Source of the DNA: Hydrogenophaga sp.
GTDB taxonomy: Bacteria; Pseudomonadota; Gammaproteobacteria; Burkholderiales; Burkholderiaceae_C
Direction of reading: 5' to 3'
Length of the DNA: 64,000 bases
Assembly: GCA_030682835.1 (NCBI GenBank)
Contig: JAUXNG010000075.1
Coordinates: 1-64,000 of the forward strand
A model generated the notes under the pieces. It saw only the letters and a list, made by a program, of their open reading frames with translations. It was not told where the DNA came from and made no database searches. This document shows, piece after piece, positions 1-64,000 of the stretch (position 1 is the first letter of the stretch; the number at the start of each line of letters is the position of its first letter). The position numbers and the translations under genes are program-made.

Positions 1-709
<709 letters not shown>

Positions 710-732
710 CAAATGGCTGAGCCCTGAAATTC

Positions 733-1224
733 TCAAACGCGCAGGATTCTCTCACCCCGGCCGATACCGCTCGCGCCGGTGCGCACGGTTTCAAGGATCG
801 CGGAGCGATCGATGGCGTCGAGGAAAGCGTCGTTCTTGCTCAGGTCGCCCGTCAGTTCGATGGTGTAGCTCTTGTCGGTCACGTCGATGATGCGGCCGCG
901 GAAGATGTCGGCCATGCGCTTCATCTCTTCGCGTTCCTTGCCCACGGCGCGCACTTTCACCAGCATGAGCTCACGCTCGGTGTAGGCGCCTTCGGTAAGA
1001 TCCACCACTTTGACCACTTCAATGAGGCGGTTCAGGTGCTTGGTGATCTGCTCGATCACGTCGTCCGACCCGGTGGTCTGGATGGTCATGCGCGACAGCG
1101 AAGGGTCTTCCGTGGGGGCCACGGTGAGGGATTCGATGTTGTAGCCCCGGGCCGAAAAGAGGCCGACGACGCGCGAGAGGGCGCCTGCTTCGTTTTCAAG
1201 CAAGACGGCGATGATGTGTTTCAT
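733..1224 (-). CDS. ilvN: acetolactate synthase small (regulatory) subunit
   Basis: Regulatory subunit of acetohydroxyacid synthase (often called IlvH), 163 residues, the usual length. The N-terminal ACT domain begins MKHIIAVLLENEAGALSRV and carries the valine feedback site; the C-terminal ALS_ss_C domain includes FRGRIIDVTDKSY. The open frame extends further upstream, but the ATG at 1224 has a good ribosome-binding site (GAGGA) and is where family members begin. It lies 130 bases downstream of ilvB in the same orientation and would assemble with it. Secure. Confidence 0.96.
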   Translation of the reverse strand: MKHIIAVLLENEAGALSRVVGLFSARGYNIESLTVAPTEDPSLSRMTIQTTGSDDVIEQITKHLNRLIEVVKVVDLTEGAYTERELMLVKVRAVGKEREEMKRMADIFRGRIIDVTDKSYTIELTGDLSKNDAFLDAIDRSAILETVRTGASGIGRGERILRV

Positions 1225-1354
1225 GATGAGGATTCCTCTTTTCTGAGCCCTCCCCTGCGCACGGTAATGCGCAGGCTTGGCTGCAGATAGATTCGTCGAA
1301 GGGAGCCGCCGGGCGTAGGCGCTCATGCGCCACGCACCCGGCAGAAGGGAAGTG

Positions 1355-3136
1355 TCAGAGCTCTTCGGATCCAAGCAGCATCTCGGTGATGCCTTTGCCA
1401 GCCTCGACCATTGGCCAGACGTTTTCCGTCGGGTCCGTGCGCACGTCAATGAAGACGCAGCGGTCCTTGATGGAGCGGGCTTCGCGCAGGGCGGCCTCGA
1501 CGTCTTGTGGACGCTCGACCAGCATGCCGACGTGGCCGTAAGCCTCGGCCAGCTTCACGAAGTTGGGGAGCGCATCCATGTAGCTATGGCTGTAGCGGCC
1601 CTGATAAATCAGTTCCTGCCACTGTCGCACCATGCCCAGATAGCGGTTGTTCAGCGCCAGGATCTTGACCGCCGTACCGTACTGCTGGCAGGTCGACAGC
1701 TCCTGGATGTTCATCTGGATCGAGCCTTCGCCCGTGACACACCAGCAGTCGGCGTCCGGCTTGGCCAGCTTGATGCCCATGGCATAGGGCAGGCCCACGC
1801 CCATCGTGCCCAGACCGCCAGAGTTGATCCAGCGGCGCGGCTCGTTGAACTTGTAAAACTGCGCGGCAAACATCTGATGCTGGCCCACGTCGGACGTGAT
1901 GTAGCAGTCGTCGTCCTTGGTGAGTTCCCAGAGCTGTTCCACCACCCGCTGCGGCTTGATGACCTGGGTGTTCGCGCGGTCAAAACGCAGGCAGTCGCGT
2001 GAGCGCCAGGCTTCGATCGTCTCCCACCAGGAAGCCAGGGCCTTTTCGTCGGGCTTGGCCTGGCCTTCTTTGATCATGTTGATCAGTTCGGTCAGCACGT
2101 CCTTGACGTCGCCGACGATGGGCACATCCACCTTGACGCGTTTCGCAATGCTCGACGGATCGATGTCGATATGAATGATCTTGCGTTCCACCGAAGCAAA
2201 GTGCTTGGGGTTGCCGATCACGCGGTCGTCAAAGCGTGCGCCGACGGCCAGCAGCACGTCGCAGTTCTGCATCGCGTGGTTGGCTTCGACCGTGCCGTGC
2301 ATGCCCAGCATGCCCAGGAACTTGCGGTCCGTCGCCGGGTAGGCACCCAGGCCCATCAGGGTGTTGGTGACGGGGTAGCCCAGCAGGTCCACCAGCGTGC
2401 GCAACTCGGGTACGGCATTGCCCAGCAGCACACCGCCGCCGGTGTAGATATAGGGGCGCTTGGCGTTCAACAGCAGTTGCAGGGCCTTGCGGATCTGGCC
2501 GCCGTGGCCCTTGCGCACCGGGTTGTACGAGCGCATTTCGACCGTTTCGGGGTAACCCGAGTAAGCGGTCTTGTTGAACGAGATGTCCTTCGGAATGTCA
2601 ACCACCACCGGCCCGGGGCGACCCGTGCGGGCGATGTGGAAGGCTTTTTTCATCACCATCGCCATGTCGCGCACATCCTTGACCAGGAAGTTGTGCTTGA
2701 CGATGGGGCGCGTGATGCCGACGGTGTCGCATTCCTGGAACGCATCCGAGCCGATGGCCGCGGAGGGGACCTGGCCACAGATGATGACCATGGGAATGCT
2801 GTCGGTGTAGGCGGTCGCGATGCCGGTCACCGCGTTGGTGACGCCGGGGCCCGAGGTGACGAGCGCCACGCCGACGTCGCCGGTGGCGCGTGCGTAGCCG
2901 TCTGCCGCGTGCACGGCCGCCTGCTCATGACGCACCAGCACGTGCTGCATGGTTTCCTGCTTGTACAGGGCGTCGTAGATGTAGAGCACAGCCCCGCCGG
3001 GATAGCCCCAGATGTACTTGACACCTTCGGCCTGCAGGGCGCGCACCATGATTTCGGCGCCCATGAGCTGCTCAGTTGCGGGGGTTTGACTAGCCGCAGC
3101 AGCGGCCGAGGCCATTTCGGCCTTTGAGATTTCCAT
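1355..3136 (-). CDS. ilvB: acetolactate synthase large (catalytic) subunit
   Basis: Catalytic thiamine-diphosphate-dependent subunit of acetohydroxyacid synthase (also called IlvI), 593 residues. It condenses pyruvate with pyruvate or 2-oxobutyrate. Visible landmarks: GYPGGAVLYIYDAL at the N-terminus, the glutamate motif RHEQAAVHAADGYAR, the FAD/central domain, and the ThDP-Mg motif GEGSIQMNIQE near residue 475. The chosen ATG at 3136 is preceded by AAAGG; an upstream in-frame start adds 49 residues that do not look like the family. The enzyme proper starts about 20 residues in (after ATEQLMGAEIM). First gene of ilvBNC. A 299-bp divergent region separates it from the RDD gene; I could not find a convincing attenuator leader there. 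Confidence 0.96.
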   Translation of the reverse strand: MEISKAEMASAAAAASQTPATEQLMGAEIMVRALQAEGVKYIWGYPGGAVLYIYDALYKQETMQHVLVRHEQAAVHAADGYARATGDVGVALVTSGPGVTNAVTGIATAYTDSIPMVIICGQVPSAAIGSDAFQECDTVGITRPIVKHNFLVKDVRDMAMVMKKAFHIARTGRPGPVVVDIPKDISFNKTAYSGYPETVEMRSYNPVRKGHGGQIRKALQLLLNAKRPYIYTGGGVLLGNAVPELRTLVDLLGYPVTNTLMGLGAYPATDRKFLGMLGMHGTVEANHAMQNCDVLLAVGARFDDRVIGNPKHFASVERKIIHIDIDPSSIAKRVKVDVPIVGDVKDVLTELINMIKEGQAKPDEKALASWWETIEAWRSRDCLRFDRANTQVIKPQRVVEQLWELTKDDDCYITSDVGQHQMFAAQFYKFNEPRRWINSGGLGTMGVGLPYAMGIKLAKPDADCWCVTGEGSIQMNIQELSTCQQYGTAVKILALNNRYLGMVRQWQELIYQGRYSHSYMDALPNFVKLAEAYGHVGMLVERPQDVEAALREARSIKDRCVFIDVRTDPTENVWPMVEAGKGITEMLLGSEEL

Positions 3137-3435
3137 GATCAACCTTTCGAGAATTTCTCTGACGAAATACCTTGGGTGCCTCTGCGCCAACTCTTGTGAA
3201 GCGGTGTCGAGACTTGAGACCAATGGCCATGAGCGGGCGAATACCCCGCCGGACCTTGATCCGTTTGCGTGTGTTGAGAGCAACGCGCATTATCGCACTG
3301 CAACATGCCCATTCCGCCTGGGTGGCCCATGTCCATACGCAAAAAGGCCTGCTTTTGCTGCAATGCGACAATTGCGCACCCGTGGCCCGGCGCTCTGCCG
3401 GCCTCTCCCGCATTGACGCCGTTCCAGCCACCCGA

Positions 3436-3960
3436 ATGACCACCCAGCCCGACGCCGCACCCCTGATGGCCCCTCCCCTGATGCGCCGCATGGCCTGCTG
3501 GCTTTACGAAGGCATGCTGATGTTCGGCGTGGTCTTCATTGCCGGCTACCTGTTCTCCACCTTGACGCAAACGCGCCACGCGCTCGACAACCGCCATTTG
3601 CAGCAGGCTTTTCTGTTCGTGGTGTTCGGTATCTATTTCACCTGGTTCTGGGCCAAGGGCCAGACCCTGGCCATGAAGACCTGGCACATCCGCGTGGTGA
3701 ACCGGCAGGGGCAGACGCTGTCTCAGGGGCGCGCCCTGCTGCGCTATGTGTTGTCGTGGCTGTGGCTGCTACCGCCGCTGGCGGTGTCAGGCGCGATGGG
3801 CCTGCCCGGAGGCGAGGTCGCTGTACTGACCATCGGCTGGGTCACGGTGTGGGCGCTGCTCTCGCGCTTCCACGCCGAACGCCAGTTCCTGCACGACGCG
3901 CTGGCCGGCACCCGGCTGGTGCACTTCCAGCCGCCCGAACCACCCAAGCGCAAACGCTGA
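3436..3960 (+). CDS. RDD family membrane protein
   Basis: Small integral membrane protein of 174 residues. It has the RDD-domain pattern: an early arginine pair (LMRRMACWLYEG), a hydrophobic helix (MLMFGVVFIAGYLFS), a second helix (AFLFVVFGIYFTWFW), then the conserved GQTLAMKTWHIRVV segment and two or three more helices. RDD proteins are poorly understood; some act in ion transport. I chose the ATG at 3436 because the longer frame upstream (from 3172) lacks membrane character and runs into the divergent ilvB promoter region. It lies 41 bases before the LOG-family gene and is probably co-transcribed with it. Confidence 0.85.
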   Translation: MTTQPDAAPLMAPPLMRRMACWLYEGMLMFGVVFIAGYLFSTLTQTRHALDNRHLQQAFLFVVFGIYFTWFWAKGQTLAMKTWHIRVVNRQGQTLSQGRALLRYVLSWLWLLPPLAVSGAMGLPGGEVAVLTIGWVTVWALLSRFHAERQFLHDALAGTRLVHFQPPEPPKRKR

Positions 3961-4001
3961 CGCCTTGCGCCACTCTCCCTCGCTTTTTTCACTTTCTTGA
4001 A

Positions 4002-4589
4002 ATGACAGCCCCCACCTTCTCCCTCTGCGTCTACTGCGGCTCACGGCCTGGCGAAAATCCCGCCTTCTCTGAGGTTGCTCGGTCCGTAGGCACGTGGATT
4101 GGCCACCACGGCGGCCAGCTGGTGTACGGCGGTGGCTGCAACGGCCTCATGGGCATCACTGCGCAGGCCACGCTGGATGCGGGGGGCCGCGTGGTGGGCA
4201 TCATCCCGCAGGCGCTGGTGGAAAAGGAGTGGGCCAACCGCAATTGCACCGAACTGCATGTGGTCGACACCATGCACGAGCGCAAGCGCCTGATGGCCGA
4301 ACACGCAGACGCCTTCCTGGCACTGCCGGGCGGCATCGGCACCTTCGAGGAGTTCTTTGAGGTCTGGACCTGGCGCCAGCTGGGCTACCACGACAAGCCG
4401 GTCGGCCTGCTGAATGTCGATGGTTACTACGACGGCCTGCTCGGCTTCATGAAAACCGGCGTGACCCAGGGGTTCATGAGCGACTGGCAGATGGACCTGA
4501 TCCGTGTCGGCACGCAGCCCATGGAACTGCTGCCCGATCTGGTGCAGGCCGCTGGCCTCGCACCGCGTGCCCGCGTCGAGGCCATCTGA
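4002..4589 (+). CDS. LOG family protein (TIGR00730, nucleotide 5'-monophosphate phosphoribohydrolase type)
   Basis: Rossmann-fold protein of 195 residues in the Lonely Guy family. Members hydrolyse cytokinin riboside 5'-monophosphates or other nucleoside monophosphates to the base and ribose 5-phosphate. The N-terminus CVYCGSRPGENPAF and the signature PGGIGTFEEFFE, with MHERKRLM just before it, are the family's substrate and catalytic motifs. The ATG at 4002 is the natural start; the longer frame from 3756 overlaps the RDD gene in another phase. The bacterial substrate here is not known; the usual name of a putative lysine decarboxylase is a historical error. Confidence 0.92.
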   Translation: MTAPTFSLCVYCGSRPGENPAFSEVARSVGTWIGHHGGQLVYGGGCNGLMGITAQATLDAGGRVVGIIPQALVEKEWANRNCTELHVVDTMHERKRLMAEHADAFLALPGGIGTFEEFFEVWTWRQLGYHDKPVGLLNVDGYYDGLLGFMKTGVTQGFMSDWQMDLIRVGTQPMELLPDLVQAAGLAPRARVEAI

Positions 4590-4622
4590 GGCGAGTGGAG
4601 CCGGCGAACGGATAAGGGGCGG

Positions 4623-5003
<381 letters not shown>

Positions 5004-5099
5004 TCACGCAGGCCCCAGCCATGTTGCCCAAGCGCCGGGGCCTGCCCCCTCGGGGCACCGGTGTGCTGAAATGGCATTCCTTTAGCCGAGCCAGCCACC

Positions 5100-6116
5100 A
5101 TGAACGCCGCCGCACTCCCACACCATGTGCCACTGACCGTCGCTTTGCGCGGAGGGCACCCTGAAAACATCCACTACGGATCGCTCGCGGTGGTAGATGC
5201 CCAGGGCCAGCTGCTGGCCAGCGTGGGCGATGTGGATTCGCCACTCTTCACGCGCTCCGCCCTCAAACCCTTCCAGGCAATGCCCCTGATCGCCTGCAGC
5301 GCCGAGCGCGACGCCCTGGAAGACGCCGACATCGCCCTGCTCTGCGCCAGCCACAGCGGTGAGCCCATGCACGTTGAACGCGTGGCCGCGCTGCTGGCTC
5401 GCATCGGGGCCGGCGAAGCCGAGCTGGCCTGTGGCTCGCACGTGCCGTTTTTCTTTGCCGCCAACGGACAGTCGCCCGCGCCGGGTGCGGTTTTCACCCG
5501 CCTGCACCACAACTGCTCGGGCAAGCACACTGGCATGCTGATGCTCGCCCACGCCCTCGGCCAGCCGCTGGCGGGCTATCTGGCACCGCAACACCCGGTG
5601 CAGGAGGCGATTGCGGCCAGCGTGAGCCACTTCACCGGCATGCCGGTGGACCAGCTGGTGCGCGGCACCGACGGCTGCAGCGCCCCCAACCACGCCGTGC
5701 CCTTGCGCGCCCTCGCCCACGCTTTCGCACGGCTCACCATGGAGCAGCCCGACGCGGTTTACGGGACTGCGCCCATCCGCACCGCCCGGGCCATGAGCCG
5801 CCACCCCGAGCTGGTCAGCGGACAGGGCCGCAACGACCTGGCGCTGATGCGGGCCGGTCGCGGTGACTGGGTGAGCAAAGTGGGTGCCGACGGCGTGCAG
5901 GCGATTGCCAGTTTCAGCCGAGGCATCGCCATCGCCGCCAAGGTGAGCGACGGCGGGCTGGCGCCCCTGATGGTCGCGGTCGTGTCCGCGCTGGATCAGC
6001 TGGGCTGGCTGGACGCCGAACACCGGAAGGCGCTGGCGAGCCTGATTCCGCCACCGCTGAAGAACGCGGCCGGTATCGAAGTGGGAGAAATGCAGGCCGT
6101 GCTGAAGCTGGGGTGA
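5100..6116 (+). CDS. L-asparaginase, rhizobial type II (COG4448)
   Basis: Asparaginase of the AnsA/Rhizobium type, unrelated to the E. coli enzymes, 338 residues. Hydrolyses L-asparagine to aspartate and ammonia. Recognised by the N-terminal ENIHYGSLAVVD, the motif LFTRSALKPFQAMPL with the serine-lysine pair of this serine-lysine fold class, the CASHSGEPMH motif, and HHNCSGKHTGML with its conserved cysteine. The ATG at 5100 follows GCCGAGCCAGCC, so the Shine-Dalgarno is weak. It lies between glnB and nadE, both minus strand. The product ammonia and the glutamine-using NadE make a nitrogen-linked cluster. No signal peptide is visible, so it is probably cytoplasmic. Confidence 0.9.
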   Translation: MNAAALPHHVPLTVALRGGHPENIHYGSLAVVDAQGQLLASVGDVDSPLFTRSALKPFQAMPLIACSAERDALEDADIALLCASHSGEPMHVERVAALLARIGAGEAELACGSHVPFFFAANGQSPAPGAVFTRLHHNCSGKHTGMLMLAHALGQPLAGYLAPQHPVQEAIAASVSHFTGMPVDQLVRGTDGCSAPNHAVPLRALAHAFARLTMEQPDAVYGTAPIRTARAMSRHPELVSGQGRNDLALMRAGRGDWVSKVGADGVQAIASFSRGIAIAAKVSDGGLAPLMVAVVSALDQLGWLDAEHRKALASLIPPPLKNAAGIEVGEMQAVLKLG

Positions 6117-6139
6117 CCGATGCTTCATCACGAGAGCTG

Positions 6140-6202
6140 ACAAACCGTTCGGGCTGAGCCACAAACCCTTCCGGCTGAGCCACAAACCGTTCGGGCTGAG
6201 CC
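6140..6202. repeat. three tandem copies of a 21-bp unit (dispersed repeat family)
   Basis: Three direct copies of ACAAACCGTTCGGGCTGAGCC at 6140-6160, 6161-6181 (two substitutions) and 6182-6202, followed by TGTCGAAGCCC. The GTTCGGGCTGAGCCTGTCGAAG core is the same family as the palindrome at 621-709. It sits between the convergent ends of the asparaginase and nadE genes. Confidence 0.85.
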
Positions 6203-6240
6203 TGTCGAAGCCCTCGCGCTCAGGAAGGCGCTGAACCGCC

Positions 6241-7938
6241 TCAAGCCCGGTACTTGCTGGTGACGGGGTAGCGCCAATCCTTTCCGAAGCTGCGGTGCGT
6301 CACGCGGATGCCCACCGGTGCCTGGCGGCGCTTGTACTCGTTGATGCGGATCAGCCGCACCACCTGGTCCACGTCCGCAGCCGAGAAACCATCGGCGACG
6401 ATCTGGGCCGGGCTCTGGTCGTTCTCCATGTAGCGCTCGATGATGGCGTCCAGCACGGCGTACTCGGGCAGGCTGTCCTGGTCCTTCTGGTCGGCACGCA
6501 GTTCGGCACTGGGCGGGCGCGTGATGATGCGCTCAGGGATCGGGTTCGCACCGGTGCCATACGGGTCGTGCGCGTTGCGCCAGTGCGCCAGCCGGAACAC
6601 CATGGTCTTCACCACATCCTTGATGACGGCAAACCCGCCCGCCATGTCCCCGTACAGCGTGCAGTAACCGGTGGCCATCTCGCTCTTGTTGCCGGTGGTC
6701 AGCACGATGCCGCCAAACTTGTTGGACAAGGCCATCAGCAGCGTGCCTCGGATGCGGGCCTGCAGGTTCTCCTCCGTCGTGTCTTCGGGCAGGCCGGCAA
6801 ATTCGCTGGCCAGGCTCGCCTTGAAGGCTTCGAAATGAGGCGCAATGTTGATCACGTCGTGGCGCACGCCCAGCCGCTCGGCCATGTCCTGCGCATCGAT
6901 CCACGAAATGTCCGCCGTGTAGGGCGACGGCATCATGACCGTGCGCACCCGGTCCCGGCCCAGCGCATCCACCGCGATGGCGAGCACCAGCGCCGAGTCG
7001 ATGCCGCCCGAGAGACCCAGCAGTGCACTTGGAAAGCCATTCTTGCCAATGTAGTCACGCACCCCGAGCACCAGCGCGTGCCACAGATCGGCCTCGGTGC
7101 TGTGGTCCCGGTCCACCGCGGCGGAGATGTCCCAGCCCTTGTCACGGCGGGAGAAACGGCAGTCGAACAGGGTTTCCTCGAAACTCACGGCCCGGCCCAC
7201 CAGGGAGCCATCGGCCGCAAGAGCAAAGCTGCGCCCCTCGAACACGATCTCGTCCTGCCCGCCCACGAGATGGGCGTACACCAGTGGCAGGCCGGTGGCG
7301 CGCACCCGCTCGCGCATGGTGGTCTCGCGCTCCCCACCTTTGCCCGCATGGAAAGGCGACGCGTTGATGACCGCCAGCAGCTCGGCGCCCGCCGCCACGG
7401 CGTCGGCCGCCGGAGCATCGAACCAGGCGTCTTCGCAGATCAGCAGGCCCACGCGCACGCTGGTGCCGTCCGCCGTGGCCACGTCAAACACGCCGGTGCC
7501 GCGCCCCGGCACAAAGTAGCGACGTTCGTCGAACACCTGGTAATTGGGCAGCTCGCGCTTGGCGCAGCTCATGTGAACCTGGCCTTCGAGCAGCACGGTG
7601 GCCGCGTTGTACAGCCAGGCCACCGACACGCTGCGCTCCCGCCGGGCAGCCGCCTCGGGCTGCATCACCCGCGCCGGATGTCCCACCACGATGTGCAGGC
7701 CTTTGAGGCCGGCGGTCTCGCGCGCCACGGCTTTCAGGGCATCATCGCAGGCGTCGATGAAGGCGGGGCGCAGAAACAGGTCTTCCGCTGCGTACCCGCA
7801 GATGGCCAGCTCGGGCGTCAGCAGCAGGCGCGCTCCGCGGGCGTGTGCCTGGTGCGCCGCATCGATGATTTTCCGGGCATTGCCCGCCATGTCGCCCACC
7901 ACGAAGTTGAGCTGGGCCACGCAAATTGGAAGAGTCAT
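6241..7938 (-). CDS. nadE: glutamine-dependent NAD+ synthetase
   Basis: Two-domain NAD synthetase of 565 residues. It amidates nicotinate adenine dinucleotide to NAD with ATP and glutamine-derived ammonia. The N-terminal nitrilase-fold glutaminase carries the Glu-Lys-Cys triad (ELAICGYAAEDL, MSCAKRELPNY, GLLICEDAWF). The C-terminal synthetase carries the PP-loop LGLSGGIDSALVLAIA, with TTGNKSEMATGYCTLYGDMAGG further on. Full length. The start codon overlaps, head to head, the start of the GNAT-like gene on the other strand, so the two promoters would have to lie inside each other's coding sequence unless one gene starts later. Confidence 0.96.
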   Translation of the reverse strand: MTLPICVAQLNFVVGDMAGNARKIIDAAHQAHARGARLLLTPELAICGYAAEDLFLRPAFIDACDDALKAVARETAGLKGLHIVVGHPARVMQPEAAARRERSVSVAWLYNAATVLLEGQVHMSCAKRELPNYQVFDERRYFVPGRGTGVFDVATADGTSVRVGLLICEDAWFDAPAADAVAAGAELLAVINASPFHAGKGGERETTMRERVRATGLPLVYAHLVGGQDEIVFEGRSFALAADGSLVGRAVSFEETLFDCRFSRRDKGWDISAAVDRDHSTEADLWHALVLGVRDYIGKNGFPSALLGLSGGIDSALVLAIAVDALGRDRVRTVMMPSPYTADISWIDAQDMAERLGVRHDVINIAPHFEAFKASLASEFAGLPEDTTEENLQARIRGTLLMALSNKFGGIVLTTGNKSEMATGYCTLYGDMAGGFAVIKDVVKTMVFRLAHWRNAHDPYGTGANPIPERIITRPPSAELRADQKDQDSLPEYAVLDAIIERYMENDQSPAQIVADGFSAADVDQVVRLIRINEYKRRQAPVGIRVTHRSFGKDWRYPVTSKYRA

Positions 7939-9202
7939 GCAGTCTGGGGAATGGGTCGAAAACAGGGCGCCTGAGGGCCTGCAAGAGGCATCGCCGGATT
8001 ATGTCACCCGGGTGTTTTCCACGCCTTCTGCCATTCCCACCCACGCATGGGACGCGCTGCTGGTGCACGAGACAGACCCCAGCCCCTTCATGCGCCACGC
8101 TTACCTGAGCGCCCTGCACGAGAGCGGCAGCGCATGCATCGATGCGGGCTGGCAGGCGCAGTTCCTGACGATATGGCAAGGCGACAGCCTGGTGGCCGCT
8201 GCGCCCCTGTACCTGAAGAACCATTCCTATGGGGAATACGTGTTCGACTGGGCATGGGCGAACGCCTACGCCCAGCACGGGCTGAGCTACTACCCGAAGG
8301 CGCTGGTGGCAGTGCCCTTCACGCCCGTGCCGGGCGCCCGGCTGCTCGCGCGCGATCCGCACGCCCGCGCGGCGCTGGTGGGAGCGCTCATCGAACACGC
8401 CAAGGACGAAGACCTTTCTTCCCTGCACCTGCTGTTCGGGCAGCCACATGACATCGAGGCGTGTACCTCGGCAGGCATGATGCTGCGCCACACGGTTCAG
8501 TTCCACTGGAAGAACGCGGCCCCCACGCTCCCCGCTTCGCGTGGTTCGCTGGACGAGGCAGGGCGAGACGAGCAAGCCGAACCACGCTTCACCGACTTCG
8601 AGCACTTTCTGGCCAGCCTTCAACAGGAAAAGCGCAAGAAGATCCGGCAGGAGCGGCGCAAGGTGGCCGAGGCCGGGGTCACATTTCGCTGGTCACGGGG
8701 GGCAGACATCAGCGCCAGCGACTGGGCGTTCTTCTACCGCTGCTACCAGCGCACCTACCTCGAGCACGGCAATGCGCCTTACCTCACACCCGACTTCTTC
8801 AACCGCATGGCCCAGACCATGCCTCAGCACTGGCTGATGTTCGTCGCCGAGCGGGGCGGTCAGCCCATCGCCAGCAGCCTGATCGGCATCGATGCCGAGG
8901 CGCGGGTGGCCTATGGCCGCTACTGGGGTGCGCTGGAGCGGGTCGATTGCCTGCACTTCGAAGCCTGCTACTACCAGCCGGTGGCCTGGTGCATCGCCCA
9001 TGGCTTCGTGCGGTTTGAAGGTGGCGCGCAGGGGGAACACAAGATGGCACGCGCCCTGCTCCCGGTGACCACGACCAGCGCCCACTGGCTGGCCCACCCG
9101 TCGTTTGCCGACGCGGTGGAACGCTTCCTGGACCGCGAGCGAGACGGCGTGGCCGGCTACATGGCAACCCTCGAACGCCACAGCCCCCTGCGCCGGGCGT
9201 AA
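7937..9202 (+). CDS. GNAT family N-acetyltransferase-like protein (COG3146, peptidogalycan-type)
   Basis: Protein of about 421 residues related to COG3146/DUF482, a FemABX/GNAT-fold family once described as peptidogalycan biosynthesis proteins. Typical segments: SPFMRHAYLSALHESGSA near the N-terminus, FDWAWANAYAQHGLSYYPKA, the KRKKIRQERRKV basic stretch, and the C-terminal ARVAYGRYWGA, LHFEACYYQP and EHKMARALLP motifs. Function unverified; acyl transfer is inferred from the fold. The frame is open back to 7598 inside nadE. I chose the ATG at 7937 because the family-like sequence begins about 20 residues later (YVTRVFSTPSAIP), but the exact start is uncertain. Confidence 0.82.
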   Translation: MQSGEWVENRAPEGLQEASPDYVTRVFSTPSAIPTHAWDALLVHETDPSPFMRHAYLSALHESGSACIDAGWQAQFLTIWQGDSLVAAAPLYLKNHSYGEYVFDWAWANAYAQHGLSYYPKALVAVPFTPVPGARLLARDPHARAALVGALIEHAKDEDLSSLHLLFGQPHDIEACTSAGMMLRHTVQFHWKNAAPTLPASRGSLDEAGRDEQAEPRFTDFEHFLASLQQEKRKKIRQERRKVAEAGVTFRWSRGADISASDWAFFYRCYQRTYLEHGNAPYLTPDFFNRMAQTMPQHWLMFVAERGGQPIASSLIGIDAEARVAYGRYWGALERVDCLHFEACYYQPVAWCIAHGFVRFEGGAQGEHKMARALLPVTTTSAHWLAHPSFADAVERFLDRERDGVAGYMATLERHSPLRRA

Positions 9203-9235
9203 AAAAACGCCTGCGGCGACCAGCGCGGCAGGCGT
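9203..9235 (-). terminator. Rho-independent terminator downstream of ppa
   Basis: Stem ACGCCTGC / GCAGGCGT with a 13-base loop, followed on the minus strand by a run of seven T. It ends the ppa transcript and lies between the convergent ends of ppa and the GNAT-like gene. Confidence 0.8.
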
Positions 9236-9258
9236 GTTCTGTTCAGCAAGAAGAGGGA

Positions 9259-9801
9259 TCAGCCCTTGGCTTTTTCCTTCTGGTAGTTGGCCATGCCGTC
9301 GGTGATTTCTTTCTTCGCCGAATCGATGCCTTCCCAGCCCAGCACCTTCACCCACTTGCCTTTTTCCAGGTCTTTGTAGTGCTCGAAGAAATGGGCGATG
9401 GCGTTGCGGCGCATGGCGTTGACATCGTCGATGTTCTTCCAGTGGTCGTACATGGGCAACACCTTGGTGGTGGGCACCGCGATCACCTTGCCGTCCACGC
9501 CGGCTTCGTCTTCCATCATCAGGATGCCCAGCGCGCGGCAGGGCACCACCACGCCCGGGTGCAGCGCGTAGGGGGTGATCACCAGCACATCCACCGGGTC
9601 GCCGTCGCCCGACAGCGTCTGCGGCACATAGCCGTAGTTGGTCGGGTAGTGCATGGCGGTCGTCATGAAACGGTCCACGAACAGCGCGCCCGTTTCCTTG
9701 TCCACTTCGTACTTGATCGGGTCGGCGTTCATCGGAATTTCGATGATCACGTTGAACGACTCGGGGGCGTTGCTGCCGGGGGTGACGTTGTCTAGGGACA
9801 T
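9259..9801 (-). CDS. ppa: inorganic pyrophosphatase (family I, soluble)
   Basis: Cytoplasmic Mg-dependent pyrophosphatase, 180 residues, the usual bacterial length. Active-site motifs are present: the lysine in [11 protein letters not shown], the triple-aspartate motif DGDPVDVLV near residue 70, and the [13 protein letters not shown] segment. The start at 9801 gives the family-like [18 protein letters not shown]. It is transcribed away from the membrane pyrophosphatase hppA, so the cell has both a heat-wasting and an energy-conserving route for pyrophosphate side by side. Confidence 0.96.
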
Positions 9802-10103
9802 GGAGGTTTGTCTGTGTAGTTGATCGGAAACGGGGGGCCGTGGGCGGAACACGCGCGCGTCGGCCAGCGGGGGCGACGGGCGCCTCTCGCGCCTAGGATT
9901 TACCCTGATTTTACTGATTCGAACCTTACTTCCTGCTGCGGCCGCCGCACAGCGCCGTCATTACCCGCTAAATTGTGTGCGTTGGCCAATCGTCCTGCGG
10001 AACCGTCGCTCCATGCGATACCGCCCGGCAGCGAGGAAGCAACGCAGCGGGGGTGACCCGAGGAGCGTTGCCCCTTCCAAGTCGAAACGAGCAGGAGAAA
10101 CAC
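9802..10103. promoter_or_regulatory. divergent ppa/hppA intergenic region
   Basis: About 300 bases between two divergent pyrophosphatase genes. It must carry both promoters. I see an AT-richer stretch around 9898-9930 (TTTACCCTGATTTTACTG) but no clear -35/-10 pair, no RNA gene and no convincing open frame. A good Shine-Dalgarno (AGGAGA) lies just before the hppA start. Confidence 0.5.
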
Positions 10104-12164
<2,061 letters not shown>

Positions 12165-12185
12165 GGTTCAACTCACTCAAGCAAA

Positions 12186-12210
12186 ACGCCCGCCTGCCGC
12201 GGGCGTTTTT
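12186..12210 (+). terminator. Rho-independent terminator after hppA
   Basis: Stem ACGCCCGC (12186-12193) / GCGGGCGT (12199-12206) with a 5-base loop and a run of five T ending at 12210. An A run precedes the stem, so it could also act for the convergent TetR gene. Confidence 0.85.
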
Positions 12211-12224
12211 CGCTTTGTGGTGGA

Positions 12225-12851
12225 TCATAGACCGTAGGCGCCGGCATGGGTCAGGGCACGCACCAGTTCGCTGGCGCACGGGGCGAGATCGGTGAGCCGC
12301 TCGGTTTCGCCCCGCTCCACGGCGGCCAGAATCAGCTCGTTGATGCCCCCTACCGCGGCCAGCGCCATGGCGGGTGAGAGGGTGTGGCCGGGGCTGACGC
12401 CTGGCTGCACGCTCGCGTTCACCGTCTGGGCCATGAAATCGGCCAGATCCTGCATCACCTCCCGGCGCACCGCCAGCCCCGCGGTGCCGAGGTGGTGGAT
12501 CTCCACGAACAAGGTTCGAATGAGGCCCGTTCCTCCCGCCAGATGCGCAAGATAGGCGCCGAGCACCTGCTCGACCTGGGTCTGCCAAGGGCGATCGGGC
12601 TGAACAGCCTCCCGCAGGGTCTTCAGAGCCGATGCGCTCGCGGCGCGGTAGAGCGCCAGAAAGCAGGCTTCCTTGCTGTCAAAGTGCTCGTAGAAGGTGC
12701 GCTTGGACACGCCGGCCTCTCGCACGATGTCGGCAATGGTGGCTGCGGCCAGGCTTTTGGCTGTGGCCACTTTCGCCATGGCCTGCAGCAGGCGGATGCG
12801 GTGCTCAGGCGCGCTGGTGTCGATGGCGGCAGGGGAATCGAGTGTTTCCAT
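12225..12851 (-). CDS. TetR/AcrR family transcriptional regulator
   Basis: TetR-type regulator of 208 residues. The N-terminal helix-turn-helix reads ATIADIVREAGVSKRTFYEHFDSKEACF, a very typical TetR signature, at about residues 38-65; the rest is the variable ligand-binding domain. It is divergent from the PF10118 hydrolase gene, and a perfect 14-bp palindrome (12878-12891) lies between them, so it probably represses itself and that gene. The inducer cannot be told from sequence. Confidence 0.9.
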   Translation of the reverse strand: METLDSPAAIDTSAPEHRIRLLQAMAKVATAKSLAAATIADIVREAGVSKRTFYEHFDSKEACFLALYRAASASALKTLREAVQPDRPWQTQVEQVLGAYLAHLAGGTGLIRTLFVEIHHLGTAGLAVRREVMQDLADFMAQTVNASVQPGVSPGHTLSPAMALAAVGGINELILAAVERGETERLTDLAPCASELVRALTHAGAYGL

Positions 12852-12877
12852 GTGTCGGGATGTTAGGCCCCGTGACA

Positions 12878-12891
12878 GTCAGGTTCCTGAC
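12878..12891. promoter_or_regulatory. candidate TetR operator
   Basis: Perfect palindrome GTCAGG-TT-CCTGAC, 27 bases upstream of the TetR start codon and about 18 bases before a good plus-strand -35 box. Palindromes of this size between a TetR gene and its divergent target are usual operators. Binding is inferred. Confidence 0.6.
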
Positions 12892-12908
12892 AAGCAGCGC
12901 GGCCACCC

Positions 12909-12937
12909 TTGACAGGGGGGCCGCCACACGCAATACT
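12909..12937 (+). promoter_or_regulatory. sigma-70 promoter of the PF10118 gene
   Basis: TTGACA (12909-12914), 17-base spacer, AATACT (12932-12937). The start codon follows 36 bases later. The -35 box is perfect and the spacing ideal. Confidence 0.65.
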
Positions 12938-12972
12938 GCGCGGTACCCGCTCGTACCACCTGCACGCCCCAC

Positions 12973-13794
12973 ATGACCGAACTCGTTGTCCGCCGCTTGC
13001 TGATCGATCTGGAACAACCGGTGGCACGTCACTGGTGCGGCGGCGACGCCTTCCTGACCGCCTGGTTCAACGCCCTCTCGATGAGCTTCCCGGTGGGTGA
13101 GCAGTTCTTCATCGACTCGGTGCGCAATGGATTCAAGGCCCTGCCGCCGGCGCAGCAAGACGCCTTCCGTGCCGAGATGCAGGGGTTTGTCGGACAGGAA
13201 GCCACCCACCGCCGCATCCACGCGCTGTTCAATGCACAGATCGAAAAACACGGGCTGGTGAACGACTGGGAGCCCCGCGCCCGGGAGCGCCTGCGGCTCA
13301 TCGATGGCACCGACCCCCGCCACGGGCTGGCCATCACGGCGGCCAATGAACACTTTACAGCGCTGTTTGCCGAATGGCTGCTGTCGAATGAATCGCTGCT
13401 GGAGGGCTGCGAGCCCCGGCTCAAAGCACTGTGGCTCTGGCACAGCGCCGAAGAAGCCGAACACAAATGCACCGCGTTCGACCTCTACCAGGCGCTGGAC
13501 GGAAGCCACGCCTGGCGGGTGAAATGGATGCGCCGAATCACTTTTATCTTCCTGAGTGACACCCTGCTGCAGACCGCGCGCAACCTCAAACGCGACGGCA
13601 CGCTCTGGCGCTGGAGCACCTGGCGCAGCGGCTGGCGGCACCTGCTCGGCCCTCAAGGCTTGCTGCGCAGCAGTTTCCAGCCGTGGCGCGCCTATTTCAG
13701 GCCCGACTTCCATCCGGCCCAGCAGACGAGCGAATTGTCCGACCACTGGCTCCGGAAGAATGCCGCGCTCTACACCCGCGTGGGCAGCGCCTGA
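12973..13794 (+). CDS. predicted metal-dependent hydrolase (PF10118, COG3687)
   Basis: Protein of 273 residues in the PF10118 family. Features: [27 protein letters not shown] near the start, [31 protein letters not shown] and [17 protein letters not shown]. The repeated Glu-x-x-His pairs (QEATH, NEHF, SAEEAEH) look like the di-iron ligands of a ferritin-like helical fold. The biochemical role is unknown. The upstream promoter and TetR operator suggest ligand-induced expression together with the divergent regulator. Confidence 0.85.
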
Positions 13795-13883
13795 TCGGCA
13801 ACCCCGCTGGAGGGGCCGCCATAGCCCCTTTGGACGATGGGCGCTGCCGGCCAGACCGGCGCTTGCTCCCACATAATCGGGTC

Positions 13884-14999
13884 ATGTCAGAACGCGTCAT
13901 TCCCCTCGTTGACCACCGCAGCCGCACCCTGGTGGCCAGCGTGCCGTCCAGCGCGATCGCGCCCACCGGTCTGCTTGCCGATTCGCTCGGGCGGCCTCTG
14001 CGCGACCTGCGCATCAGCGTCACCGACCGCTGCAACTTCCGCTGCAGCTACTGCATGCCCAAGGAAGTGTTCGACAAGGACTACCCTTACCTGCCGCACA
14101 GCGCGCTGCTGAGCTTTGAGGAAATCACGCGGGTGGCCAGGCAGTTCGTGGCGCACGGCGTGCAGAAGATCCGCCTGACCGGTGGCGAGCCGCTGCTGCG
14201 CAAGAACATCGAGATCCTGATCGAGCAGCTGGCGGCCCTGCGCACGGTCGAAGGCCGCCCGCTCGACATCACGCTCACCACCAATGGCTCGCTGCTGGAA
14301 CGCAAGGCCGCCGCGCTGAAAGCCGCTGGCCTGCAGCGTGTCACCGTGAGCCTGGACGGGCTGGACGACACCGTTTTCCGGTCCATGAACGATGTCGATT
14401 TTCCGGTGGCCGACGTGCTGCGCGGCATCGAGGCGGCACAGGCAGCCGGCCTGGGCCCGATCAAGGTCAACATGGTGGTCAAGCGGGGTACCAACGACCA
14501 CGAAATCCTGCCCATGGCCCGCCACTTCCGGGGCACGGGCGTGGTGCTGCGTTTCATCGAATACATGGACGTGGGCGCCACCAACGGCTGGCGCATGGAC
14601 GAGGTGATGCCCAGTGCCGAGGTGGTGCAGCTGATCCACCAGCAACTGCCCCTGGTGCAGCTGGAACCCTCCGCAACCGGCGAAACCGCCGAGCGCTGGG
14701 GGTATGCCGACGGCCAGGGCGAGATCGGCGTGATCAGCAGCGTGACGCAGGCGTTCTGCGGCGACTGCAACCGCGCCCGCCTGTCCACCGAAGGCAAGGT
14801 CTACCTCTGCCTGTTCGCCAACCAGGGCCATGACCTGAAACCCCTGGTGCGCGGCAATGCTTCCGACGCCGAGCTGGCCAGCGCCATCGCCGCCATCTGG
14901 CAGGGCCGCAGCGACCGTTACTCACAGCTCCGCGCCAGCCTGCCCCCTGACGCGTCAACCGGGGGTCGCCGGGTGGAGATGAGCTACATCGGGGGGTAG
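13884..14999 (+). CDS. moaA: GTP 3',8-cyclase (molybdenum cofactor synthesis, radical SAM)
   Basis: Radical SAM enzyme of 371 residues that, with MoaC, converts GTP to cyclic pyranopterin monophosphate, the first step of molybdenum cofactor synthesis. The SAM cluster motif CNFRCSYC places cysteines at 50, 54 and 57. The C-terminal second cluster is [18 protein letters not shown]. The chain ends in the conserved Gly-Gly (SYIGG) needed for activity. The longer frame from 13683 is not used because it overlaps the PF10118 gene. First gene of moaA-mobA-moeA; a dispersed repeat separates it from mobA. Confidence 0.96.
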
Positions 15000-15007
15000 T
15001 GGTGGTG

Positions 15008-15093
15008 CACCCCCGCGCCGCCTTCGGCGTCACCCCCTCAAGGGGGCAACGCGGTGCGGCCTGGCGAAGCCAGTTCCGCCGCGTTCCCGGTCA
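15008..15093. repeat. dispersed GC-rich intergenic repeat (family A, copy 1)
   Basis: Between moaA and mobA. It shares CCCCCGCGCCGCCTTCGGCG, then CACCCC...AGGGGGCAAC, and the tail CCGGTTCC/GCGTTCCCGG with the copy after rho at 50856-50940. It contains a short hairpin around CCCCCTCAAGGGGG. A related, more diverged element is inside moeA (16712-16812). Confidence 0.8.
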
Positions 15094-15160
15094 AGACACG
15101 CCGCGCCGAAACCACCTTTCTGCCGTAAGTTGATCCACATTTTTCAACCGAGACATTTCC

Positions 15161-15784
15161 TTGATCCATCCTTCTGAAATCACCGGTCTGATCCTCGCAG
15201 GGGGCCGTGGCTCCCGCATGGGCGGGCTCGACAAAGGCCTGCAGAACTTCAACGGCACGCCGCTGGCGCTGCATGCTTTGTTGCGGCTGCAGATGCAGGA
15301 AGGTGGTCTGATCGGCGAGCTGATGGTCAATGCCAACCGCAACCTCTCGGCCTATGAAGCCTTCGGCGCACCGGTGTGGCCCGATTCGCTGAGCGACTAC
15401 GCCGGGCCGCTGGCGGGCTTCATGACGGGGCTGGAACGCTGCGAGACGCCTTACCTGCTGACCGTGCCTTGCGACACACCGCTGTTTCCCTCAGACCTTG
15501 CACAGCGTCTGGCCGCGGCATTCGACGACGAGAACGTCGAGATCGCCATGGCCGCGGCCCGCGAGGACGACGGTCAGGTGCGCCCGCAGCCCGTGTTCTG
15601 CCTGATGCGCGTGGAGCTGCTGGAGAGCCTGGTGGCCTTCACACAGGCGGGGGGCCGCAAGATCGACCGCTGGACCGACCAGCACCGAACGGCCGTGGTG
15701 ACCTTCGACCAGCCAGGCGACGACCCGCGCGCCTTCTGCAACACCAACACCCTGGCGGAACTGCACGCCCTGGAAAACCGCTGA
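15161..15784 (+). CDS. mobA: molybdenum cofactor guanylyltransferase
   Basis: MobA, 207 residues; attaches GMP to molybdopterin to make the guanine dinucleotide form of the cofactor. The nucleotide-binding signature [19 protein letters not shown] is at the N-terminus, and the metal-binding [10 protein letters not shown] motif comes later. The start is TTG at 15161: there is no ATG or GTG at the right place, and the coding sequence begins [14 protein letters not shown]. It ends 18 bases before moeA, so the two are co-transcribed. The presence of MobA implies DMSO-reductase-family molybdoenzymes in the cell. Confidence 0.92.
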
Positions 15785-15802
15785 TCTTCTGCCGCCGCCG
15801 AC

Positions 15803-17167
15803 ATGAAATCCATCGCGCAAATTGCCGCCGCCCTGCAAGGCTACGACCCGCAGGCCCTGAGCGCCGCCCAGGTGAGCGACTTCCTTTCGCTGCTGGTCGA
15901 ACCCGTGACCGAGACCGAAACGGTGGGCATCTTTGATGCTCTGGGCCGGGTGCTGGCACAGGACGTGGTTTCCCCCATCAGCGTGCCGCCCCACGACAAC
16001 TCGGCCATGGACGGCTTTGCTTTCGACGGCCGCCAGCTGCGGGCCGGGCAGCCGCTGGCCCTGCGCTGCCGGGGCACTGCGTTTGCCGGCCAGGCCTGGA
16101 CGGGCGAGGCCGGCAACGGGGACTGCGTGAAGATCATGACGGGCGCCATCATGCCCGCCAGCATGGACACGGTGGTACCGGTGGAGTTCGTGCAGGTTGA
16201 CGGCGAGCAGGTCTCCATCCCGGCCGACGTGCTGCGCCAGGGCGACAACCGCCGCCTGCTGGGCGAAGACCTGATGGCCGGCCAGCCGGCACTGGGTCGC
16301 GGCCAGACGCTGGGTCCTGCTGCGCTGGGCCTGGTGGCCAGCCTGGGACTTCCGACTGTAAGCGTGTTCCGACGCCTGAAGGTGGCCTATTTCTCGACGG
16401 GCGACGAAATCCTCAGCCTGGGCGAGACCCCCCGCGAAGGCGCTGTGTACGACAGCAACCGGTACACCGTGTTCGGCCTGCTCACGAAACTCGGCGTCGA
16501 GGTGATCGACATGGGCGTGGTCAAAGATGAGCCGGCCGCGCTGGAAGCCGCGTTCCGGCAGGCGGCCGAGCAGGCCGATGCCATCATCACCAGCGGCGGC
16601 GTGAGCATGGGCGAAGCCGACCACACCAAGGCCATGATGAAGCAGCTGGGCGACGTGGCCTTCTGGCGCATCGCCATGCGCCCCGGCCGGCCGATGGCGG
16701 TGGGCAAGATTGTTCACCCCCACGCTCCACCGCTGCTCGGGTCGATGCCCCTTGAGGGGGCTGAGACCGGCTTGGGGCGGCCCGGCGCCGGTCTCGCCGG
16801 ACAGGGCGGAAAGAACGCGGTCCTGTTCGGTCTGCCGGGCAACCCGGTGGCGGTGATGGTCACCTTCCTGGCCTTCGTGCGCCCTGCCCTGCTGCAGATG
16901 ATGGGCGCTGCCGCCAGCGAACCCGTGCTGCTGCAGGCCCGCAGCGGCGAGGCACTGCGCAAGAAACCCGGCCGCACCGAGTACCAGCGCGGCATCGTCA
17001 CCCGCCAGGCCGACGGCACGCTCAGCGTGCGCACCACCGGCAACCAGGGCTCGGGCGTGCTGCGCTCCATGGTGGAAGCCAACGGTCTGATCGTGCTGCA
17101 TCATGAGCAAGGCAACGTGGCGGTGGGCGACCTGGTCGATGTGATGATGTTCGACGGCGCTATCTGA
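15803..17167 (+). CDS. moeA: molybdopterin molybdenumtransferase
   Basis: MoeA, 454 residues; inserts molybdate into adenylylated molybdopterin. Domain motifs: PPHDNSAMDGFAF, KIMTGAIMP, STGDEILSLGE, YDSNRYTVFGLL, TSGGVSMGEADHTKAMM, and the MoCF signature GLPGNPVAVMV. At about residues 303-337, between MRPGRPMAVGKI and the next conserved segment NAVLFGLPGNP, there is a proline/glycine-rich stretch of about 33 residues without family similarity. The DNA there (16712-16812) resembles the dispersed repeat at 15008 and 50856. It is in frame and leaves both flanking motifs intact, so the protein is probably functional with an extra surface loop. Confidence 0.93.
   Translation: MKSIAQIAAALQGYDPQALSAAQVSDFLSLLVEPVTETETVGIFDALGRVLAQDVVSPISVPPHDNSAMDGFAFDGRQLRAGQPLALRCRGTAFAGQAWTGEAGNGDCVKIMTGAIMPASMDTVVPVEFVQVDGEQVSIPADVLRQGDNRRLLGEDLMAGQPALGRGQTLGPAALGLVASLGLPTVSVFRRLKVAYFSTGDEILSLGETPREGAVYDSNRYTVFGLLTKLGVEVIDMGVVKDEPAALEAAFRQAAEQADAIITSGGVSMGEADHTKAMMKQLGDVAFWRIAMRPGRPMAVGKIVHPHAPPLLGSMPLEGAETGLGRPGAGLAGQGGKNAVLFGLPGNPVAVMVTFLAFVRPALLQMMGAAASEPVLLQARSGEALRKKPGRTEYQRGIVTRQADGTLSVRTTGNQGSGVLRSMVEANGLIVLHHEQGNVAVGDLVDVMMFDGAI
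16712..16812 (+). repeat. repeat-derived segment inserted in frame in moeA
   Basis: Reads CACCCCCACGCTCC...GCTCGGGTCG, then CCCCTTGAGGGGGC, then CTTGGGGCGGCCCGGCGCCGG. This is the same kind of order as the intergenic repeats (CCCCCGCGCC, then CCCCTCAAGGGGGC, then a CGGCCCGG/GCCGG tail). It lies exactly where MoeA homologues pass directly from the RPMAVG motif to the LPGNPVA motif. The length keeps the frame. Confidence 0.65.
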
Positions 17168-17194
17168 AGCTGAAGCGCACACGAACTGCCGAAC

Positions 17195-18583
17195 TCAGGG
17201 CCGGTGCGCCTGGATGCGGCACAGCTTGCCGCTGCGCCCCCGGGGCACTGACTGCCCCAGCTCACCCAGCACGCGAATCGGCAAGGCACCCTGCGCGGCG
17301 GCAAAGGCCTGCAGCACGCTTCGGCAACGGCTGAGCGCCTGGCGCCCGGCATCGCCACTCAGCGGCAGGCGCAGCACCAGGGTGTGGGCATCGCGCTGGC
17401 GGATCTGGAAATCGAACACGCCCGCGTCCTCCTCGAGCACGGTGGACAGGGCCAGCGGCAGCAGGGGCACCATGCGGCCAGCGCCCTGCATGTGCAGGGT
17501 GTCGTCCTGTCGCCCGGCCACCTCGATCACCGGAAAAGGCGAGCCACAGGCGCATGGCTCGGGGTGCAGGGTGACATGGTCGCCCAGCTGGTAGCGGATC
17601 AGTGGCTGCACCCGGTTCGCCAGATTGGTCAGCAGCAGGCCGCAAGAAGGCTGCCCCGGCGGCACCGGGCGTTGGTGCTCGTCCACCGGCTCGAGCACCA
17701 GCCAGTCGGTATTCAGGTGCAGGCCGCCAAAGGCGCATTCGGAACCCATGGCAATGAACTCGGACGTGCCATAGCTGTTGCGCACGCGGCACCCGAAGGC
17801 GCGCTCGATGCGCAGCCGCATCGCCGGGCTGAGCGTTTCGCCCCCGGTCCAGATCTCGCGCAGGTGGACGGACAGGTGCCCGCGCTCCACCTCGTCGGCC
17901 AGCATCAGGGCCGCCGTCGGGTAGGTGGCGAGCACGGTCGGTGAAAAATCACCGAGCTGCTCCACCAGCGCTTCCACCGGCTCAAGAATGGAAAAGCTCG
18001 ACATCACCGGCGCCAGCCAGGGCTGCAGCTGGCGCAGGCGCTGCAGACCCACGTAGCTGGCGAAATGCCCCTCGGTGGCACCCACGAAAGCCATGCGTTC
18101 GGTGAGGTAGAAGGGGTCGAGCCAGCGCCGGCCGCCCTCGGGGCGGCAGCGGCGCAGCGACTCCAGCGCGTCGTACACCGCCAGCGCCTGCGCGTCCTGC
18201 ACGAAAACGCCCGGCTCGCCGCTGGTGCCCGAACTCTCCCACAGCAGGTACTGGCCCAGGTAGGCCTGCGCCACGCGGGATGGGTCGGCCAGCACATCGC
18301 GCAGCGAGAGCAAGTCCAGACGCGGATCGGTCACCCAGTCATCGAAACGGGCCATGAGTTCGCTGCGAGCCACCGGCTCGACGTCCTGCAAGGTCGCCAC
18401 CGCGCCTTTGCGCACATGGCGCAGGCGTTCGCGGTAGAAGGCAGACGCGTCACGCGCGTGCGCCAGCAAACTGTCCAGCCGCTGGGCCTGGCAGCGCGCG
18501 ATGCTGGCGGGCGCCGCCCGGTTGAGTGCCAGGACGCTGGCGGTCACGCCAGCGACGGAAAAGGGGTCGAATACGGTGCCCAT
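17195..18583 (-). CDS. PaaK/CapK-like adenylate-forming enzyme (phenylacetate-CoA ligase family)
   Basis: ANL-superfamily protein of 462 residues resembling phenylacetate-CoA ligase and CapK. The ATP-binding P-loop SSGTSGEPGVF is near residue 117, the A5-like motif YGTSEF near residue 271, and the segment VQPLIRYQLGDH acts as the hinge motif. A C-terminal GKLCR provides the catalytic lysine. CACGSPFPVIEVAGR resembles the PaaK region with paired cysteines. The acid substrate is unknown. No paa genes are nearby; it stands alone between moeA and the efflux pump. Confidence 0.82.
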   Translation of the reverse strand: MGTVFDPFSVAGVTASVLALNRAAPASIARCQAQRLDSLLAHARDASAFYRERLRHVRKGAVATLQDVEPVARSELMARFDDWVTDPRLDLLSLRDVLADPSRVAQAYLGQYLLWESSGTSGEPGVFVQDAQALAVYDALESLRRCRPEGGRRWLDPFYLTERMAFVGATEGHFASYVGLQRLRQLQPWLAPVMSSFSILEPVEALVEQLGDFSPTVLATYPTAALMLADEVERGHLSVHLREIWTGGETLSPAMRLRIERAFGCRVRNSYGTSEFIAMGSECAFGGLHLNTDWLVLEPVDEHQRPVPPGQPSCGLLLTNLANRVQPLIRYQLGDHVTLHPEPCACGSPFPVIEVAGRQDDTLHMQGAGRMVPLLPLALSTVLEEDAGVFDFQIRQRDAHTLVLRLPLSGDAGRQALSRCRSVLQAFAAAQGALPIRVLGELGQSVPRGRSGKLCRIQAHRP

Positions 18584-18729
18584 GCTGTGCTCCCTGTGGG
18601 TTCAACGCGGGCGCGGCTGGCATGTGCCGGCTTTGCGGCCAGCCAGCCTCTCGGTCAGATGCCCTCCTCGCATCTTGGCCAGAGTGGGCCGGGAAGGCTT
18701 GACCTGGGTCAAGCCCAGCGTCTGCCCGG

Positions 18730-21700
18730 TCAGGTCGCCGAAGGCGCGAGAGGGTTCCCGCTGTCCGACGAGGGGGCCGGTTGGCGGGCCCCGGGGGCCT
18801 CGCGGCGAGCGAGCAGGATGTACATGGTGGGCACCACGAAGATCGTCAGCAAGGTACCCAGACTCATGCCGCCCACGATCACCCAGCCGATCTGCTGGCG
18901 GCTTTCAGCGCCCGCGCCGCTGGCCAGCGCGAGGGGCATGGCGCCCAGCACCATGGCACCGGTGGTCATCAGAATGGGGCGCAGACGCATCGCGGCCGAC
19001 TGCTTCACGGCGTCCACCAGCGCCACCCCTTGCGCGCGCAGCTGGTTGGCGAACTCGACAATCAGAATGCCGTGTTTCGTGATCAAGCCGACCAGGGTGA
19101 TCAGCCCGATCTGGCTGAACACGTTGAGCGTGCCTCCCGTGAACTTCAGTGCGAGCAATGCACCCAGCATGGACAGCGGCACGCTGAGCATGATCACCAG
19201 CGGGTCGACAAAACTCTCGAACTGGGCCGCGAGCACCAGATAGATGAACACCAGGGAGAGCACAAACACGATCGCCAGCGAACCCGATGCGTTGCGGAAC
19301 TCGCGGCTCTGCCCGTTCAGGTCGGTGGTGTAGCCGGCTGGGAGAATGTCGCGCGCGGTGGCATCCATGAAGTCCAGCGCCTCGCCCAGGGCCAGGTCGG
19401 GGGACAGGTTGGCGGTGATGGAGGCACTGCGGCGCTGGCCGAAGTGGTTGAGCTCCCGGGGCACCACGACCTCGCGAATCTGCACCAGCGAGGCCAGCGG
19501 GATCATGGCGTCGCCCCGCCCTCGCACGAACAGGCGGTCGATGTCGTCGGGCGTGCTGCGCTGCGCGCTGTCGGTCTGCACCAGCACGTCGTACTGCTCG
19601 CCCTCGCGCTTGTAGCGCGTGACGATGCGCCCGCCCAGCATGGTCTCCACCGTGCGGGCGATCACATCCACATTCACGCCCATGTCGGCAGCGCGTTCGC
19701 GGTCCACGTCCAGACGGATCTCGGGTTTGTTCAGGCGCAGGTCGGTGTCCACCTGCACGAAGCCGGGGTTCTTGGCCAGCGCGTCCTGGAATTCGCGCAC
19801 CACCCGCGAGAGATTGGCGTAGCTGTCGGACGTGACGATCACGTAGTTGATGGGCCGCTCTCGGAAACCCTGGCCGAGCGACGGCGGTGTGATCGGAAAA
19901 GCACTCACGCCCGGCAGCGCGGCCATGCGCGGCGCAATCTCGCGGGCGATCTCCTGCGTGGTGCGCGTGCGGTCTTCCCAGGGCTTGGCGCGCAGGAACA
20001 CGCTGCCCTGCGCCACGGTGGGGTTGCCGATGTTGCTGAAGATGCGGTCGAATTCCGGGTAGTCCTGACCGATGCGCTCGATGGCCTCGGCGTACCGTCG
20101 GGTGTAGGCCAGGGTGGCACCGTCGGGACCGTTGATGTTGGCCAGGATGACGCCGCGGTCCTCAATGGGCGCCAGCTCCTGCTTGATGCCGGTCACCAGC
20201 CACCAGCTACCGGCCGCGCTGGCCACCATCACCGCTACCACCAGCCAGCGCGCCTGCAGCGCCAGCGCCAGCGCGCGGCTGTAGCCGCGAGTGAGGCCGT
20301 TGAGTGCACGCTCCATGCCACGGTCGAACCGGCCGGGGTTCGGGTTGTGGCGCAGCAGCTTGGAGCACAGCATGGGCGAGAGCGTGAGCGCCACAAAGCC
20401 GGACACCACCACCGCACCCGCCAGTGCCAGCGCAAACTCGGCAAACAGCCGCCCCGTGCGTCCTGGCGTGAAGGCCAGCGGGGCGTACACCGCGGCCAGC
20501 GTCAGCGTCATGGCCACCACGGCAAAGCCGATTTCACGCGCACCCTTGATGGCCGCGGCAAAGGGCTCCATGCCGGCTTCGATGTGCCGGTAGATGTTTT
20601 CCAGCACCACGATGGCATCGTCCACCACCAGGCCAATGGCCAGCACCAGCGCCAGCAGGGTGAGCGTGTTGATGGAGAAGCCGAACAGCGCCATCAGCGC
20701 GAAGGTGCCGATCAGGCTCACGGGAATCGTCACCAGCGGGATGATGGAGGCCCGCAGCGTGCGCAGGAACACAAAAATCACCAGGGCCACCAGCACCACC
20801 GCCTCGGCAATCGTGGTGTACACCGCCTTGATGGAGCGGTCGATGAACACCGAGTTGTCGTTGGCAATGTCCACGTTCACGCCGGGCGGCAGATCCTGCT
20901 TCACCTTTTCCAGCAACTCGCGCACGCCCGCCGACAGCTCCAGCGGGTTGGCCGTGGCCTGGCGGATCACGCCCAGCGAAATCGAATCGCGCCCGTTCAG
21001 GCGCACCGAGGTGCGCTCGTCCTGCGGCCCCTGCACCACCCGGGCCACATCGCCCAGGCGGATGGTCTGGCCGTTGACGGTGCGCAAGGCCACCTGGCGG
21101 AACTGCTCCGGGGTCTGCAGGTCGGTCGCGGCGGTGACGTTGAATTCGCGCAGCGTGCTCTCGATGCGCCCGGCTGGCACCTCCAGGTTGGAGCGGCGCA
21201 GCGCGTCTTCCACGTCCTGCACCGTCAGGCGGTAGGCGGCCAGCCGGTCGGGGTCGAGCCAGATGCGCATGGCGTAGCGGCGTTCGCCGTACACCCGCAC
21301 ATCGGCGGCTCCCGGCGCGGTCTGTAGCACCGGCTTGGCGATGCGGTTGGCGAAATCGGACAACTGCAGGGCGTCGTGGGTGTCCGAACTGAGCGCCAGC
21401 CAGATCACGGGAAACGCATCCGCCTCCACCTTCGCAATCACCGGCTCGTCGATCCCCTGTGGCAGGCGCTGGCGCACGCGGCTGACCTTGTCGCGCACGT
21501 CGGCCGCGGCCGAGTCGGGGTCGCGCTCCAGCTTGAAACGCACCGTGATCTGGCTGCGCTCCTGGCGGCTGATGGAGGTGATGACATCCACCCCCTCGAT
21601 GCCGGCCAGCGAGTCCTCCAGCGGCTTCGTCACCTGCGACTCCACCACCTCGCTGGAGGCGCCCGTGAAGCTGGTGCTGACGGTGACGGTTGGCTCGTCG

Positions 21701-21819
21701 ATCTTCGGGTACTCCCGCACCGTGAGCCCGTTGAACGAGACCCAGCCCACCAGCAGGATGAGCAGCGACAGCACGGTCGCAAAGACCGGCCGGCGGATGG
21801 AAATTTCAGGCAGTTGCAT
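18730..21819 (-). CDS. RND-type efflux pump, inner-membrane permease (HAE1 family)
   Basis: Resistance-nodulation-division permease of 1029 residues, typical length, with 12 membrane helices and two large periplasmic loops. It begins ISIRRPVFATVLSLLILLVGW. The proton-relay aspartate pair is in helix 4 (LAIGLVVDDAIVVLENIYRH). It exports small molecules using the proton gradient, as a trimer with the adaptor encoded 30 bases upstream. No outer-membrane channel gene follows, so it presumably uses a TolC-type protein encoded elsewhere. Substrate unknown; the sequence looks like multidrug pumps rather than metal pumps. Confidence 0.93.
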   Translation of the reverse strand: MQLPEISIRRPVFATVLSLLILLVGWVSFNGLTVREYPKIDEPTVTVSTSFTGASSEVVESQVTKPLEDSLAGIEGVDVITSISRQERSQITVRFKLERDPDSAAADVRDKVSRVRQRLPQGIDEPVIAKVEADAFPVIWLALSSDTHDALQLSDFANRIAKPVLQTAPGAADVRVYGERRYAMRIWLDPDRLAAYRLTVQDVEDALRRSNLEVPAGRIESTLREFNVTAATDLQTPEQFRQVALRTVNGQTIRLGDVARVVQGPQDERTSVRLNGRDSISLGVIRQATANPLELSAGVRELLEKVKQDLPPGVNVDIANDNSVFIDRSIKAVYTTIAEAVVLVALVIFVFLRTLRASIIPLVTIPVSLIGTFALMALFGFSINTLTLLALVLAIGLVVDDAIVVLENIYRHIEAGMEPFAAAIKGAREIGFAVVAMTLTLAAVYAPLAFTPGRTGRLFAEFALALAGAVVVSGFVALTLSPMLCSKLLRHNPNPGRFDRGMERALNGLTRGYSRALALALQARWLVVAVMVASAAGSWWLVTGIKQELAPIEDRGVILANINGPDGATLAYTRRYAEAIERIGQDYPEFDRIFSNIGNPTVAQGSVFLRAKPWEDRTRTTQEIAREIAPRMAALPGVSAFPITPPSLGQGFRERPINYVIVTSDSYANLSRVVREFQDALAKNPGFVQVDTDLRLNKPEIRLDVDRERAADMGVNVDVIARTVETMLGGRIVTRYKREGEQYDVLVQTDSAQRSTPDDIDRLFVRGRGDAMIPLASLVQIREVVVPRELNHFGQRRSASITANLSPDLALGEALDFMDATARDILPAGYTTDLNGQSREFRNASGSLAIVFVLSLVFIYLVLAAQFESFVDPLVIMLSVPLSMLGALLALKFTGGTLNVFSQIGLITLVGLITKHGILIVEFANQLRAQGVALVDAVKQSAAMRLRPILMTTGAMVLGAMPLALASGAGAESRQQIGWVIVGGMSLGTLLTIFVVPTMYILLARREAPGARQPAPSSDSGNPLAPSAT

Positions 21820-21849
21820 GGCGGGGGCTCCGGGATCAGCCAGTGGGCT

Positions 21850-23106
21850 TCAGTTCGCCGGCGCCGTGCCAGGCGTGCCAGCCGGGCGGACGCCCGCTGG
21901 CCCCGGTGCGCCCGAACCCGCCCCGCCGGCAGGGCCACCGGGCGGACGCGACATGTCGACCACCCGCACCGCGGTGCCGTCGCGCTGCAGGCGCTGCTGG
22001 CCGGCCACCACCACCGTGTCGCCGGCCTGCAAGCCACTGATGACCTGCACCTGGGCGCCTTGGCGCACACCAATCTGCACCTCGGTGCGGCGCGAGACCA
22101 GCTTCATGGCGTCGCCCTCGCCTTCGTTGACCAGCCGGAACACGAACTGCTTGCCGCCCTGGGGCACCAGGGCCTCCTCGGGCACCACCAGGGCAGCATC
22201 GTCCACCGAGAAGACAGTCAGGACCCGCGCAAACATGCCTGGGCGCAACGGGGCACGCGGCGCCGGCGGCAAGATCGCACGCACCGACACCGAGCGGCCG
22301 TTGGCATCCAGCAGCGGGTCCACCGCCTGCACCCGCGCGGCGAAAGTCTGGCCAGGCAAGGCGTCGAGCTGCACCTGCACCGCCTGGCCGGCGGCAATGC
22401 GCGTCTGGTAGCGCTCAGGCAGGCGGAAGTCGACGGTGAGCGCCGAGGTGTCTTCCAGATTGACCAGGTCTGCCCCGTCTTTCACGTACTCGCCGAGATT
22501 GATGCTGCGCAGCCCCACCGTGCCGTCAAAAGGCGCGGTGATGCGCATGCGCTGCAACCGTGCCTGTGCCAGCGCCACCTGGGCTTCGGCCACCTGCAGA
22601 CTGGCTGCGCTCTCCTCCAGCACGCGTCGAGCCACGAAGTTGGCGGCCACCAGCTCCTGGTTTCGCTGCAGGTTGGCGCGCGCCATGGACAGCTGGGCCT
22701 GGGCCTGGCTGAGTTCGGCGCGCTGCAGCACATCGTCGAGCTGCACCAGCAGCTGGCCGCGTTTGACCTGCGCACCATCCTGGAAGGCAATCTGCGAGAT
22801 GCGCCCGCTCACCTCGGGTCGCAGCGTGACGCTCTGGCGCGAACGCAGGGTGCCGACCGCTGTGGCATCGTCCTGCAGTCGAAGCGTCTGCACTTTCGCC
22901 ACCTCAACCCCGGGCGTTCCCCCACCGCCCGGTCCGCCGCCTGGTCGCGCCCCCGCGCCAGGGCCGGCGGGCGCAGCCGCTCCGGTAGCTACCGGGGCCG
23001 CTGAGGGCGCCCGGTTCTGCAACCACCATGCACCCGCCGAAGCCAGCGCGATGCCGGCAACGGCCACGACCAGGTAAATCGTCTTTTTTGTCATGCGGGC
23101 GGTCAT
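21850..23106 (-). CDS. RND efflux periplasmic adaptor (membrane fusion protein)
   Basis: HlyD/AcrA-type adaptor of about 418 residues. An N-terminal membrane anchor (TIYLVVAVAGIALASAGAWW) is followed by a glycine/alanine-rich linker. Then come the first lipoyl half (SVTLRPEVSGRISQIAFQDGAQVKRGQLLVQL), an alpha-hairpin (roughly residues 115-175) and the second lipoyl half (RITAPFDGTVGLRSINLGEYV), then beta-barrel domains. The C-terminus is a proline/glycine-rich tail. Start is ATG 23106 or 23094; neither has a strong Shine-Dalgarno, so I give the longer. Operon with the permease. Confidence 0.9.
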   Translation of the reverse strand: MTARMTKKTIYLVVAVAGIALASAGAWWLQNRAPSAAPVATGAAAPAGPGAGARPGGGPGGGGTPGVEVAKVQTLRLQDDATAVGTLRSRQSVTLRPEVSGRISQIAFQDGAQVKRGQLLVQLDDVLQRAELSQAQAQLSMARANLQRNQELVAANFVARRVLEESAASLQVAEAQVALAQARLQRMRITAPFDGTVGLRSINLGEYVKDGADLVNLEDTSALTVDFRLPERYQTRIAAGQAVQVQLDALPGQTFAARVQAVDPLLDANGRSVSVRAILPPAPRAPLRPGMFARVLTVFSVDDAALVVPEEALVPQGGKQFVFRLVNEGEGDAMKLVSRRTEVQIGVRQGAQVQVISGLQAGDTVVVAGQQRLQRDGTAVRVVDMSRPPGGPAGGAGSGAPGPAGVRPAGTPGTAPAN

Positions 23107-23268
23107 CCGAGAAAAAACAGTGTCGGTGCGGGATCTGCTGGATACCCGGCGAAACAATGTAACCGTGATGAGCGTGCGGCGTCGGCCGAAGTTCAATCGC
23201 CCTTGCCTGTCACTGCGCCTTGCGCTGCGTTCTGCTCAACCGGGGAACCCCTACTCAGCCAGGACAGT

Positions 23269-23703
23269 TCACATGGGCACGCCGCGATTGGCCAGCGCAT
23301 CGGCCCGCTCGTTCCCCGGATCGCCAGCGTGTCCACGCACCCAGTGCCATTCGATCTTGTGGATACCGCCATGCACGATCTGGTCGAGCTTCTGCCACAG
23401 GTCGGCGTTCTTCACCGGCTGCCTGGCCGCGGTTTTCCAGCCCTTGGCTTTCCAGCCGTGGATCCACTCGGTGATGCCCTTGCGCACGTACTCGCTGTCC
23501 AGGTAGAGCGACACCTGGCACGGCCGTTTCAGCGCAGCCAGCGCCTCGATCACGGCGGTGAGCTCCATCCGGTTGTTGGTGGTCACGCGCTCGCCGCCCC
23601 ACAGCTCCTTCTCGTGCCCGCCGGCCTTCAGGTAGACGCCCCACCCACCGGGGCCCGGGTTGCCTTTGCAGGCGCCGTCGGTGTAAATCACGACATGGTT
23701 CAA
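23269..23703 (-). CDS. rnhA: ribonuclease HI
   Basis: RNase HI, 144 residues; cleaves the RNA strand of RNA-DNA hybrids. The start [17 protein letters not shown] carries the first active-site aspartate; the following carboxylates are in [20 protein letters not shown] and GDPGNERAD. The start is TTG at 23703 (protein [10 protein letters not shown]), preceded by GGAGCATC; no ATG is available in frame near the conserved start. The arrangement rnhA, methyltransferase, gloB, mltD matches the E. coli mltD-gloB-yafS-rnhA neighbourhood. Confidence 0.93.
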
Positions 23704-23794
23704 GGAAGATGCTCCAGAGCAAATAGAAACAGAAACAGAGATGGAAGCGAACCGGGAGGGCCGCTGCCGGTTGCGGGGGCCGGGGGCCCCGGGT

Positions 23795-24670
23795 TCAGCG
23801 GCGGTTGGCCACTGCCACAGGCGCCGTGGCAGGTGAACGCCGCGGTTTCCACGAAGGGCCCAGCAGGCGCACGCCCTGCACCCGCTTGACGGCCACCACG
23901 AAATAGACGGCACCCAGAATCGGCCACCAGCGGGCGCCAGCGCGGTCCATCCAGGCGGTGCGTTGCAGCCACTTGTCCGACCGCACGGCGGGCCGGTAGC
24001 AGCCATAGCGATCCGACTCTACTTCAAAACTCAGCAGCTGCAGCCAGTCGCGCAGGCGCCAGGGGCCGATGAAGGCGCCGGCGTCCGGTAGGTACAGATG
24101 GGAGCCATCGTCGGGCGCCAAGCCCAGCATCGCGCGCAGGCGGCCGCGCCCCTGGCGCAGCCCCCAAAGACTGGCCGGGTTCAGGCCGGTGATCACCACC
24201 CGGCCGTCGGGCACCAGCACGCGTTCCACTTCGCGCAGCACATGGTGTGGGTCTGCGCTGAGTTCGAGCGTGTGGGGCAGCACCACCAGATCCAGGCTGG
24301 CCGCGGGGAACGGCAGGGCTGCCGCATCGGTCACCAGCGCCACCCGTGGCCCGCTACCGGCCCCGCTCGCCCGGAGGGTGGGCTTTTCGCTGTCGATGTG
24401 CTGGGGGCCTTCCTGGCTGAACAGCCCGCCCAGGGGGTCGTCGGGCGGCAGCAGCTCCTCGGGCAGCGCCAGCCAGCGGTGGGGCATGCGGTTGGCGCGC
24501 AAGGTGTCCAGTTCTGGAAGGCCGAGTTGCAGCGCGTGGTAGCCAAACACGTCGGCCACCGCCAGCTCGAACTGCACACGCTCCCAGCCCAGCAGGTACT
24601 GCCCGGGCGGTGTCTCCAGCCAGGCGGCAAGTCCGAGGGCGGTCTGGACCGATGAGGGGTCGGGCTTCAA
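23795..24670 (-). CDS. class I SAM-dependent methyltransferase (YafS-like position)
   Basis: Methyltransferase of about 291 residues. The SAM-binding core is indicated by [20 protein letters not shown], then [24 protein letters not shown], the usual post-motif order. Upstream [24 protein letters not shown] is typical of the group encoded beside gloB and rnhA. The start is uncertain: TTG at 24670 has a well-spaced GGAGA, GTG at 24688 is an alternative, and the open frame continues to 24907. Substrate unknown. It is divergent from gloB and lies upstream of rnhA in the same direction. Confidence 0.85.
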
Positions 24671-24905
24671 TTCGGACGGTCTCCGCACGCGCAATACAAA
24701 GAAAAAAAGGGCGGCGCAACCGCTAGCTGCGCAGCGCCCATGAGCCAAAATCAGTATATCGAGAATCGTGCTCAGCCACCCCGGGCGCCCCAGACGCGCG
24801 GCGAACCACGACCGGTCTGCGATACTCGTCCTTTGAATGGCTCCTGTGCGCCCTGCCACCCCTGTGGCACCTGCGGGTGCGAGCCATGCCACCCGGGTTC
24901 GTTCC

Positions 24906-25679
24906 ATGCAGATTCACCCCCTTCCGGCGTTTGCCGACAACTACATCTGGACCGTGCACGACGGCCAGCGTGCCCTGGTGGTCGACCCCGGGGACGCCTC
25001 GGTGGTGCAGGCGTGGCTCGCGCAGCACCGCCTGAGCCTGGACACCATCCTCATCACCCACCACCACGCCGACCACACCGGCGGCGTGGCGGCGTTGCGG
25101 GAGGCCACGGGTGCCCGGGTGATCGGCCCCACGATCGAACCCATGCCCGAGCCCCTGGAACGCGTCGACGACGGCGACACCGTGGAGGTGCTGGGCCTGT
25201 CCTTTCAGGTCATCACGGTGCCCGGGCACACGGCGGGACACATCGCGTTCTTCCTGCCCATGCTGGAGGGCGCTCCTCTTCTGTTCTGCGGCGACACCCT
25301 GTTCTCGGGCGGCTGCGGCCGCCTGTTTGAAGGCACACCGGCCCAGATGCATGCATCGCTGGCGCGCCTGAGCGCGCTGCCCGAGGCCACCCGTGTGTGC
25401 TGCACGCACGAATACACACTGGCGAACCTGCGCTTTGCCCTGGCGGTCGAGCCCATGAACGACGACCTGCAGCGCCATCTGGTGCAATGCGAGTCCTTTC
25501 GTCAGCGGAACCTGCCGACCCTGCCCAGCTCCATCGGTCTCGAGAAAAAGATCAACCCCTTCCTTCGCACGCGCGAAGACGCCGTGTGCCGGGCAGCCCG
25601 CGCACACGACCCCCTTGCATCCTCCGACGAGGTGAGCATTTTTGCCACCTTGCGCGAATGGAAAAACGTGTTCCGATGA
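24906..25679 (+). CDS. gloB: hydroxyacylglutathione hydrolase (glyoxalase II)
   Basis: Metallo-beta-lactamase-fold enzyme of 257 residues. It hydrolyses S-lactoylglutathione to lactate and glutathione, the second step of methylglyoxal detoxification. The metal site THHHADHTGG is near residue 55, with VPGHTAGHIAF and CGDTLFSGGCGR further on. The C-terminal HAGH domain includes CTHEYTLANLRFAL and KKINPFLR. Begins MQIHPLPAFADNYIW as in the family. Its stop codon overlaps the mltD start (ATGA), which implies translational coupling. Confidence 0.96.
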   Translation: MQIHPLPAFADNYIWTVHDGQRALVVDPGDASVVQAWLAQHRLSLDTILITHHHADHTGGVAALREATGARVIGPTIEPMPEPLERVDDGDTVEVLGLSFQVITVPGHTAGHIAFFLPMLEGAPLLFCGDTLFSGGCGRLFEGTPAQMHASLARLSALPEATRVCCTHEYTLANLRFALAVEPMNDDLQRHLVQCESFRQRNLPTLPSSIGLEKKINPFLRTREDAVCRAARAHDPLASSDEVSIFATLREWKNVFR

Positions 25680-27418
25680 CCCTCTCCGTGCCCCTTCTCC
25701 CCGATTCACCTTCCCTGCCCCAGCTTTTTCACAGGGCACCCGCCGGCCGCAGCGCACCCGCGCCCCGCACCGGACTGGGCGCCCTGCTGATCGGCATCAC
25801 CCTGCTGCTCGGCGCCTGCGCCACGGTGTCGCCCGATACCTCCGTGCCCGGCCAGAGCAGCGCAGACGCGCCAGAAACCAGCCGTCCGCGCGCAGCCTTG
25901 CGCCACCAGACGCCCGTCATCCCGAACGGGCCGCTCAGCGACATCACCACCGCCAACACCAGTCTGCCGGCCGTGGTCACGCTGGCGGCCCCTACCGACC
26001 TGTGGGACCGCATCCGCCGCGGGCTGTCGATGCCCGACCTCGACAACGACTTGGTGCGCGACCGCGTGCAGTGGTACGCCACCCGCCCGGACTACATCAC
26101 GCGCATGACCGAGCGCTCGGCGCGCTACCTGTTTCACATCGTCGAAGAGATAGAGCGCCGCAACCTGCCCATGGAGCTGGCTCTGCTGCCCTTCATTGAA
26201 AGCGCCTTCAACCCCCAGGCCGTCTCGAGTGCCCGGGCTGCGGGCATGTGGCAGTTCATGCCGGCCACCGGTGAATCGTTCGACCTGAAACAGAACATCT
26301 TTCGCGACGACCGGCGCGACGTGCTGGCCTCCACCCGCGCGGCACTCGACTACCTGCAGCAGCTGCACGCGCGCTTCGGCGACTGGCACCTGGCGCTGGC
26401 GGCCTACAACTGGGGCCAGGGCAACGTGAGCCGCGCCATCACCCGCAACCAGCGCGAAGGGCTGCCCACGGGGTACACCGACCTCACCATGCCGATGGAA
26501 ACGCGCATGTACGTGCCCAAGCTGCAGGCGGTGGAGAACATCATCGCCAACCCACAAGCGTTCCGGGCTCAGCTACCTTTGATCGGCAACCACCCTTTCT
26601 TCGACACCGTCACGCTCGACCGTGACATGGACGTGGCGGTGATCGCGCGCCTGTCGGAGGTGAGTGAGAAAGATTTCCGCGCACTCAACCCCTCGCTCAA
26701 GCACCCGGTGGTGATGGCGGCGGGCACACCCAACATCCTGCTGCCCTGGGACAACGCGGCCATCTTCGAGCGCAATCTGAAGACCCACGCCGGACCACTG
26801 GCGAGCTGGACCGCCTGGCTGGTGCCCACGACGATGACCGTGGCGCAGGCCGCCGAGCGGGCTGGCATGTCTGAGAGCGAGCTGCGCAGCGTCAACAGCA
26901 TCCCGCCCCGCATGCTCGTGCGCGCCGGCTCCAGCCTGCTGGTGCCCCGCAGCGGGCGGCATGACAGCGACGTCCCAATCCAGCTGGCCGACAACGGTCA
27001 GCTGAACCTGCAGGCCGAGGTGATTCTGCGCCGCACCGTGGTGCGGGCACGCAAGGGCGAAAACGTCGCCCGGCTCGCGGGTCGCTACGGCGTGAGTCCG
27101 GTGAGCGTCGCGGGCTGGAACAAGCTGGCGGTGAATTCCGCGCTCAAGCCCGGCCAGTCGGTGGTGCTCATGCTGCCGCGCAGCGCGGCCACCGCCATAG
27201 CGGCACCGGCTGCGACCCCCCGCGCCAGCGCCACCAAAGCGCCTGCGACGGCAGCCCGGAAGGCTCCCCCACCGACGAAAAAAGCCGCCGCCGCCAGAAC
27301 GACGGGCAAGCAAGCCGCCAGGACGACCGCCAAACCCGCAACGAAGCGAGCCGCACAGGCCAACAGCACTCGAAACGATACGCGGGTCGCTGCCACCAAA
27401 CCCGCCCGCAAGCCCTGA
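25676..27418 (+). CDS. mltD: membrane-bound lytic murein transglycosylase D (lipoprotein) with basic C-terminal tail
   Basis: Lytic transglycosylase of 580 residues that cleaves peptidoglycan glycan strands. A lipoprotein signal ends in the lipobox LGAC (Cys48). The SLT domain carries the catalytic glutamate in LLPFIESAFNPQAVSSARAAGMWQFMPATG at about residues 165-195, and LALAAYNWGQGNVSRA follows. Two LysM-like modules lie at roughly 380-425 and 455-500. The last 70 residues are an alanine/lysine/arginine/proline-rich tail resembling histone H1 or AlgP repeats (TKAPATAARKAPPPTKKAAA), unusual for MltD. The start at 25676 overlaps the gloB stop by four bases. Confidence 0.92.
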   Translation: MTLSVPLLPDSPSLPQLFHRAPAGRSAPAPRTGLGALLIGITLLLGACATVSPDTSVPGQSSADAPETSRPRAALRHQTPVIPNGPLSDITTANTSLPAVVTLAAPTDLWDRIRRGLSMPDLDNDLVRDRVQWYATRPDYITRMTERSARYLFHIVEEIERRNLPMELALLPFIESAFNPQAVSSARAAGMWQFMPATGESFDLKQNIFRDDRRDVLASTRAALDYLQQLHARFGDWHLALAAYNWGQGNVSRAITRNQREGLPTGYTDLTMPMETRMYVPKLQAVENIIANPQAFRAQLPLIGNHPFFDTVTLDRDMDVAVIARLSEVSEKDFRALNPSLKHPVVMAAGTPNILLPWDNAAIFERNLKTHAGPLASWTAWLVPTTMTVAQAAERAGMSESELRSVNSIPPRMLVRAGSSLLVPRSGRHDSDVPIQLADNGQLNLQAEVILRRTVVRARKGENVARLAGRYGVSPVSVAGWNKLAVNSALKPGQSVVLMLPRSAATAIAAPAATPRASATKAPATAARKAPPPTKKAAAARTTGKQAARTTAKPATKRAAQANSTRNDTRVAATKPARKP

Positions 27419-27452
27419 GGTCTGACCCCGGCGGCCGCGCTTCGAGCCCGCG

Positions 27453-28511
27453 TCAGGCGCGAAATTTCGCCTTCGACCGTTTCGCGAACTCGTTGGTGTA
27501 GGTGCGCGTAAGGTCGACCCGCTGCACCGCCCCGCCCTCGTTGAGGCGGGCGAGCGTGCGCACCGCCGTGCCCGGCCCCTCGTCCGGCATCAGACCGTCC
27601 GGAGCCCATGCCTCGCGTGCGCGGCTGAACGCGGCCAGGTACAGCGCGCGGTCGCCGGCGAAGTACGGCTCGGGCACCGTCTTGATGATGTCGGAAGGGC
27701 CTGCCGTGCGCAGCCACTTCAGGGCGTGCACGATGGCATCGGCAATGGCCTGGCTCTGCTTGGCCTGAGCCGACACAAATTCATCCGGGGCGATCAGGCA
27801 GCCAGCCGGCATGGGGCCACCGAACACGTCGGCGTTGCCCTGTACCGTGCGCGTATCGGCCACCACCCGCACGTCGGCGCCCTGCTCCAGTGCGGTGATC
27901 ACCGGGTCGGTGTAGCAGATGGCTTCAATCTGACCGCTGCGGCAGGCCGCCACGGCGGCCTGTGCGCTCGGCAGGGGCACGTACTGAACCTCCTGCGCCA
28001 GAATGCCGGCCTTGGCGAGCAGGAGCCGCGCGGTGCGGTGTGAACCCGAGCCCAGGGAGGTAACCCCCACACGCTTGCCCCGCAGGTCGCGAAGTTCGCG
28101 GTAATGCGGCATGGTTTTCTGCGAGACGCCCAGCACGATCTGCGGCGCGCGGCCCTGCAACACGATCGACTGGTACATCTGGCCCCGCGCCTGCAAGGCA
28201 ATGGTGCTGCTGTACGGCCCGGAGTACAGGTGTGCCTCGCCCGAGCGTACAGCCTGGACCGACTGCTCCACGTCGGCAAACTCCCGCAGCTGCACGTCCA
28301 CCCCCTCGGCCGCGAAATAGCCGAGGCGGTCGGCGACGGTCAGCGGCAGGTAGCAGAAGGACGACCGGTTGTCGACCGCCACCACCACCGCCCCGGTGCG
28401 CGGACGCACGGGCGTGCCCGCTAGTCGCTGGGCATGCGCGGCCGGCAGCACGCTGCCCAGCATGGCCGTCGCACACAGTCGGCACCAGTCTCGTCGATCC
28501 CACTTGGACAT
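27453..28511 (-). CDS. ABC transporter substrate-binding protein (NMT1/SsuA-like), orphan
   Basis: Periplasmic binding protein of about 352 residues of the nitrate/sulfonate/taurine/thiamine-precursor type. Signal region KWDRRDWCRLCATAMLGSVLPAAHA has a twin-arginine-like RR motif and an AHA cleavage site. The mature part has YLPLTVADRLGYFAAEGVDV and LRGKRVGVTSLGSGSHRTA, typical of this fold. The ATG at 28511 is preceded by AAGGGAT. No permease or ATPase gene is adjacent, so its transporter partner must be elsewhere or it serves as a sensor. Ligand unknown. Confidence 0.85.
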   Translation of the reverse strand: MSKWDRRDWCRLCATAMLGSVLPAAHAQRLAGTPVRPRTGAVVVAVDNRSSFCYLPLTVADRLGYFAAEGVDVQLREFADVEQSVQAVRSGEAHLYSGPYSSTIALQARGQMYQSIVLQGRAPQIVLGVSQKTMPHYRELRDLRGKRVGVTSLGSGSHRTARLLLAKAGILAQEVQYVPLPSAQAAVAACRSGQIEAICYTDPVITALEQGADVRVVADTRTVQGNADVFGGPMPAGCLIAPDEFVSAQAKQSQAIADAIVHALKWLRTAGPSDIIKTVPEPYFAGDRALYLAAFSRAREAWAPDGLMPDEGPGTAVRTLARLNEGGAVQRVDLTRTYTNEFAKRSKAKFRA

Positions 28512-28660
28512 ATCCCTTGACCCCTGATTATCAGAAGACAAGGCTAGGGGAAGACGACCTGCCGCGCATCGGGACCTATCCCGAGCGGGTTTCCCCCGAG
28601 AGAAAAAAGCAGTCGTTGTCAGCCGTCAGAAGGTTTCACACCCGGCCCGCTGACACCCTC

Positions 28661-29065
28661 TCAGGCGAACAGGATCGCGATGTTGATCGCCAGGGCCAGC
28701 ACCCAGGCGATGCTGCGTGCGGTGGCCATGTCGGCCACATACATCATGATGTAGAGAAGGCGCAGCACCACGAACACGAACGCCAGCACATCAAGTCGGC
28801 TCTGGTAGGCGCCGAGCTGGTGCGCGATGACCACCGCACCGATGAAAAACGGCAGCGCCTCGAAACTGTTGGCCTGGGCAGCATTGGCCCGCGCGCGCCA
28901 GCTCGTCTGTCGGGCCAGCCAGGCGCGGGGCTCGTGGTTGTCATATCCGCCTTCGCGGCGCGGCGTGCTGAACGTGCCCCATTTCGCCAGACCAGCGCAG
29001 GCAATGGGCAGCAGCGCCGCCACCAGAACGGACCAGTAGGCCAGCGTGAGTCCTGCCAGTTTCAT
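28661..29065 (-). CDS. MAPEG family membrane protein
   Basis: Integral membrane protein of 134 residues with four hydrophobic helices. The MAPEG pattern (eicosanoid and glutathione metabolism family) is seen in RARANAAQANSFEALPFFIGAVVIAHQLG and in RLLYIMMYVADMATARSIAWV. Bacterial members are of uncertain function, sometimes glutathione-linked. It is 29 bases upstream of recR in the same orientation as recR, but it encodes nothing obviously related to recombination. Confidence 0.88.
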   Translation of the reverse strand: MKLAGLTLAYWSVLVAALLPIACAGLAKWGTFSTPRREGGYDNHEPRAWLARQTSWRARANAAQANSFEALPFFIGAVVIAHQLGAYQSRLDVLAFVFVVLRLLYIMMYVADMATARSIAWVLALAINIAILFA

Positions 29066-29094
29066 GGAGTTTTTTTGAAAGAAAGAGCGGCGGC

Positions 29095-29733
29095 TCAGCG
29101 CCGGTCGACCAGGGCGTGGGCAATCGTGCCCAGGTCCACGTATTCCAGCTCGCTGCCGACCGGTACGCCGCGCGCCAGGCGCGTCACCTGTACGCCGCGC
29201 CCCTTGAGCGCCTGTGCGATCACATGGGCGGTGGTTTCGCCCTCGGCCGTGAAGTTGGTGGCGAGGATCACCTCCCGCACGGGCGCACCCGCACCGGACC
29301 CTTGCTCCGGATCGGAGACCTCGGTCGCCGGTACCGCATCCACGCGGTCAAAGAGTTTCTGCAGGCCAATGTCACGCGGGCCCACGCCATCGAGCGGGCT
29401 GAGCTTGCCCATGAGCACGAAATACAGGCCCTTGTAAGCGCCGGTGCGCTCCATCGCGGCCTGATCGGCGGGGTTCTCCACCACGCAGAGCTGCGTGCGG
29501 TCCCGGCGGGGATCGAGGCAGGTCGGGCAGACCTCGTCTTCGGTGAAGGTGTGGCAGAGCGCACAGTGCTGCACATGCTCCGTGGCGTGCTGCAGCGCCT
29601 GCGCCAGTTGAACGGCCCCCTGGCGGTCGTGCTGCAGCAAGTGGAAGGCCATGCGCTGCGCCGATTTCACACCCACGCCGGGCAGGCGCCGCAGCGCCTG
29701 CACCAGCAGTTCAAGAGAGTGGTTGTCGGCCAT
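29095..29733 (-). CDS. recR: recombination mediator RecR
   Basis: RecR, 212 residues, slightly longer than the usual 198. Acts with RecF and RecO to load RecA at gaps. Helix-hairpin-helix [20 protein letters not shown], four-cysteine zinc finger [16 protein letters not shown], then the Toprim domain ([27 protein letters not shown]). An insertion of about 15 residues ([15 protein letters not shown]) within the Toprim region explains the extra length. Third gene of dnaX-ybaB-recR, a strongly conserved order. Confidence 0.96.
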
Positions 29734-29751
29734 GCGCCAGGGCAGCCGGCT

Positions 29752-30084
29752 TCAGAACGGGAACTTCATGCCGCCGGGAAGGCCCGGCATGCTGGCGGTG
29801 ATCTTGCCCATTTTTTCTTGCGAGGTTTCCTCGGCCTTGCGCACAGCCGCGTTGAATGCGGCGGCGACCAGGTCTTCCAGCATGTCTTTGTCATCGGCGA
29901 GCAGGCTCGGGTCGATGGTGACGCGCTTGACGTCGTGCTTGCAGGTCATCACCACCTTCACGAGTCCGGCGCCGGACTCGCCCGTGACTTCGATGAACGC
30001 CAGTTCGTCCTGCGCCTTCTTCAGGTTGTCCTGCATGGCCTGTGCCTGCTTCATGAGGCCGGCGAGTTGTCCTTTGTTGAACAT
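29752..30084 (-). CDS. YbaB/EbfC family nucleoid-associated protein
   Basis: Small DNA-binding protein of 110 residues. Starts [28 protein letters not shown], the typical N-terminal helix, then the [23 protein letters not shown] core and [21 protein letters not shown]. Members bind DNA as dimers and affect nucleoid structure. It is between dnaX (48 bases upstream) and recR (18 bases downstream), the standard operon. Confidence 0.95.
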
Positions 30085-30132
30085 GGGGTTCCTTGTGTTG
30101 TCGCTGATGAATGAGAGAAATGCCTTGCGGTG

Positions 30133-32052
30133 TCAGGCCTGAACGGCCTTGATCGATCCGGGCACGATTTTGCCGCCAAAGTCGCGCATCATCGTCTGCA
30201 CGAACGGATCGCCCAGGATCTGCGCTTCGGCCTCGCGCTGTCGGCGCGCCGCCTCGGCCGCCACACGCAAAGCCGGCGTGTCAGAAACCGCGCCCACTTC
30301 GACCACCAGGCGCACCTCGTGGCCCAGTGTGCCCAGCGCGGTGGCCAGTCGCTCTCGCGCGCTGGGCTGGTTGATGGTGCTGCGCTCGACGCGCAGCACC
30401 CATTGACCACCGTCGCGGGCCACCAGTTGCGACTGCAAAGCCAGTTCGCGCACCAGGGCGGCGATGGTTTCGGCCCGCACCAGCTGCATGACCGCCTCAA
30501 ACCAGACATCGCCCTCGGGACTGGTCACCGGTTCGGGGGCCGAGGCAGACACGGCGGCTGGCGCGGTGTCACGCGCTCGCGGCTGGTCACGCGGCCCTGG
30601 CTCTCCCGCCTCGCGCACGGGAATGGCCACGACGCGGCTTTCGCTCTGCGGGCCGTCTTCCCAAGGCGGGAGGTCGGCATCTGGCGCTTCAACCGGCATC
30701 GGCTCGGAAATGGCGGGCGGGGGGCGGCGGGACGCCGCAAGGGGCGGCGCGGTGGCCACCGGTGTTGCTGCTGGCGCGGGTGCGGTCTCTGCCCGAGGTG
30801 CGGGTGCGGCTGGCGTGGTGAGGGACCGGGCCACGCTCACGGGAGCTGGCGCATGCGCCACAGCGGGCACGTTTTGCGGGGCATCAGCGCTGGGCTGCCC
30901 TGATTTCAGTGTTTTTTTTTCCGCCCCAGCCGATGCGGCCGCCGAAGAAGGCTTGAACGCAAGCAGCCGCAACAGCACCATGGTGAGCGCGGCGTATTCG
31001 TCGGGGGCCAGGCCCAGTTCACCGCGCCCGTGCAGGCACAGGCTGTAGAGCAGCTGCGTTTCATCAGCCGGGAGCGTCTGGGCCAGCCTCGCGATCTCGG
31101 CCAGGTCGGGGTCGTCCAGCTCCGACTGGGCTGCACGGTCGGGCACCGCCTGCAACACCGCCATGCGCTGCAGCAGGCCAGTCATTTCTTCCAGGGTGGA
31201 CGCGGCGTTGAGTCCGTTGAGCCGCAGGGCGTCGATGGTGTCGACCACGGTGCCTCCGTCGCCCCGGGCCAGTGCGTCGATCAGCCGCAGCACGTAAGAC
31301 CGGTCCACGGCCCCCAGCATCTGGCGCACGGTGGCTTCCTGCAGCTGCCCGCCGCCAAAGGCAATGGCCTGGTCGGTGAGCGAAAGGGCGTCGCGCATGG
31401 AACCGCGGGCCGCGCGCGAGATCAGTCGCAGGGCCTGCACTTCTGCACTCACCTGCTCCGATTGCAGCACCTGATGCAAGTGCTCCAGCACCGTCTCGGG
31501 CGCCATGGGCCGCAGATTGAACTGCAGGCAGCGCGATAGCACGGTCACCGGCACCTTCTGCGGATCGGTCGTGGCCAGCACGAACTTGAGGTACTCGGGC
31601 GGCTCTTCCAGCGTCTTCAACATGGCATTGAATGCCGTGTTGGTGAGCATGTGGACCTCGTCGATCATGAAGACCTTGAAGCGGCCTTGCACGGGCTTGT
31701 AGACCGCCTGCTCCAGAAGCGCCTGGACCTCATCCACACCGCGGTTAGACGCGGCGTCCAGCTCGGTGTAATCGACAAACCGCCCGGCGTCGATGTCGGT
31801 ACAGGCCTGGCACACGCCGCAGGGCTCGGCCGTGATGCCGCCCTGCCCGTCTGCACCCAGGCAGTTCAGCGATTTAGCGAGAATGCGCGAAACCGTCGTT
31901 TTGCCCACGCCACGGGTACCGGTGAACAGGTACGCATGGTGCAGGCGCTGGGTCGTCAGCGCGTTGCTCAGCGCCTGGACCACATGCCCCTGCCCCACCA
32001 TTTCGGCGAAGTTGCGCGGGCGGTACTTGCGGGCCAGGACGACATAGGACAT
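30133..32052 (-). CDS. dnaX: DNA polymerase III subunits tau/gamma
   Basis: Clamp-loader ATPase and polymerase-tethering subunit, 639 residues. Walker A GTRGVGKTT is near residue 46; a zinc-binding cysteine cluster (CLGADGQ...CGVCQAC) follows, then Walker B VFMIDEVHML and sensor regions through residue 370. The C-terminal half is a proline/alanine-rich linker followed by the tau-specific polymerase-binding domain. Codons 378-381 are GAA AAA AAA ACA, a nine-A tract, followed by a small stem-loop; frame change there would end the protein at 381-389 residues, just after domain III, which matches a gamma subunit. Divergent from ffs. The start at 32052 gives the canonical MSYVVLARKYRPRNF. Confidence 0.96.
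   Translation of the reverse strand: MSYVVLARKYRPRNFAEMVGQGHVVQALSNALTTQRLHHAYLFTGTRGVGKTTVSRILAKSLNCLGADGQGGITAEPCGVCQACTDIDAGRFVDYTELDAASNRGVDEVQALLEQAVYKPVQGRFKVFMIDEVHMLTNTAFNAMLKTLEEPPEYLKFVLATTDPQKVPVTVLSRCLQFNLRPMAPETVLEHLHQVLQSEQVSAEVQALRLISRAARGSMRDALSLTDQAIAFGGGQLQEATVRQMLGAVDRSYVLRLIDALARGDGGTVVDTIDALRLNGLNAASTLEEMTGLLQRMAVLQAVPDRAAQSELDDPDLAEIARLAQTLPADETQLLYSLCLHGRGELGLAPDEYAALTMVLLRLLAFKPSSAAASAGAEKKTLKSGQPSADAPQNVPAVAHAPAPVSVARSLTTPAAPAPRAETAPAPAATPVATAPPLAASRRPPPAISEPMPVEAPDADLPPWEDGPQSESRVVAIPVREAGEPGPRDQPRARDTAPAAVSASAPEPVTSPEGDVWFEAVMQLVRAETIAALVRELALQSQLVARDGGQWVLRVERSTINQPSARERLATALGTLGHEVRLVVEVGAVSDTPALRVAAEAARRQREAEAQILGDPFVQTMMRDFGGKIVPGSIKAVQA
30883..30921 (-). promoter_or_regulatory. 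candidate programmed slippage/frameshift site in dnaX
   Basis: On the coding strand, codon GAA is followed by AAA AAA ACA, giving nine consecutive A (30920 down to 30912). In the zero frame this contains A-AAA-AAA. Eight bases later a stem ATCAG (30904-30900) / CTGAT (30887-30883) with a 12-base loop could form. A -1 shift, or one extra A, gives KKNTEIRAAQR and stop; loss of one A gives KKH and stop. Known dnaX genes use either ribosomal (E. coli) or transcriptional (Thermus) slippage on A tracts. Confidence 0.6.
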
Positions 32053-32185
32053 GGCGGTGATTCTACGGTGCGCCCTGCTCCTGCCCGCCGTCTGGCAGAG
32101 GCGGACAAAGCAAGAGCCAGAGCCCTGTCCAGTGCGGCACAAACCGATACAGGCGCGCCCGGCCAATGAGGGTCCGCGCATCGCC

Positions 32186-32191
32186 TACAAT
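32186..32191 (+). promoter_or_regulatory. -10 box of the ffs promoter
   Basis: TACAAT, five bases before the predicted 5' end of the 4.5S RNA at 32196. No clear -35 box is visible at the expected place, which lies in the dnaX/ffs divergent region. Confidence 0.6.
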
Positions 32192-32195
32192 CACC

Positions 32196-32296
32196 GGTGA
32201 CGGGCCCTCCCGCATGGTAAAGCGGCCAACCGGGTCAGGTGGGGAACCAAGCAGCCCTAACTGTGGAGCCAGTGCCGGGGTCGGGGCTCGTCACCT
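32196..32296 (+). ncRNA. ffs: 4.5S signal recognition particle RNA
   Basis: RNA component of the SRP, about 101 nt; binds Ffh and targets membrane proteins co-translationally. The 5' end GGTGACGGGCCC pairs with the 3' end GGGGCTCGTCACC. The domain IV hairpin reads GGGT CAGG TGG GGAA CCA AGCA GCCC: the internal loop CAGG/AGCA and the GGAA tetraloop match the universal SRP pattern, while the stem UCC/GGA of E. coli is replaced by UGG/CCA, a compensatory change. It lies divergent from dnaX. Its last 23 bases form part of the attachment site of the downstream island, which leaves the gene complete. Confidence 0.92.
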
Positions 32297-32301
32297 TATT
32301 C
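32274..32301. repeat. attL (28-bp direct repeat)
   Basis: TGCCGGGGTCGGGGCTCGTC followed by ACCTTATT. It is identical to 41267-41294 and diverges immediately on both sides. The first 23 bases are the 3' end of ffs, so integration restores the RNA gene, as with tRNA-targeting integrases. Confidence 0.93.
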
Positions 32302-32360
32302 AGAGAATCCTCTTCAGGGTCAACAAACTAAGCCAAATCAAGGGCTTACGAAACTTCATC

Positions 32361-32383
32361 TGTATCACTTCGTTGTGTCACTT
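32361..32383 (+). repeat. candidate integrase arm-type sites, left pair
   Basis: TGTATCACTT (32361-32370) and TGTGTCACTT (32374-32383), direct repeats with a 13-bp period, just before the integrase gene. A matching pair with the same period is found near the right end (41190-41212). Confidence 0.65.
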
Positions 32384-32410
32384 TCCCCACACTTATCCAA
32401 GGGAAGCGAC

Positions 32411-34126
32411 ATGGCACAGGTCGAAGGACTGAACCTTCGGGGGTCGCGCTGGTACGTCCGGATCATCATCCCTGACGACTTGCGGGGGGCCTTCGGCAAG
32501 GCCCGGGTGAACATCGCACTGAGCACCAGCGAGCGCCGGGAAGCGGTCCTCCGGGCGACGGTTGAGCGGGCCAAATGGCTGGCCGACTTTGAGGCGAAGC
32601 GTAGCGCCCTGAAGGCATCGCCCCTGACTTCCATATCCCCCCAGCTTGCCGCACTCTTAGCTGCCCGTGTTCGTGCGACCGTCTTAGCTCAGGATGACGG
32701 GATACGCGCCGATCTGTCCACACTGGCCGACCTCGCTCGGGTGCGCCGGGAAATCGCTAATCAAGTCGGGGCAGGTCTCCGTATCCCCACGCCCACCTCC
32801 TCACCGGCACAGGCGGACACGCCACCCCCACGGGACGACCTCATGGGAATGACCCCGGAGGAACAGGAAACTCTGACGGAGTGGAACGCCTACCTAGACG
32901 GTAAAGCCGCCGTCGCGCTGGCACGGGGGAACTTGGCCGCCGTCCTTCCCTTGGTGGAAGCCGAAGCGCGAAGCGTTGGGATAGTCTTTACTGCGAAGAC
33001 ACCGGGTGCCCGCGAAGCCCTCGCGATGGCCCTGAAGGCGTACCGTGCGGCACACCGGGAGCGGGGCCTCAGGGATGTCGGGGAGGTCGTGGAAACGCCC
33101 CTGCACCCCATCCCGTTGGCATCAAACAATGCAGCCCCCACGGGCAAGCCCAAGACCCTCAGGGATGTCTTCGACCGCTGGAAGCGATCAGGCGCCACAC
33201 CGCGATCAGATGATGCCGTCCAGGCGATGGACCGGGCCGTGAGGCAATTTGAGGGGCAACACCCCACGGTCACCCTGAGGGACACCACGCGGGAGCTGGG
33301 GGACGCGTACCGCTCTTGGCTGCTGGAGAACTCAGGCACACCCAAGACAGCACGAGACCGGCTGACGGGCCTCAAGACGCTACTGAAGTACGCCCACCGG
33401 GACCTAGAGTGGACCGAACGGCACACATGGGAGGGGTTGGACATCAAGGCCCGGACCACCAATAAGCGCAGGGCGATCACCGCCGATGAAATGGCGCAGC
33501 TATTCGGGACAGCGATACACACCGCCTACGCCCTGCCGAAAGTCAAACAAGCGGGACGGGATGCCGCGTACTGGATTCCCCTTTTGGGGGCCTTTACGGG
33601 TGCCCGCTTGGGGGAGCTGTGCCAGCTTCGCGCCGTGGATGTTCAGACCGTTGGCGGTATCCCCGCGCTGGTGCTGACTGATGAGGGTGAAGGCCAGCGG
33701 ATCAAGAGCGCAGCGGGTCACCGAACCATCCCAATACACAGTGAGTTGGTGCGCCTTGGATTCTTGGGATATGCCGCAGCGATGCAACAGGCGGGGCATG
33801 AGTCGTTATGGCCCCACCTGCCGATGCGCAGGGACAAGCCCAGCGACTACTTCGGTAGATGGTTCAAGGACTTCCGAACGGCCCTTGACATGGGCGGCAC
33901 GGACCAGCCCTCGTTCCACTACTTCCGGCACACGGTTCGCCCCTTGATGCGACAGGCCGGGATAGATGCGATGACACGGGATAAGGTCACGGGGCATGAA
34001 TCGGCGGGCAGTGTGGGGGATGCGGTCTATGACAGCGTGCAACTCTCGGAATTGGTCCCCGCCGTGGCTGCGATCCAATACCCCGCACTCCTCCTCCCCG
34101 TGGTGTCGCCACACGCCAGCAAGTGA
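32411..34126 (+). CDS. int: site-specific tyrosine recombinase (integrase)
   Basis: Phage-type integrase of 571 residues, long because of an extended N-terminal region. Residues 1-60 contain a DUF6538-like start (LNLRGSRWYVRIIIPDDLRGAFGK); the core-binding SAM-like domain is near 240-330. The catalytic domain has ArgI in GAFTGARLGELCQLR, the HxxR box in FHYFRHTVRPLMRQAG, the GHES motif, and the nucleophile tyrosine in GDAVYDSVQL. Start ATG 32411 has AAGGGA six bases upstream. It lies 109 bases inside attL, which is the usual position, and presumably recombines the 28-bp core in ffs. Confidence 0.93.
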   Translation: MAQVEGLNLRGSRWYVRIIIPDDLRGAFGKARVNIALSTSERREAVLRATVERAKWLADFEAKRSALKASPLTSISPQLAALLAARVRATVLAQDDGIRADLSTLADLARVRREIANQVGAGLRIPTPTSSPAQADTPPPRDDLMGMTPEEQETLTEWNAYLDGKAAVALARGNLAAVLPLVEAEARSVGIVFTAKTPGAREALAMALKAYRAAHRERGLRDVGEVVETPLHPIPLASNNAAPTGKPKTLRDVFDRWKRSGATPRSDDAVQAMDRAVRQFEGQHPTVTLRDTTRELGDAYRSWLLENSGTPKTARDRLTGLKTLLKYAHRDLEWTERHTWEGLDIKARTTNKRRAITADEMAQLFGTAIHTAYALPKVKQAGRDAAYWIPLLGAFTGARLGELCQLRAVDVQTVGGIPALVLTDEGEGQRIKSAAGHRTIPIHSELVRLGFLGYAAAMQQAGHESLWPHLPMRRDKPSDYFGRWFKDFRTALDMGGTDQPSFHYFRHTVRPLMRQAGIDAMTRDKVTGHESAGSVGDAVYDSVQLSELVPAVAAIQYPALLLPVVSPHASK

Positions 34127-34228
34127 CGCCCACCAGCGCGGCAACCGCTGCGGTCACCCAGCGTTTGAAGGCGTTGGCCTCAGCCCCTCCCGCCATTAAC
34201 GAGAGGACGGATTGCGGGTGCAGGCCAC

Positions 34229-34257
34229 AAGCATAGGTAGTGCCTATGCTTTGATTT
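34229..34257 (+). terminator. terminator after the integrase gene
   Basis: Perfect inverted repeat AAGCATAGG (34229-34237) / CCTATGCTT (34243-34251), loop TAGTG, followed by TGATTTT. The AT-rich stem is unlike the host terminators; a protein-binding site is an alternative. Confidence 0.55.
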
Positions 34258-34333
34258 TCGTCCGCATCTTTGCGGTGCACTAGTCCGGGTGAGGGCCGTG
34301 AAGGAATCATTCGGGAGGTCATGAGGGTTCCAT

Positions 34334-34371
34334 AAAAAGAAACCCCCGGGGCCACTGAAGGCAACCGGGGG
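34334..34371 (-). terminator. Rho-independent terminator after the large phage-like gene
   Basis: On the minus strand, CCCCCGG (34371-34365 complement) pairs with CCGGGGG (34349-34343 complement), followed by TTTCTTTTT. It lies about 170 bases downstream of the gp15-like gene and shares its CCCCCGG-plus-T-run style with the terminator at 39191-39233. Confidence 0.8.
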
Positions 34372-34541
34372 CTATGCGCCGATGTGGCGCGAAGGGTCTC
34401 CCGTGGCTCTACAGGGCGACGAAAGCAGGGCCGAAGGGGATTGGCTAGGGTGCGGCGAAAAATCGCTCTGACGCCTGCCTGATGACCCACACGGGGCCTC
34501 TAGGTGGGCCTCTTGATGGGAACAATCAAACAGGGGCCGGG

Positions 34542-36995
34542 TTACTTCCCTGCCGGGTACTTCCGCATGAGGTCTGCAAGTGGGAGGCTGTGATTGCCGT
34601 CCTTGCGGATGCGCTCATAAGCTCCCGGGGACAGGATTGCCCTGTTGAACCCCTGCCCGTTCAAACTCTTGTCGTATTGCACGATGGCGTAGCGGTTGCC
34701 CCGCTGAAGGGCTGGAATCTCGGCATTGATACGGGCCTTGAACGCTGCATACCCTGACGCGGACGCGGTGGCTTCCATCTCTGCCTTGTGCTGCTCCCGC
34801 ATCCATTGCGAAATGTCCCCCCGAGTGAAGACCATAAGGCCCCCTTCAGGGTTCGTCAGTGGGAGCCCAGCCACAAAGGCCCGGTAAACGCGGCTACGCT
34901 CATCGAACTCCAGGCGGACTTCAGACGCAGCAAAGCCCATTTCACGGGCCTGTGGCTTGGGCACGGCGTCAAGGAACTTCCCCAGCCACTGCGCAGCGTC
35001 TTCCCGTTCCCCGGGAGGTGTGGGAAGCTCGGAGCGGAGGTATAGGGTTCCGTTCACCTTGGCCGATACCTCAGGCTTGCTGAGGTAGCCCACAGCCATC
35101 TCCAAGGCCTCATCAGCGGACCCCACGCGCCCACTGTGCGCCAGTAGGGTGGCATACCGGCGAACCCATGCGCTCACCTGTGAGGTGTTGGGGGTGGTGT
35201 TGTGCTGGGTGGAAGCGATGGGGTCGCTCTTGAGCCATTCCGGCACCTCGTGCCCCCGTGCCTTCTGCAGACCCCCCGCCAGTGCATTGCCGATAGCGAT
35301 GGGGTTATTCCGCCTCACGAAGTCATAGGACGCATTCCGCTTGTTTTCAAGCCAATCCATCCACGGGGTGTCCAACAAGTCAGCGACCCGCCCCAGGACC
35401 TTGGACTCAAGCTTGTAGGCTGGGCTCCCTGCCGTGGCTCCCGCTGAACGGGCCGCAGCTATGGCCGCTGCATCGGATTCCGTGTGACCCATAGCGGTCA
35501 GGAACCCGATGTCAGAGAAGCGCCCATAAGCATCGTCCCCCGCCGTCCGCCGTGCTGCGTCCGGGCTGATGGCTTCCAGCTCCTTGAACAGCTTGATGGC
35601 CCGCACCCCGGCCTCGTTCAGTTCCCCCACAGGTTTCCCCTTGGCATCCACGGAGATGGTCGCTAGGTTGTAGAGACCGGCCTTCAGTTGGTTGTCCCAG
35701 TCGGGGTTGATGAGCCCGTTCTGAGACCACACCGACACCTGTTGGGCGAACGGGAGGTCTTTGGTGGCCCGCGTGATGTACTCGGCGGCGTAGCCCTTCA
35801 CGTCGAATGCCTTCGTGCCACCCGACTGGGTGAGGACCTGGGGGTTGCTGTTGCCCTGCACCTCCCACAGGCGACCACCCGCCACAGCGGCCTCCACCGC
35901 TTTCTGGGCTTCGTACTCGCTCTCGGCCACCTGCGTCTGGATCGCTGCCGCTGCACGTTCGCGGGCCGCTGCCGCCTGAGCGGAACGGTTGCGGTCGATC
36001 AGGGAGGCGATGGTGGCCGATGAGATGTACTTGGCATTCTCCGGGGATTGCCCCCACGCCATCAGCTTGTCCTCGTTCAGGGTCCCTTCGGATGCCGTGA
36101 GGTAGAACGGCAGGGCCTCGGTGTCGATCCGCTGGCGCTCCACTCCGTCACGCTGGGTGATGGCCTTGGACTGGAGCGTTGCCGCCTTGTCCTCACCCAG
36201 CACGGAGCGCACGGTGCCCAGGTCGGGCAGCTCGGTATTCAGCAGGGACTCCACAAGGGTGTCCTTGCCGCTCGCTGCGGCCCGCGTGATGACCTCCAGC
36301 AGGGCACCTCGGGATGCCGCATCGGGCATCACCTTGGTTTTCCGAAGGAGGTGGTAGCGGTCCATGATGGCCGCTGTGCGGGCCTTGTCGTCACCCGTGA
36401 AGTCACTGGCGGTGACCGTGTTGAGGACGTTGCCCAGACTGTCAGCCGCTTCGGTTGCGGCCTGCTCCACGATGGCCTTGTCATTGAGCTTGGCCGTGGC
36501 CCCCATGAGCTTCGTGCGGAGTTCCGCGAAGCCCTTGTCGAAGCCTGCCACGGCGTACTTGGACTGGCCGGACAACTCGGTGTTGCGGTACTCGGTCAGG
36601 TAGCGGTCGATGTCCTCGGGCTTGTCGAAGGTGACCTCGCCCGTGTCCAGCTTGGTGGAGATGTCCCGCTCGAAGGCGGCTCGCCGGTTCTCGCCCCATA
36701 CGTGCTGCACCGTGGCAGCGAACACAGGGGATTCGGAGGCGAGCATGTCGCCCTTCTTGATGGCCTTGCCCAGCTCGTCCACCGTCAGGGAGTTGGCGTA
36801 CTTGCGGGCACGGGTCGCGTCTTCCTCGGCCACCCGTTTGCGGTTGTTCTCCACCAGGAGGTCACCAGCGGCGAACACCTTGGCGAGACCCTCCCACGCC
36901 TGCATACCCGGCTGGGCTTCTGTCTGGGCAATGGGGCGGGCCTGAGTGACAAGGCGTTCACCGCCGAAGTCATCGCTGATCTGTTGGCGGCTCAT
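34542..36995 (-). CDS. large phage protein resembling T7 gp15-type internal virion (ejection) protein
   Basis: A protein of 817 residues, mostly helical by composition, with no signal peptide or membrane segment. In the N-terminal 150 residues the order VAEEDATRARKYANSLT, VDELGKAIKKGDMLASESP, AATVQHVWGENRRAAFERD, PEDIDRYLTEYRNTELSG, then YAVAGFDKGF follows the same plan as the start of T7 gp15. There, 'LTPEQRREALNNGTLL', a short-lived 'YAMEALRVKTGRNAA' and an 'EMEEYRHSRLQEGA' segment occur in that order. T7 gp15 is part of the ejected core that forms the channel for DNA entry. The similarity is from memory of the pattern and needs a profile search. Its ATG overlaps the stop of the RHH-like gene (ATGA), and a terminator follows. 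No gp14, gp16 or capsid gene is nearby. Confidence 0.5.
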   Translation of the reverse strand: MSRQQISDDFGGERLVTQARPIAQTEAQPGMQAWEGLAKVFAAGDLLVENNRKRVAEEDATRARKYANSLTVDELGKAIKKGDMLASESPVFAATVQHVWGENRRAAFERDISTKLDTGEVTFDKPEDIDRYLTEYRNTELSGQSKYAVAGFDKGFAELRTKLMGATAKLNDKAIVEQAATEAADSLGNVLNTVTASDFTGDDKARTAAIMDRYHLLRKTKVMPDAASRGALLEVITRAAASGKDTLVESLLNTELPDLGTVRSVLGEDKAATLQSKAITQRDGVERQRIDTEALPFYLTASEGTLNEDKLMAWGQSPENAKYISSATIASLIDRNRSAQAAAARERAAAAIQTQVAESEYEAQKAVEAAVAGGRLWEVQGNSNPQVLTQSGGTKAFDVKGYAAEYITRATKDLPFAQQVSVWSQNGLINPDWDNQLKAGLYNLATISVDAKGKPVGELNEAGVRAIKLFKELEAISPDAARRTAGDDAYGRFSDIGFLTAMGHTESDAAAIAAARSAGATAGSPAYKLESKVLGRVADLLDTPWMDWLENKRNASYDFVRRNNPIAIGNALAGGLQKARGHEVPEWLKSDPIASTQHNTTPNTSQVSAWVRRYATLLAHSGRVGSADEALEMAVGYLSKPEVSAKVNGTLYLRSELPTPPGEREDAAQWLGKFLDAVPKPQAREMGFAASEVRLEFDERSRVYRAFVAGLPLTNPEGGLMVFTRGDISQWMREQHKAEMEATASASGYAAFKARINAEIPALQRGNRYAIVQYDKSLNGQGFNRAILSPGAYERIRKDGNHSLPLADLMRKYPAGK

Positions 36996-37279
36996 GCTGC
37001 ACCCCCGTTCAGGGTGGCGGCTGGGACCACCACAAGGGTTCCCCGGGCGATGTCCCTGCACAGTTCTGAGGTGGTCCGTCCGAGATGGGCAGCGGGAACG
37101 CCTAGGCGGTAATGGTCGTTGAGGACTTCCAGCAGGGCCTCGCTATTGGTGACCGTGTGGGTGTCCCCGGTGGGGTCTATGGCGTGCTGGCGCATGCGTT
37201 GCAGGTTCTTGAGGTGGTCGAAAGCTGAGACAGGCAGCGAGTAGGCACGGACGACACGGGCTTCGTAATCTTTGGGCAT
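36992..37279 (-). CDS. small ribbon-helix-helix-like protein
   Basis: 95 residues, function not recognised. The pattern ARVVRAYSLPVSAFDHLKNLQ, followed after a 20-residue insertion by VTNSEALLEVLNDHYRLG, resembles the strand-helix-helix of RHH (Arc/MetJ-type) DNA-binding proteins, with TNSEA at the start of the second helix. It could be a regulator or excision factor of the element. It is 29 bases downstream of the Bro-N gene, and its stop codon overlaps the start of the gp15-like gene, which suggests coupled translation. Confidence 0.55.
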   Translation of the reverse strand: MPKDYEARVVRAYSLPVSAFDHLKNLQRMRQHAIDPTGDTHTVTNSEALLEVLNDHYRLGVPAAHLGRTTSELCRDIARGTLVVVPAATLNGGAA

Positions 37280-37308
37280 GGTGGGAATCTCGGTAGGTGG
37301 GGGAGCGG

Positions 37309-37740
37309 TCACAGGGAGCGCAAAACGGGGACGGCTGTGGCGGTCACCCATCGGCGTAGGGCGATGCGTTCGTCCATTCGACTGGTGCCCAGCATGGCGT
37401 GCATTCCGCCCTCGCTGAGGGCCTGCACTTCGCGGTAACCGCTGGCCTCAGGGTTGACCGTATTGGGGACCCACACGCGGACCTGAGAGAGGTCGGCGGG
37501 GTCCTTGATGCGCTTACGCATGGATGAGGTGCCCCCGGGGAGGCCCAGCATCTTGAACACGTCACTGAGGACGAACCAAGCGAAGCCCTTGGAATCACGA
37601 TAGGCACGGATGACACCGAAACCGTTGTATGGAAAGGCGACCACCGGGGTGGCTCCCGGCTTTGCAGGGCGGTTGCCCGTGAGCTTGTAAGCCGGGGTGA
37701 GACCTCCCGGAACGGCGAGTGAGGGGTAGCAATGAGACAT
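37309..37740 (-). CDS. Bro-N domain (antirepressor-like) protein 1
   Basis: 143 residues. Bro-N-like layout: FPYNGFGVIRAYRDSKGFAWFVLSDVFKMLGLPGG, then a variable strand region, then REVQALSEGGMHAMLGTSRMDERIALRRWVTATAVPVLRSL, matching the usual 'wFvakDVc..Lg' and 'SEsGLYaLilrSr...f.rWVt.eVlP.iR' blocks. Bro-N proteins bind DNA or antagonise repressors in phages. The start at 37740 gives MSHCYPSLAVPGG; the frame is open to 37911, but a hairpin at 37764-37793 lies in that extension. Confidence 0.75.
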   Translation of the reverse strand: MSHCYPSLAVPGGLTPAYKLTGNRPAKPGATPVVAFPYNGFGVIRAYRDSKGFAWFVLSDVFKMLGLPGGTSSMRKRIKDPADLSQVRVWVPNTVNPEASGYREVQALSEGGMHAMLGTSRMDERIALRRWVTATAVPVLRSL

Positions 37741-37763
37741 GGATTCAGAAGTTAAAATGACGA

Positions 37764-37793
37764 AAGCCCCGACACCGGATGGCATGGGGGCTT
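37764..37793 (-). terminator. terminator-like hairpin upstream of the Bro-N protein 1 gene
   Basis: On the minus strand AAGCCCC ... GGGGCTT (16-base loop) followed by TCGTCATTTT. It could end the upstream DUF1376-like transcript or act as a leader hairpin; the T run is interrupted, so it is weak. Confidence 0.4.
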
Positions 37794-37960
37794 GAGGGGC
37801 GGGGCTGGCTTGGGCCGCGCGAGAACAGATAGAGACAGGGGCTATTTCATCGGCGTCCTTAAGGTGTTGTTGGGGTGCATCTGAGGGGCGAAACACAAGG
37901 GGGAAGACCACAAAGGGGAAGTCTCCCCGTGGTCATATTCCTGAGGGCTTATCGCTTCAT

Positions 37961-38002
37961 GGGTCTTGGGTCGTGGGTCTTGGATCGTGGGTCTTGTATC
38001 TT
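37961..38002. repeat. three tandem 14-bp repeats in the 37741-38046 intergenic region
   Basis: Copies GGGTCTTGGGTCGT, GGGTCTTGGATCGT and GGGTCTTGTATCTT in a row, in a gap of about 306 bases between two minus-strand genes. Apart from these repeats and the hairpin at 37764-37793 the gap holds nothing I recognise. The repeats could be iteron-like protein-binding sites or simple slippage products. Confidence 0.7.
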
Positions 38003-38046
38003 GTATGCCTTAGCGACCGGGAAGCGAACAAGAACCGGCGGGTTTC

Positions 38047-38439
38047 TCAGAAGTCCGCATCGTCAATCGGGGGCGGTTCCAGCCGCTTGGGCCTGCCGCC
38101 CTTTCGACCGTTCTCCCGGTTGGTCTCGGCCTTCCGAACAGCGGCCTCAAACTCACGGACTTGTACGGCGTCGAAGACCCAGCCCTGAGCATCCACGGTG
38201 AGTAGGTCGAGGGCTACCAACGTCCCCAACAACACGTCCTGAGGTGACCCATCGGCCACCCGGAGGCGCAGCTTCAGGGTGTCAAGCGGCATCCGGCAAC
38301 CCACTACGCGCCACAGTGCGGAGCGTGCGACATCAAACAGCCCGCGCTCCTCTAACGAAAGGCGGGCCGTGCGCGTGTCGTGTTCCGCCCAGTTCATGGG
38401 CATGTAAGGCATACGGCTGTTCAGTGCGAGTGCGCTCAT
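38047..38439 (-). CDS. DUF1376/YdaU-like phage protein
   Basis: 130 residues. The segment YMPMNWAEHDTRTARLSLEERGLFDVARSALWRVVGCRMP is the usual opening of DUF1376 proteins (a short basic winged-helix-like domain often next to phage replication genes). The C-terminus AETNRENGRKGGRPKRLE has the basic 'ENGrKGGRP' tail common to them. The start codon overlaps the stop of the upstream Bro-N gene (ATGA). A role in element replication or its control is inferred; no helicase or primase is encoded here. Confidence 0.7.
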   Translation of the reverse strand: MSALALNSRMPYMPMNWAEHDTRTARLSLEERGLFDVARSALWRVVGCRMPLDTLKLRLRVADGSPQDVLLGTLVALDLLTVDAQGWVFDAVQVREFEAAVRKAETNRENGRKGGRPKRLEPPPIDDADF

Positions 38440-39008
38440 TTCACACCCCAGCGGCTGACACGGTGGCGCGTGCCCCTCATTAGCGCAAAGCCAGAGGCCC
38501 GAGCATCCCGCTCCTCAAATGCGTTGAGGCCCCGCTGCGCCTTTGCTTCGATGGCCCGTGCGGCGGCCACCTGCATGGCCTGCTGGTGCGCCTGAAGTTC
38601 CCCAGCGGTGGTCACCCTGAATCCGGCTTCCTCATCCCGGATATAAGCCCCATCCTGTTCGATGGCGGGGAGTACGGTAGACGTGACCCAGTGTTGAAAG
38701 GCTTTCGCGGCTGGCTTGCGGCTCTGGAAAACTAGAGCGAACAGCCCCGAGCGGTTGACCGTCACGAAGTCTTGGGGACCGCCAGGGGTGGACAGTTTTG
38801 TCCTACCTTTGTCTGTCGGGTTGACCCGTTCAAGGGCACGCGACTGCTTGGTTATGCCCAGCGCCTCACAGGCGTCCCGAGCGACCCACCACGTTTGCCC
38901 GTGGGAGTCACGAACGGTGCGGATCGGGTGCGAGTGCCCGCCGTGGTCAAAAACGAAGGCTGGGATTGATGCCGGTGGGGCTGTGGTCTGGGGTGGGTTG
39001 ATGGTCAT
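38436..39008 (-). CDS. Bro-N domain (antirepressor-like) protein 2
   Basis: 190 residues. Bro-N blocks: FVFDHGGHSHPIRTVRDSHGQTWWVARDACEALGITKQSRAL, then NRSGLFALVFQSRKPAAKAFQHWVTSTVLPAIEQDGAYI. The region after it (LQAHQQAMQVAAARAIEAKAQRGLNAFEERDAR) is a likely helix/coiled coil. The start at 39008 gives MTINPPQTTAPP; the frame extends further up without family sequence. Coupled to the DUF1376-like gene by ATGA overlap. It probably acts in the element's switch between dormancy and mobilisation; this is inferred from the family. Confidence 0.8.
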   Translation of the reverse strand: MTINPPQTTAPPASIPAFVFDHGGHSHPIRTVRDSHGQTWWVARDACEALGITKQSRALERVNPTDKGRTKLSTPGGPQDFVTVNRSGLFALVFQSRKPAAKAFQHWVTSTVLPAIEQDGAYIRDEEAGFRVTTAGELQAHQQAMQVAAARAIEAKAQRGLNAFEERDARASGFALMRGTRHRVSRWGVK

Positions 39009-39329
39009 GGGTTCTACTTTTGGTTGTCCCCCTGTTGCCCGTGTTCCACCCGCGTGGCACCCGTAGGGCCATGACACCCAGCCATGCGGCAAGGACGAGA
39101 GGAGGACAACCGAAAGAGACGGGATTGCGATACATGGCCGTGGAATGGCCGGGGTGGTGCTGGAACTTCGAGCCAGCGGGAGGAACGGACAAAGAAAACC
39201 CCCGGAGCGTCCTTTCGGGGACATCTGCGGGGGTCGGCGGGGGTCGAAAACCGGGCTTCGGCTCTCGTTCCTACTGTGAGGGTTTTATCTACTGACCTAT
39301 GACAGGGAGCATCGGGGATGCGTCCGCGC
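39009..39329. other. intergenic region between resolvase and Bro-N protein 2 genes
   Basis: About 320 bases. It holds the resolvase terminator (39191-39233) and presumably the promoter of the Bro-N/DUF1376 pair. A short plus-strand frame (ATG 39135, MAVEWPGWCWNF...) exists, but it runs through the terminator hairpin and has no recognisable domain, so I do not call it. Confidence 0.5.
39191..39233 (-). terminator. Rho-independent terminator after the resolvase gene
   Basis: Minus strand: CCCCCG ... CGGGGG (39228-39233 with 39199-39204), with an inner GTCC/GGAC stem, followed by TTTTCTTT. Same style as the terminator at 34334-34371. Confidence 0.7.
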
Positions 39330-39932
39330 TCAGGCCGCAAGGGCGGCGTAAAGGGTTGACCGGGAGACGCCCAACGTCTCGGCGATGTGGGCCTTCGGGG
39401 TGCCTTGCGCGACCATCTCCCGTGCCCTCGCCTTCCCTGCCTCATCAAGCGACGGCTTGCGTCCCTTGTAAACGCCCTTGGTCTTGGCAATGGCGATGCC
39501 CTCGCGCTGGCGCTCCCGGATCAACTCCCGCTCAAACTGCCCCACGGCCCCCAGCAGTTGCAGCATGAGGGTGTTCATGGGTGAATCCTCCCCCGTGAAT
39601 GTCATCCCTTGCTTGGTGAACGTCACGGCGACACCCTTGCTGGTGAGCCCCTTCACGATGCCCTCCAGGTCACCAAGAGACCGCGCAAGACGGTCCATGC
39701 TGTGGACGAAAAGATGGTCTCCCGCCCTCACATGGGAGAGCATCGCTTGAAGCTGGGGCCGCTGGGTGTCTTTGCCGCTGGCCTTGTCCATGAAGGTCTT
39801 GTCCAGTGCCACACCGTCCAGCTGCCGGGCATCGTTCTGCCCTGCGGAGCTAACCCGAACGTATCCCACGCGCTGTCCTTGGGGGGTTGCACGGGAGGCG
39901 GCGGGTGTGAGTGGCTTAGGTTGCTTGGGCAT
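39330..39932 (-). CDS. serine recombinase (resolvase/invertase family)
   Basis: Small serine recombinase of 200 residues. The catalytic domain starts VGYVRVSSAGQNDARQLDG, with the nucleophile serine in VRVSS. The FVHSMDRLARSLGDLEGIV arginine motif and the E-helix FERELIRERQREGIAIAK follow. A C-terminal helix-turn-helix (GTPKAHIAETLGVSRSTLYAAL) binds DNA. Related to Tn3 resolvases and Gin/Pin invertases. No transposase accompanies it, so it could resolve dimers of the excised element or invert a segment. A strong promoter (39969-39997) lies just upstream. Confidence 0.9.
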   Translation of the reverse strand: MPKQPKPLTPAASRATPQGQRVGYVRVSSAGQNDARQLDGVALDKTFMDKASGKDTQRPQLQAMLSHVRAGDHLFVHSMDRLARSLGDLEGIVKGLTSKGVAVTFTKQGMTFTGEDSPMNTLMLQLLGAVGQFERELIRERQREGIAIAKTKGVYKGRKPSLDEAGKARAREMVAQGTPKAHIAETLGVSRSTLYAALAA

Positions 39933-39968
39933 TTGAAAGGCTCCGGACGTTGGTGAATGTACGGATAG

Positions 39969-39997
39969 AGTCTAAGACCCATTTCATAATGTGTCAA
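39969..39997 (-). promoter_or_regulatory. sigma-70 promoter of the resolvase gene
   Basis: Minus strand TTGACA (39997-39992), 17-base spacer, TAGACT (39974-39969). It is 37 bases upstream of the start codon. The -35 box is perfect. Confidence 0.7.
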
Positions 39998-40116
39998 ACA
40001 AAAATGAAAACCACCCTAGAACGACACAATTTCGAACGCTCGCCACTGTCCGGCATGGGTGTACCTCAGCAGAACAGACTCACACGTGGTTACGATGAAT
40101 GGAAGGAGGGCTGGAA

Positions 40117-40527
40117 ATGATGTTCATCTGGATGTTGGTGGGCGCGGGGGTCTTGGGCCTCGTGCTCTGGTTCAAGGCGACAAAGAAGCGAGTGAGGGAT
40201 GCCGCGTATGGGGAGTTCGCTCAGATGATGGCAGCCATCGAAGCCGCGAGGGCGGACCCCGAGTACATGGAAATGGCCTTGGAGTCCGTGGCGACATACG
40301 CGCTTCGCTCTGCCGATGCCAAAGTGCACCCGTCCAAGTTGCCAGCGGACCGGGGCCTACTCGCGAGCTACTGGCGTGACGCCTTGCGTGACTTTCGGCT
40401 GATCGACAGCGAAGGACGGCGTATCACCGACCACCCCGCGCCGGTCGCTTTCTGGGAAGCGGTTGACCGGCTGGAAATGGAGCTTACGCGTAGGCGCTTG
40501 ATGGAGATGGGCGCGGATGTTCACTGA
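40117..40527 (+). CDS. hypothetical membrane-anchored protein (island cargo)
   Basis: 136 residues, not recognised. One N-terminal membrane helix (MFIWMLVGAGVLGLVLWF) followed by a basic KATKKRVRD stop-transfer segment, then a soluble helical cytoplasmic part (FAQMMAAIEAARADPEYMEMALESVATYAL, later PVAFWEAVDRLEMELTRRRL). The ATG at 40117 has GGAGGG six bases upstream, so it is well translated. It overlaps the next small gene by 11 bases. Located between the resolvase and attR, the usual place for cargo; function unknown. Confidence 0.65.
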   Translation: MMFIWMLVGAGVLGLVLWFKATKKRVRDAAYGEFAQMMAAIEAARADPEYMEMALESVATYALRSADAKVHPSKLPADRGLLASYWRDALRDFRLIDSEGRRITDHPAPVAFWEAVDRLEMELTRRRLMEMGADVH

Positions 40528-40732
40528 CGACTTCGACCCCGCTGCCACCCTTGCGGAGGCCGCCTGCCCTCGCTGCCATTGCGTGGGCCTCGTAGAAGTG
40601 GACGACGAGATACGAGAAGCCACCCCTCCCGCCGACAGGCATCAACCCAGGTACTACGTGGACCCCAGCATTGCCGCCCGGTGCCCCGCTTGTGGGCTTG
40701 TCATGGAATGGCCGGGGTGTCTTTCGGACTGA
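40517..40732 (+). CDS. small zinc-ribbon protein (island cargo)
   Basis: 71 residues. Two CxxC knuckles, CPRCHC near residue 17 and CPACGL near residue 56, form a likely zinc ribbon. The start overlaps the end of the membrane-anchored protein gene by 11 bases, which suggests a two-gene unit with coupled translation. Zinc ribbons of this size bind nucleic acid or proteins; the role here is unknown. Confidence 0.65.
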   Translation: MFTDDFDPAATLAEAACPRCHCVGLVEVDDEIREATPPADRHQPRYYVDPSIAARCPACGLVMEWPGCLSD

Positions 40733-40804
40733 ATGCGGGGCGGGTGTGCCAGCAGGAAACGGGACCCCCGCCAGGGGGGAAATTCGGCGCTAATCTGGAT
40801 TGAG

Positions 40805-40837
40805 GGGCCTTTCACATTTTTGCTACAAAAATGGCCC
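40805..40837. repeat. AT-rich palindrome near the right end of the island
   Basis: Perfect 8-bp arms CATTTTTG (40815-40822) and CAAAAATG (40826-40833), loop CTA, with an outer GGGCC/GGCCC pair. It stands out in GC-rich DNA. It could be a bidirectional terminator for the converging genes or an operator. Confidence 0.5.
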
Positions 40838-40856
40838 ACTCCCCACGCCCCCAAGG

Positions 40857-41057
40857 TCAACAGCGGGGGCTGCTAATCAGCACCCAGCCTAACCCTTCCC
40901 GCACCCTCTCGCCCTTCTCCAGGTCTTCCCTGAGGGGCACCGGAAGTCCCCCTGAACGGCTGAATGCGTGAATCTGGCGACGGGGTGTCTCAACCCAGAA
41001 CGACCCCCCGGTGTTGAGTTCGACGGAGGTGCGGTTGACACGGAAAGAAATGAACAC
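40857..41057 (-). CDS. possible small protein of unknown function
   Basis: 66 residues starting at GTG 41057, with AAGG seven bases upstream. Sequence MFISFRVNRTSVELNTGG then SFWVETPRRQIHAFSRSGG and LPVPLREDLEKGERVREGL. The order 'PRRQIHAF..GGLPVPLREDLEKGE' recalls the core of small phage ssDNA-binding proteins (gp5-like), but this is a weak impression. No similarity is claimed. It lies next to the right att arm sites. Confidence 0.35.
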   Translation of the reverse strand: MFISFRVNRTSVELNTGGSFWVETPRRQIHAFSRSGGLPVPLREDLEKGERVREGLGWVLISSPRC

Positions 41058-41189
41058 GATGGGACCTTACAGTGACGCGCCCAAGTGGCGCACCAGCCAT
41101 CATGCGCAGCCGAACAGAAAGAACAAGCCTGAAAGCGCGACCATTCCGCTACCGAAAAGCTCTCGACACCGCTACGATGGACTCATCAT

Positions 41190-41212
41190 TGTGGCACTGG
41201 GTTGTATCACTT
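41190..41212 (+). repeat. candidate integrase arm-type sites, right pair
   Basis: TGTGGCACTG (41190-41199) and TGTATCACTT (41203-41212), again with a 13-bp period. The second is identical to the first left-arm motif at 32361. They are 55 bases inside attR. Confidence 0.6.
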
Positions 41213-41266
41213 GAGGTCGAGTTTTCCTCTGGAAACTGTTGATTTTATTGAAGTTTTCCTAATTGC

Positions 41267-41294
41267 TGCCGGGGTCGGGGCTCGTCACCTTATT
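41267..41294. repeat. attR (28-bp direct repeat)
   Basis: Exact copy of 32274-32301 (end of ffs plus five bases). Sequence to the right is again host DNA leading to the end of the flavoprotein gene. Confidence 0.93.
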
Positions 41295-41384
41295 TGAGAC
41301 CGCACGTCTTCACGTGCCACTTTCGCCGGATTCACCGCGCCGCTGTTGCGGCCACACATCCGGTCACACCCCACGCACCCCGCA

Positions 41385-42725
41385 TCATCGCCCGGCTTTC
41401 AGCCAGTCGAGCACCCCCTCGCCTGCTGCCACGCCGCTCGCCATGCAGGCGGTGAGCAGGTAGCCGCCGGTCGGGGCCTCCCAGTCGATCATTTCGCCGG
41501 CCACAAACAGGCCGGGTTGCGCCTGCACCATCTGGTGCGGGTCCAGGGCAGGCCAGCACACCCCGCCGGCCGTGCTGATGGCCTCGTCAATCGGGCGGGT
41601 CGCCACCACAGTGATGGGCAAACCCTTGATGGCGCTCGCCAGGCGCGCCGGGTCGTGCAGCACGTCCTTGTCCAGCAGCTCGTTGAGCACGGCCATCTTG
41701 ATGCCGTCCAGTCCCAGGCGGCTTTTCAGATGGGCCGACAGGCTGCGCGAGCCGCGGGGGTGTGCCACCTGGGCCTGCACGTGTTCCGGGCTGCGGTCTG
41801 GCAGCAGGTCGAGTTCGAAGGTGGCACGACCGAGCCGCGCCACCTCGTCGCGCAACAAATGGGAGGCCGCGTACACCAGGCTGCCTTCCACCCCGGTGGC
41901 CGTGGCAACGAATTCCCCCTTGCGGGTGAACGACTCGCCCACGCTGTCGGTGACGCGCAGCGCGACCGACTTGAAGGGCTGGCCGGCAAACCGGCTGGCG
42001 AAAAACGGGCTCCACCCGGCTTCGATGCCGTGCACCGCCGATCCCGCCACGTCGAAGCCACAGTTGCTGGGCTGCAGCGGTGCCACCGGCACGCCGGCCT
42101 GCTGCAGCCAGGGCACCCACGCGCCGTCGGATCCCAGCCGGGCCCAGCTGGCGCCGCCGAGCGCGAGCACCGTGGCGCGTGCCTGAACCGTGCGCTCGCC
42201 CTGGAGACTGTCGAAGCGCAGCTGGCCCGGCGAACCCTCGCTCCAACCCTGCCAGCGGTGGCGCATGTGAAACGCGACGGGCGGCCCGCCTCCCTCGGGG
42301 TGGCGAAGGCGGTGCAGCCATGCGCGCAGCAGGGGCGCGGCCTTCATGTCGGTGGGAAATACCCGCTGCGAGCTGCCCACGAAGGTGTCGATGCCCAGGC
42401 CGGCGGCCCAGTCGCGTACCGCCTGCGGACCGAAGGCCTCCAGCAAGGGGCGCAGCCGCTCCTTCGCGGCGCCGTAACGGCCGATGAACGCGTCCAGCGG
42501 CTCGGCATGGGTGAGGTTCATGCCACCTTTGCCGGCTAGCAGGAACTTGCGCCCCACCGAGGGCATGGCGTCGAACAGGTGCACCTCCAGGCCAGCGCGC
42601 GACAGCACCTCGGCCGCCATGAGGCCAGCCGGCCCGCCGCCGATGATGGCGACCTCTGCGGCCAGGGGTGCAGACCCGACAGGGTCGGGGTGCGTAACAG
42701 AGGCGGAAGGTTCAGAAGCAGACAT
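41385..42725 (-). CDS. TIGR03862 family flavoprotein (HI0933/BaiN-like NAD(P)/FAD oxidoreductase)
   Basis: Flavoprotein of 446 residues. The FAD-binding Rossmann motif VAIIGGGPAGLMAAEVLSRAG is near residue 25, followed by VGRKFLLAGKGGMNLTHAEP. The middle has ALGGASWARLGSDGAWVPWL, and the C-terminal FAD motif is FVAGEMIDWEAPTGGYLLTACMASGVAAG. The family is widespread; its physiological reaction is not established, although a relative (BaiN) has been linked to bile-acid chemistry. It is the first host gene to the right of the island and was probably the downstream neighbour of ffs before insertion. Confidence 0.9.
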   Translation of the reverse strand: MSASEPSASVTHPDPVGSAPLAAEVAIIGGGPAGLMAAEVLSRAGLEVHLFDAMPSVGRKFLLAGKGGMNLTHAEPLDAFIGRYGAAKERLRPLLEAFGPQAVRDWAAGLGIDTFVGSSQRVFPTDMKAAPLLRAWLHRLRHPEGGGPPVAFHMRHRWQGWSEGSPGQLRFDSLQGERTVQARATVLALGGASWARLGSDGAWVPWLQQAGVPVAPLQPSNCGFDVAGSAVHGIEAGWSPFFASRFAGQPFKSVALRVTDSVGESFTRKGEFVATATGVEGSLVYAASHLLRDEVARLGRATFELDLLPDRSPEHVQAQVAHPRGSRSLSAHLKSRLGLDGIKMAVLNELLDKDVLHDPARLASAIKGLPITVVATRPIDEAISTAGGVCWPALDPHQMVQAQPGLFVAGEMIDWEAPTGGYLLTACMASGVAAGEGVLDWLKAGR

Positions 42726-42790
42726 GCAGACGTGAGAAAAGGGGAAACAAGAAAGGGCGAGGAACTGCCCTGGGCAGTCACCCGGGGGCG

Positions 42791-45700
42791 TCAGGCGGTC
42801 GCCGGGTCAGCGGCCAGTTCGATCAGCTCGCCCAGCGGGTTGATGAAGGCCAGACGCACCACCGCTCCGGGTTGCGCGGCGGCCAGTGCCTCGCGGTAAC
42901 GCAGCATCTGCGCCACCAGCCCTGGCTGATCCTGGGGGCGCTCGGCGCTCTTGAAATCAAGCACCCACCAATGGCCGGCGGCCCGGTGGCGCACCAGGCG
43001 GTCCAGCCTCAGCAGCTCGCCCTGGTGGAACAGCTCGACCTCGTTGCCGCAGCTGTCCACCACCTGGCTGTCCCAGGCCCATGCCGCCGGGCCGGTGATC
43101 ATGTGGCGGGCGGCGCTGTGCAGCGCCTGCTCCTCCAAAGCGCCGAGGCCAAACTCACGGGACGCCGCACGCAGGTGCATGGGCGACCATTCGAATCCGT
43201 GCGCGGGCGTGGGCACCCATTGCAGCAGGCGGTGCAGCGCCAGGCCGCTGCGCGCGGCACTGTCGTCTTCTGGTTGCGCTGGGTGTTGCTCTGAAGCCGA
43301 GGGGGCCTGGGCTGCGGTGAAGAGCCGTGACAGCGCGACCACGGGCAGCGTGGGCAACGCAAAGTCTGCCGCCTCGGCGTGCTCAGCGGCGGGGGTGGCC
43401 GGCAGGGGTGCCTCCATGGGGGTGGCCAGCGCGTGCAGGCGCTGGTACCAGGTGGTGGTGCTGCTGCGCTGATGGGGTTCGAAACTGGACAGCACGAGCC
43501 GCTCTTCAGCCCGCGTGAGCGCCACGTAGAGGGCGTTGAGTTCCTCCAGCGCGCGGGCCTGCTGCTCCAGCAACAGGGCGGACTGAGCGCAGGCGGGCGG
43601 CGCTTTTTCGCTGGCCAGGAACACGAAGCGCCGCGGCACAGCGTCTTCGCCCGGCCAGTCCACCAGCACGCCCATGGAGTCGGGGCGCGAGGGACCGGCG
43701 TCGGTGTCGAGCAGCAGCACGGTGTGTGCCTCCAGGCCTTTGGCGCCATGGATCGTGAGCAGGCGCACGGCGCCCGGTGACGGCGTGGGCGTGGCCTTGA
43801 TGCCACCCGCCTTGAGGGCTCGCACCAGCCGGTAGGCGGTGAGGAAACGCCCTCCTTCCTGTGCGAGCGACTGGGCCAGCAGGTCGCGCAGCTGGGCGAG
43901 CACGGCGGGTCGCTGGGTGGCGGGCACTGCCTGCGCGAAACGGGCGAGCAGGTCGGAGTCCTCGTAGATGGCCGACAGGGCGTCGTGTGGCGGCAGCGTC
44001 TGCACCCACTGGCGGTAGAGCGCGAGCCGCCGGGCGGTCTCCCGCATCAGGTCGTGCACCGGTTCGAAAGCGCCCGCGTCGTCCACCCACTGCCCTGCCG
44101 CGTCAGACGAAGAAAGGGGTGCAGCGTGGCGCTGCAGCACATCCCACCAGGCCAGCTGGACCCGGGTGGAGGCGCCTGTGGACGAGGAAGACGTCTCGCT
44201 GGCGCCGCGGGGGTTCATGCGCTGACGCAGGCGCGCGAGCTGGGCGAGCGCGGCGTCGTCCCAGCCGAAGATGGGTGATCGCAGCGCACGGGCCAGGCTC
44301 AGGTCGTGCCGGGGCGACACCAGCGAGTCGAGCAGCGCCACCACGTCCTGCACCGCCGGCGCGTCGCACAGATCCAGCTTTTCCGGCTGCTCGCTGGCGA
44401 TGCCCCGCTCCTGCAGGGCCTCGAACATCCAGCCCAGGCGCTCGCGCCGGCGCGACAGCACCATTACGCCACCGGGTTGAACCCGGCCACTGGTAATTTC
44501 GTCGGCGATCCAGTCGGCTGCCTGGCCGGCCTCAAGGGCGGACATGGTGTCTTCGGGCAGCACGCGCGGGGTGTTCAGGCTGTCGCGCCAGACCGGCTCG
44601 ACTCCAGCGGTGCCACCGTCCCGCTCGCGCAGGCTGCGCGGCAACTGCGGCAGCGCCAGCACTGCGCCGGGCTCTGTGCTTTGCGTGGTGTGCGCCCGGT
44701 AGGCGCTGCCGTATTCGCCGGATTGCACCGCCGCCAGCATGGCACCGTTGAGCGCATCGACCACGCTACGGGCGCAGCGGCGGGTGTGATCGCAGCTCAG
44801 CAAGGCGCCCGAGAGGCCCTGCACCACGAAGGCCTGCGCGGCCTTGAACACCTGCGGCTCGGCGCGCCGGAAACGGTAGATGGACTGCTTGGGGTCGCCC
44901 ACCAGAAAGACGCAGGGCGCCTCGCCCGGTCCGGCGCCGGCGTAGGACGACAGCCAGCCGTAGAGCGACTGCCACTGCAGCGGGTTGGTGTCCTGGAATT
45001 CGTCGATGAGCACATGGCGCACGCGGGCGTCCAGGCGCTGCTGCATCCAGCCGGACAGCTCGGGATCACCCAGCAGGCGCTGCGCAGCCCCCTCGACGTC
45101 GTTCATGTCGACCCAGCCGCGTTCGCGCTTGAGTTCGGCGTAGGCCGCCAGCAGCACGCGAGTGAGCCGTGCCATGCGCTGGTGGTGCAGCCAGGCCAGG
45201 TGCTGCCGCCGGGCGGCGCAAAGGGCCTGCAACTCGGCCTCGGCTTCCTGTGCTGCCGGGTATTTGGCGAGGTGGTTGGTGAGGCGGTCATCGCCCGCGA
45301 CAAAAAAGGCCTTGCGCAGCAGGGCGAACCGGCGGGCCATGTGACCCAAATCGTCGGGAAGCAGGAAGGCGTCGATCACGGCTGTGGCGGCGGCCTTGGG
45401 CGTCTTGTTGGTCTCGGTTGCGAGGGCACGGGCCCAGGCGTGCCAGCGGTCGCGCGCGCTGGCCGAGGCCAGCGACAGCTCGGGTGACGGCAGTGCCTGC
45501 CACTGCGGGTGCAAGGCACCAAAGGTCTGAACCGACGCTTCCACCACGCCGGCCGCGTCGGCCAGGGCGAACTCCACCCGCTTCTGCAGGGCGTTGAGCA
45601 ACGCTTTCAAGGTCTGGTGCCGGCCATGCTCGGCCACGCAGTCCATGAAGTCGGCCCGGTCTTGCGGGCTGGCGGCCAGGGCCGCGTAAAAACGCGGCCA

Positions 45701-46243
45701 GACCAGTGCCACGGCGCGTGCATCGTCTTCCAGCAGTTCGTATTGCGCGGGCAGCCGCAGCTCTTGCAGCACCGACAGGGGCGCGCCGCGCAACAGGGCC
45801 GCGAACCAGCTGTGGAAGGTGCGCACCTGCACCGGACGGCCCAGCGCGGTCACGCGCTGATGCAGGCCGCGCAGCTCGTCGACCCGTCGGGCGGCTTCGG
45901 CCGCGCTCATGCCGCGCGTGATCAGGGCTTCCACCAGCTCGGCATCGGGCAGGCTGGCGCAGCGGCGCATCTCGGCGTTGAGGCGGTCGCGCATTTCACC
46001 CGCCGCCTTCTTGGTGAAGGTGATGGCCAGGATGTCCTGCGGTGCGCAGCCGTCGAGCAGCGCGCGCAGGATGCGCGACACCAGCATCCAGGTCTTGCCG
46101 GCGCCGGCACAGGCCTCCACCGCCACGCTGCGAGCGGGGTCGCAAGCCAGGGCGTAGAAGGCTTCACGGGCGACCTGCGAGCCGTTGATGCGGTAGGCCG
46201 CCTCCAGGGCTTGGGGCGCCGCACAGGTATCCGGGGGGTTCAT
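42791..46243 (-). CDS. addA: AddA-type UvrD helicase/nuclease subunit (double-strand break repair)
   Basis: ATP-dependent helicase-nuclease of 1150 residues, half of AddAB, which processes DNA ends for RecA. Walker A is EACAGAGKTWMLVSRILRALL near residue 45. UvrD motifs VLIDEFQDTNPLQWQSLYGW, FLVGDPKQSIYRFRRAEP and LLTIHGAKGLEAHTVLL follow, then YVALTRAEERLVLS. A C-terminal nuclease domain ends with WWVLDFKSAERPQDQPG (PD-(D/E)XK-like Asp and Lys). The start at 46243 overlaps the addB stop (ATGA). Together with addB it probably replaces RecBCD in this organism. Confidence 0.9.
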   Translation of the reverse strand: MNPPDTCAAPQALEAAYRINGSQVAREAFYALACDPARSVAVEACAGAGKTWMLVSRILRALLDGCAPQDILAITFTKKAAGEMRDRLNAEMRRCASLPDAELVEALITRGMSAAEAARRVDELRGLHQRVTALGRPVQVRTFHSWFAALLRGAPLSVLQELRLPAQYELLEDDARAVALVWPRFYAALAASPQDRADFMDCVAEHGRHQTLKALLNALQKRVEFALADAAGVVEASVQTFGALHPQWQALPSPELSLASASARDRWHAWARALATETNKTPKAAATAVIDAFLLPDDLGHMARRFALLRKAFFVAGDDRLTNHLAKYPAAQEAEAELQALCAARRQHLAWLHHQRMARLTRVLLAAYAELKRERGWVDMNDVEGAAQRLLGDPELSGWMQQRLDARVRHVLIDEFQDTNPLQWQSLYGWLSSYAGAGPGEAPCVFLVGDPKQSIYRFRRAEPQVFKAAQAFVVQGLSGALLSCDHTRRCARSVVDALNGAMLAAVQSGEYGSAYRAHTTQSTEPGAVLALPQLPRSLRERDGGTAGVEPVWRDSLNTPRVLPEDTMSALEAGQAADWIADEITSGRVQPGGVMVLSRRRERLGWMFEALQERGIASEQPEKLDLCDAPAVQDVVALLDSLVSPRHDLSLARALRSPIFGWDDAALAQLARLRQRMNPRGASETSSSSTGASTRVQLAWWDVLQRHAAPLSSSDAAGQWVDDAGAFEPVHDLMRETARRLALYRQWVQTLPPHDALSAIYEDSDLLARFAQAVPATQRPAVLAQLRDLLAQSLAQEGGRFLTAYRLVRALKAGGIKATPTPSPGAVRLLTIHGAKGLEAHTVLLLDTDAGPSRPDSMGVLVDWPGEDAVPRRFVFLASEKAPPACAQSALLLEQQARALEELNALYVALTRAEERLVLSSFEPHQRSSTTTWYQRLHALATPMEAPLPATPAAEHAEAADFALPTLPVVALSRLFTAAQAPSASEQHPAQPEDDSAARSGLALHRLLQWVPTPAHGFEWSPMHLRAASREFGLGALEEQALHSAARHMITGPAAWAWDSQVVDSCGNEVELFHQGELLRLDRLVRHRAAGHWWVLDFKSAERPQDQPGLVAQMLRYREALAAAQPGAVVRLAFINPLGELIELAADPATA

Positions 46244-48945
46244 CCGGCTCTCCAGAAATCTTTGCGGCACAGGCCACGCGCGTCACAGTGGTCACACACC
46301 CGGCCTTCACCCAGCGCCGGCAAGGGTTGCCCGGCGGCGATGCGTGCCATGTCGTGCGCCAGCCCTTCGCGCAACTGCTCGCGCGCCCACAGCACGTCGG
46401 GCTGCTCGATGAGCTGCGTGGGGCGGTCCTTGGCGCTGTCGCCGCGCTTGTCGGTGATGCTGAGATAGGCAGCGCGTACGTTCTCGTCGGGCAGCAGGGC
46501 CGCGTAGAACGCGAGCTGGGTGTCTTCCAGCGCTTCCTTCACGCGCTCGCCGGTGGTCGCGCGCGATTCGGTCTTGTAGTCGATCACGAACGGTATCGGG
46601 CCCTCGGGGCTGGGCTGGCGGTCGATGCGGTCGAGCTTGCCGTACAGCCGCCAGTCACCCGCCTGCGCGCTCAGTGCCGCCTCGGCCTGCTCGAAGCGTG
46701 GGCCGGCCTGGTGCTCGCTGGCTTCGTAGCTGGCCAGCCAGTCCAGATAGCCTTCGCGCAGCGCCGGCCAGACCGCGTGGTAGGGCAGAAAGCCGGCACC
46801 GCCCTCGCCCGCGTCCAGCCCCATGGCCGCTGCAGTGTCCTGGGCCAGCCGGTCCAGCGTGACGCGGTCGGCGTCGCGCCCAAGCCGGGCATCAGCGCGC
46901 TGCTCATGAAACTCCCGCAGCACGGCATGCAACCAGTTGCCCATGTCGCGCTGGTCGGGCTCGTCTTCGAGTTCGGGTGCGTCCGACAGCCGCAACTGCC
47001 GCAGGGCAAAGAAGCGGTAGGGACAGTTGCGCAGGTCCTGGTAGGCGCTGGCCGACAGGGCCTCGGGCAACAGGTCCCCCGCCACCGGCGCCGGGCGCTC
47101 GGTGGGCTGGGGCCTGAGCCAGCGTGGCGGGCGGGGATCTGGCGCCAACGAACGGCCCGGTGCGCCCCCCGCCGCCAGCAATGCCTGTATCCAGGGGCTG
47201 GGCAACACGGCTTCCCCCCGCTCCTGCGTGCGCCAGAGCAGATCCAGCTCGGGCATGCACAGGGCCGTCTGCCAGGCCTGCCAGGCCGCCTGCGCCACGG
47301 CTTCGCGCGAAGGCAGGCCGAGCGCTTCGCGTTGCGGGGCGGTCCACTGGCCGGGCAGTTCCGGGCTCGGGGTGAGGTGCACCTCGTCGCAGCCAGGCAC
47401 CACGGTGGCGGCGAAATGGCGCCCGAGCAGCTGCGCCAGCGGAAGGATGACCACCGAGGCATCGCCCTCGGCGCGCGCCATGAAGCTGCCACCTTCGAGC
47501 ACCTCGCGCACCCAGGCGGTGAAGCCCGCCAGCGAAAGCCGACCAGCCGCCGGACCCGGGCGACGGGCTGGCGAAGGCGACGCAGCGTCAGCCGCACGGG
47601 CCGCGGCGTCCCCGCCCACCTCGTCACCGACGCCCTGCAGTTCCTGGGCTGCACCCTCCTCCAGCCGGAGGGTCTGCACGATCTGCACGCCCGCCGGATC
47701 GTCCAGCAAGCCGTACCACAGGCCACTGGCCTGCAGGGCCGCGCGCACCGCGTCCAGCCACTGGGGCAATGAACGCGTGGCGTGCAGGCCTTCAAGCAGC
47801 GGCGCCAGCCCGGGCGGCATCACGCCAGCGAGCCGTGGCGAAGACAGCGCAGCGCGCCACATCGACACCCCTGCCTCCCGGGCCAGCTGCTCCAGCGCCA
47901 GCACCTGGGCTTCGGTCCAGGCCGGCGCGAGCTTGAGCAGATCCAGCACATCGTCCATGCGCGCCCGGGGTGCCGCCGCCCGCAGCAGACTCATCAGGCG
48001 GGCCGCCGAGTGCGTGGTCGACAGCTTCCAGCCCGTCTCGTCGCGCACGGGCAGCCCGGCGGCCACCAGCATCGCACTCACGCGCCGGGTGAGCAGACGG
48101 TCGTTCGCCACCAGCGCCACGGGCAAGCGCCCGCTCGCCACTTGATCGAGCACACACGCAGCAGCTCGCTGGGCTTCGTCTTCCAGATCTTCGCAGGCGT
48201 GCAGACTCGCGCGTGATGCGTCACGCGGGCTGTCCTCAAGCGCGTCATGCAGTCCCAGGACCGCCGCGCGCGGCCCCCAATGCGCCACAAGGGCCATGGC
48301 CAGCGGATCGTGCTGAAAACCGGGCAGCACCACCAGCGCATCGGCCACCACACCCGGCTGTGCGAGCGCGCCCCACAGCACATCGGTGGCATAGGAAGAG
48401 GTGCTGGCCCAGGCCAGTGCGAGCGATCCCAGCAGGCCTTCCCACTGCAGGGCCGGCGCCCCCTGGGCCAGCGCTTCAGCCCGTGGCGCGGCCCAGGCCA
48501 GTCGCTGGTCGGGCGGTACGGCGGCGGCCAGTGGTGCCAGCTGGCGCGCCGCCTCCACCAGCCGGGTCACCATCACGGCTCGCAAGGCCGGGTCCAGCCG
48601 GGGCGGCGTCACCCTGTCGATGAAGGCCGACGCCACCAGGCTGTCGCGCGCAGTGTCCATGCTCAGATCGATGGGGCCGGGCAGGTGGGGTTGCAGTGAG
48701 GCCGCCCAGTTGCGCGTGGACTCGAACCTCGGCGTAAAACCGCTGGGATGTGTGAGCGCCCAGGCCCGACGCCCGGTCTCCATGAGCTGCGCATACGGCA
48801 CCAGCACCAGCGTGCGGGAGGGCGTCGCCTGACGCTCGGCCATGGCCGAGTCCAGGGCGCGCACCACCGCGGCCCAGCGTGCGGCCGACGAATGGGGATC
48901 GGCGCTGGAGAAGGAAACGGGGGCAGGCGCGGCGGTCAGGGACAT
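46240..48945 (-). CDS. addB: AddB-type nuclease subunit (PD-(D/E)XK, iron-sulfur)
   Basis: 901 residues; partner of AddA, with an inactivated helicase-like N-terminal region and a C-terminal RecB-type nuclease. The nuclease motif is PFVIDYKTESRATTGERVKEAL. The iron-sulfur cysteines are the one in LRNCPYRFFALRQL and the C-terminal cluster CDHCDARGLC, as in AddB proteins. First gene of the pair and coupled to addA. Transcribed away from trxA. Confidence 0.88.
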   Translation of the reverse strand: MSLTAAPAPVSFSSADPHSSAARWAAVVRALDSAMAERQATPSRTLVLVPYAQLMETGRRAWALTHPSGFTPRFESTRNWAASLQPHLPGPIDLSMDTARDSLVASAFIDRVTPPRLDPALRAVMVTRLVEAARQLAPLAAAVPPDQRLAWAAPRAEALAQGAPALQWEGLLGSLALAWASTSSYATDVLWGALAQPGVVADALVVLPGFQHDPLAMALVAHWGPRAAVLGLHDALEDSPRDASRASLHACEDLEDEAQRAAACVLDQVASGRLPVALVANDRLLTRRVSAMLVAAGLPVRDETGWKLSTTHSAARLMSLLRAAAPRARMDDVLDLLKLAPAWTEAQVLALEQLAREAGVSMWRAALSSPRLAGVMPPGLAPLLEGLHATRSLPQWLDAVRAALQASGLWYGLLDDPAGVQIVQTLRLEEGAAQELQGVGDEVGGDAAARAADAASPSPARRPGPAAGRLSLAGFTAWVREVLEGGSFMARAEGDASVVILPLAQLLGRHFAATVVPGCDEVHLTPSPELPGQWTAPQREALGLPSREAVAQAAWQAWQTALCMPELDLLWRTQERGEAVLPSPWIQALLAAGGAPGRSLAPDPRPPRWLRPQPTERPAPVAGDLLPEALSASAYQDLRNCPYRFFALRQLRLSDAPELEDEPDQRDMGNWLHAVLREFHEQRADARLGRDADRVTLDRLAQDTAAAMGLDAGEGGAGFLPYHAVWPALREGYLDWLASYEASEHQAGPRFEQAEAALSAQAGDWRLYGKLDRIDRQPSPEGPIPFVIDYKTESRATTGERVKEALEDTQLAFYAALLPDENVRAAYLSITDKRGDSAKDRPTQLIEQPDVLWAREQLREGLAHDMARIAAGQPLPALGEGRVCDHCDARGLCRKDFWRAG

Positions 48946-48984
48946 GGGTCGTTTCTGTCACAATGGAACGAATCACGCCCCCAG

Positions 48985-49002
48985 GGTATGGTCAGACATA
49001 CC
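48985..49002. promoter_or_regulatory. palindrome in the addB/trxA divergent region
   Basis: GGTATG-GTCAGA-CATACC, a perfect 6-bp inverted repeat with 6-base spacer, 58 bases before the trxA start. It could be a binding site for a dimeric regulator; no regulator is identified. Confidence 0.35.
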
Positions 49003-49059
49003 GGCTAACGTTGCGTGCCCAAACTTTAACCTCCCTGTTCAACATTCTTAGGATGATTC

Positions 49060-49392
49060 ATGGCCAGCGACCTGATCAAACACGTATCCGATGCCAGCTT
49101 CCAGGCTGATGTGCTCAATGCCCAGACCCCCGTGCTGGTGGACTTCTGGGCCGAGTGGTGCGGCCCATGCAAGATGATCGCCCCGATCCTCGACGAAGTG
49201 GCCGGCTCGTACACCGGCAAACTGCAGGTGTCCAAGATGAACGTGGACGAAAACCGCGAAGTGCCGGCCAAGTTCGGCATCCGCGGCATCCCCACGCTGA
49301 TGGTGTTCAAGGACGGCCAGCTGGCCGCCACCAAGGTTGGCGCGCTGACCAAGGCCCAGCTCACCGCTTTCATCGACGCCAACCTGGCCTGA
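49060..49392 (+). CDS. trxA: thioredoxin 1
   Basis: Thioredoxin of 110 residues; reduces disulfides in cytoplasmic proteins using electrons from thioredoxin reductase. Active site [16 protein letters not shown] near residue 33, and the cis-proline loop [12 protein letters not shown]. Full length. It lies upstream of rho, an order found in many beta- and gammaproteobacteria. TTAGGATGATT before the ATG provides an AGGA Shine-Dalgarno. Confidence 0.96.
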
Positions 49393-49586
49393 TCGAGCCC
49401 GCCGCTGACAAGGGGCGTCCGGGTGCAACGCCCGGCCCCTGTGCAGAGCGGCCATTTTTTCCTGTCATAATTTGACAACCCGCTGGACCGACACCGTCCA
49501 GCCCTCACTTTTCGCTCCGTCCGCCATCCGGACGCCAGCGCCCCCTCCCCCGGTTACCGACTCAACTCCCTCACGGAGTGAATTCC

Positions 49587-50849
49587 ATGCACCTCAACGA
49601 ACTCAAGGCACTGCACGTGTCTGAAGTCCTCAAGCAGGCAGAAGCGCTTGAGATCGAAAACACCGGCCGCATGCGCAAACAGGAACTCATGTTTGCCATC
49701 ATCAAGAAGCGGGCCAAGGGCGGCGAGCTGGTCAACGCCGACGGCGTGCTGGAAGTGCTGCCCGACGGTTTCGGCTTCCTGCGTGCGCCCGACACCAGCT
49801 ACACCGCCAGCACGGACGACATCTACATCTCGCCCAGCCAGATCCGCCGCTTCAACCTGCACACCGGCGACATGATAGAGGGCGAGGTCCGCATTCCCAA
49901 GGATGGCGAGCGCTACTTTGCGCTGAACAAGCTCGACAAGATCAACGGCCTGCCCCCGGAGGACAACAAGCACAAGATCATGTTCGAAAACCTGACGCCC
50001 CTGTTCCCCAAGGAACAGATGCGCCTGGAACGCGACATCAAGAGCGAAGAGAACATCACCGGCCGCGTGATCGACATCATCGCGCCCATCGGCCGTGGCC
50101 AGCGCGCCCTGATCGTGGCCCCGCCCAAGAGCGGCAAGACGGTCATGATGCAGCACATCTGCCACGCCATCACGGCCAACCACCCCGAGGTGGAACTCAT
50201 GGTGCTGCTGGTGGACGAGCGCCCTGAAGAAGTGACCGAAATGCAGCGCACGGTGCGCGGCGAAGTGATCGCATCCACCTTCGACGAGCCGGCCGCCCGC
50301 CACGTGCACGTGGCCGAGATGGTGATCGAGCGCGCCAAGCGCCTGGTCGAGCTCAAGAAAGACGTGGTGATCCTGCTGGACTCGATCACCCGCCTGGCCC
50401 GCGCCTACAACAACGTGCTGCCATCCTCCGGCAAAGTGCTCTCTGGCGGTGTGGACTCCAACGCCCTGCAGCGGCCCAAGCGCTTCTTTGGCGCCGCCCG
50501 CAAGATCGAGGAAGGCGGCTCGCTGACCATCATCGCCACGGCGCTGGTCGACACCGGCAGCCGCATGGACGAGGTGATCTTTGAAGAATTCAAGGGCACC
50601 GGCAACTGCGAGATCCACCTGGACCGCCGCCTGTACGAAAAGCGCGTGTTCCCGTCGATACAGCTCAACCGCAGCGGCACCCGCCGCGAAGAACTGCTGC
50701 TGCAGCCCGAGATCCTGCAGAAGACCCGCATCCTGCGCCAGTTCATGTACAACATGGACGAGATCGAGGCCATGGAAATGGTCTTGAAGAGCATGAAGTC
50801 GACCAAGAACAACTCGGAGTTCTTCGACATGATGCGTCGGGGTGGGTGA
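49587..50849 (+). CDS. rho: transcription termination factor Rho
   Basis: Hexameric RNA helicase of 420 residues. N-terminal helix-turn region [25 protein letters not shown], the RNA-binding cold-shock-like domain with [29 protein letters not shown], then Walker [15 protein letters not shown] near residue 175, Walker [18 protein letters not shown], and the Q- and R-loop regions near [16 protein letters not shown]-type sequence. I chose ATG 49587, with GGAG upstream; a GTG nine bases earlier is possible. A dispersed repeat follows the gene. Confidence 0.97.
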
Positions 50850-50855
50850 CAGGGA

Positions 50856-50940
50856 CACCCCCCGCGCCGCCTTCGGCGTCACCCCACAGGGGGCAACACC
50901 AGCGGCCCGGCACAGCCGGTTCCGCGGTGTTCCCGGCTTG
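50856..50940. repeat. dispersed GC-rich intergenic repeat (family A, copy 2)
   Basis: Follows rho directly. Shares CCCCCCGCGCCGCCTTCGGC, then GTCACCCC-AGGGGGCAAC, and CCGGTTCCGCGGTGTTCCCG-like tail with the copy at 15008-15093. In both places it lies just after a stop codon in the same orientation. Confidence 0.8.
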
Positions 50941-50971
50941 AGGCACGGTCTCCTGCGACCATTCCTCGGGC

Positions 50972-50977
50972 TATAAT
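50972..50977 (+). promoter_or_regulatory. -10 box of the rpmE2 promoter
   Basis: Perfect TATAAT, 77 bases before the rpmE2 start. No good -35 box is seen at the right distance. Confidence 0.55.
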
Positions 50978-51054
50978 CCAAAGCTTTGCTAATTGCGACA
51001 AGTACAGTGGAATGGTTCTGCTGCGGCTGCCGCACCTGACCTCAAGGAAACGTC

Positions 51055-51336
51055 ATGAAAGACGGCATTCACCCCAACTACCGCGAAGTCTGCTTCGTGG
51101 ACCTGTCCAACGGTTTCAAGTTTGTCACCCGTTCGTGCGCCAACACCAAAGAAATGGTGAAGATGGAAGACGGCCGTGAACTGCCGCTGTACAAGCTGGA
51201 CACCTCCAGCGAGTCGCACCCGTTCTACACGGGCACGCAGAAGAGCGTGGACAACATGGGCGGCCGCGTCGAGCGCTTCCGCAACCGCTACGGCAAGGGC
51301 ACCGCTGCCGCGGCACCTGCTCCCGCAGCAGAATAA
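51055..51336 (+). CDS. rpmE2: 50S ribosomal protein L31 type B
   Basis: Ribosomal protein L31 of 93 residues. It starts [20 protein letters not shown] and contains [29 protein letters not shown], the type B (zinc-independent) form; the CxxC zinc knuckles of type A are missing. A short alanine/proline tail follows the conserved part. AAGGAAACGTC precedes the ATG. In its family this form is commonly the only L31 near rho. Followed by a strong terminator. Confidence 0.93.
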
Positions 51337-51381
51337 GCAGACCGCCGCACGGCCTTCAGGGGCCGGTGGTTTCTGTCAAAG

Positions 51382-51410
51382 GCAGCCGGCGATCCCGGCT
51401 GCTTTTTTTT
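51382..51410 (+). terminator. Rho-independent terminator after rpmE2
   Basis: Stem GCAGCCGG (51382-51389) / CCGGCTGC (51395-51402), 5-base loop, then eight T. Textbook form. Confidence 0.92.
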
Positions 51411-51494
51411 GCCTTGGCGCCGGCGCCTGCACGGCCGAGCTCCCTCCGTCGCCGGTCCGTCGCGCCGCGCGCCCTCCCCTGTATATTTCCCTCA

Positions 51495-53234
51495 GTGAAT
51501 CCAGCGAATCCCGCCATCGTCAGCCAGTCGGCCGTGCGGCGCCTGCCCCGGCTGGCGCTCATCCTGTTCTGTGTCGCCTACGTACTGCCCGGCTTCATCG
51601 GGCGTGAGCCGTGGAAAACCGCGGACGTGACGGCCTTTGGCGTCATGCTGGAAATGGCGGCCGGGCGCACCGGCTGGTGGGATCCCCAGGTGCTGGGGAT
51701 AGCTGTGGACGAAGCGGGACCCCTGCCCTACTGGCTGGGTGCCCTCTTCATCCGGCTGCTGCCTTTTGTGCCGGCTGACTTCGCCGCACGCATACCCTTC
51801 GGGTTGCTGCTGGCCCTGGCGCTGGTGGCCACCTGGCACACCGTGTACCGCCTGGCCCGCCAGCCCGCGGCACAACCGGTGAGTTTTGCCTTCGGTGGCG
51901 AAGCGCACCCCACCGACTACGCCCGCGCAATGGCCGATGCGGGCCTGCTGGCCCTGATCGCCTGCCTGGGACTGGCGCAGCTCTCGCACGAAACCACCCC
52001 CGACCTGGCCCGGCTGGCCATGGTGTCCTGTCTGCTGTATGGCGCCAGCCGCCTGGCCCATGCGACCGATCTGCGCCAGCCCGTGCTCACGGTGGCCCTT
52101 CTGGGCGTGGCGACGCTGGCGCTCGTCTTCAGCGGTGCGCCCTGGATCGCGTTCTGGCTGGCCAGTGGCCTGCTGCTGGCCGTGTCCGTTTCTCGGCTGA
52201 GGTCTCGTCCCATGGGCGAGCCATCCAGCGGGCGCACGGCCGGGCTGGCATCAGATCCCCTGGTGTGGGCCGCCGGTGTGCTGGTGGTGGTGCTGGGTGG
52301 TGCCGCACTGGGCGGGCTGTTTCCGGCCCCGGGCTGGCAAACCGCGTGGGCGTCCATGCCCTGGGGCAGCTGGGGTCGCCTGCTGCTGTGGTTTACCTGG
52401 CCCGTGTGGCCGCTGGCGTTGTGGACGCTGTGGCGCTGGCGCCGCCAGTGGCTGCAGCCCCATGTGGCGCTTCCGCTCTGGGCCGTTCTGGTCAGCGTGA
52501 TCGACAGTGCGCAGTCGGACGAGCGCGACCGTGCGCTGCTGCTGGCCCTGCCCGCGCTCGCGGCGCTGGCCGCCTTTGCGCTGCCCACGCTGCGGCGCAG
52601 CGTGTCGGCCCTGATCGACTGGTTCACGCTGCTGTTCTTCACCGGCTGTGCACTGGTGATCTGGGTCGTGTGGTTCGCCATGCAGAGCGGCGTGCCGGCC
52701 AAGCCGGCGGCCAACGTGGCGCGGCTGGCGCCGGGTTTCGTGCCGGAGTTCGGCGTGGTGGCGTTTGTGCTGGCCACCCTCGCCACGCTTGCCTGGGTGT
52801 GGCTGGTGGCCTGGCGCGTGGGGCAGCACCGGGAAGCGATCTGGAAGAGCCTGGTGCTGCCCGCCGCCGGCAGCACGTTGTGCTGGCTCCTGCTCATGAC
52901 GCTGTGGCTGCCGCTGCTCGATTTCGGCCGCAGCTACGGCCCGCTGGCGCGCCGGATCGCCTCCCTGGCCGCGCCCGAGCGCTGCGTGCTGGTCGATGGC
53001 CTGTCGCAGGCACAGATCGCGGCGCTGCAGTACCACGGCGGCCTTGAGCTGCGGCGCAGCACCAGCGGCCCGGCGCCCGAATGCGGGACCCTGGTGGTGG
53101 CACCGGCCAGCCAGACCACGCTGGACCGCCGCGTCACACTCACCGACTGGGCCTTCAAGGCCACGGTGCGCCGCCTCACCGACAACAAGGAAAGTCTGCT
53201 GGTCTATCAGCGTGTGGGCGGCGGACCGCCCTGA
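51495..53234 (+). CDS. GT39/ArnT-like polytopic membrane protein (probable glycosyltransferase)
   Basis: 579 residues with about 11-12 hydrophobic helices and a soluble C-terminal part of about 110 residues. Opening ALILFCVAYVLPGFIGREPWKTADVTAFGVMLEMA followed by a loop and GPLPYWLGALFIRLLP resembles the first periplasmic loop of PMT/ArnT-type glycosyltransferases, which carries the acidic catalytic pair; here the loop has Glu and Asp (REPWKTADVTAFG). Such enzymes transfer sugars from lipid carriers to lipid A or proteins. GTG at 51495 fits best (protein MNPANPAIVSQ); the upstream frame runs through the terminator. Substrate unknown. Confidence 0.7.
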   Translation: MNPANPAIVSQSAVRRLPRLALILFCVAYVLPGFIGREPWKTADVTAFGVMLEMAAGRTGWWDPQVLGIAVDEAGPLPYWLGALFIRLLPFVPADFAARIPFGLLLALALVATWHTVYRLARQPAAQPVSFAFGGEAHPTDYARAMADAGLLALIACLGLAQLSHETTPDLARLAMVSCLLYGASRLAHATDLRQPVLTVALLGVATLALVFSGAPWIAFWLASGLLLAVSVSRLRSRPMGEPSSGRTAGLASDPLVWAAGVLVVVLGGAALGGLFPAPGWQTAWASMPWGSWGRLLLWFTWPVWPLALWTLWRWRRQWLQPHVALPLWAVLVSVIDSAQSDERDRALLLALPALAALAAFALPTLRRSVSALIDWFTLLFFTGCALVIWVVWFAMQSGVPAKPAANVARLAPGFVPEFGVVAFVLATLATLAWVWLVAWRVGQHREAIWKSLVLPAAGSTLCWLLLMTLWLPLLDFGRSYGPLARRIASLAAPERCVLVDGLSQAQIAALQYHGGLELRRSTSGPAPECGTLVVAPASQTTLDRRVTLTDWAFKATVRRLTDNKESLLVYQRVGGGPP

Positions 53235-53268
53235 CGCGCATGACCCCGCCGCAGAGGCGTCCGGGATT

Positions 53269-54588
53269 TCAGCCCGTCACGCGCTCACGCACCCGCGTGG
53301 CGGGCAGCACGATCAGGAAAGTGGAGCCTTCGCCCACCGTGCTCTGCACCTCCACCTGGCCGCCATGGCGCTGGGCCACGTGCTTCACGATCGCCAGGCC
53401 CAGGCCGGTGCCGCCGGTTTCGCGTGAACGGCTGCGGTCCACCCGGTAGAAACGCTCGGTCAGCCGGGGCAGGTGATCGGGCGCAATGCCGGGGCCGGTG
53501 TCGGTCACGAAGAACTCGCCACCGCCTTCGGCCCGCAGCCGCCAGCCGGCTTCGATGCGCCCGCCGCCGGGCGTGTAGCGCACCGCGTTGCTCAGCAGGT
53601 TGGACATGGCGCTGAGCAGCTCGGTCTTGGCACCCGAAACCCAGAACGCCGGCCCGGCCAGGCCACGGATCTGGTGTGGCGGGCGGGCCAGCGCCTGGCT
53701 CAGGCCCTGCGCCTCCTGCAGCACATGGGTGAGCAGTTCCTCGCTGTCGATCCACTCGCCCGGGCCGGGAACCGGACTGCCCTCCAGGCGCGACAGGGTG
53801 AGCAGATCGCTCACCAGCGTCTGCATGCGGTGCGCCTGCTGGCTCATGAGCCCAAGGTAGTGGTTGCGCTCGCCCTCTTCCAGCGGAATGCTCTGCATGG
53901 TTTCAACGAAACCGCTGAGCACCGTCAGGGGCGTGCGGATTTCGTGAGAAACGTTGGCGACAAAATCGCGGCGCATGGTCTCGGCCAGCTGCACGGCTGT
54001 CACGTCGCGCGTGAGCATGAGCTTGCGCTTCTTGCCGTAGGGGTGGATCTGCAGCGAGATCTTGCTGGGCTGGGACGGCCGGGGGCCCGGGCCATCGATC
54101 TGGATCTCGTGCCGGAAATCGCCCTGCGACAGGTAGGCCACGAACGCGGGAGCCCGCACCAGGTTGCGCACGTACTGCCCCAGGTCGCGCTCGGGCACGA
54201 AGCCCAGGTGGCTCGCGGCGGTCAGGTTCGACCATTCGATACGGCCGGTTGAGTCGAGGAGCACCACGCCGTTGGGCGAGGCCTGTATCGCGGCCAGGAA
54301 GTCGTCGAGCCGCGCTTCGCTGTTCTGCGCCTTCTTGTCGAGTTTGCGGATGTGCTTGCGACAACGGTCGGCCACGTCGCCCCAGAAACCGGCCACGTCG
54401 GGCGAGCGCTCGCCATCGGCCTTGTTGAGCCAGCGCAGCACCCGCTGGGCCCGCAGACTGTCAAACGCCACCCAGATCACACCGCCCAGCACGGCACCGG
54501 CCAGTGCCCAGTTGGCAGATGCGTGTGCCCAGCCCCAGACGCCGCCGCCCAGCATGAGCAGCAGCAGTTCGAACGCCCGGCGGATCAT
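53269..54588 (-). CDS. phoR: phosphate regulon sensor histidine kinase
   Basis: PhoR, 439 residues. N-terminal membrane helices (FELLLLMLGGGVWGWAHA and WALAGAVLGGVIWVAF), a PAS domain (ASPNGVVLLDSTGRIEWSN), HisKA with the phosphorylated histidine in FVANVSHEIRTPLTVL, and HATPase with NLLSNAVRYTPGG, DTGPGIAPDHLPRLTERFYRVD and GTGLGLAIVKHV. It phosphorylates PhoB when phosphate is scarce and is kept inactive by PstSCAB-PhoU otherwise. The start overlaps the phoB stop (ATGA). Confidence 0.95.
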   Translation of the reverse strand: MIRRAFELLLLMLGGGVWGWAHASANWALAGAVLGGVIWVAFDSLRAQRVLRWLNKADGERSPDVAGFWGDVADRCRKHIRKLDKKAQNSEARLDDFLAAIQASPNGVVLLDSTGRIEWSNLTAASHLGFVPERDLGQYVRNLVRAPAFVAYLSQGDFRHEIQIDGPGPRPSQPSKISLQIHPYGKKRKLMLTRDVTAVQLAETMRRDFVANVSHEIRTPLTVLSGFVETMQSIPLEEGERNHYLGLMSQQAHRMQTLVSDLLTLSRLEGSPVPGPGEWIDSEELLTHVLQEAQGLSQALARPPHQIRGLAGPAFWVSGAKTELLSAMSNLLSNAVRYTPGGGRIEAGWRLRAEGGGEFFVTDTGPGIAPDHLPRLTERFYRVDRSRSRETGGTGLGLAIVKHVAQRHGGQVEVQSTVGEGSTFLIVLPATRVRERVTG

Positions 54589-55313
54589 GCCGGGGCGCTG
54601 TCGGGGTCTGTGCGGCGTGCCGCCAGACCCGCGCCGGACAGGCGATAGCCTGCACCGCGCACCGTCTCCACCATGGCCGCGGCCTCACCCAGTGATTCCC
54701 TCAGCCGTTTCACATGCACATCCACCGTTCGCTCCTCGATAAAGACGTGGTCACCCCAGATCTTGTCGAGCAGCGTACCACGGGTGTGCACCCGCTCGGC
54801 GTGCTTCATGAGGTAGTGCAGCAGCTTGAATTCGGTCGGGCCCAGGCGCAGTTCGACACCACGAAACGTGGTCCTGTGGGTGGCCGCGTTCAGCGCCAGA
54901 TCGCCCACCTGCACCGAGTCGCTGGCGATCTCCGGGCTGCGCCGGCGCAGCACGGCGCGGATGCGGGCCAGCAGTTCCTGGGTGGAAAAGGGTTTGGTGA
55001 TGTAGTCGTCAGCGCCGGCATCAAGCCCCTGCACCTTGTCGGACTCGTCGCTGCGGGCGGTGAGCATGAGAATGGGCACGGACCGGGTGCGCTCGGCCTG
55101 GCGCCAGCGCCGCGCCAGGGTGGCGCCGCTGTCGCCGGGCAGCATCCAGTCGAGCAGGATGGCGTCGGGCAGCACAGCGTCCATCTCGCGCTGGGCGGCC
55201 ACGCCGTCAAACACCACCGTGGGCGCGAAGCCGTTGTGGCGCAGATTGACGGCGATCAGTTCGGCGATGGAGGGTTCGTCTTCCACCACCAGGATGCGGG
55301 GCAGGTGTCTCAT
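54585..55313 (-). CDS. phoB: phosphate regulon response regulator
   Basis: PhoB, 242 residues. Receiver domain with acidic EDEPS, phospho-acceptor aspartate in AILLDWMLPGDSGA (about residue 53) and conserved lysine in DDYITKPFS. OmpR-type winged helix with FKLLHYLMKHAERVHTRGTLLDKIWG and RTVDVHVKRLRESL. A C-terminal tail GLAARRTDPDSAPA is slightly longer than in E. coli. 28 bases downstream of phoU. Binds Pho boxes such as the one upstream of pstS. Confidence 0.95.
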   Translation of the reverse strand: MRHLPRILVVEDEPSIAELIAVNLRHNGFAPTVVFDGVAAQREMDAVLPDAILLDWMLPGDSGATLARRWRQAERTRSVPILMLTARSDESDKVQGLDAGADDYITKPFSTQELLARIRAVLRRRSPEIASDSVQVGDLALNAATHRTTFRGVELRLGPTEFKLLHYLMKHAERVHTRGTLLDKIWGDHVFIEERTVDVHVKRLRESLGEAAAMVETVRGAGYRLSGAGLAARRTDPDSAPA

Positions 55314-55341
55314 GCACTCCCCTTCACAGTCACGGCCGCCG

Positions 55342-56043
55342 TCATCGGATGACGGACGCCACTTTGTCCTTGGAGGTGTGGCGCACGTCCTCGCCCTTCA
55401 CCACGAAGATGATCTGCTCGGCGATGTTCTTGGCGTGGTCGCCCACGCGCTCGATGGACTTGGCCAGGAACAGCAGGTCCAGGCTGGTGGAAATGGTGCG
55501 GGGGTCTTCCATCATGTAGGTGATGAGTTTGCGCAGGAAGCCGTTGTACTCCTGGTCGATCTCGTCGTCGTCGCGGATGATGGACACCGCCATGGTGGTG
55601 TCGAGGCGGGCAAAGGAATCGAGCGTCTTGCGCAGCAGAGCGGCGGCCAGGTCGGCAGCCACCCGCAGTTCGTGGCTGGGCAGGCTGCGGGGCGAGCCGC
55701 CCTCGATGATGGACTTGGCCATGCGCGCCATGCGCGCGACCTCGTCGCCGGCGCGCTCCAGGTTTTGCGTGGTCCGCGAAATCGCCATCAGGAAGCGCAG
55801 GTCGCGCGCCGTGGGCTGGCGCCGCCCGATGGTGGAGATGATCTCGTGGTCGATCTGCACTTCCATCTGGTTGATGCGGGCTTCGGTCTCCAGCACCTGG
55901 TCGGCGGCCTCCTGGCTCTGGTGGATCAGAGCGTACACCGCCTGGTGCAGTTGCGATTCCACCAGGCCGCCCATTTCGAGCACCTGGGAGGAAATCGAGT
56001 TCAGCTCGGCGTCGAACTGGCTGGAGATGTGTTTGTCGCTCAT
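55342..56043 (-). CDS. phoU: phosphate signalling protein PhoU
   Basis: PhoU, 233 residues, two repeats of the three-helix PhoU domain. Starts KHISSQFDAELNSISSQVLEMGGLVESQL; each half contains the metal-binding E/D-rich motif (VDHEII-type DHEIISTIGRR..., and the second DDDEIDQEYNGFL; ERVGDHAKNIAEQI). It links PstSCAB to PhoR and restrains phosphate uptake. 40 bases downstream of pstB. Confidence 0.95.
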   Translation of the reverse strand: MSDKHISSQFDAELNSISSQVLEMGGLVESQLHQAVYALIHQSQEAADQVLETEARINQMEVQIDHEIISTIGRRQPTARDLRFLMAISRTTQNLERAGDEVARMARMAKSIIEGGSPRSLPSHELRVAADLAAALLRKTLDSFARLDTTMAVSIIRDDDEIDQEYNGFLRKLITYMMEDPRTISTSLDLLFLAKSIERVGDHAKNIAEQIIFVVKGEDVRHTSKDKVASVIR

Positions 56044-56083
56044 GTCGGGTGCTCGGTTGGCGGATGGGTAGGCGCTGGTTTCA

Positions 56084-56872
56084 TCAGCCGAAGCGGCCGG
56101 TGATGTAGTCCTCGGTTTCGGTGCGGCTGGGCTTGAAGAAGATCTGCTGGGTGGATCCGAACTCGATCAGCTCGCCCAGGTACATATAGGCCGTGTAGTC
56201 GCTGCAGCGGGCGGCCTGCTGCATGTTGTGCGTCACGATGGCAATGGTGTACTCGCTCTTGAGCTCGTGCACCAGTTCTTCCACCTTGCCGGTGGAAATC
56301 GGGTCGAGGGCCGAGGTGGGCTCGTCCAGCAGCAGCACCGAGGGCTTCACCGCCACGCTGCGCGCGATGCACAGGCGCTGCTGCTGCCCGCCCGAGAGGC
56401 TCATGCCGTTCTGGCCCAGCTTGTCCTTCACTTCCTTCCACAGTGCGGCCTTGGTCAGCGCCCATTCCACGCGGTCGTCCATCTCGCTTTTGCTCAGCTT
56501 TTCATAGAGCTTCACGCCAAAGGCGATATTGTCGTAGATGGTCATGGGAAACGGTGTGGGCTTCTGGAACACCATGCCGATGCGGGCGCGCAGCAGGTTC
56601 AGGTCCTGCTTGGGGTCCAGGATGTTCTGGCCGTAGAAGTCGATCTGCCCCTCGGCGCGCTGACCGGGGTACAGGCTGTACATGCGGTTGAGCGTGCGCA
56701 GCAGCGTGGACTTGCCGCAGCCCGAGGGGCCGATGAAGGCCGTGACCTTGCGCTCGGCAATGTCGATGTTCACATTCTTCAGGCCCTGGAACTTGTTGTA
56801 GAAGAAGTTGAGGTTGCGGACCTCCAGCGCGTTCTTCTGGCTGGTGGCGGCGGGCTGGGCAATGGCGTTCAT
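56084..56872 (-). CDS. pstB: phosphate ABC transporter ATP-binding protein
   Basis: PstB, 262 residues. Walker [21 protein letters not shown]-loop region [20 protein letters not shown], signature [17 protein letters not shown] and Walker [16 protein letters not shown]. The FQKPTPFP motif is typical of PstB rather than other ABC ATPases. Powers phosphate import by PstA/PstC. The start at 56872 follows pstA by 23 bases. Confidence 0.97.
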
Positions 56873-56895
56873 GTGGATTCAGGCAGGTGAAGGGG

Positions 56896-57750
56896 TCAGG
56901 CGCGCACTTTTTCGCGGAAGAACACGCGGGCCAGGATGTTCAGGACCAGCACCGTGAGGGTGATCAGCAGTGCGCCGCCCCAGGCGAGGCGGATCCAGTT
57001 GTCGTAGGGGCTCATGGCGAACTGGAAGATCACCACCGGCAGGTTGGCCATGGGCGAGCCCATGTTGGTGCTGAAGAACTGGTTGTTGAGGGCTGTGAAC
57101 AGCAGAGGCGCCGTCTCGCCGCTGATGCGGGCCACGGCCAGCAGCAGGCCGGTGATGACGCCGCTGCGGGCCGCACGCAAGGTCACCAGGGTGGACACTT
57201 TCCACCGCGGTGCGCCCAGGGCGAAGGCCGCTTCGCGCAGGCTGCCGGGCACCAGGCGCAGCATGTTCTCGGTGGTGCGCATCACCACCGGTATGGCGAT
57301 CAGCGACAGCGCCAGGCTGCCCGCGTAGCCCGAGAAGTTGCCTACGGTGGCCACCGCAATGGCGTACACAAACAGGCCCAGCACGATGGATGGGGCCGAC
57401 AGCATGATGTCGGTGACGAAGCGGGTGAGCTCGGCCGTCTTGCTGCTGTCACCGAACTCCGAGAGGTAGATGCCGGCCAGGATGCCGATGGGGGTGGACA
57501 CCAGCACCGCCAGCCCGACGATCATCAGGCTGCCCACGATGGCGTTGCGCAGGCCGCCCCCCTCGGAACCGGGCGCCGGCGTGTCCTGGGTGAACAGTTG
57601 CAGATCCAGCGCGGCCAGGCCGTTGGAAAACAGCACGAACAGGATCCACAGCAGGGCCACCAGACCCAGGGCCATGGCGCCCATTGACAGGGTCAGGCCG
57701 ATCAGGTTGGTGCGGCGGCGGCGCTCGTACAGGGGGGAAGCGTTGAACAT
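56896..57750 (-). CDS. pstA: phosphate ABC transporter permease PstA
   Basis: Inner-membrane permease of 284 residues, six helices. The opening ASPLYERRRRTNLIGLTLSMGAMALG and GGGLRNAIVGSLMIVGLAVLVSTPIGILAGIYLSEFG are characteristic. The EAA loop is REAAFALGAPRWKVSTLVTL, and the C-terminus has VARISGETAPLLFTALNN. A longer start at 57780 (MPDDRSESNP) is possible; neither has a clear Shine-Dalgarno. Pairs with PstC. Confidence 0.94.
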   Translation of the reverse strand: MFNASPLYERRRRTNLIGLTLSMGAMALGLVALLWILFVLFSNGLAALDLQLFTQDTPAPGSEGGGLRNAIVGSLMIVGLAVLVSTPIGILAGIYLSEFGDSSKTAELTRFVTDIMLSAPSIVLGLFVYAIAVATVGNFSGYAGSLALSLIAIPVVMRTTENMLRLVPGSLREAAFALGAPRWKVSTLVTLRAARSGVITGLLLAVARISGETAPLLFTALNNQFFSTNMGSPMANLPVVIFQFAMSPYDNWIRLAWGGALLITLTVLVLNILARVFFREKVRA

Positions 57751-57791
57751 GGGGTTGGACTCAGAACGGTCGTCGGGCATGGCAGCGGCGC

Positions 57792-58799
57792 TCAGGCGCC
57801 CTTGGCCCGCTCGGTGCGCACCATGAGCCACTTGGCCATGGCCAGCACCAGGAAGGTGATGCAGAACAGCAGGAAACCCAGCGCGAAAAGGGTGTTGAAG
57901 TGCAGGCCTTCGGCTTCGCCAAACTCGTTGGCGAGCACCGACGCGATGGAAGTGCCCGGCGAGAACAGCGAAGTGGGGAGCCGGTTGGCGTTGCCGATGA
58001 CGAAGGTCACCGCCATGGTTTCACCCAGCGCCCGACCCAGCCCCAGCATCACGCCCCCGATGACGCCCTTCTGGGTGTAAGGCAGCACCACCTGGCGCAC
58101 CACCTCCCAGGTGGTGCAACCCAGGCCGTAGGCCGACTCGCGCAGGATCGGCGGTGTAATCTCGAACACATCGCGCATCACGGCGGCAATGAAGGGCAGC
58201 ACCATGAAGGCCAGGATGATGCCGGCGGCCAGAATGCCGAGGCCGTTGGTGGCGCCGCCGAAGAGCCAGCCCACCAGCGGCATGCCGCCCAGCACCGACT
58301 GCAGGGGCACCTGCAGCTGGTCGGCGAACACCGGCGCAAACACGAACAGGCCGAACATGCCGTAGATGATGGAAGGCACCGCGGCCAGCAACTCGATCGC
58401 AATGCCCAGCGGGCGGCGCAGCCACACCGGGCAGGTTTCGGTCAGGAACACCGCGATGCCAAAGGCCAGCGGCACCGCCAGCAGCAAGGCAATGCCGGCG
58501 CTGATGACCGTGCCGACGATGGCGATGGCCGCACCGAATTCTTCGTTGATGATGTCCCACTCCACGTACCAGAGGAAATGGGCGCCGAACTTGGCGAACG
58601 TGGGCCAGGCGTTCACGAACAGCGACACGATGATGCCTACCAGCGCCACCAGCACGAGCAGCGAGAAGAACTGTGTGAGGCGGTGGAACAGCACGTCCTG
58701 CAGGCGCTGCCTGCGGGCAACGGCGGCCATGGCGTCGCTGCGCTGGTCTGCAACGGAGGCCGTTGCCCGGGCGGGGTTCATGGTCACGGTGGGTGGCAT
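57792..58799 (-). CDS. pstC: phosphate ABC transporter permease PstC
   Basis: Inner-membrane permease of 335 residues, six helices. LFHRLTQFFSLLVLVALVGIIVSLFVNAWPTF at the first helix, VPSIIYGMFGLFVFAPVF, the EAA loop RESAYGLGCTTWEVVRQVVLPYTQKG and GRALGETMAVTFVIGNANRLP are diagnostic. Starting at 58781 (MNPARATAS) is equally possible. Lies 66 bases downstream of pstS. Confidence 0.94.
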   Translation of the reverse strand: MPPTVTMNPARATASVADQRSDAMAAVARRQRLQDVLFHRLTQFFSLLVLVALVGIIVSLFVNAWPTFAKFGAHFLWYVEWDIINEEFGAAIAIVGTVISAGIALLLAVPLAFGIAVFLTETCPVWLRRPLGIAIELLAAVPSIIYGMFGLFVFAPVFADQLQVPLQSVLGGMPLVGWLFGGATNGLGILAAGIILAFMVLPFIAAVMRDVFEITPPILRESAYGLGCTTWEVVRQVVLPYTQKGVIGGVMLGLGRALGETMAVTFVIGNANRLPTSLFSPGTSIASVLANEFGEAEGLHFNTLFALGFLLFCITFLVLAMAKWLMVRTERAKGA

Positions 58800-58865
58800 A
58801 CAGATGTCGGGGCTGGGGATCGGAAGCGGCTCGCGGGGCGGACCGGGGTCCGCCCCGCAAAGGCA

Positions 58866-59900
58866 TCACTTGTTGTTGATCTGCGACCAGACGCGCTGGC
58901 GGATCTGGCTGGTCAGCGCATCGGGCAGCGGCACGTAGTCCAGCTCCAGCGCCATCTGCTTGCCGTTCTTGAACGCCCAGTCAAAGAACTTCAGCACCTC
59001 GACCGACTGTCCTTTGTCGGCCGGGTCCTTGTACATCAGGATGAAAGAGGCGGTGGTCACCGGGTAGGCCTTCGGGCCGGCCTGGTTGACGATGGACAGG
59101 CCCATGCCCGGCACGCTGAACCAGTCGGCGCCGGCCGCGGCGGCGGCGAAGGTCTCGTCATCAGGCATCACAAAGTTGCCGTCCTTGTTCTGCAGTGCCA
59201 TCACCGGGATGTTGGTGCGCTTGGCGTAGGCGTATTCCACGTAGCCCAGCGAGCCCTTGGTGCGGCTCACATTGGCCGCCACACCTTCGTTGCCCTTGCC
59301 GCCCACCGAGGTGGGCGCAGGCCACTTCACGGCCGCGCCACGGCCCACGGTGTCGGCCCACTCCTTGCTGACGGTGGCCAGGTAATCGGTCCAGTTGAAG
59401 GTGGTGCCCGAACCATCGGCACGGTGCACGATGGTGATGGTCTGGTCGGGCAGCTTCTTGCCCGGGTTCAGGGCGGCCAGCTTGGGATCGTTCCATTTGC
59501 TGATCTTGCCCAGGAACATCTCGGCCAGCACCGGGCCGGTGACGCGCAGTTCGCCTTTGCCAAAGCCGTCGAGGTTGAACACGGGCACCGTTCCGCCGAT
59601 CACGGCAGGAAACTGCACCATGCCGTCGCGGTCCAGCTCCTCGCCCTTCACAGGGGCGTCGGTCGCACCGAATGCCACGGTTTTGGCGCGGATCTGGCGG
59701 ATACCGCCCGACGATCCGATGGACTGGTAGTTCAGACCGACACCGGTGTCTTTCTTGTAAGCCTCGGCCCATTTGGCGTAGATGGGGAACGGAAAGGTGG
59801 CGCCGGCCCCCGTGATGTCGGCGGCGAGGGCGGAGCCCATGGCCAGGGAGGCGAATGCGGCGGCGGCGACAGTCTTGAGCAGGGTGCGTTTGCTGTTCAT
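58866..59900 (-). CDS. pstS: phosphate ABC transporter substrate-binding protein
   Basis: Periplasmic phosphate-binding protein of 344 residues. Sec signal MNSKRTLLKTVAAAAFASLAMGSALA then mature ADITGAGATFPFPIYAKWAEAY. Phosphate-ligand motifs NYQSIGSSGGIRQI, FGATDAPV and VHRADGSGTTFNWTDYL are intact. The ATG at 59900 follows AAGGATT. First gene of the pst-pho cluster, with a Pho box about 55 bases upstream, so induced by PhoB under phosphate limitation. Confidence 0.97.
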   Translation of the reverse strand: MNSKRTLLKTVAAAAFASLAMGSALAADITGAGATFPFPIYAKWAEAYKKDTGVGLNYQSIGSSGGIRQIRAKTVAFGATDAPVKGEELDRDGMVQFPAVIGGTVPVFNLDGFGKGELRVTGPVLAEMFLGKISKWNDPKLAALNPGKKLPDQTITIVHRADGSGTTFNWTDYLATVSKEWADTVGRGAAVKWPAPTSVGGKGNEGVAANVSRTKGSLGYVEYAYAKRTNIPVMALQNKDGNFVMPDDETFAAAAAGADWFSVPGMGLSIVNQAGPKAYPVTTASFILMYKDPADKGQSVEVLKFFDWAFKNGKQMALELDYVPLPDALTSQIRQRVWSQINNK

Positions 59901-59952
59901 GGGAATCCTTGCGTTGTGGTGAAGTGAAACAACAGAACGGACTCTAGGGACG

Positions 59953-59974
59953 CTGTGTGACAGCCGTGTGACAC
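59953..59974 (-). promoter_or_regulatory. Pho box upstream of pstS
   Basis: On the minus strand GTGTCAC-ACGG-CTGTCAC-ACAG: two 7-bp PhoB half-site repeats with an 11-bp period, matching the CTGTCAT-like consensus. A single opposite-facing CTGTCACAC (59983-59991) is next to it and may serve the divergent ppx. PhoB binding is inferred from the consensus. Confidence 0.75.
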
Positions 59975-60112
59975 ACACCGATCTGTCACACGCGGAGCGG
60001 CTTCCCTCGGACGGGCCTCCCTGTCAGTCCATCAAAGGCCGGATGCGTCACAATCCGGCAACCCCACAGAACCGACCCCGCCGGCCCGCTACCCGCACGG
60101 CCGGCCACACCC

Positions 60113-61597
60113 ATGCAAAACGGAACCCTCCTGGCCGCGATCGACCTTGGCTCCAACAGCTTCCGGCTCGAAATCGGCCGCTTCCACTCGGGCCACATCG
60201 AGCGCATCGAATACCTGAAAGAGACCGTGCGCCAGGGCAGCGGCCTGGACGAAAACAAAAACCTCAGCCAGGCCGCCATGGAGCGCGGCTGGGAGTGTCT
60301 GGCCCGCTTTGCCGAGCGACTGCACGGCTTCAAGAAGCAGCAGGTGCGCGCGGTGGCCACCCAGACCCTGCGCGATGCGAACAACCGCGAAGACTTCCTC
60401 AAGCGCGCCCAGAGCATCCTGGGATTTGTGATCGAGGTGGTGTCGGGCCACGAAGAAGCACGGCTGATCTACCAGGGCGTGTCGCGCCTGCTGCCGCAAT
60501 CCGACGAGAAGCGTCTGGTGGTCGACATCGGCGGGCGTTCGACCGAAATGATCCTGGGCCAGGGCTACACGGCGCACAACATGGAGTCGTACCGGCTCGG
60601 CAGCGTGGCCTGGTCGACCCGCTATTTCCCCAAGGGCCAGTTCACGGCGCCGGCCTTCCGTACCGCCGAGGTGGCCGCCAAGGCCGTGCTGGATCAGGCG
60701 CTGGACAGTTTCCCGCCTTCGGAATGGACCGTGGCCTATGGGTCTTCCGGCACGGTGGGTGCCGTTGCTGACGTGCTGGCCGCCAACGGCTGGGCGTCGG
60801 GCGTGGTGACCCGCTCGGGCCTGGACTGGCTGGTGGACCGCCTGATCCAGATCGGAAATGTCGACCAGCTGAAGCTGGAAGGCCTGAAGGAAGACCGCCG
60901 CCCGGTGCTCGGCGGCGGCGTGAGTGTGCTTCGAGCGATCTTTGACCTCTTTGACATCCAGCAGCTGTTGCCAGCCCAGGGCGCGCTGCGCCAGGGCGCG
61001 CTGTACGACCTGATCGACCGCGACACCGATGGCGGCGACGTGCGCGAGCGCACGGTGCGCTGGCTGGCGTCGCGTTTCTCGGCCGACGAGGCGCAGGCCC
61101 AGCGCGTGAGCCATGTCAGCACCGCGCTCTTTGCGCAGATTGCCGCGGTGGACGCACAGAACGAGCGCTACTCGCAGAAACTCGCCTGGGCCGCCCGTCT
61201 GCACGAGATCGGCACCCACATCTCGCACGAGCGTTCGTACCATCACGGCGCCTACATCCTGGACAACGTGGATGCGCCGGGCTTCTCCTTCCCTGAGCTG
61301 CACCGCATGAGCCAGCTCGTGCTGGGCCAGCGCGGCAAGCTGCGCAAGCTGGAGCAGGAGCTGGAGGACGAACTCTTCGCCAAGCAGCTGATGTGCCTGC
61401 GCCTGGCCGTGCTGCTGTGCCACGCCCGCCAGATGCCCGAGCATGAATCGGTCAAGCTGAGTTTCAAGCCGGGTGCGTTCAAGCTCAGCACCAACCCAGG
61501 CTGGGCCAAGCGCTACCCACAGTCGGCCTGGCTGCTCGGCGAAGAGGTGCTGGCCTGGCAGAAAACGTCCTGGAAATTCACCGCCGACGTGCGCTGA
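60113..61597 (+). CDS. ppx: exopolyphosphatase (Ppx/GppA family)
   Basis: 494 residues. ASKHA-fold N-terminus AAIDLGSNSFRLEIGRFHSG, phosphate-binding VVDIGGRSTEMILG, and a conserved GSVAWSTRYFPKG segment. The C-terminal half is HD-like helical (RLHEIGTHISHERSYHHGAYI). It releases phosphate from polyphosphate ends; the related GppA hydrolyses pppGpp. Placed opposite pstS with a shared regulatory region of 212 bases, which points to the polyphosphate role. No ppk is in the window. Confidence 0.93.
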   Translation: MQNGTLLAAIDLGSNSFRLEIGRFHSGHIERIEYLKETVRQGSGLDENKNLSQAAMERGWECLARFAERLHGFKKQQVRAVATQTLRDANNREDFLKRAQSILGFVIEVVSGHEEARLIYQGVSRLLPQSDEKRLVVDIGGRSTEMILGQGYTAHNMESYRLGSVAWSTRYFPKGQFTAPAFRTAEVAAKAVLDQALDSFPPSEWTVAYGSSGTVGAVADVLAANGWASGVVTRSGLDWLVDRLIQIGNVDQLKLEGLKEDRRPVLGGGVSVLRAIFDLFDIQQLLPAQGALRQGALYDLIDRDTDGGDVRERTVRWLASRFSADEAQAQRVSHVSTALFAQIAAVDAQNERYSQKLAWAARLHEIGTHISHERSYHHGAYILDNVDAPGFSFPELHRMSQLVLGQRGKLRKLEQELEDELFAKQLMCLRLAVLLCHARQMPEHESVKLSFKPGAFKLSTNPGWAKRYPQSAWLLGEEVLAWQKTSWKFTADVR

Positions 61598-61648
61598 GCC
61601 CCCGCCCCGCACCGCGGGGCTTCCCCTGACTCCCGGAGACTCGCCGCA

Positions 61649-62776
61649 ATGGCCGTGATAGTGGTTGCCGAAGACGATGCTGGCACACGCAAACTGCTCA
61701 CCGTGGTGCTGCAGCGCATGGGCCATGAGGTGCACGATGCGCCCGACGGCGCGATGGCGTGGGACCTTGTGTGCAGCTCACGGCCCGACCTCGTCATCAG
61801 CGATGTGAACATGCCGCGCATGAACGGCTTTGAACTGCTGGACCGGGTGCGCAGCCATCCGCAGCTCATGCTCACGCCCTTCGTGCTGCTCACGTCCCTG
61901 CAGGAACGCAAGGACATGCGCATGGGCATGCGCATGGGAGCGGACGACTACATCACCAAACCGTTCCAGTCGGGCGAACTGCGCGACGCGGTGCAGGCGC
62001 AGCTGGACCGGCTGGCCACCCGCGAGGCGGCGCAAGAGCTTCATGTGCGGCATGTGGTGACAGGCGCCCTGGAGGTGCAGGCCCGCGCACTGGGTGACGA
62101 TTTCGAGGACCGCCTGGCCCAGGCCTTGAACGAGCAGTGGCCTGGCGGCGACCGCGCGGCACAGTCCGAACAGCACCTGGCGCGGGCAACCGTTCTGAGT
62201 GCGGGCATCCAGGATTACCCCGCCTGGCTGCAGGCGCTCAGTGCCGACGCGCTGAGCCTGCTGCTGCGGCGCTTTTACGACAACTCCGGCGACACCGTGT
62301 TCCTGTTCGGCGCCACCACCCTGCATTTCGTGGGCGAGGGGGTGGTGGCCGTGTTCGCCGACCACGACACCGCCGTGTCGGCCCCGCACAGCCTGCGCGC
62401 CATCCGCGCCGCCTGGGGCCTGCGCAGCGCAGCCGCCGGTCTCCAGGCGTTCGTGGCGCGTCAGTTTCCCGGGCGGGCACTGCCGCGCTTCGACGTGGGC
62501 ATCGCCCTGCACAGTGGTCCGGTCGCCCTGATGCGGCTCGAAGGGCTGCTGGGCGGCGCGGCGCAGACGGTGCCCGTGGGCCAGACCGTGGCCCAGGCGA
62601 TCGCGCTGCAGCGCCATGCCCCTGCGATGCAGGGCACGGTGACCGTCTCGGTACCGGTGCTGCGCGCGGTGACCGGCGCGGTGCGGCCCGTACGGCGCCA
62701 CCTGATCACCCTTCCCGGCCAGGCCGAGCCCATGGACGTGTGCGCCGTCGAGCCACCGCCCGCTGTCACGTCCTGA
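61649..62776 (+). CDS. response regulator fused to a degenerate class III cyclase-like domain
   Basis: 375 residues. N-terminal receiver: acidic AEDD at 7-10, acceptor Asp52 in LVISDVNMPRMNGFELL, and lysine in DDYITKPFQSGEL. From about residue 178 a domain with the class III nucleotide cyclase outline follows: ATVLSAGIQDYPAWLQALSADALSLLLRRFYDN, TTLHFVGEGVVAVFAD, then IALHSGPVALMRLEG. The first metal aspartate (usually F-x-D-I-x-G-F) reads LSAGIQDY, and the second (usually G-D) is GE, so cyclase activity is unlikely. It may act as a regulatory partner of the sensor gene 13 bases downstream. Confidence 0.8.
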   Translation: MAVIVVAEDDAGTRKLLTVVLQRMGHEVHDAPDGAMAWDLVCSSRPDLVISDVNMPRMNGFELLDRVRSHPQLMLTPFVLLTSLQERKDMRMGMRMGADDYITKPFQSGELRDAVQAQLDRLATREAAQELHVRHVVTGALEVQARALGDDFEDRLAQALNEQWPGGDRAAQSEQHLARATVLSAGIQDYPAWLQALSADALSLLLRRFYDNSGDTVFLFGATTLHFVGEGVVAVFADHDTAVSAPHSLRAIRAAWGLRSAAAGLQAFVARQFPGRALPRFDVGIALHSGPVALMRLEGLLGGAAQTVPVGQTVAQAIALQRHAPAMQGTVTVSVPVLRAVTGAVRPVRRHLITLPGQAEPMDVCAVEPPPAVTS

Positions 62777-62789
62777 GCGCCCTCTTCCC

Positions 62790-64000
62790 ATGACCCTGCT
62801 TGCCCGCTCCCGAATTTCGCTGGGCCCCGCGCTGGTGGGTGCCTTCGTGCTGGCCGCCCTGGTGCCGGCGCTGCTGGTGGCCTGGCTGCTGTCGTCGAAC
62901 AGCTCCCAATCGATCAACACCCTGGCCGAGAACGCCATGGGCCAGGCCGCGCACCGCGTGGACGTGGGCGCGCTGGCGCACCTGGGCGAATCGCACACCG
63001 TGGTGAACGCCCTGGTGCCGCCTTTTGTGACCACGGGGGCCGAAGCCGACCGCACCCGCAACTGGCTCACCGACACCGCCTCGTTTGAAACGATGGCCTA
63101 TGCCCTCACGCAGCAGTCGCCCAACGTGCCCTACCTGTACTTCGGTACGTCCAACGGCACCTTCTTCGGGCTGGAACGGGAACCGGAGGGATTCATCGTC
63201 CGCCAGATACGACCGGGCGACAGTGGCCGGCGTCACTTCAAGATTGCGCAGCCTGGTGACCGCAGCACGCTGCTGAAGACCGAAACCCACATCTACGACC
63301 CGCGCAAGCGGCCGTGGTACCAGCTCGCCACCACCACCGGCAAACGCAGCTTCACCGACGTGTACCGATCGGCAGTCAAGGCCCAGTTCGACCTGACGCT
63401 GGCGCAACCGATCTTTGACGCCAGCGGCCAGACCATTCTGGGTGTGGTCGCGGTGGACATGAGCCTTGCGCGGCTGACCGACCTGATCCGCAGCACCCGC
63501 ATCAGCGAGAACGCCGTGACCTACCTCGTGGACAGCCAGGGCCTGATGGTGGCTTCGTCGGTCGACGAAGAGCTCAGCCTTCGTGTGGGCGACAAGTTCC
63601 AGCGCATCTCGCCCCTGCAGAGCCAGGACGCGCTGGTGAGGGAATCGTTCGCGCAACTCAGCGCCCAGGTGCGGGGCGATCCGCAGCGGGCGGCCGGCAC
63701 GGTGCGCCTGGATCCCAACCCGGACTGGGCGCAGCGCATCGGCCTTTCGTCCAACCGGCTGATTGCGCTGCAACGCCCTTTCGGCCGCAAATACGACCTC
63801 GACTGGCAGCTCATCGTGGTGGCTCCCGAAAGCGATTTCACCGCTCAGGTGACGCAGGCACGCCAGTGGGCGCTGCTGGCGATGGCCGCGCTCATCGGGC
63901 TGAGCGGGTGGCTGGCCTACAGCGTGGCGCGGCGCCTGTCGCACCAGTTCCGCCGGCTCAATGAATCGGCCACCGCGGTGGGTGCGGGGGAGGTTCCGCC
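62790..64000 (+). CDS. membrane sensor with dCache domain, 5' part (cut by window edge)
   Basis: About 403 residues visible, open at the right edge. An N-terminal membrane helix (LVGAFVLAALVPALLVAWLL) is followed by a periplasmic dCache_1 domain at about residues 35-355; typical parts are YLYFGTSNGTFFGLE, IYDPRKRPWYQLATTTGKRSFTDVY and TILGVVAVDMSLARLTDLI. A second helix (ALLAMAALIGLSGWLAYSVA) leads into a HAMP-like RRLSHQFRRLNESATAVGAGE. The output domain is missing; adenylate/guanylate cyclase, GGDEF or kinase are possible. Because the preceding gene is a receiver with a degenerate cyclase domain, a cyclase output is a fair guess. Confidence 0.8.
   Translation, partial: MTLLARSRISLGPALVGAFVLAALVPALLVAWLLSSNSSQSINTLAENAMGQAAHRVDVGALAHLGESHTVVNALVPPFVTTGAEADRTRNWLTDTASFETMAYALTQQSPNVPYLYFGTSNGTFFGLEREPEGFIVRQIRPGDSGRRHFKIAQPGDRSTLLKTETHIYDPRKRPWYQLATTTGKRSFTDVYRSAVKAQFDLTLAQPIFDASGQTILGVVAVDMSLARLTDLIRSTRISENAVTYLVDSQGLMVASSVDEELSLRVGDKFQRISPLQSQDALVRESFAQLSAQVRGDPQRAAGTVRLDPNPDWAQRIGLSSNRLIALQRPFGRKYDLDWQLIVVAPESDFTAQVTQARQWALLAMAALIGLSGWLAYSVARRLSHQFRRLNESATAVGAGEVP

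What the first reader, a model, noticed from the sequence alone, without database searches (positions are those of the whole stretch)
32274..41294. An integrative element of about 9 kb uses the 4.5S SRP RNA gene as its attachment site
Exact 28-bp direct repeats flank it, the left copy being the last 23 bases of ffs plus five more. The integrase lies directly inside the left repeat, and the flanks are core genes. The element has two recombinases, two Bro-N proteins, a DUF1376-like protein and a gp15-like protein, but no capsid, portal, terminase, polymerase, lysis or conjugation genes. tRNA and tmRNA genes are the common targets for such integrases; ffs is a much less familiar one. Size and content suggest a phage satellite or a new class of reduced prophage.
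Basis: partly seen in the sequence, partly recalled or inferred. Interest (0 to 1): 0.82.

Follow-up and report, generated by a model that had tools for sequence, protein, structure and literature searches.

The report
T7-phage satellite inside SRP RNA gene
A 9-kb mobile DNA element sits at the end of the bacterial 4.5S RNA gene, and its DNA-entry protein, phage-type promoter and copy of a phage genome end suggest that it lives by hijacking T7-like phages.

Summary
An exact 28-bp repeat (32273-32300, 41267-41294) flanks the element; Rfam places ffs at 32199-32295. The genome shares its genus with Hydrogenophaga intermedia S1. The same anatomy recurs at ffs in H. intermedia S1, a Polaromonas MAG and a complete genome of a genus other than the window's; sizes run from 9.0 to about 16.9 kb. 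All four carry a homologous integrase, a T7 gp15-type ejection protein, a small protein beside it, a serine resolvase, promoter-like motifs upstream of gp15, and a non-coding block near the right end. Phage YIMV22061 and one IMG/VR phage share that block. A profile of it hits Bordetella phage BB8 across the boundary of its terminal repeat, which suggests a phage genome end, where terminase cuts. A matrix from YIMV22061 promoter-like sites finds element sites above anything in 732 kb of control DNA. Best reading: satellites of T7-like (Autographiviridae) phages, switched on by helper RNA polymerase and packaged by helper terminase. Among ORFs scanned, no capsid, portal, terminase or RNA-polymerase gene was recognised. 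Excision, packaging and the helper's identity are not shown. My term searches found no paper describing a T7-like-phage satellite or ffs attachment site.

The parts
32199..32295 (+). ffs, 4.5S SRP RNA gene (integration target; left unbroken)
   Evidence: Rfam RF00169, 59.5 bits
32273..32300 (+). attL core, 28 bp
   Evidence: exact repeat
32361..32383 (+). pair of putative integrase arm sites TGTATCACTT / TGTGTCACTT, 13 bp apart
   Evidence: the two 10-mers occur 3 times in 64 kb (both strands), all at the element's ends; same pair in H. intermedia and Polaromonas, not in G122
32411..34126 (+). tyrosine integrase, 571 aa
   Evidence: Pfam DUF6538 and Phage_integrase; R399, K432, H503, R506, H529, Y540 present (their catalytic role is recalled); 66/55% to H. 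intermedia/Polaromonas
34542..36995 (-). T7 gp15-type internal virion (ejection) protein, 817 aa
   Evidence: phrog_23202 E 8e-138; phage YIMV22061 49% over the whole length; best Foldseek PDB hit T7 core protein E 2.5e-8
36992..37279 (-). 95-aa protein overlapping the gp15 start; relative beside gp15 in all four elements (downstream of it in G122), function unknown
   Evidence: 77/42/48% identity
37309..37740 (-). Bro-N protein (antirepressor-like), short
   Evidence: Pfam Bro-N E 1.7e-7
38047..38439 (-). DUF1376-like / primosomal-protein-like, 130 aa (weak)
   Evidence: DUF1376 E 0.019, below cut-off; phrog_12767 E 5.8e-5, phrog_9327 primosomal E 0.003
38436..39011 (-). Bro-N antirepressor-like protein
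   Evidence: Bro-N E 1.3e-20; phrog_130 E 5e-36, both on the longer ORF to 39224
39265..39288 (-). T7-type phage promoter-like site upstream of the BroN2...gp15 gene row
   Evidence: at most 3 mismatches to a motif with no such hit in 845 kb of control
39330..39932 (-). serine resolvase/invertase, 200 aa
   Evidence: Pfam Resolvase E 1.4e-33
40120..40527 (+). 135-aa protein, no family
40517..40732 (+). 71-aa zinc-ribbon-like protein (weak Pfam matches); relative in the G122 element (46%)
40769..40848 (+). block resembling the genome end (terminal-repeat boundary) of T7-like phages; a cut near 40798/40799 is inferred
   Evidence: blastn to H. intermedia element 76.8% over 56 b E 2e-5; profile hits the BB8 terminal-repeat boundary E 2.8e-6
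41203..41212 (+). putative right integrase arm site TGTATCACTT
41267..41294 (+). attR core, 28 bp
   Evidence: exact repeat

Best explanation
A phage satellite, one of a family seen in Hydrogenophaga, Polaromonas and one unnamed relative, that depends on T7-like (Autographiviridae) helper phages. Shown by sequence: it lies between attL and attR at the 3' end of ffs, which stays unbroken, beside its tyrosine integrase and repeated short arm-site-like motifs. Its leftward gene row ends in a gp15-type ejection protein and is preceded by a site resembling promoters of a T7-like phage. It holds a block resembling the sequence at which such phages' terminal repeats begin. Inferred: infection by, or induction of, a helper supplies phage RNA polymerase, which switches on the row. 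The element excises and replicates, probably as concatemers. Helper terminase cuts at the borrowed phage end and fills helper heads. The satellite's own gp15 enters the internal core, so that the particle's periplasmic DNA tunnel is built partly or wholly from satellite protein. Antirepressor-like Bro-N proteins may act on helper or satellite control. Two sister elements carry defence-type cargo (CBASS-type pair, CAP12/TIR).
For: ffs site. Four elements with the same parts. gp15. Block: window vs H. intermedia E 2e-5, H. intermedia vs YIMV22061 87.5% over 48 b E 4e-10, Polaromonas and an IMG/VR phage vs YIMV22061 E 9e-4 and 1e-7, G122 vs YIMV22061 E 2e-6; these E-values are for a small set of session sequences. 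The profile of these six, without BB8, hits BB8 across the boundary of its exact 127-bp terminal repeat, E 2.8e-6; next untrained hit E 2. LUZ100's annotated 244-bp repeat boundary has a similar layout by eye. Promoter-like sites: 8 strict hits in the other elements vs 0 in 845,473 control bases; matrix from five YIMV22061 sites scores 22.3 and 21.8 in elements vs a control maximum of 13.8 in 732,067 bases. gp15 and int look constrained (window vs H. intermedia dN 0.29/dS 1.09 and 0.27/1.52).
Against: No excision, packaging or transduction data. No helper polymerase found in four host genomes (uninformative, as its control rang nowhere). No IMG/VR contig with the integrase was found (narrow patterns). 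The window has only one strict promoter-like site, and its block alone matches YIMV22061 weakly (E 0.04). LUZ100's block is weak by profile (E 1.1) and its annotated promoter phi8 looks different. BB8 and IMG/VR phage pieces show no such promoter. gp15 is less constrained than host dnaX (dN 0.16/dS 0.82). H. intermedia's gp15 seems cut by an insertion near its C-terminus. gp15 was found in few genomes: 2 of 67, 2 of 399, 1 of 399, own included each time.
Confidence: 0.78

Rival explanations
1. Decayed remnant of a temperate T7-like prophage that integrated at ffs: int, gp15 and the phage end are leftovers of deletion.
For: T7-like phages with integrases exist: BB8, the IMG/VR phage found also next to tRNA-Lys, LUZ100 (passages of PMC10134795). 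Three genomes of the genus have broken or partial integrase pieces at ffs.
Against: Four elements in at least two genera keep the same set and lack the same rest; gp15 and int look constrained; promoter-like arrays and defence cargo are not expected leftovers; no other virion gene was recognised among the ORFs scanned.
Confidence: 0.12
2. Anti-phage island: gp15 is a decoy that poisons the internal core of infecting T7-like phages, with phage promoters as the trigger; the phage-end block is incidental or a sponge.
For: Phage-type promoter-like sites upstream of gp15; defence genes in two sister elements.
Against: A phage genome end is useful for packaging, not for a decoy, and it is kept in all four. 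This could also be true together with the satellite reading.
Confidence: 0.07
3. The 22-bp arrays are iterons or operators of the element's own replication or regulation, not phage promoters (not exclusive of the satellite reading).
For: Arrays of 4 and 6-7 direct repeats in two elements; the elements encode several DNA-binding regulators.
Against: A matrix built only from YIMV22061 sites has its two best distinct element hits inside the arrays.
Confidence: 0.2

Closest known systems
PICMI (phage-inducible chromosomal minimalist islands; PMC10803314, passages seen)
   Same: Small integrated satellite without capsid-remodelling genes; packaged in full-size helper particles as concatemers; carries a defence gene; virulent helper.
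   Different: PICMI has AlpA and a primase and sits downstream of fis in Vibrio; no phage-type promoters, ejection protein or phage-end copy appeared in the passages seen.
PICI / cf-PICI / P4-like / PLE satellites (sizes from PMC10803314 passages; details recalled)
   Same: Size class (means 10 kb P4, 9.5 PICI, 14 cf-PICI, 18 PLE), integrase, regulator genes, helper dependence.
   Different: Their marker genes (alpA, capsid, terS, sid, ppi; list partly recalled) were not recognised here, apart from chance-level terminase-small matches of the resolvase's HTH; the helper signals are of the T7 type.
EcCIMP1 with helper Kapi1, a P22 relative (PMC11773190, passages seen)
   Same: Satellite of a P22-like phage (short-tailed; recalled); shares possible morphogenesis proteins with its helper.
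   Different: Helper is P22-like, not T7-like; the island is AlpA-controlled.
T7-like phages with integrases (BB8, LUZ100, IMGVR_3300026288_000092)
   Same: gp15 homologue in BB8 and the IMG/VR phage, genome-end sequence, an integrase.
   Different: They hold virion genes; the IMG/VR phage sits next to tRNA-Lys; the window's integrase has no tblastn match at E 1e-3 in BB8's first 20.5 kb, which holds its integrase, nor in L130.

Membership tests
phage satellite (general) | Integrated element with integrase, no complete virion set | tested here: met
   one ejection protein only among ten ORFs scanned
phage satellite (general) | Carries signals that use the helper's machinery | tested here: met
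   phage-end block and phage-like promoter sites, by sequence only; function untested
phage satellite (general) | Mobilised in helper particles | not testable with these tools
   no strain or phage at hand
PICI / PICMI | AlpA regulator | tested here: not met
   no AlpA match in Pfam/PHROGs for the ten window ORFs scanned
cf-PICI | Own capsid genes | tested here: not met
P4-like / PLE | P4 or PLE marker gene set | not tested
   no satellite-specific model set available
Autographiviridae prophage | RNA polymerase, capsid, portal, terminase | tested here: not met
   for the window; most, not all, sister ORFs scanned
T7 gp15 family (tunnel ejection protein) | Sequence and fold of gp15 | tested here: met

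The most novel reading that the evidence does not exclude
A new family of satellites parasitising T7-like phages that reads three helper signals at once: helper RNA-polymerase promoters as on-switch, the helper's genome end as packaging ticket, and a self-supplied gp15 that makes hybrid particles whose DNA-delivery tunnel is satellite-made, possibly tuning entry into new hosts or excluding the helper.
Probability: 0.5. Interest if true: 0.92.

Novelty: new variant of a known kind. Interest (0 to 1): 0.86.

Why it matters
T7 is a model lytic phage, yet my literature searches returned no paper that, by its listing, describes a satellite of T7-like phages. This family would show how such phages are parasitised, with on-switch, packaging signal and one virion protein all readable in 9 kb. 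It makes testable why a satellite would bring its own ejection protein. It also adds the SRP RNA gene to attachment sites (no hit for my term sets), used by an integrase clade in eight genera of the sample.

Tried and rejected
IMG/VR scans with single integrase and gp15 sequences and with integrase alignment A3 found no relatives; the gp15 alignment found four phage contigs. First idea that L130 was a second satellite sharing the block was dropped: it is identical to the L127 phage's contig over 5,664 bases and adds host DNA with tRNA-Lys, i.e. a lysogen. Rfam found ffs and an ilvH leader only; ARAGORN found no tRNA in the window, so a tRNA target there is excluded. PDB sequence search with the gp15 profile found nothing; the fold search did. 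The PF00940 search for helper polymerase is uninformative. Other ffs elements (L153-L158) and integrase remnants (L061-L063) gave no credible block hit (best E 3.6) and no gp15 match. The 988-aa protein of L153 gave no clear PHROG and only a below-cut-off lysozyme match.
Full report
OBSERVATION. The window is bases 1-64000 of contig C53 of its genome (3.61 Mb, 104 contigs, 87% complete). Rfam puts the small SRP RNA at 32199-32295 +. A 28-bp exact repeat lies at 32273-32300 and 41267-41294; in the whole own genome the ffs query hits only these two places. A match of this length by chance is negligible. Upstream is dnaX, downstream a FAD-type oxidoreductase gene (both named by eye from the ORFs).

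ATTACHMENT SITE. In relative G043, ffs is identical, is followed by the same TTATT, and the oxidoreductase homologue lies 108 bp further on: an empty site. Of 67 genomes of the genus, 60 have an ffs match. I examined 59 of these 60 (58 fetched loci plus the window; G008's partial hit and a second hit in G047 were left out). Five of 59 have integrase-related sequence beside ffs: two full length (window, G027) and three broken or partial (G053, G009, G056). G027 is taken to be H. intermedia S1 because the named contig has the same length and the same integrase identity. Two Polaromonas MAGs also have the integrase at ffs, one cut at a contig end. The 10-mers TGTATCACTT/TGTGTCACTT occur three times in 64 kb, all at the element's ends. 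The same left pair and right single copy occur in the H. intermedia and Polaromonas elements, and only the right copy in G122. I read them as integrase arm sites (inference). In a sample of 399 family genomes, 13 (own included) have integrase matches at E 1e-60 or better, 16 matches in all. Eight of the 16 loci also hold ffs (own, and seven), in eight genera; eight do not. So this integrase clade uses ffs widely but not always.

FOUR SISTER ELEMENTS. (a) Window, 9.0 kb. (b) H. intermedia: pieces C29, C105 and C8, adding up to 14.2 kb, which includes one IS3-type insertion (by eye) and leaves out a second insertion at a contig break; attR at C8:6655. (c) Polaromonas, 16.9 kb. (d) G122, a complete genome of another genus than the window's, 11.6 kb; its genus is not named and could be Polaromonas. 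All have int next to ffs, reading inward. All have a gp15-type gene on the opposite strand (62, 53 and 42% identity to the window's). The 95-aa-type protein lies upstream of and next to gp15 in a, b and c, but downstream of it in d. All have a serine resolvase and antirepressor-like genes of Bro-N, KilA-N or Rha type (weak in c). Cargo differs: c has a CBASS-type cyclase with 4TM effector, and UmuC/UmuD-like genes; b has a CAP12/TIR protein. Among the ORFs scanned (ten in a, most but not all in b, c and d) gp15 is the only clear virion protein. In b the gp15 gene appears interrupted near its C-terminus by an insertion (read from the two contig ends); I left it as it is.

gp15. PHROG internal virion protein E 8e-138. 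tblastn against 50,697 phage records at E up to 0.01 found two: Limnohabitans phage YIMV22061 (49%, whole length) and Bordetella phage BB8, both Autographiviridae; BB8's gene is annotated internal virion protein C, between internal proteins B and D. AlphaFold of the window's protein (mean pLDDT 76.6, pTM 0.44) gives four PDB matches at E up to 0.001: T7 core proteins, T7 ejectosome tunnel, an entry titled 'core proteins', and phage E1004 core proteins; the next match has E 0.13. TM-scores are low (0.24-0.29). Per PMC8954989 (passages), T7 gp15 forms the periplasmic tunnel for DNA and changes shape about a hinge. Substitution counts suggest constraint, weaker than in host dnaX, and dS is near saturation.

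PHAGE-END BLOCK. A non-coding block near the right end of all four elements resembles a block lying beyond the terminase gene, towards the next gene block, in YIMV22061 and in IMG/VR phage IMGVR_3300026288_000092 (T7-like by gene order as read by eye). H. intermedia vs YIMV22061: 87.5% over 48 b, E 4e-10; window vs H. intermedia 76.8% over 56 b, E 2e-5; window vs YIMV22061 alone only E 0.04; Polaromonas region vs YIMV22061 72.5% over 91 b, E 9e-4; IMG/VR phage vs YIMV22061 75.6% over 86 b, E 1e-7 (a small set of session sequences); G122 vs YIMV22061 E 2e-6. The BB8 record has an exact 127-bp terminal repeat. A profile of the six blocks, without BB8, hits BB8 bases 41418-41501, spanning the repeat boundary at 41467, with E 2.8e-6; the next untrained hit has E 2. 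LUZ100, whose 244-bp terminal repeats are annotated, shows at the boundary a similar order by eye (G6 run, boundary, T5 run), but by profile only E 1.1; Lo5R7ANS scores E 0.03 near its right end, without an exact repeat in the record; RHEph21 shows no credible hit. A pattern scan of viral contigs found only the IMG/VR phage and its lysogen; blastn of the YIMV22061 block found no other phage record. I therefore read the block as the sequence at which helper terminase makes the genome end.

PROMOTER-LIKE SITES. YIMV22061 has repeated T7-type sites (five found by motif, not annotated). Two further element sites above 14 (16.3 and 14.3) lie outside the arrays. A second test uses a motif written by eye from the four H. 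intermedia sites, after I had seen sites in the other elements. In the other elements (45.3 kb) it gives 8 hits at up to 3 mismatches (Polaromonas 6, G122 1, window 1) and none in 845,473 control bases. At 4 mismatches it is 13 against 10 (0.5 expected from the control rate), at 5 it is 30 against 74 (4 expected), so enrichment fades with laxity. The Polaromonas and H. intermedia arrays lie upstream of the gp15 row on its strand, in H. intermedia with an insertion between; the window has one site, 39265-39288. No such site was found in the pieces of BB8 and the IMG/VR phage searched, and LUZ100's annotated promoter phi8 looks different, so promoter type would narrow the helper.

MECHANISM. Shown by sequence: att sites at ffs, gp15 homology and fold, phage-end-like block, promoter-like motifs. 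Inferred: activation by helper RNA polymerase, excision, concatemers, packaging by helper terminase, gp15 entering particles. PICMI shows that packaging as concatemers into full-size heads without remodelling genes is workable (PMC10803314 passages).

LITERATURE. Seen as passages only: PMC10803314, PMC11389934, PMC11773190, PMC10134795, PMC8954989, PMC13230959. No paper in this library held the term sets for ffs plus integrase, or satellite plus internal virion protein, or satellite plus T7 promoter, helper and terminase. The Autographiviridae satellite sets returned 4 papers and 1 paper, none on such satellites by title and abstract start. The podovirus and T7-like sets held 45 and 170 papers, of which I saw listings of 15 each. 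A satellite-family set listed 4. Most subscription papers and bioRxiv preprints are not covered.

LIMITS. No helper found (uninformative). gp15 elements are rare: 2 of 67 genus genomes, 2 of 399 family, 1 of 399 order, own genome included each time; whether G122 was in the last sample is not shown. No virome contig with the integrase was found. Several host assemblies are draft or MAG.

Noticed in passing
L153 (G358:C1:703000-722500), about 2459-17243: A 14.8-kb element at ffs with the same integrase clade shows no gp15 match but a 988-aa protein with a lysozyme-like C-terminus (below Pfam cut-off): perhaps another phage's ejection-type protein.
   Followed up: partly
L155 (G300:C5), 1160-15924: A 14.8-kb island at ffs bounded by repeats of at least 40 bp, with type I restriction-modification genes and a primase-type protein (DUF5906, PriCT_1); no gp15 match.
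   Followed up: partly
L154 (G491:C92), 2043-15614: A 13.6-kb ffs element with resolvase and Bro-N relatives, plus a 383-aa protein of unknown kind that by eye resembles the 282-aa one in L153.
   Followed up: partly
L130 / L131 / L127: A temperate T7-like phage in IMG/VR, seen also as a lysogen next to tRNA-Lys, with an integrase.
   Followed up: partly
L061 (G053:C65), between ffs and the oxidoreductase: 12.2 kb of extra DNA at ffs with a partial integrase: probably an old, decayed element.
   Followed up: no
L060 1756-2088 -: The H. intermedia element encodes a stand-alone primase-type zinc-binding domain (phrog_239 E 1.8e-9; Pfam below cut-off), perhaps acting on helper replication.
   Followed up: no
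window 1230-1297 -: ilvH leader RNA (RF02993, 82.6 bits).
   Followed up: no
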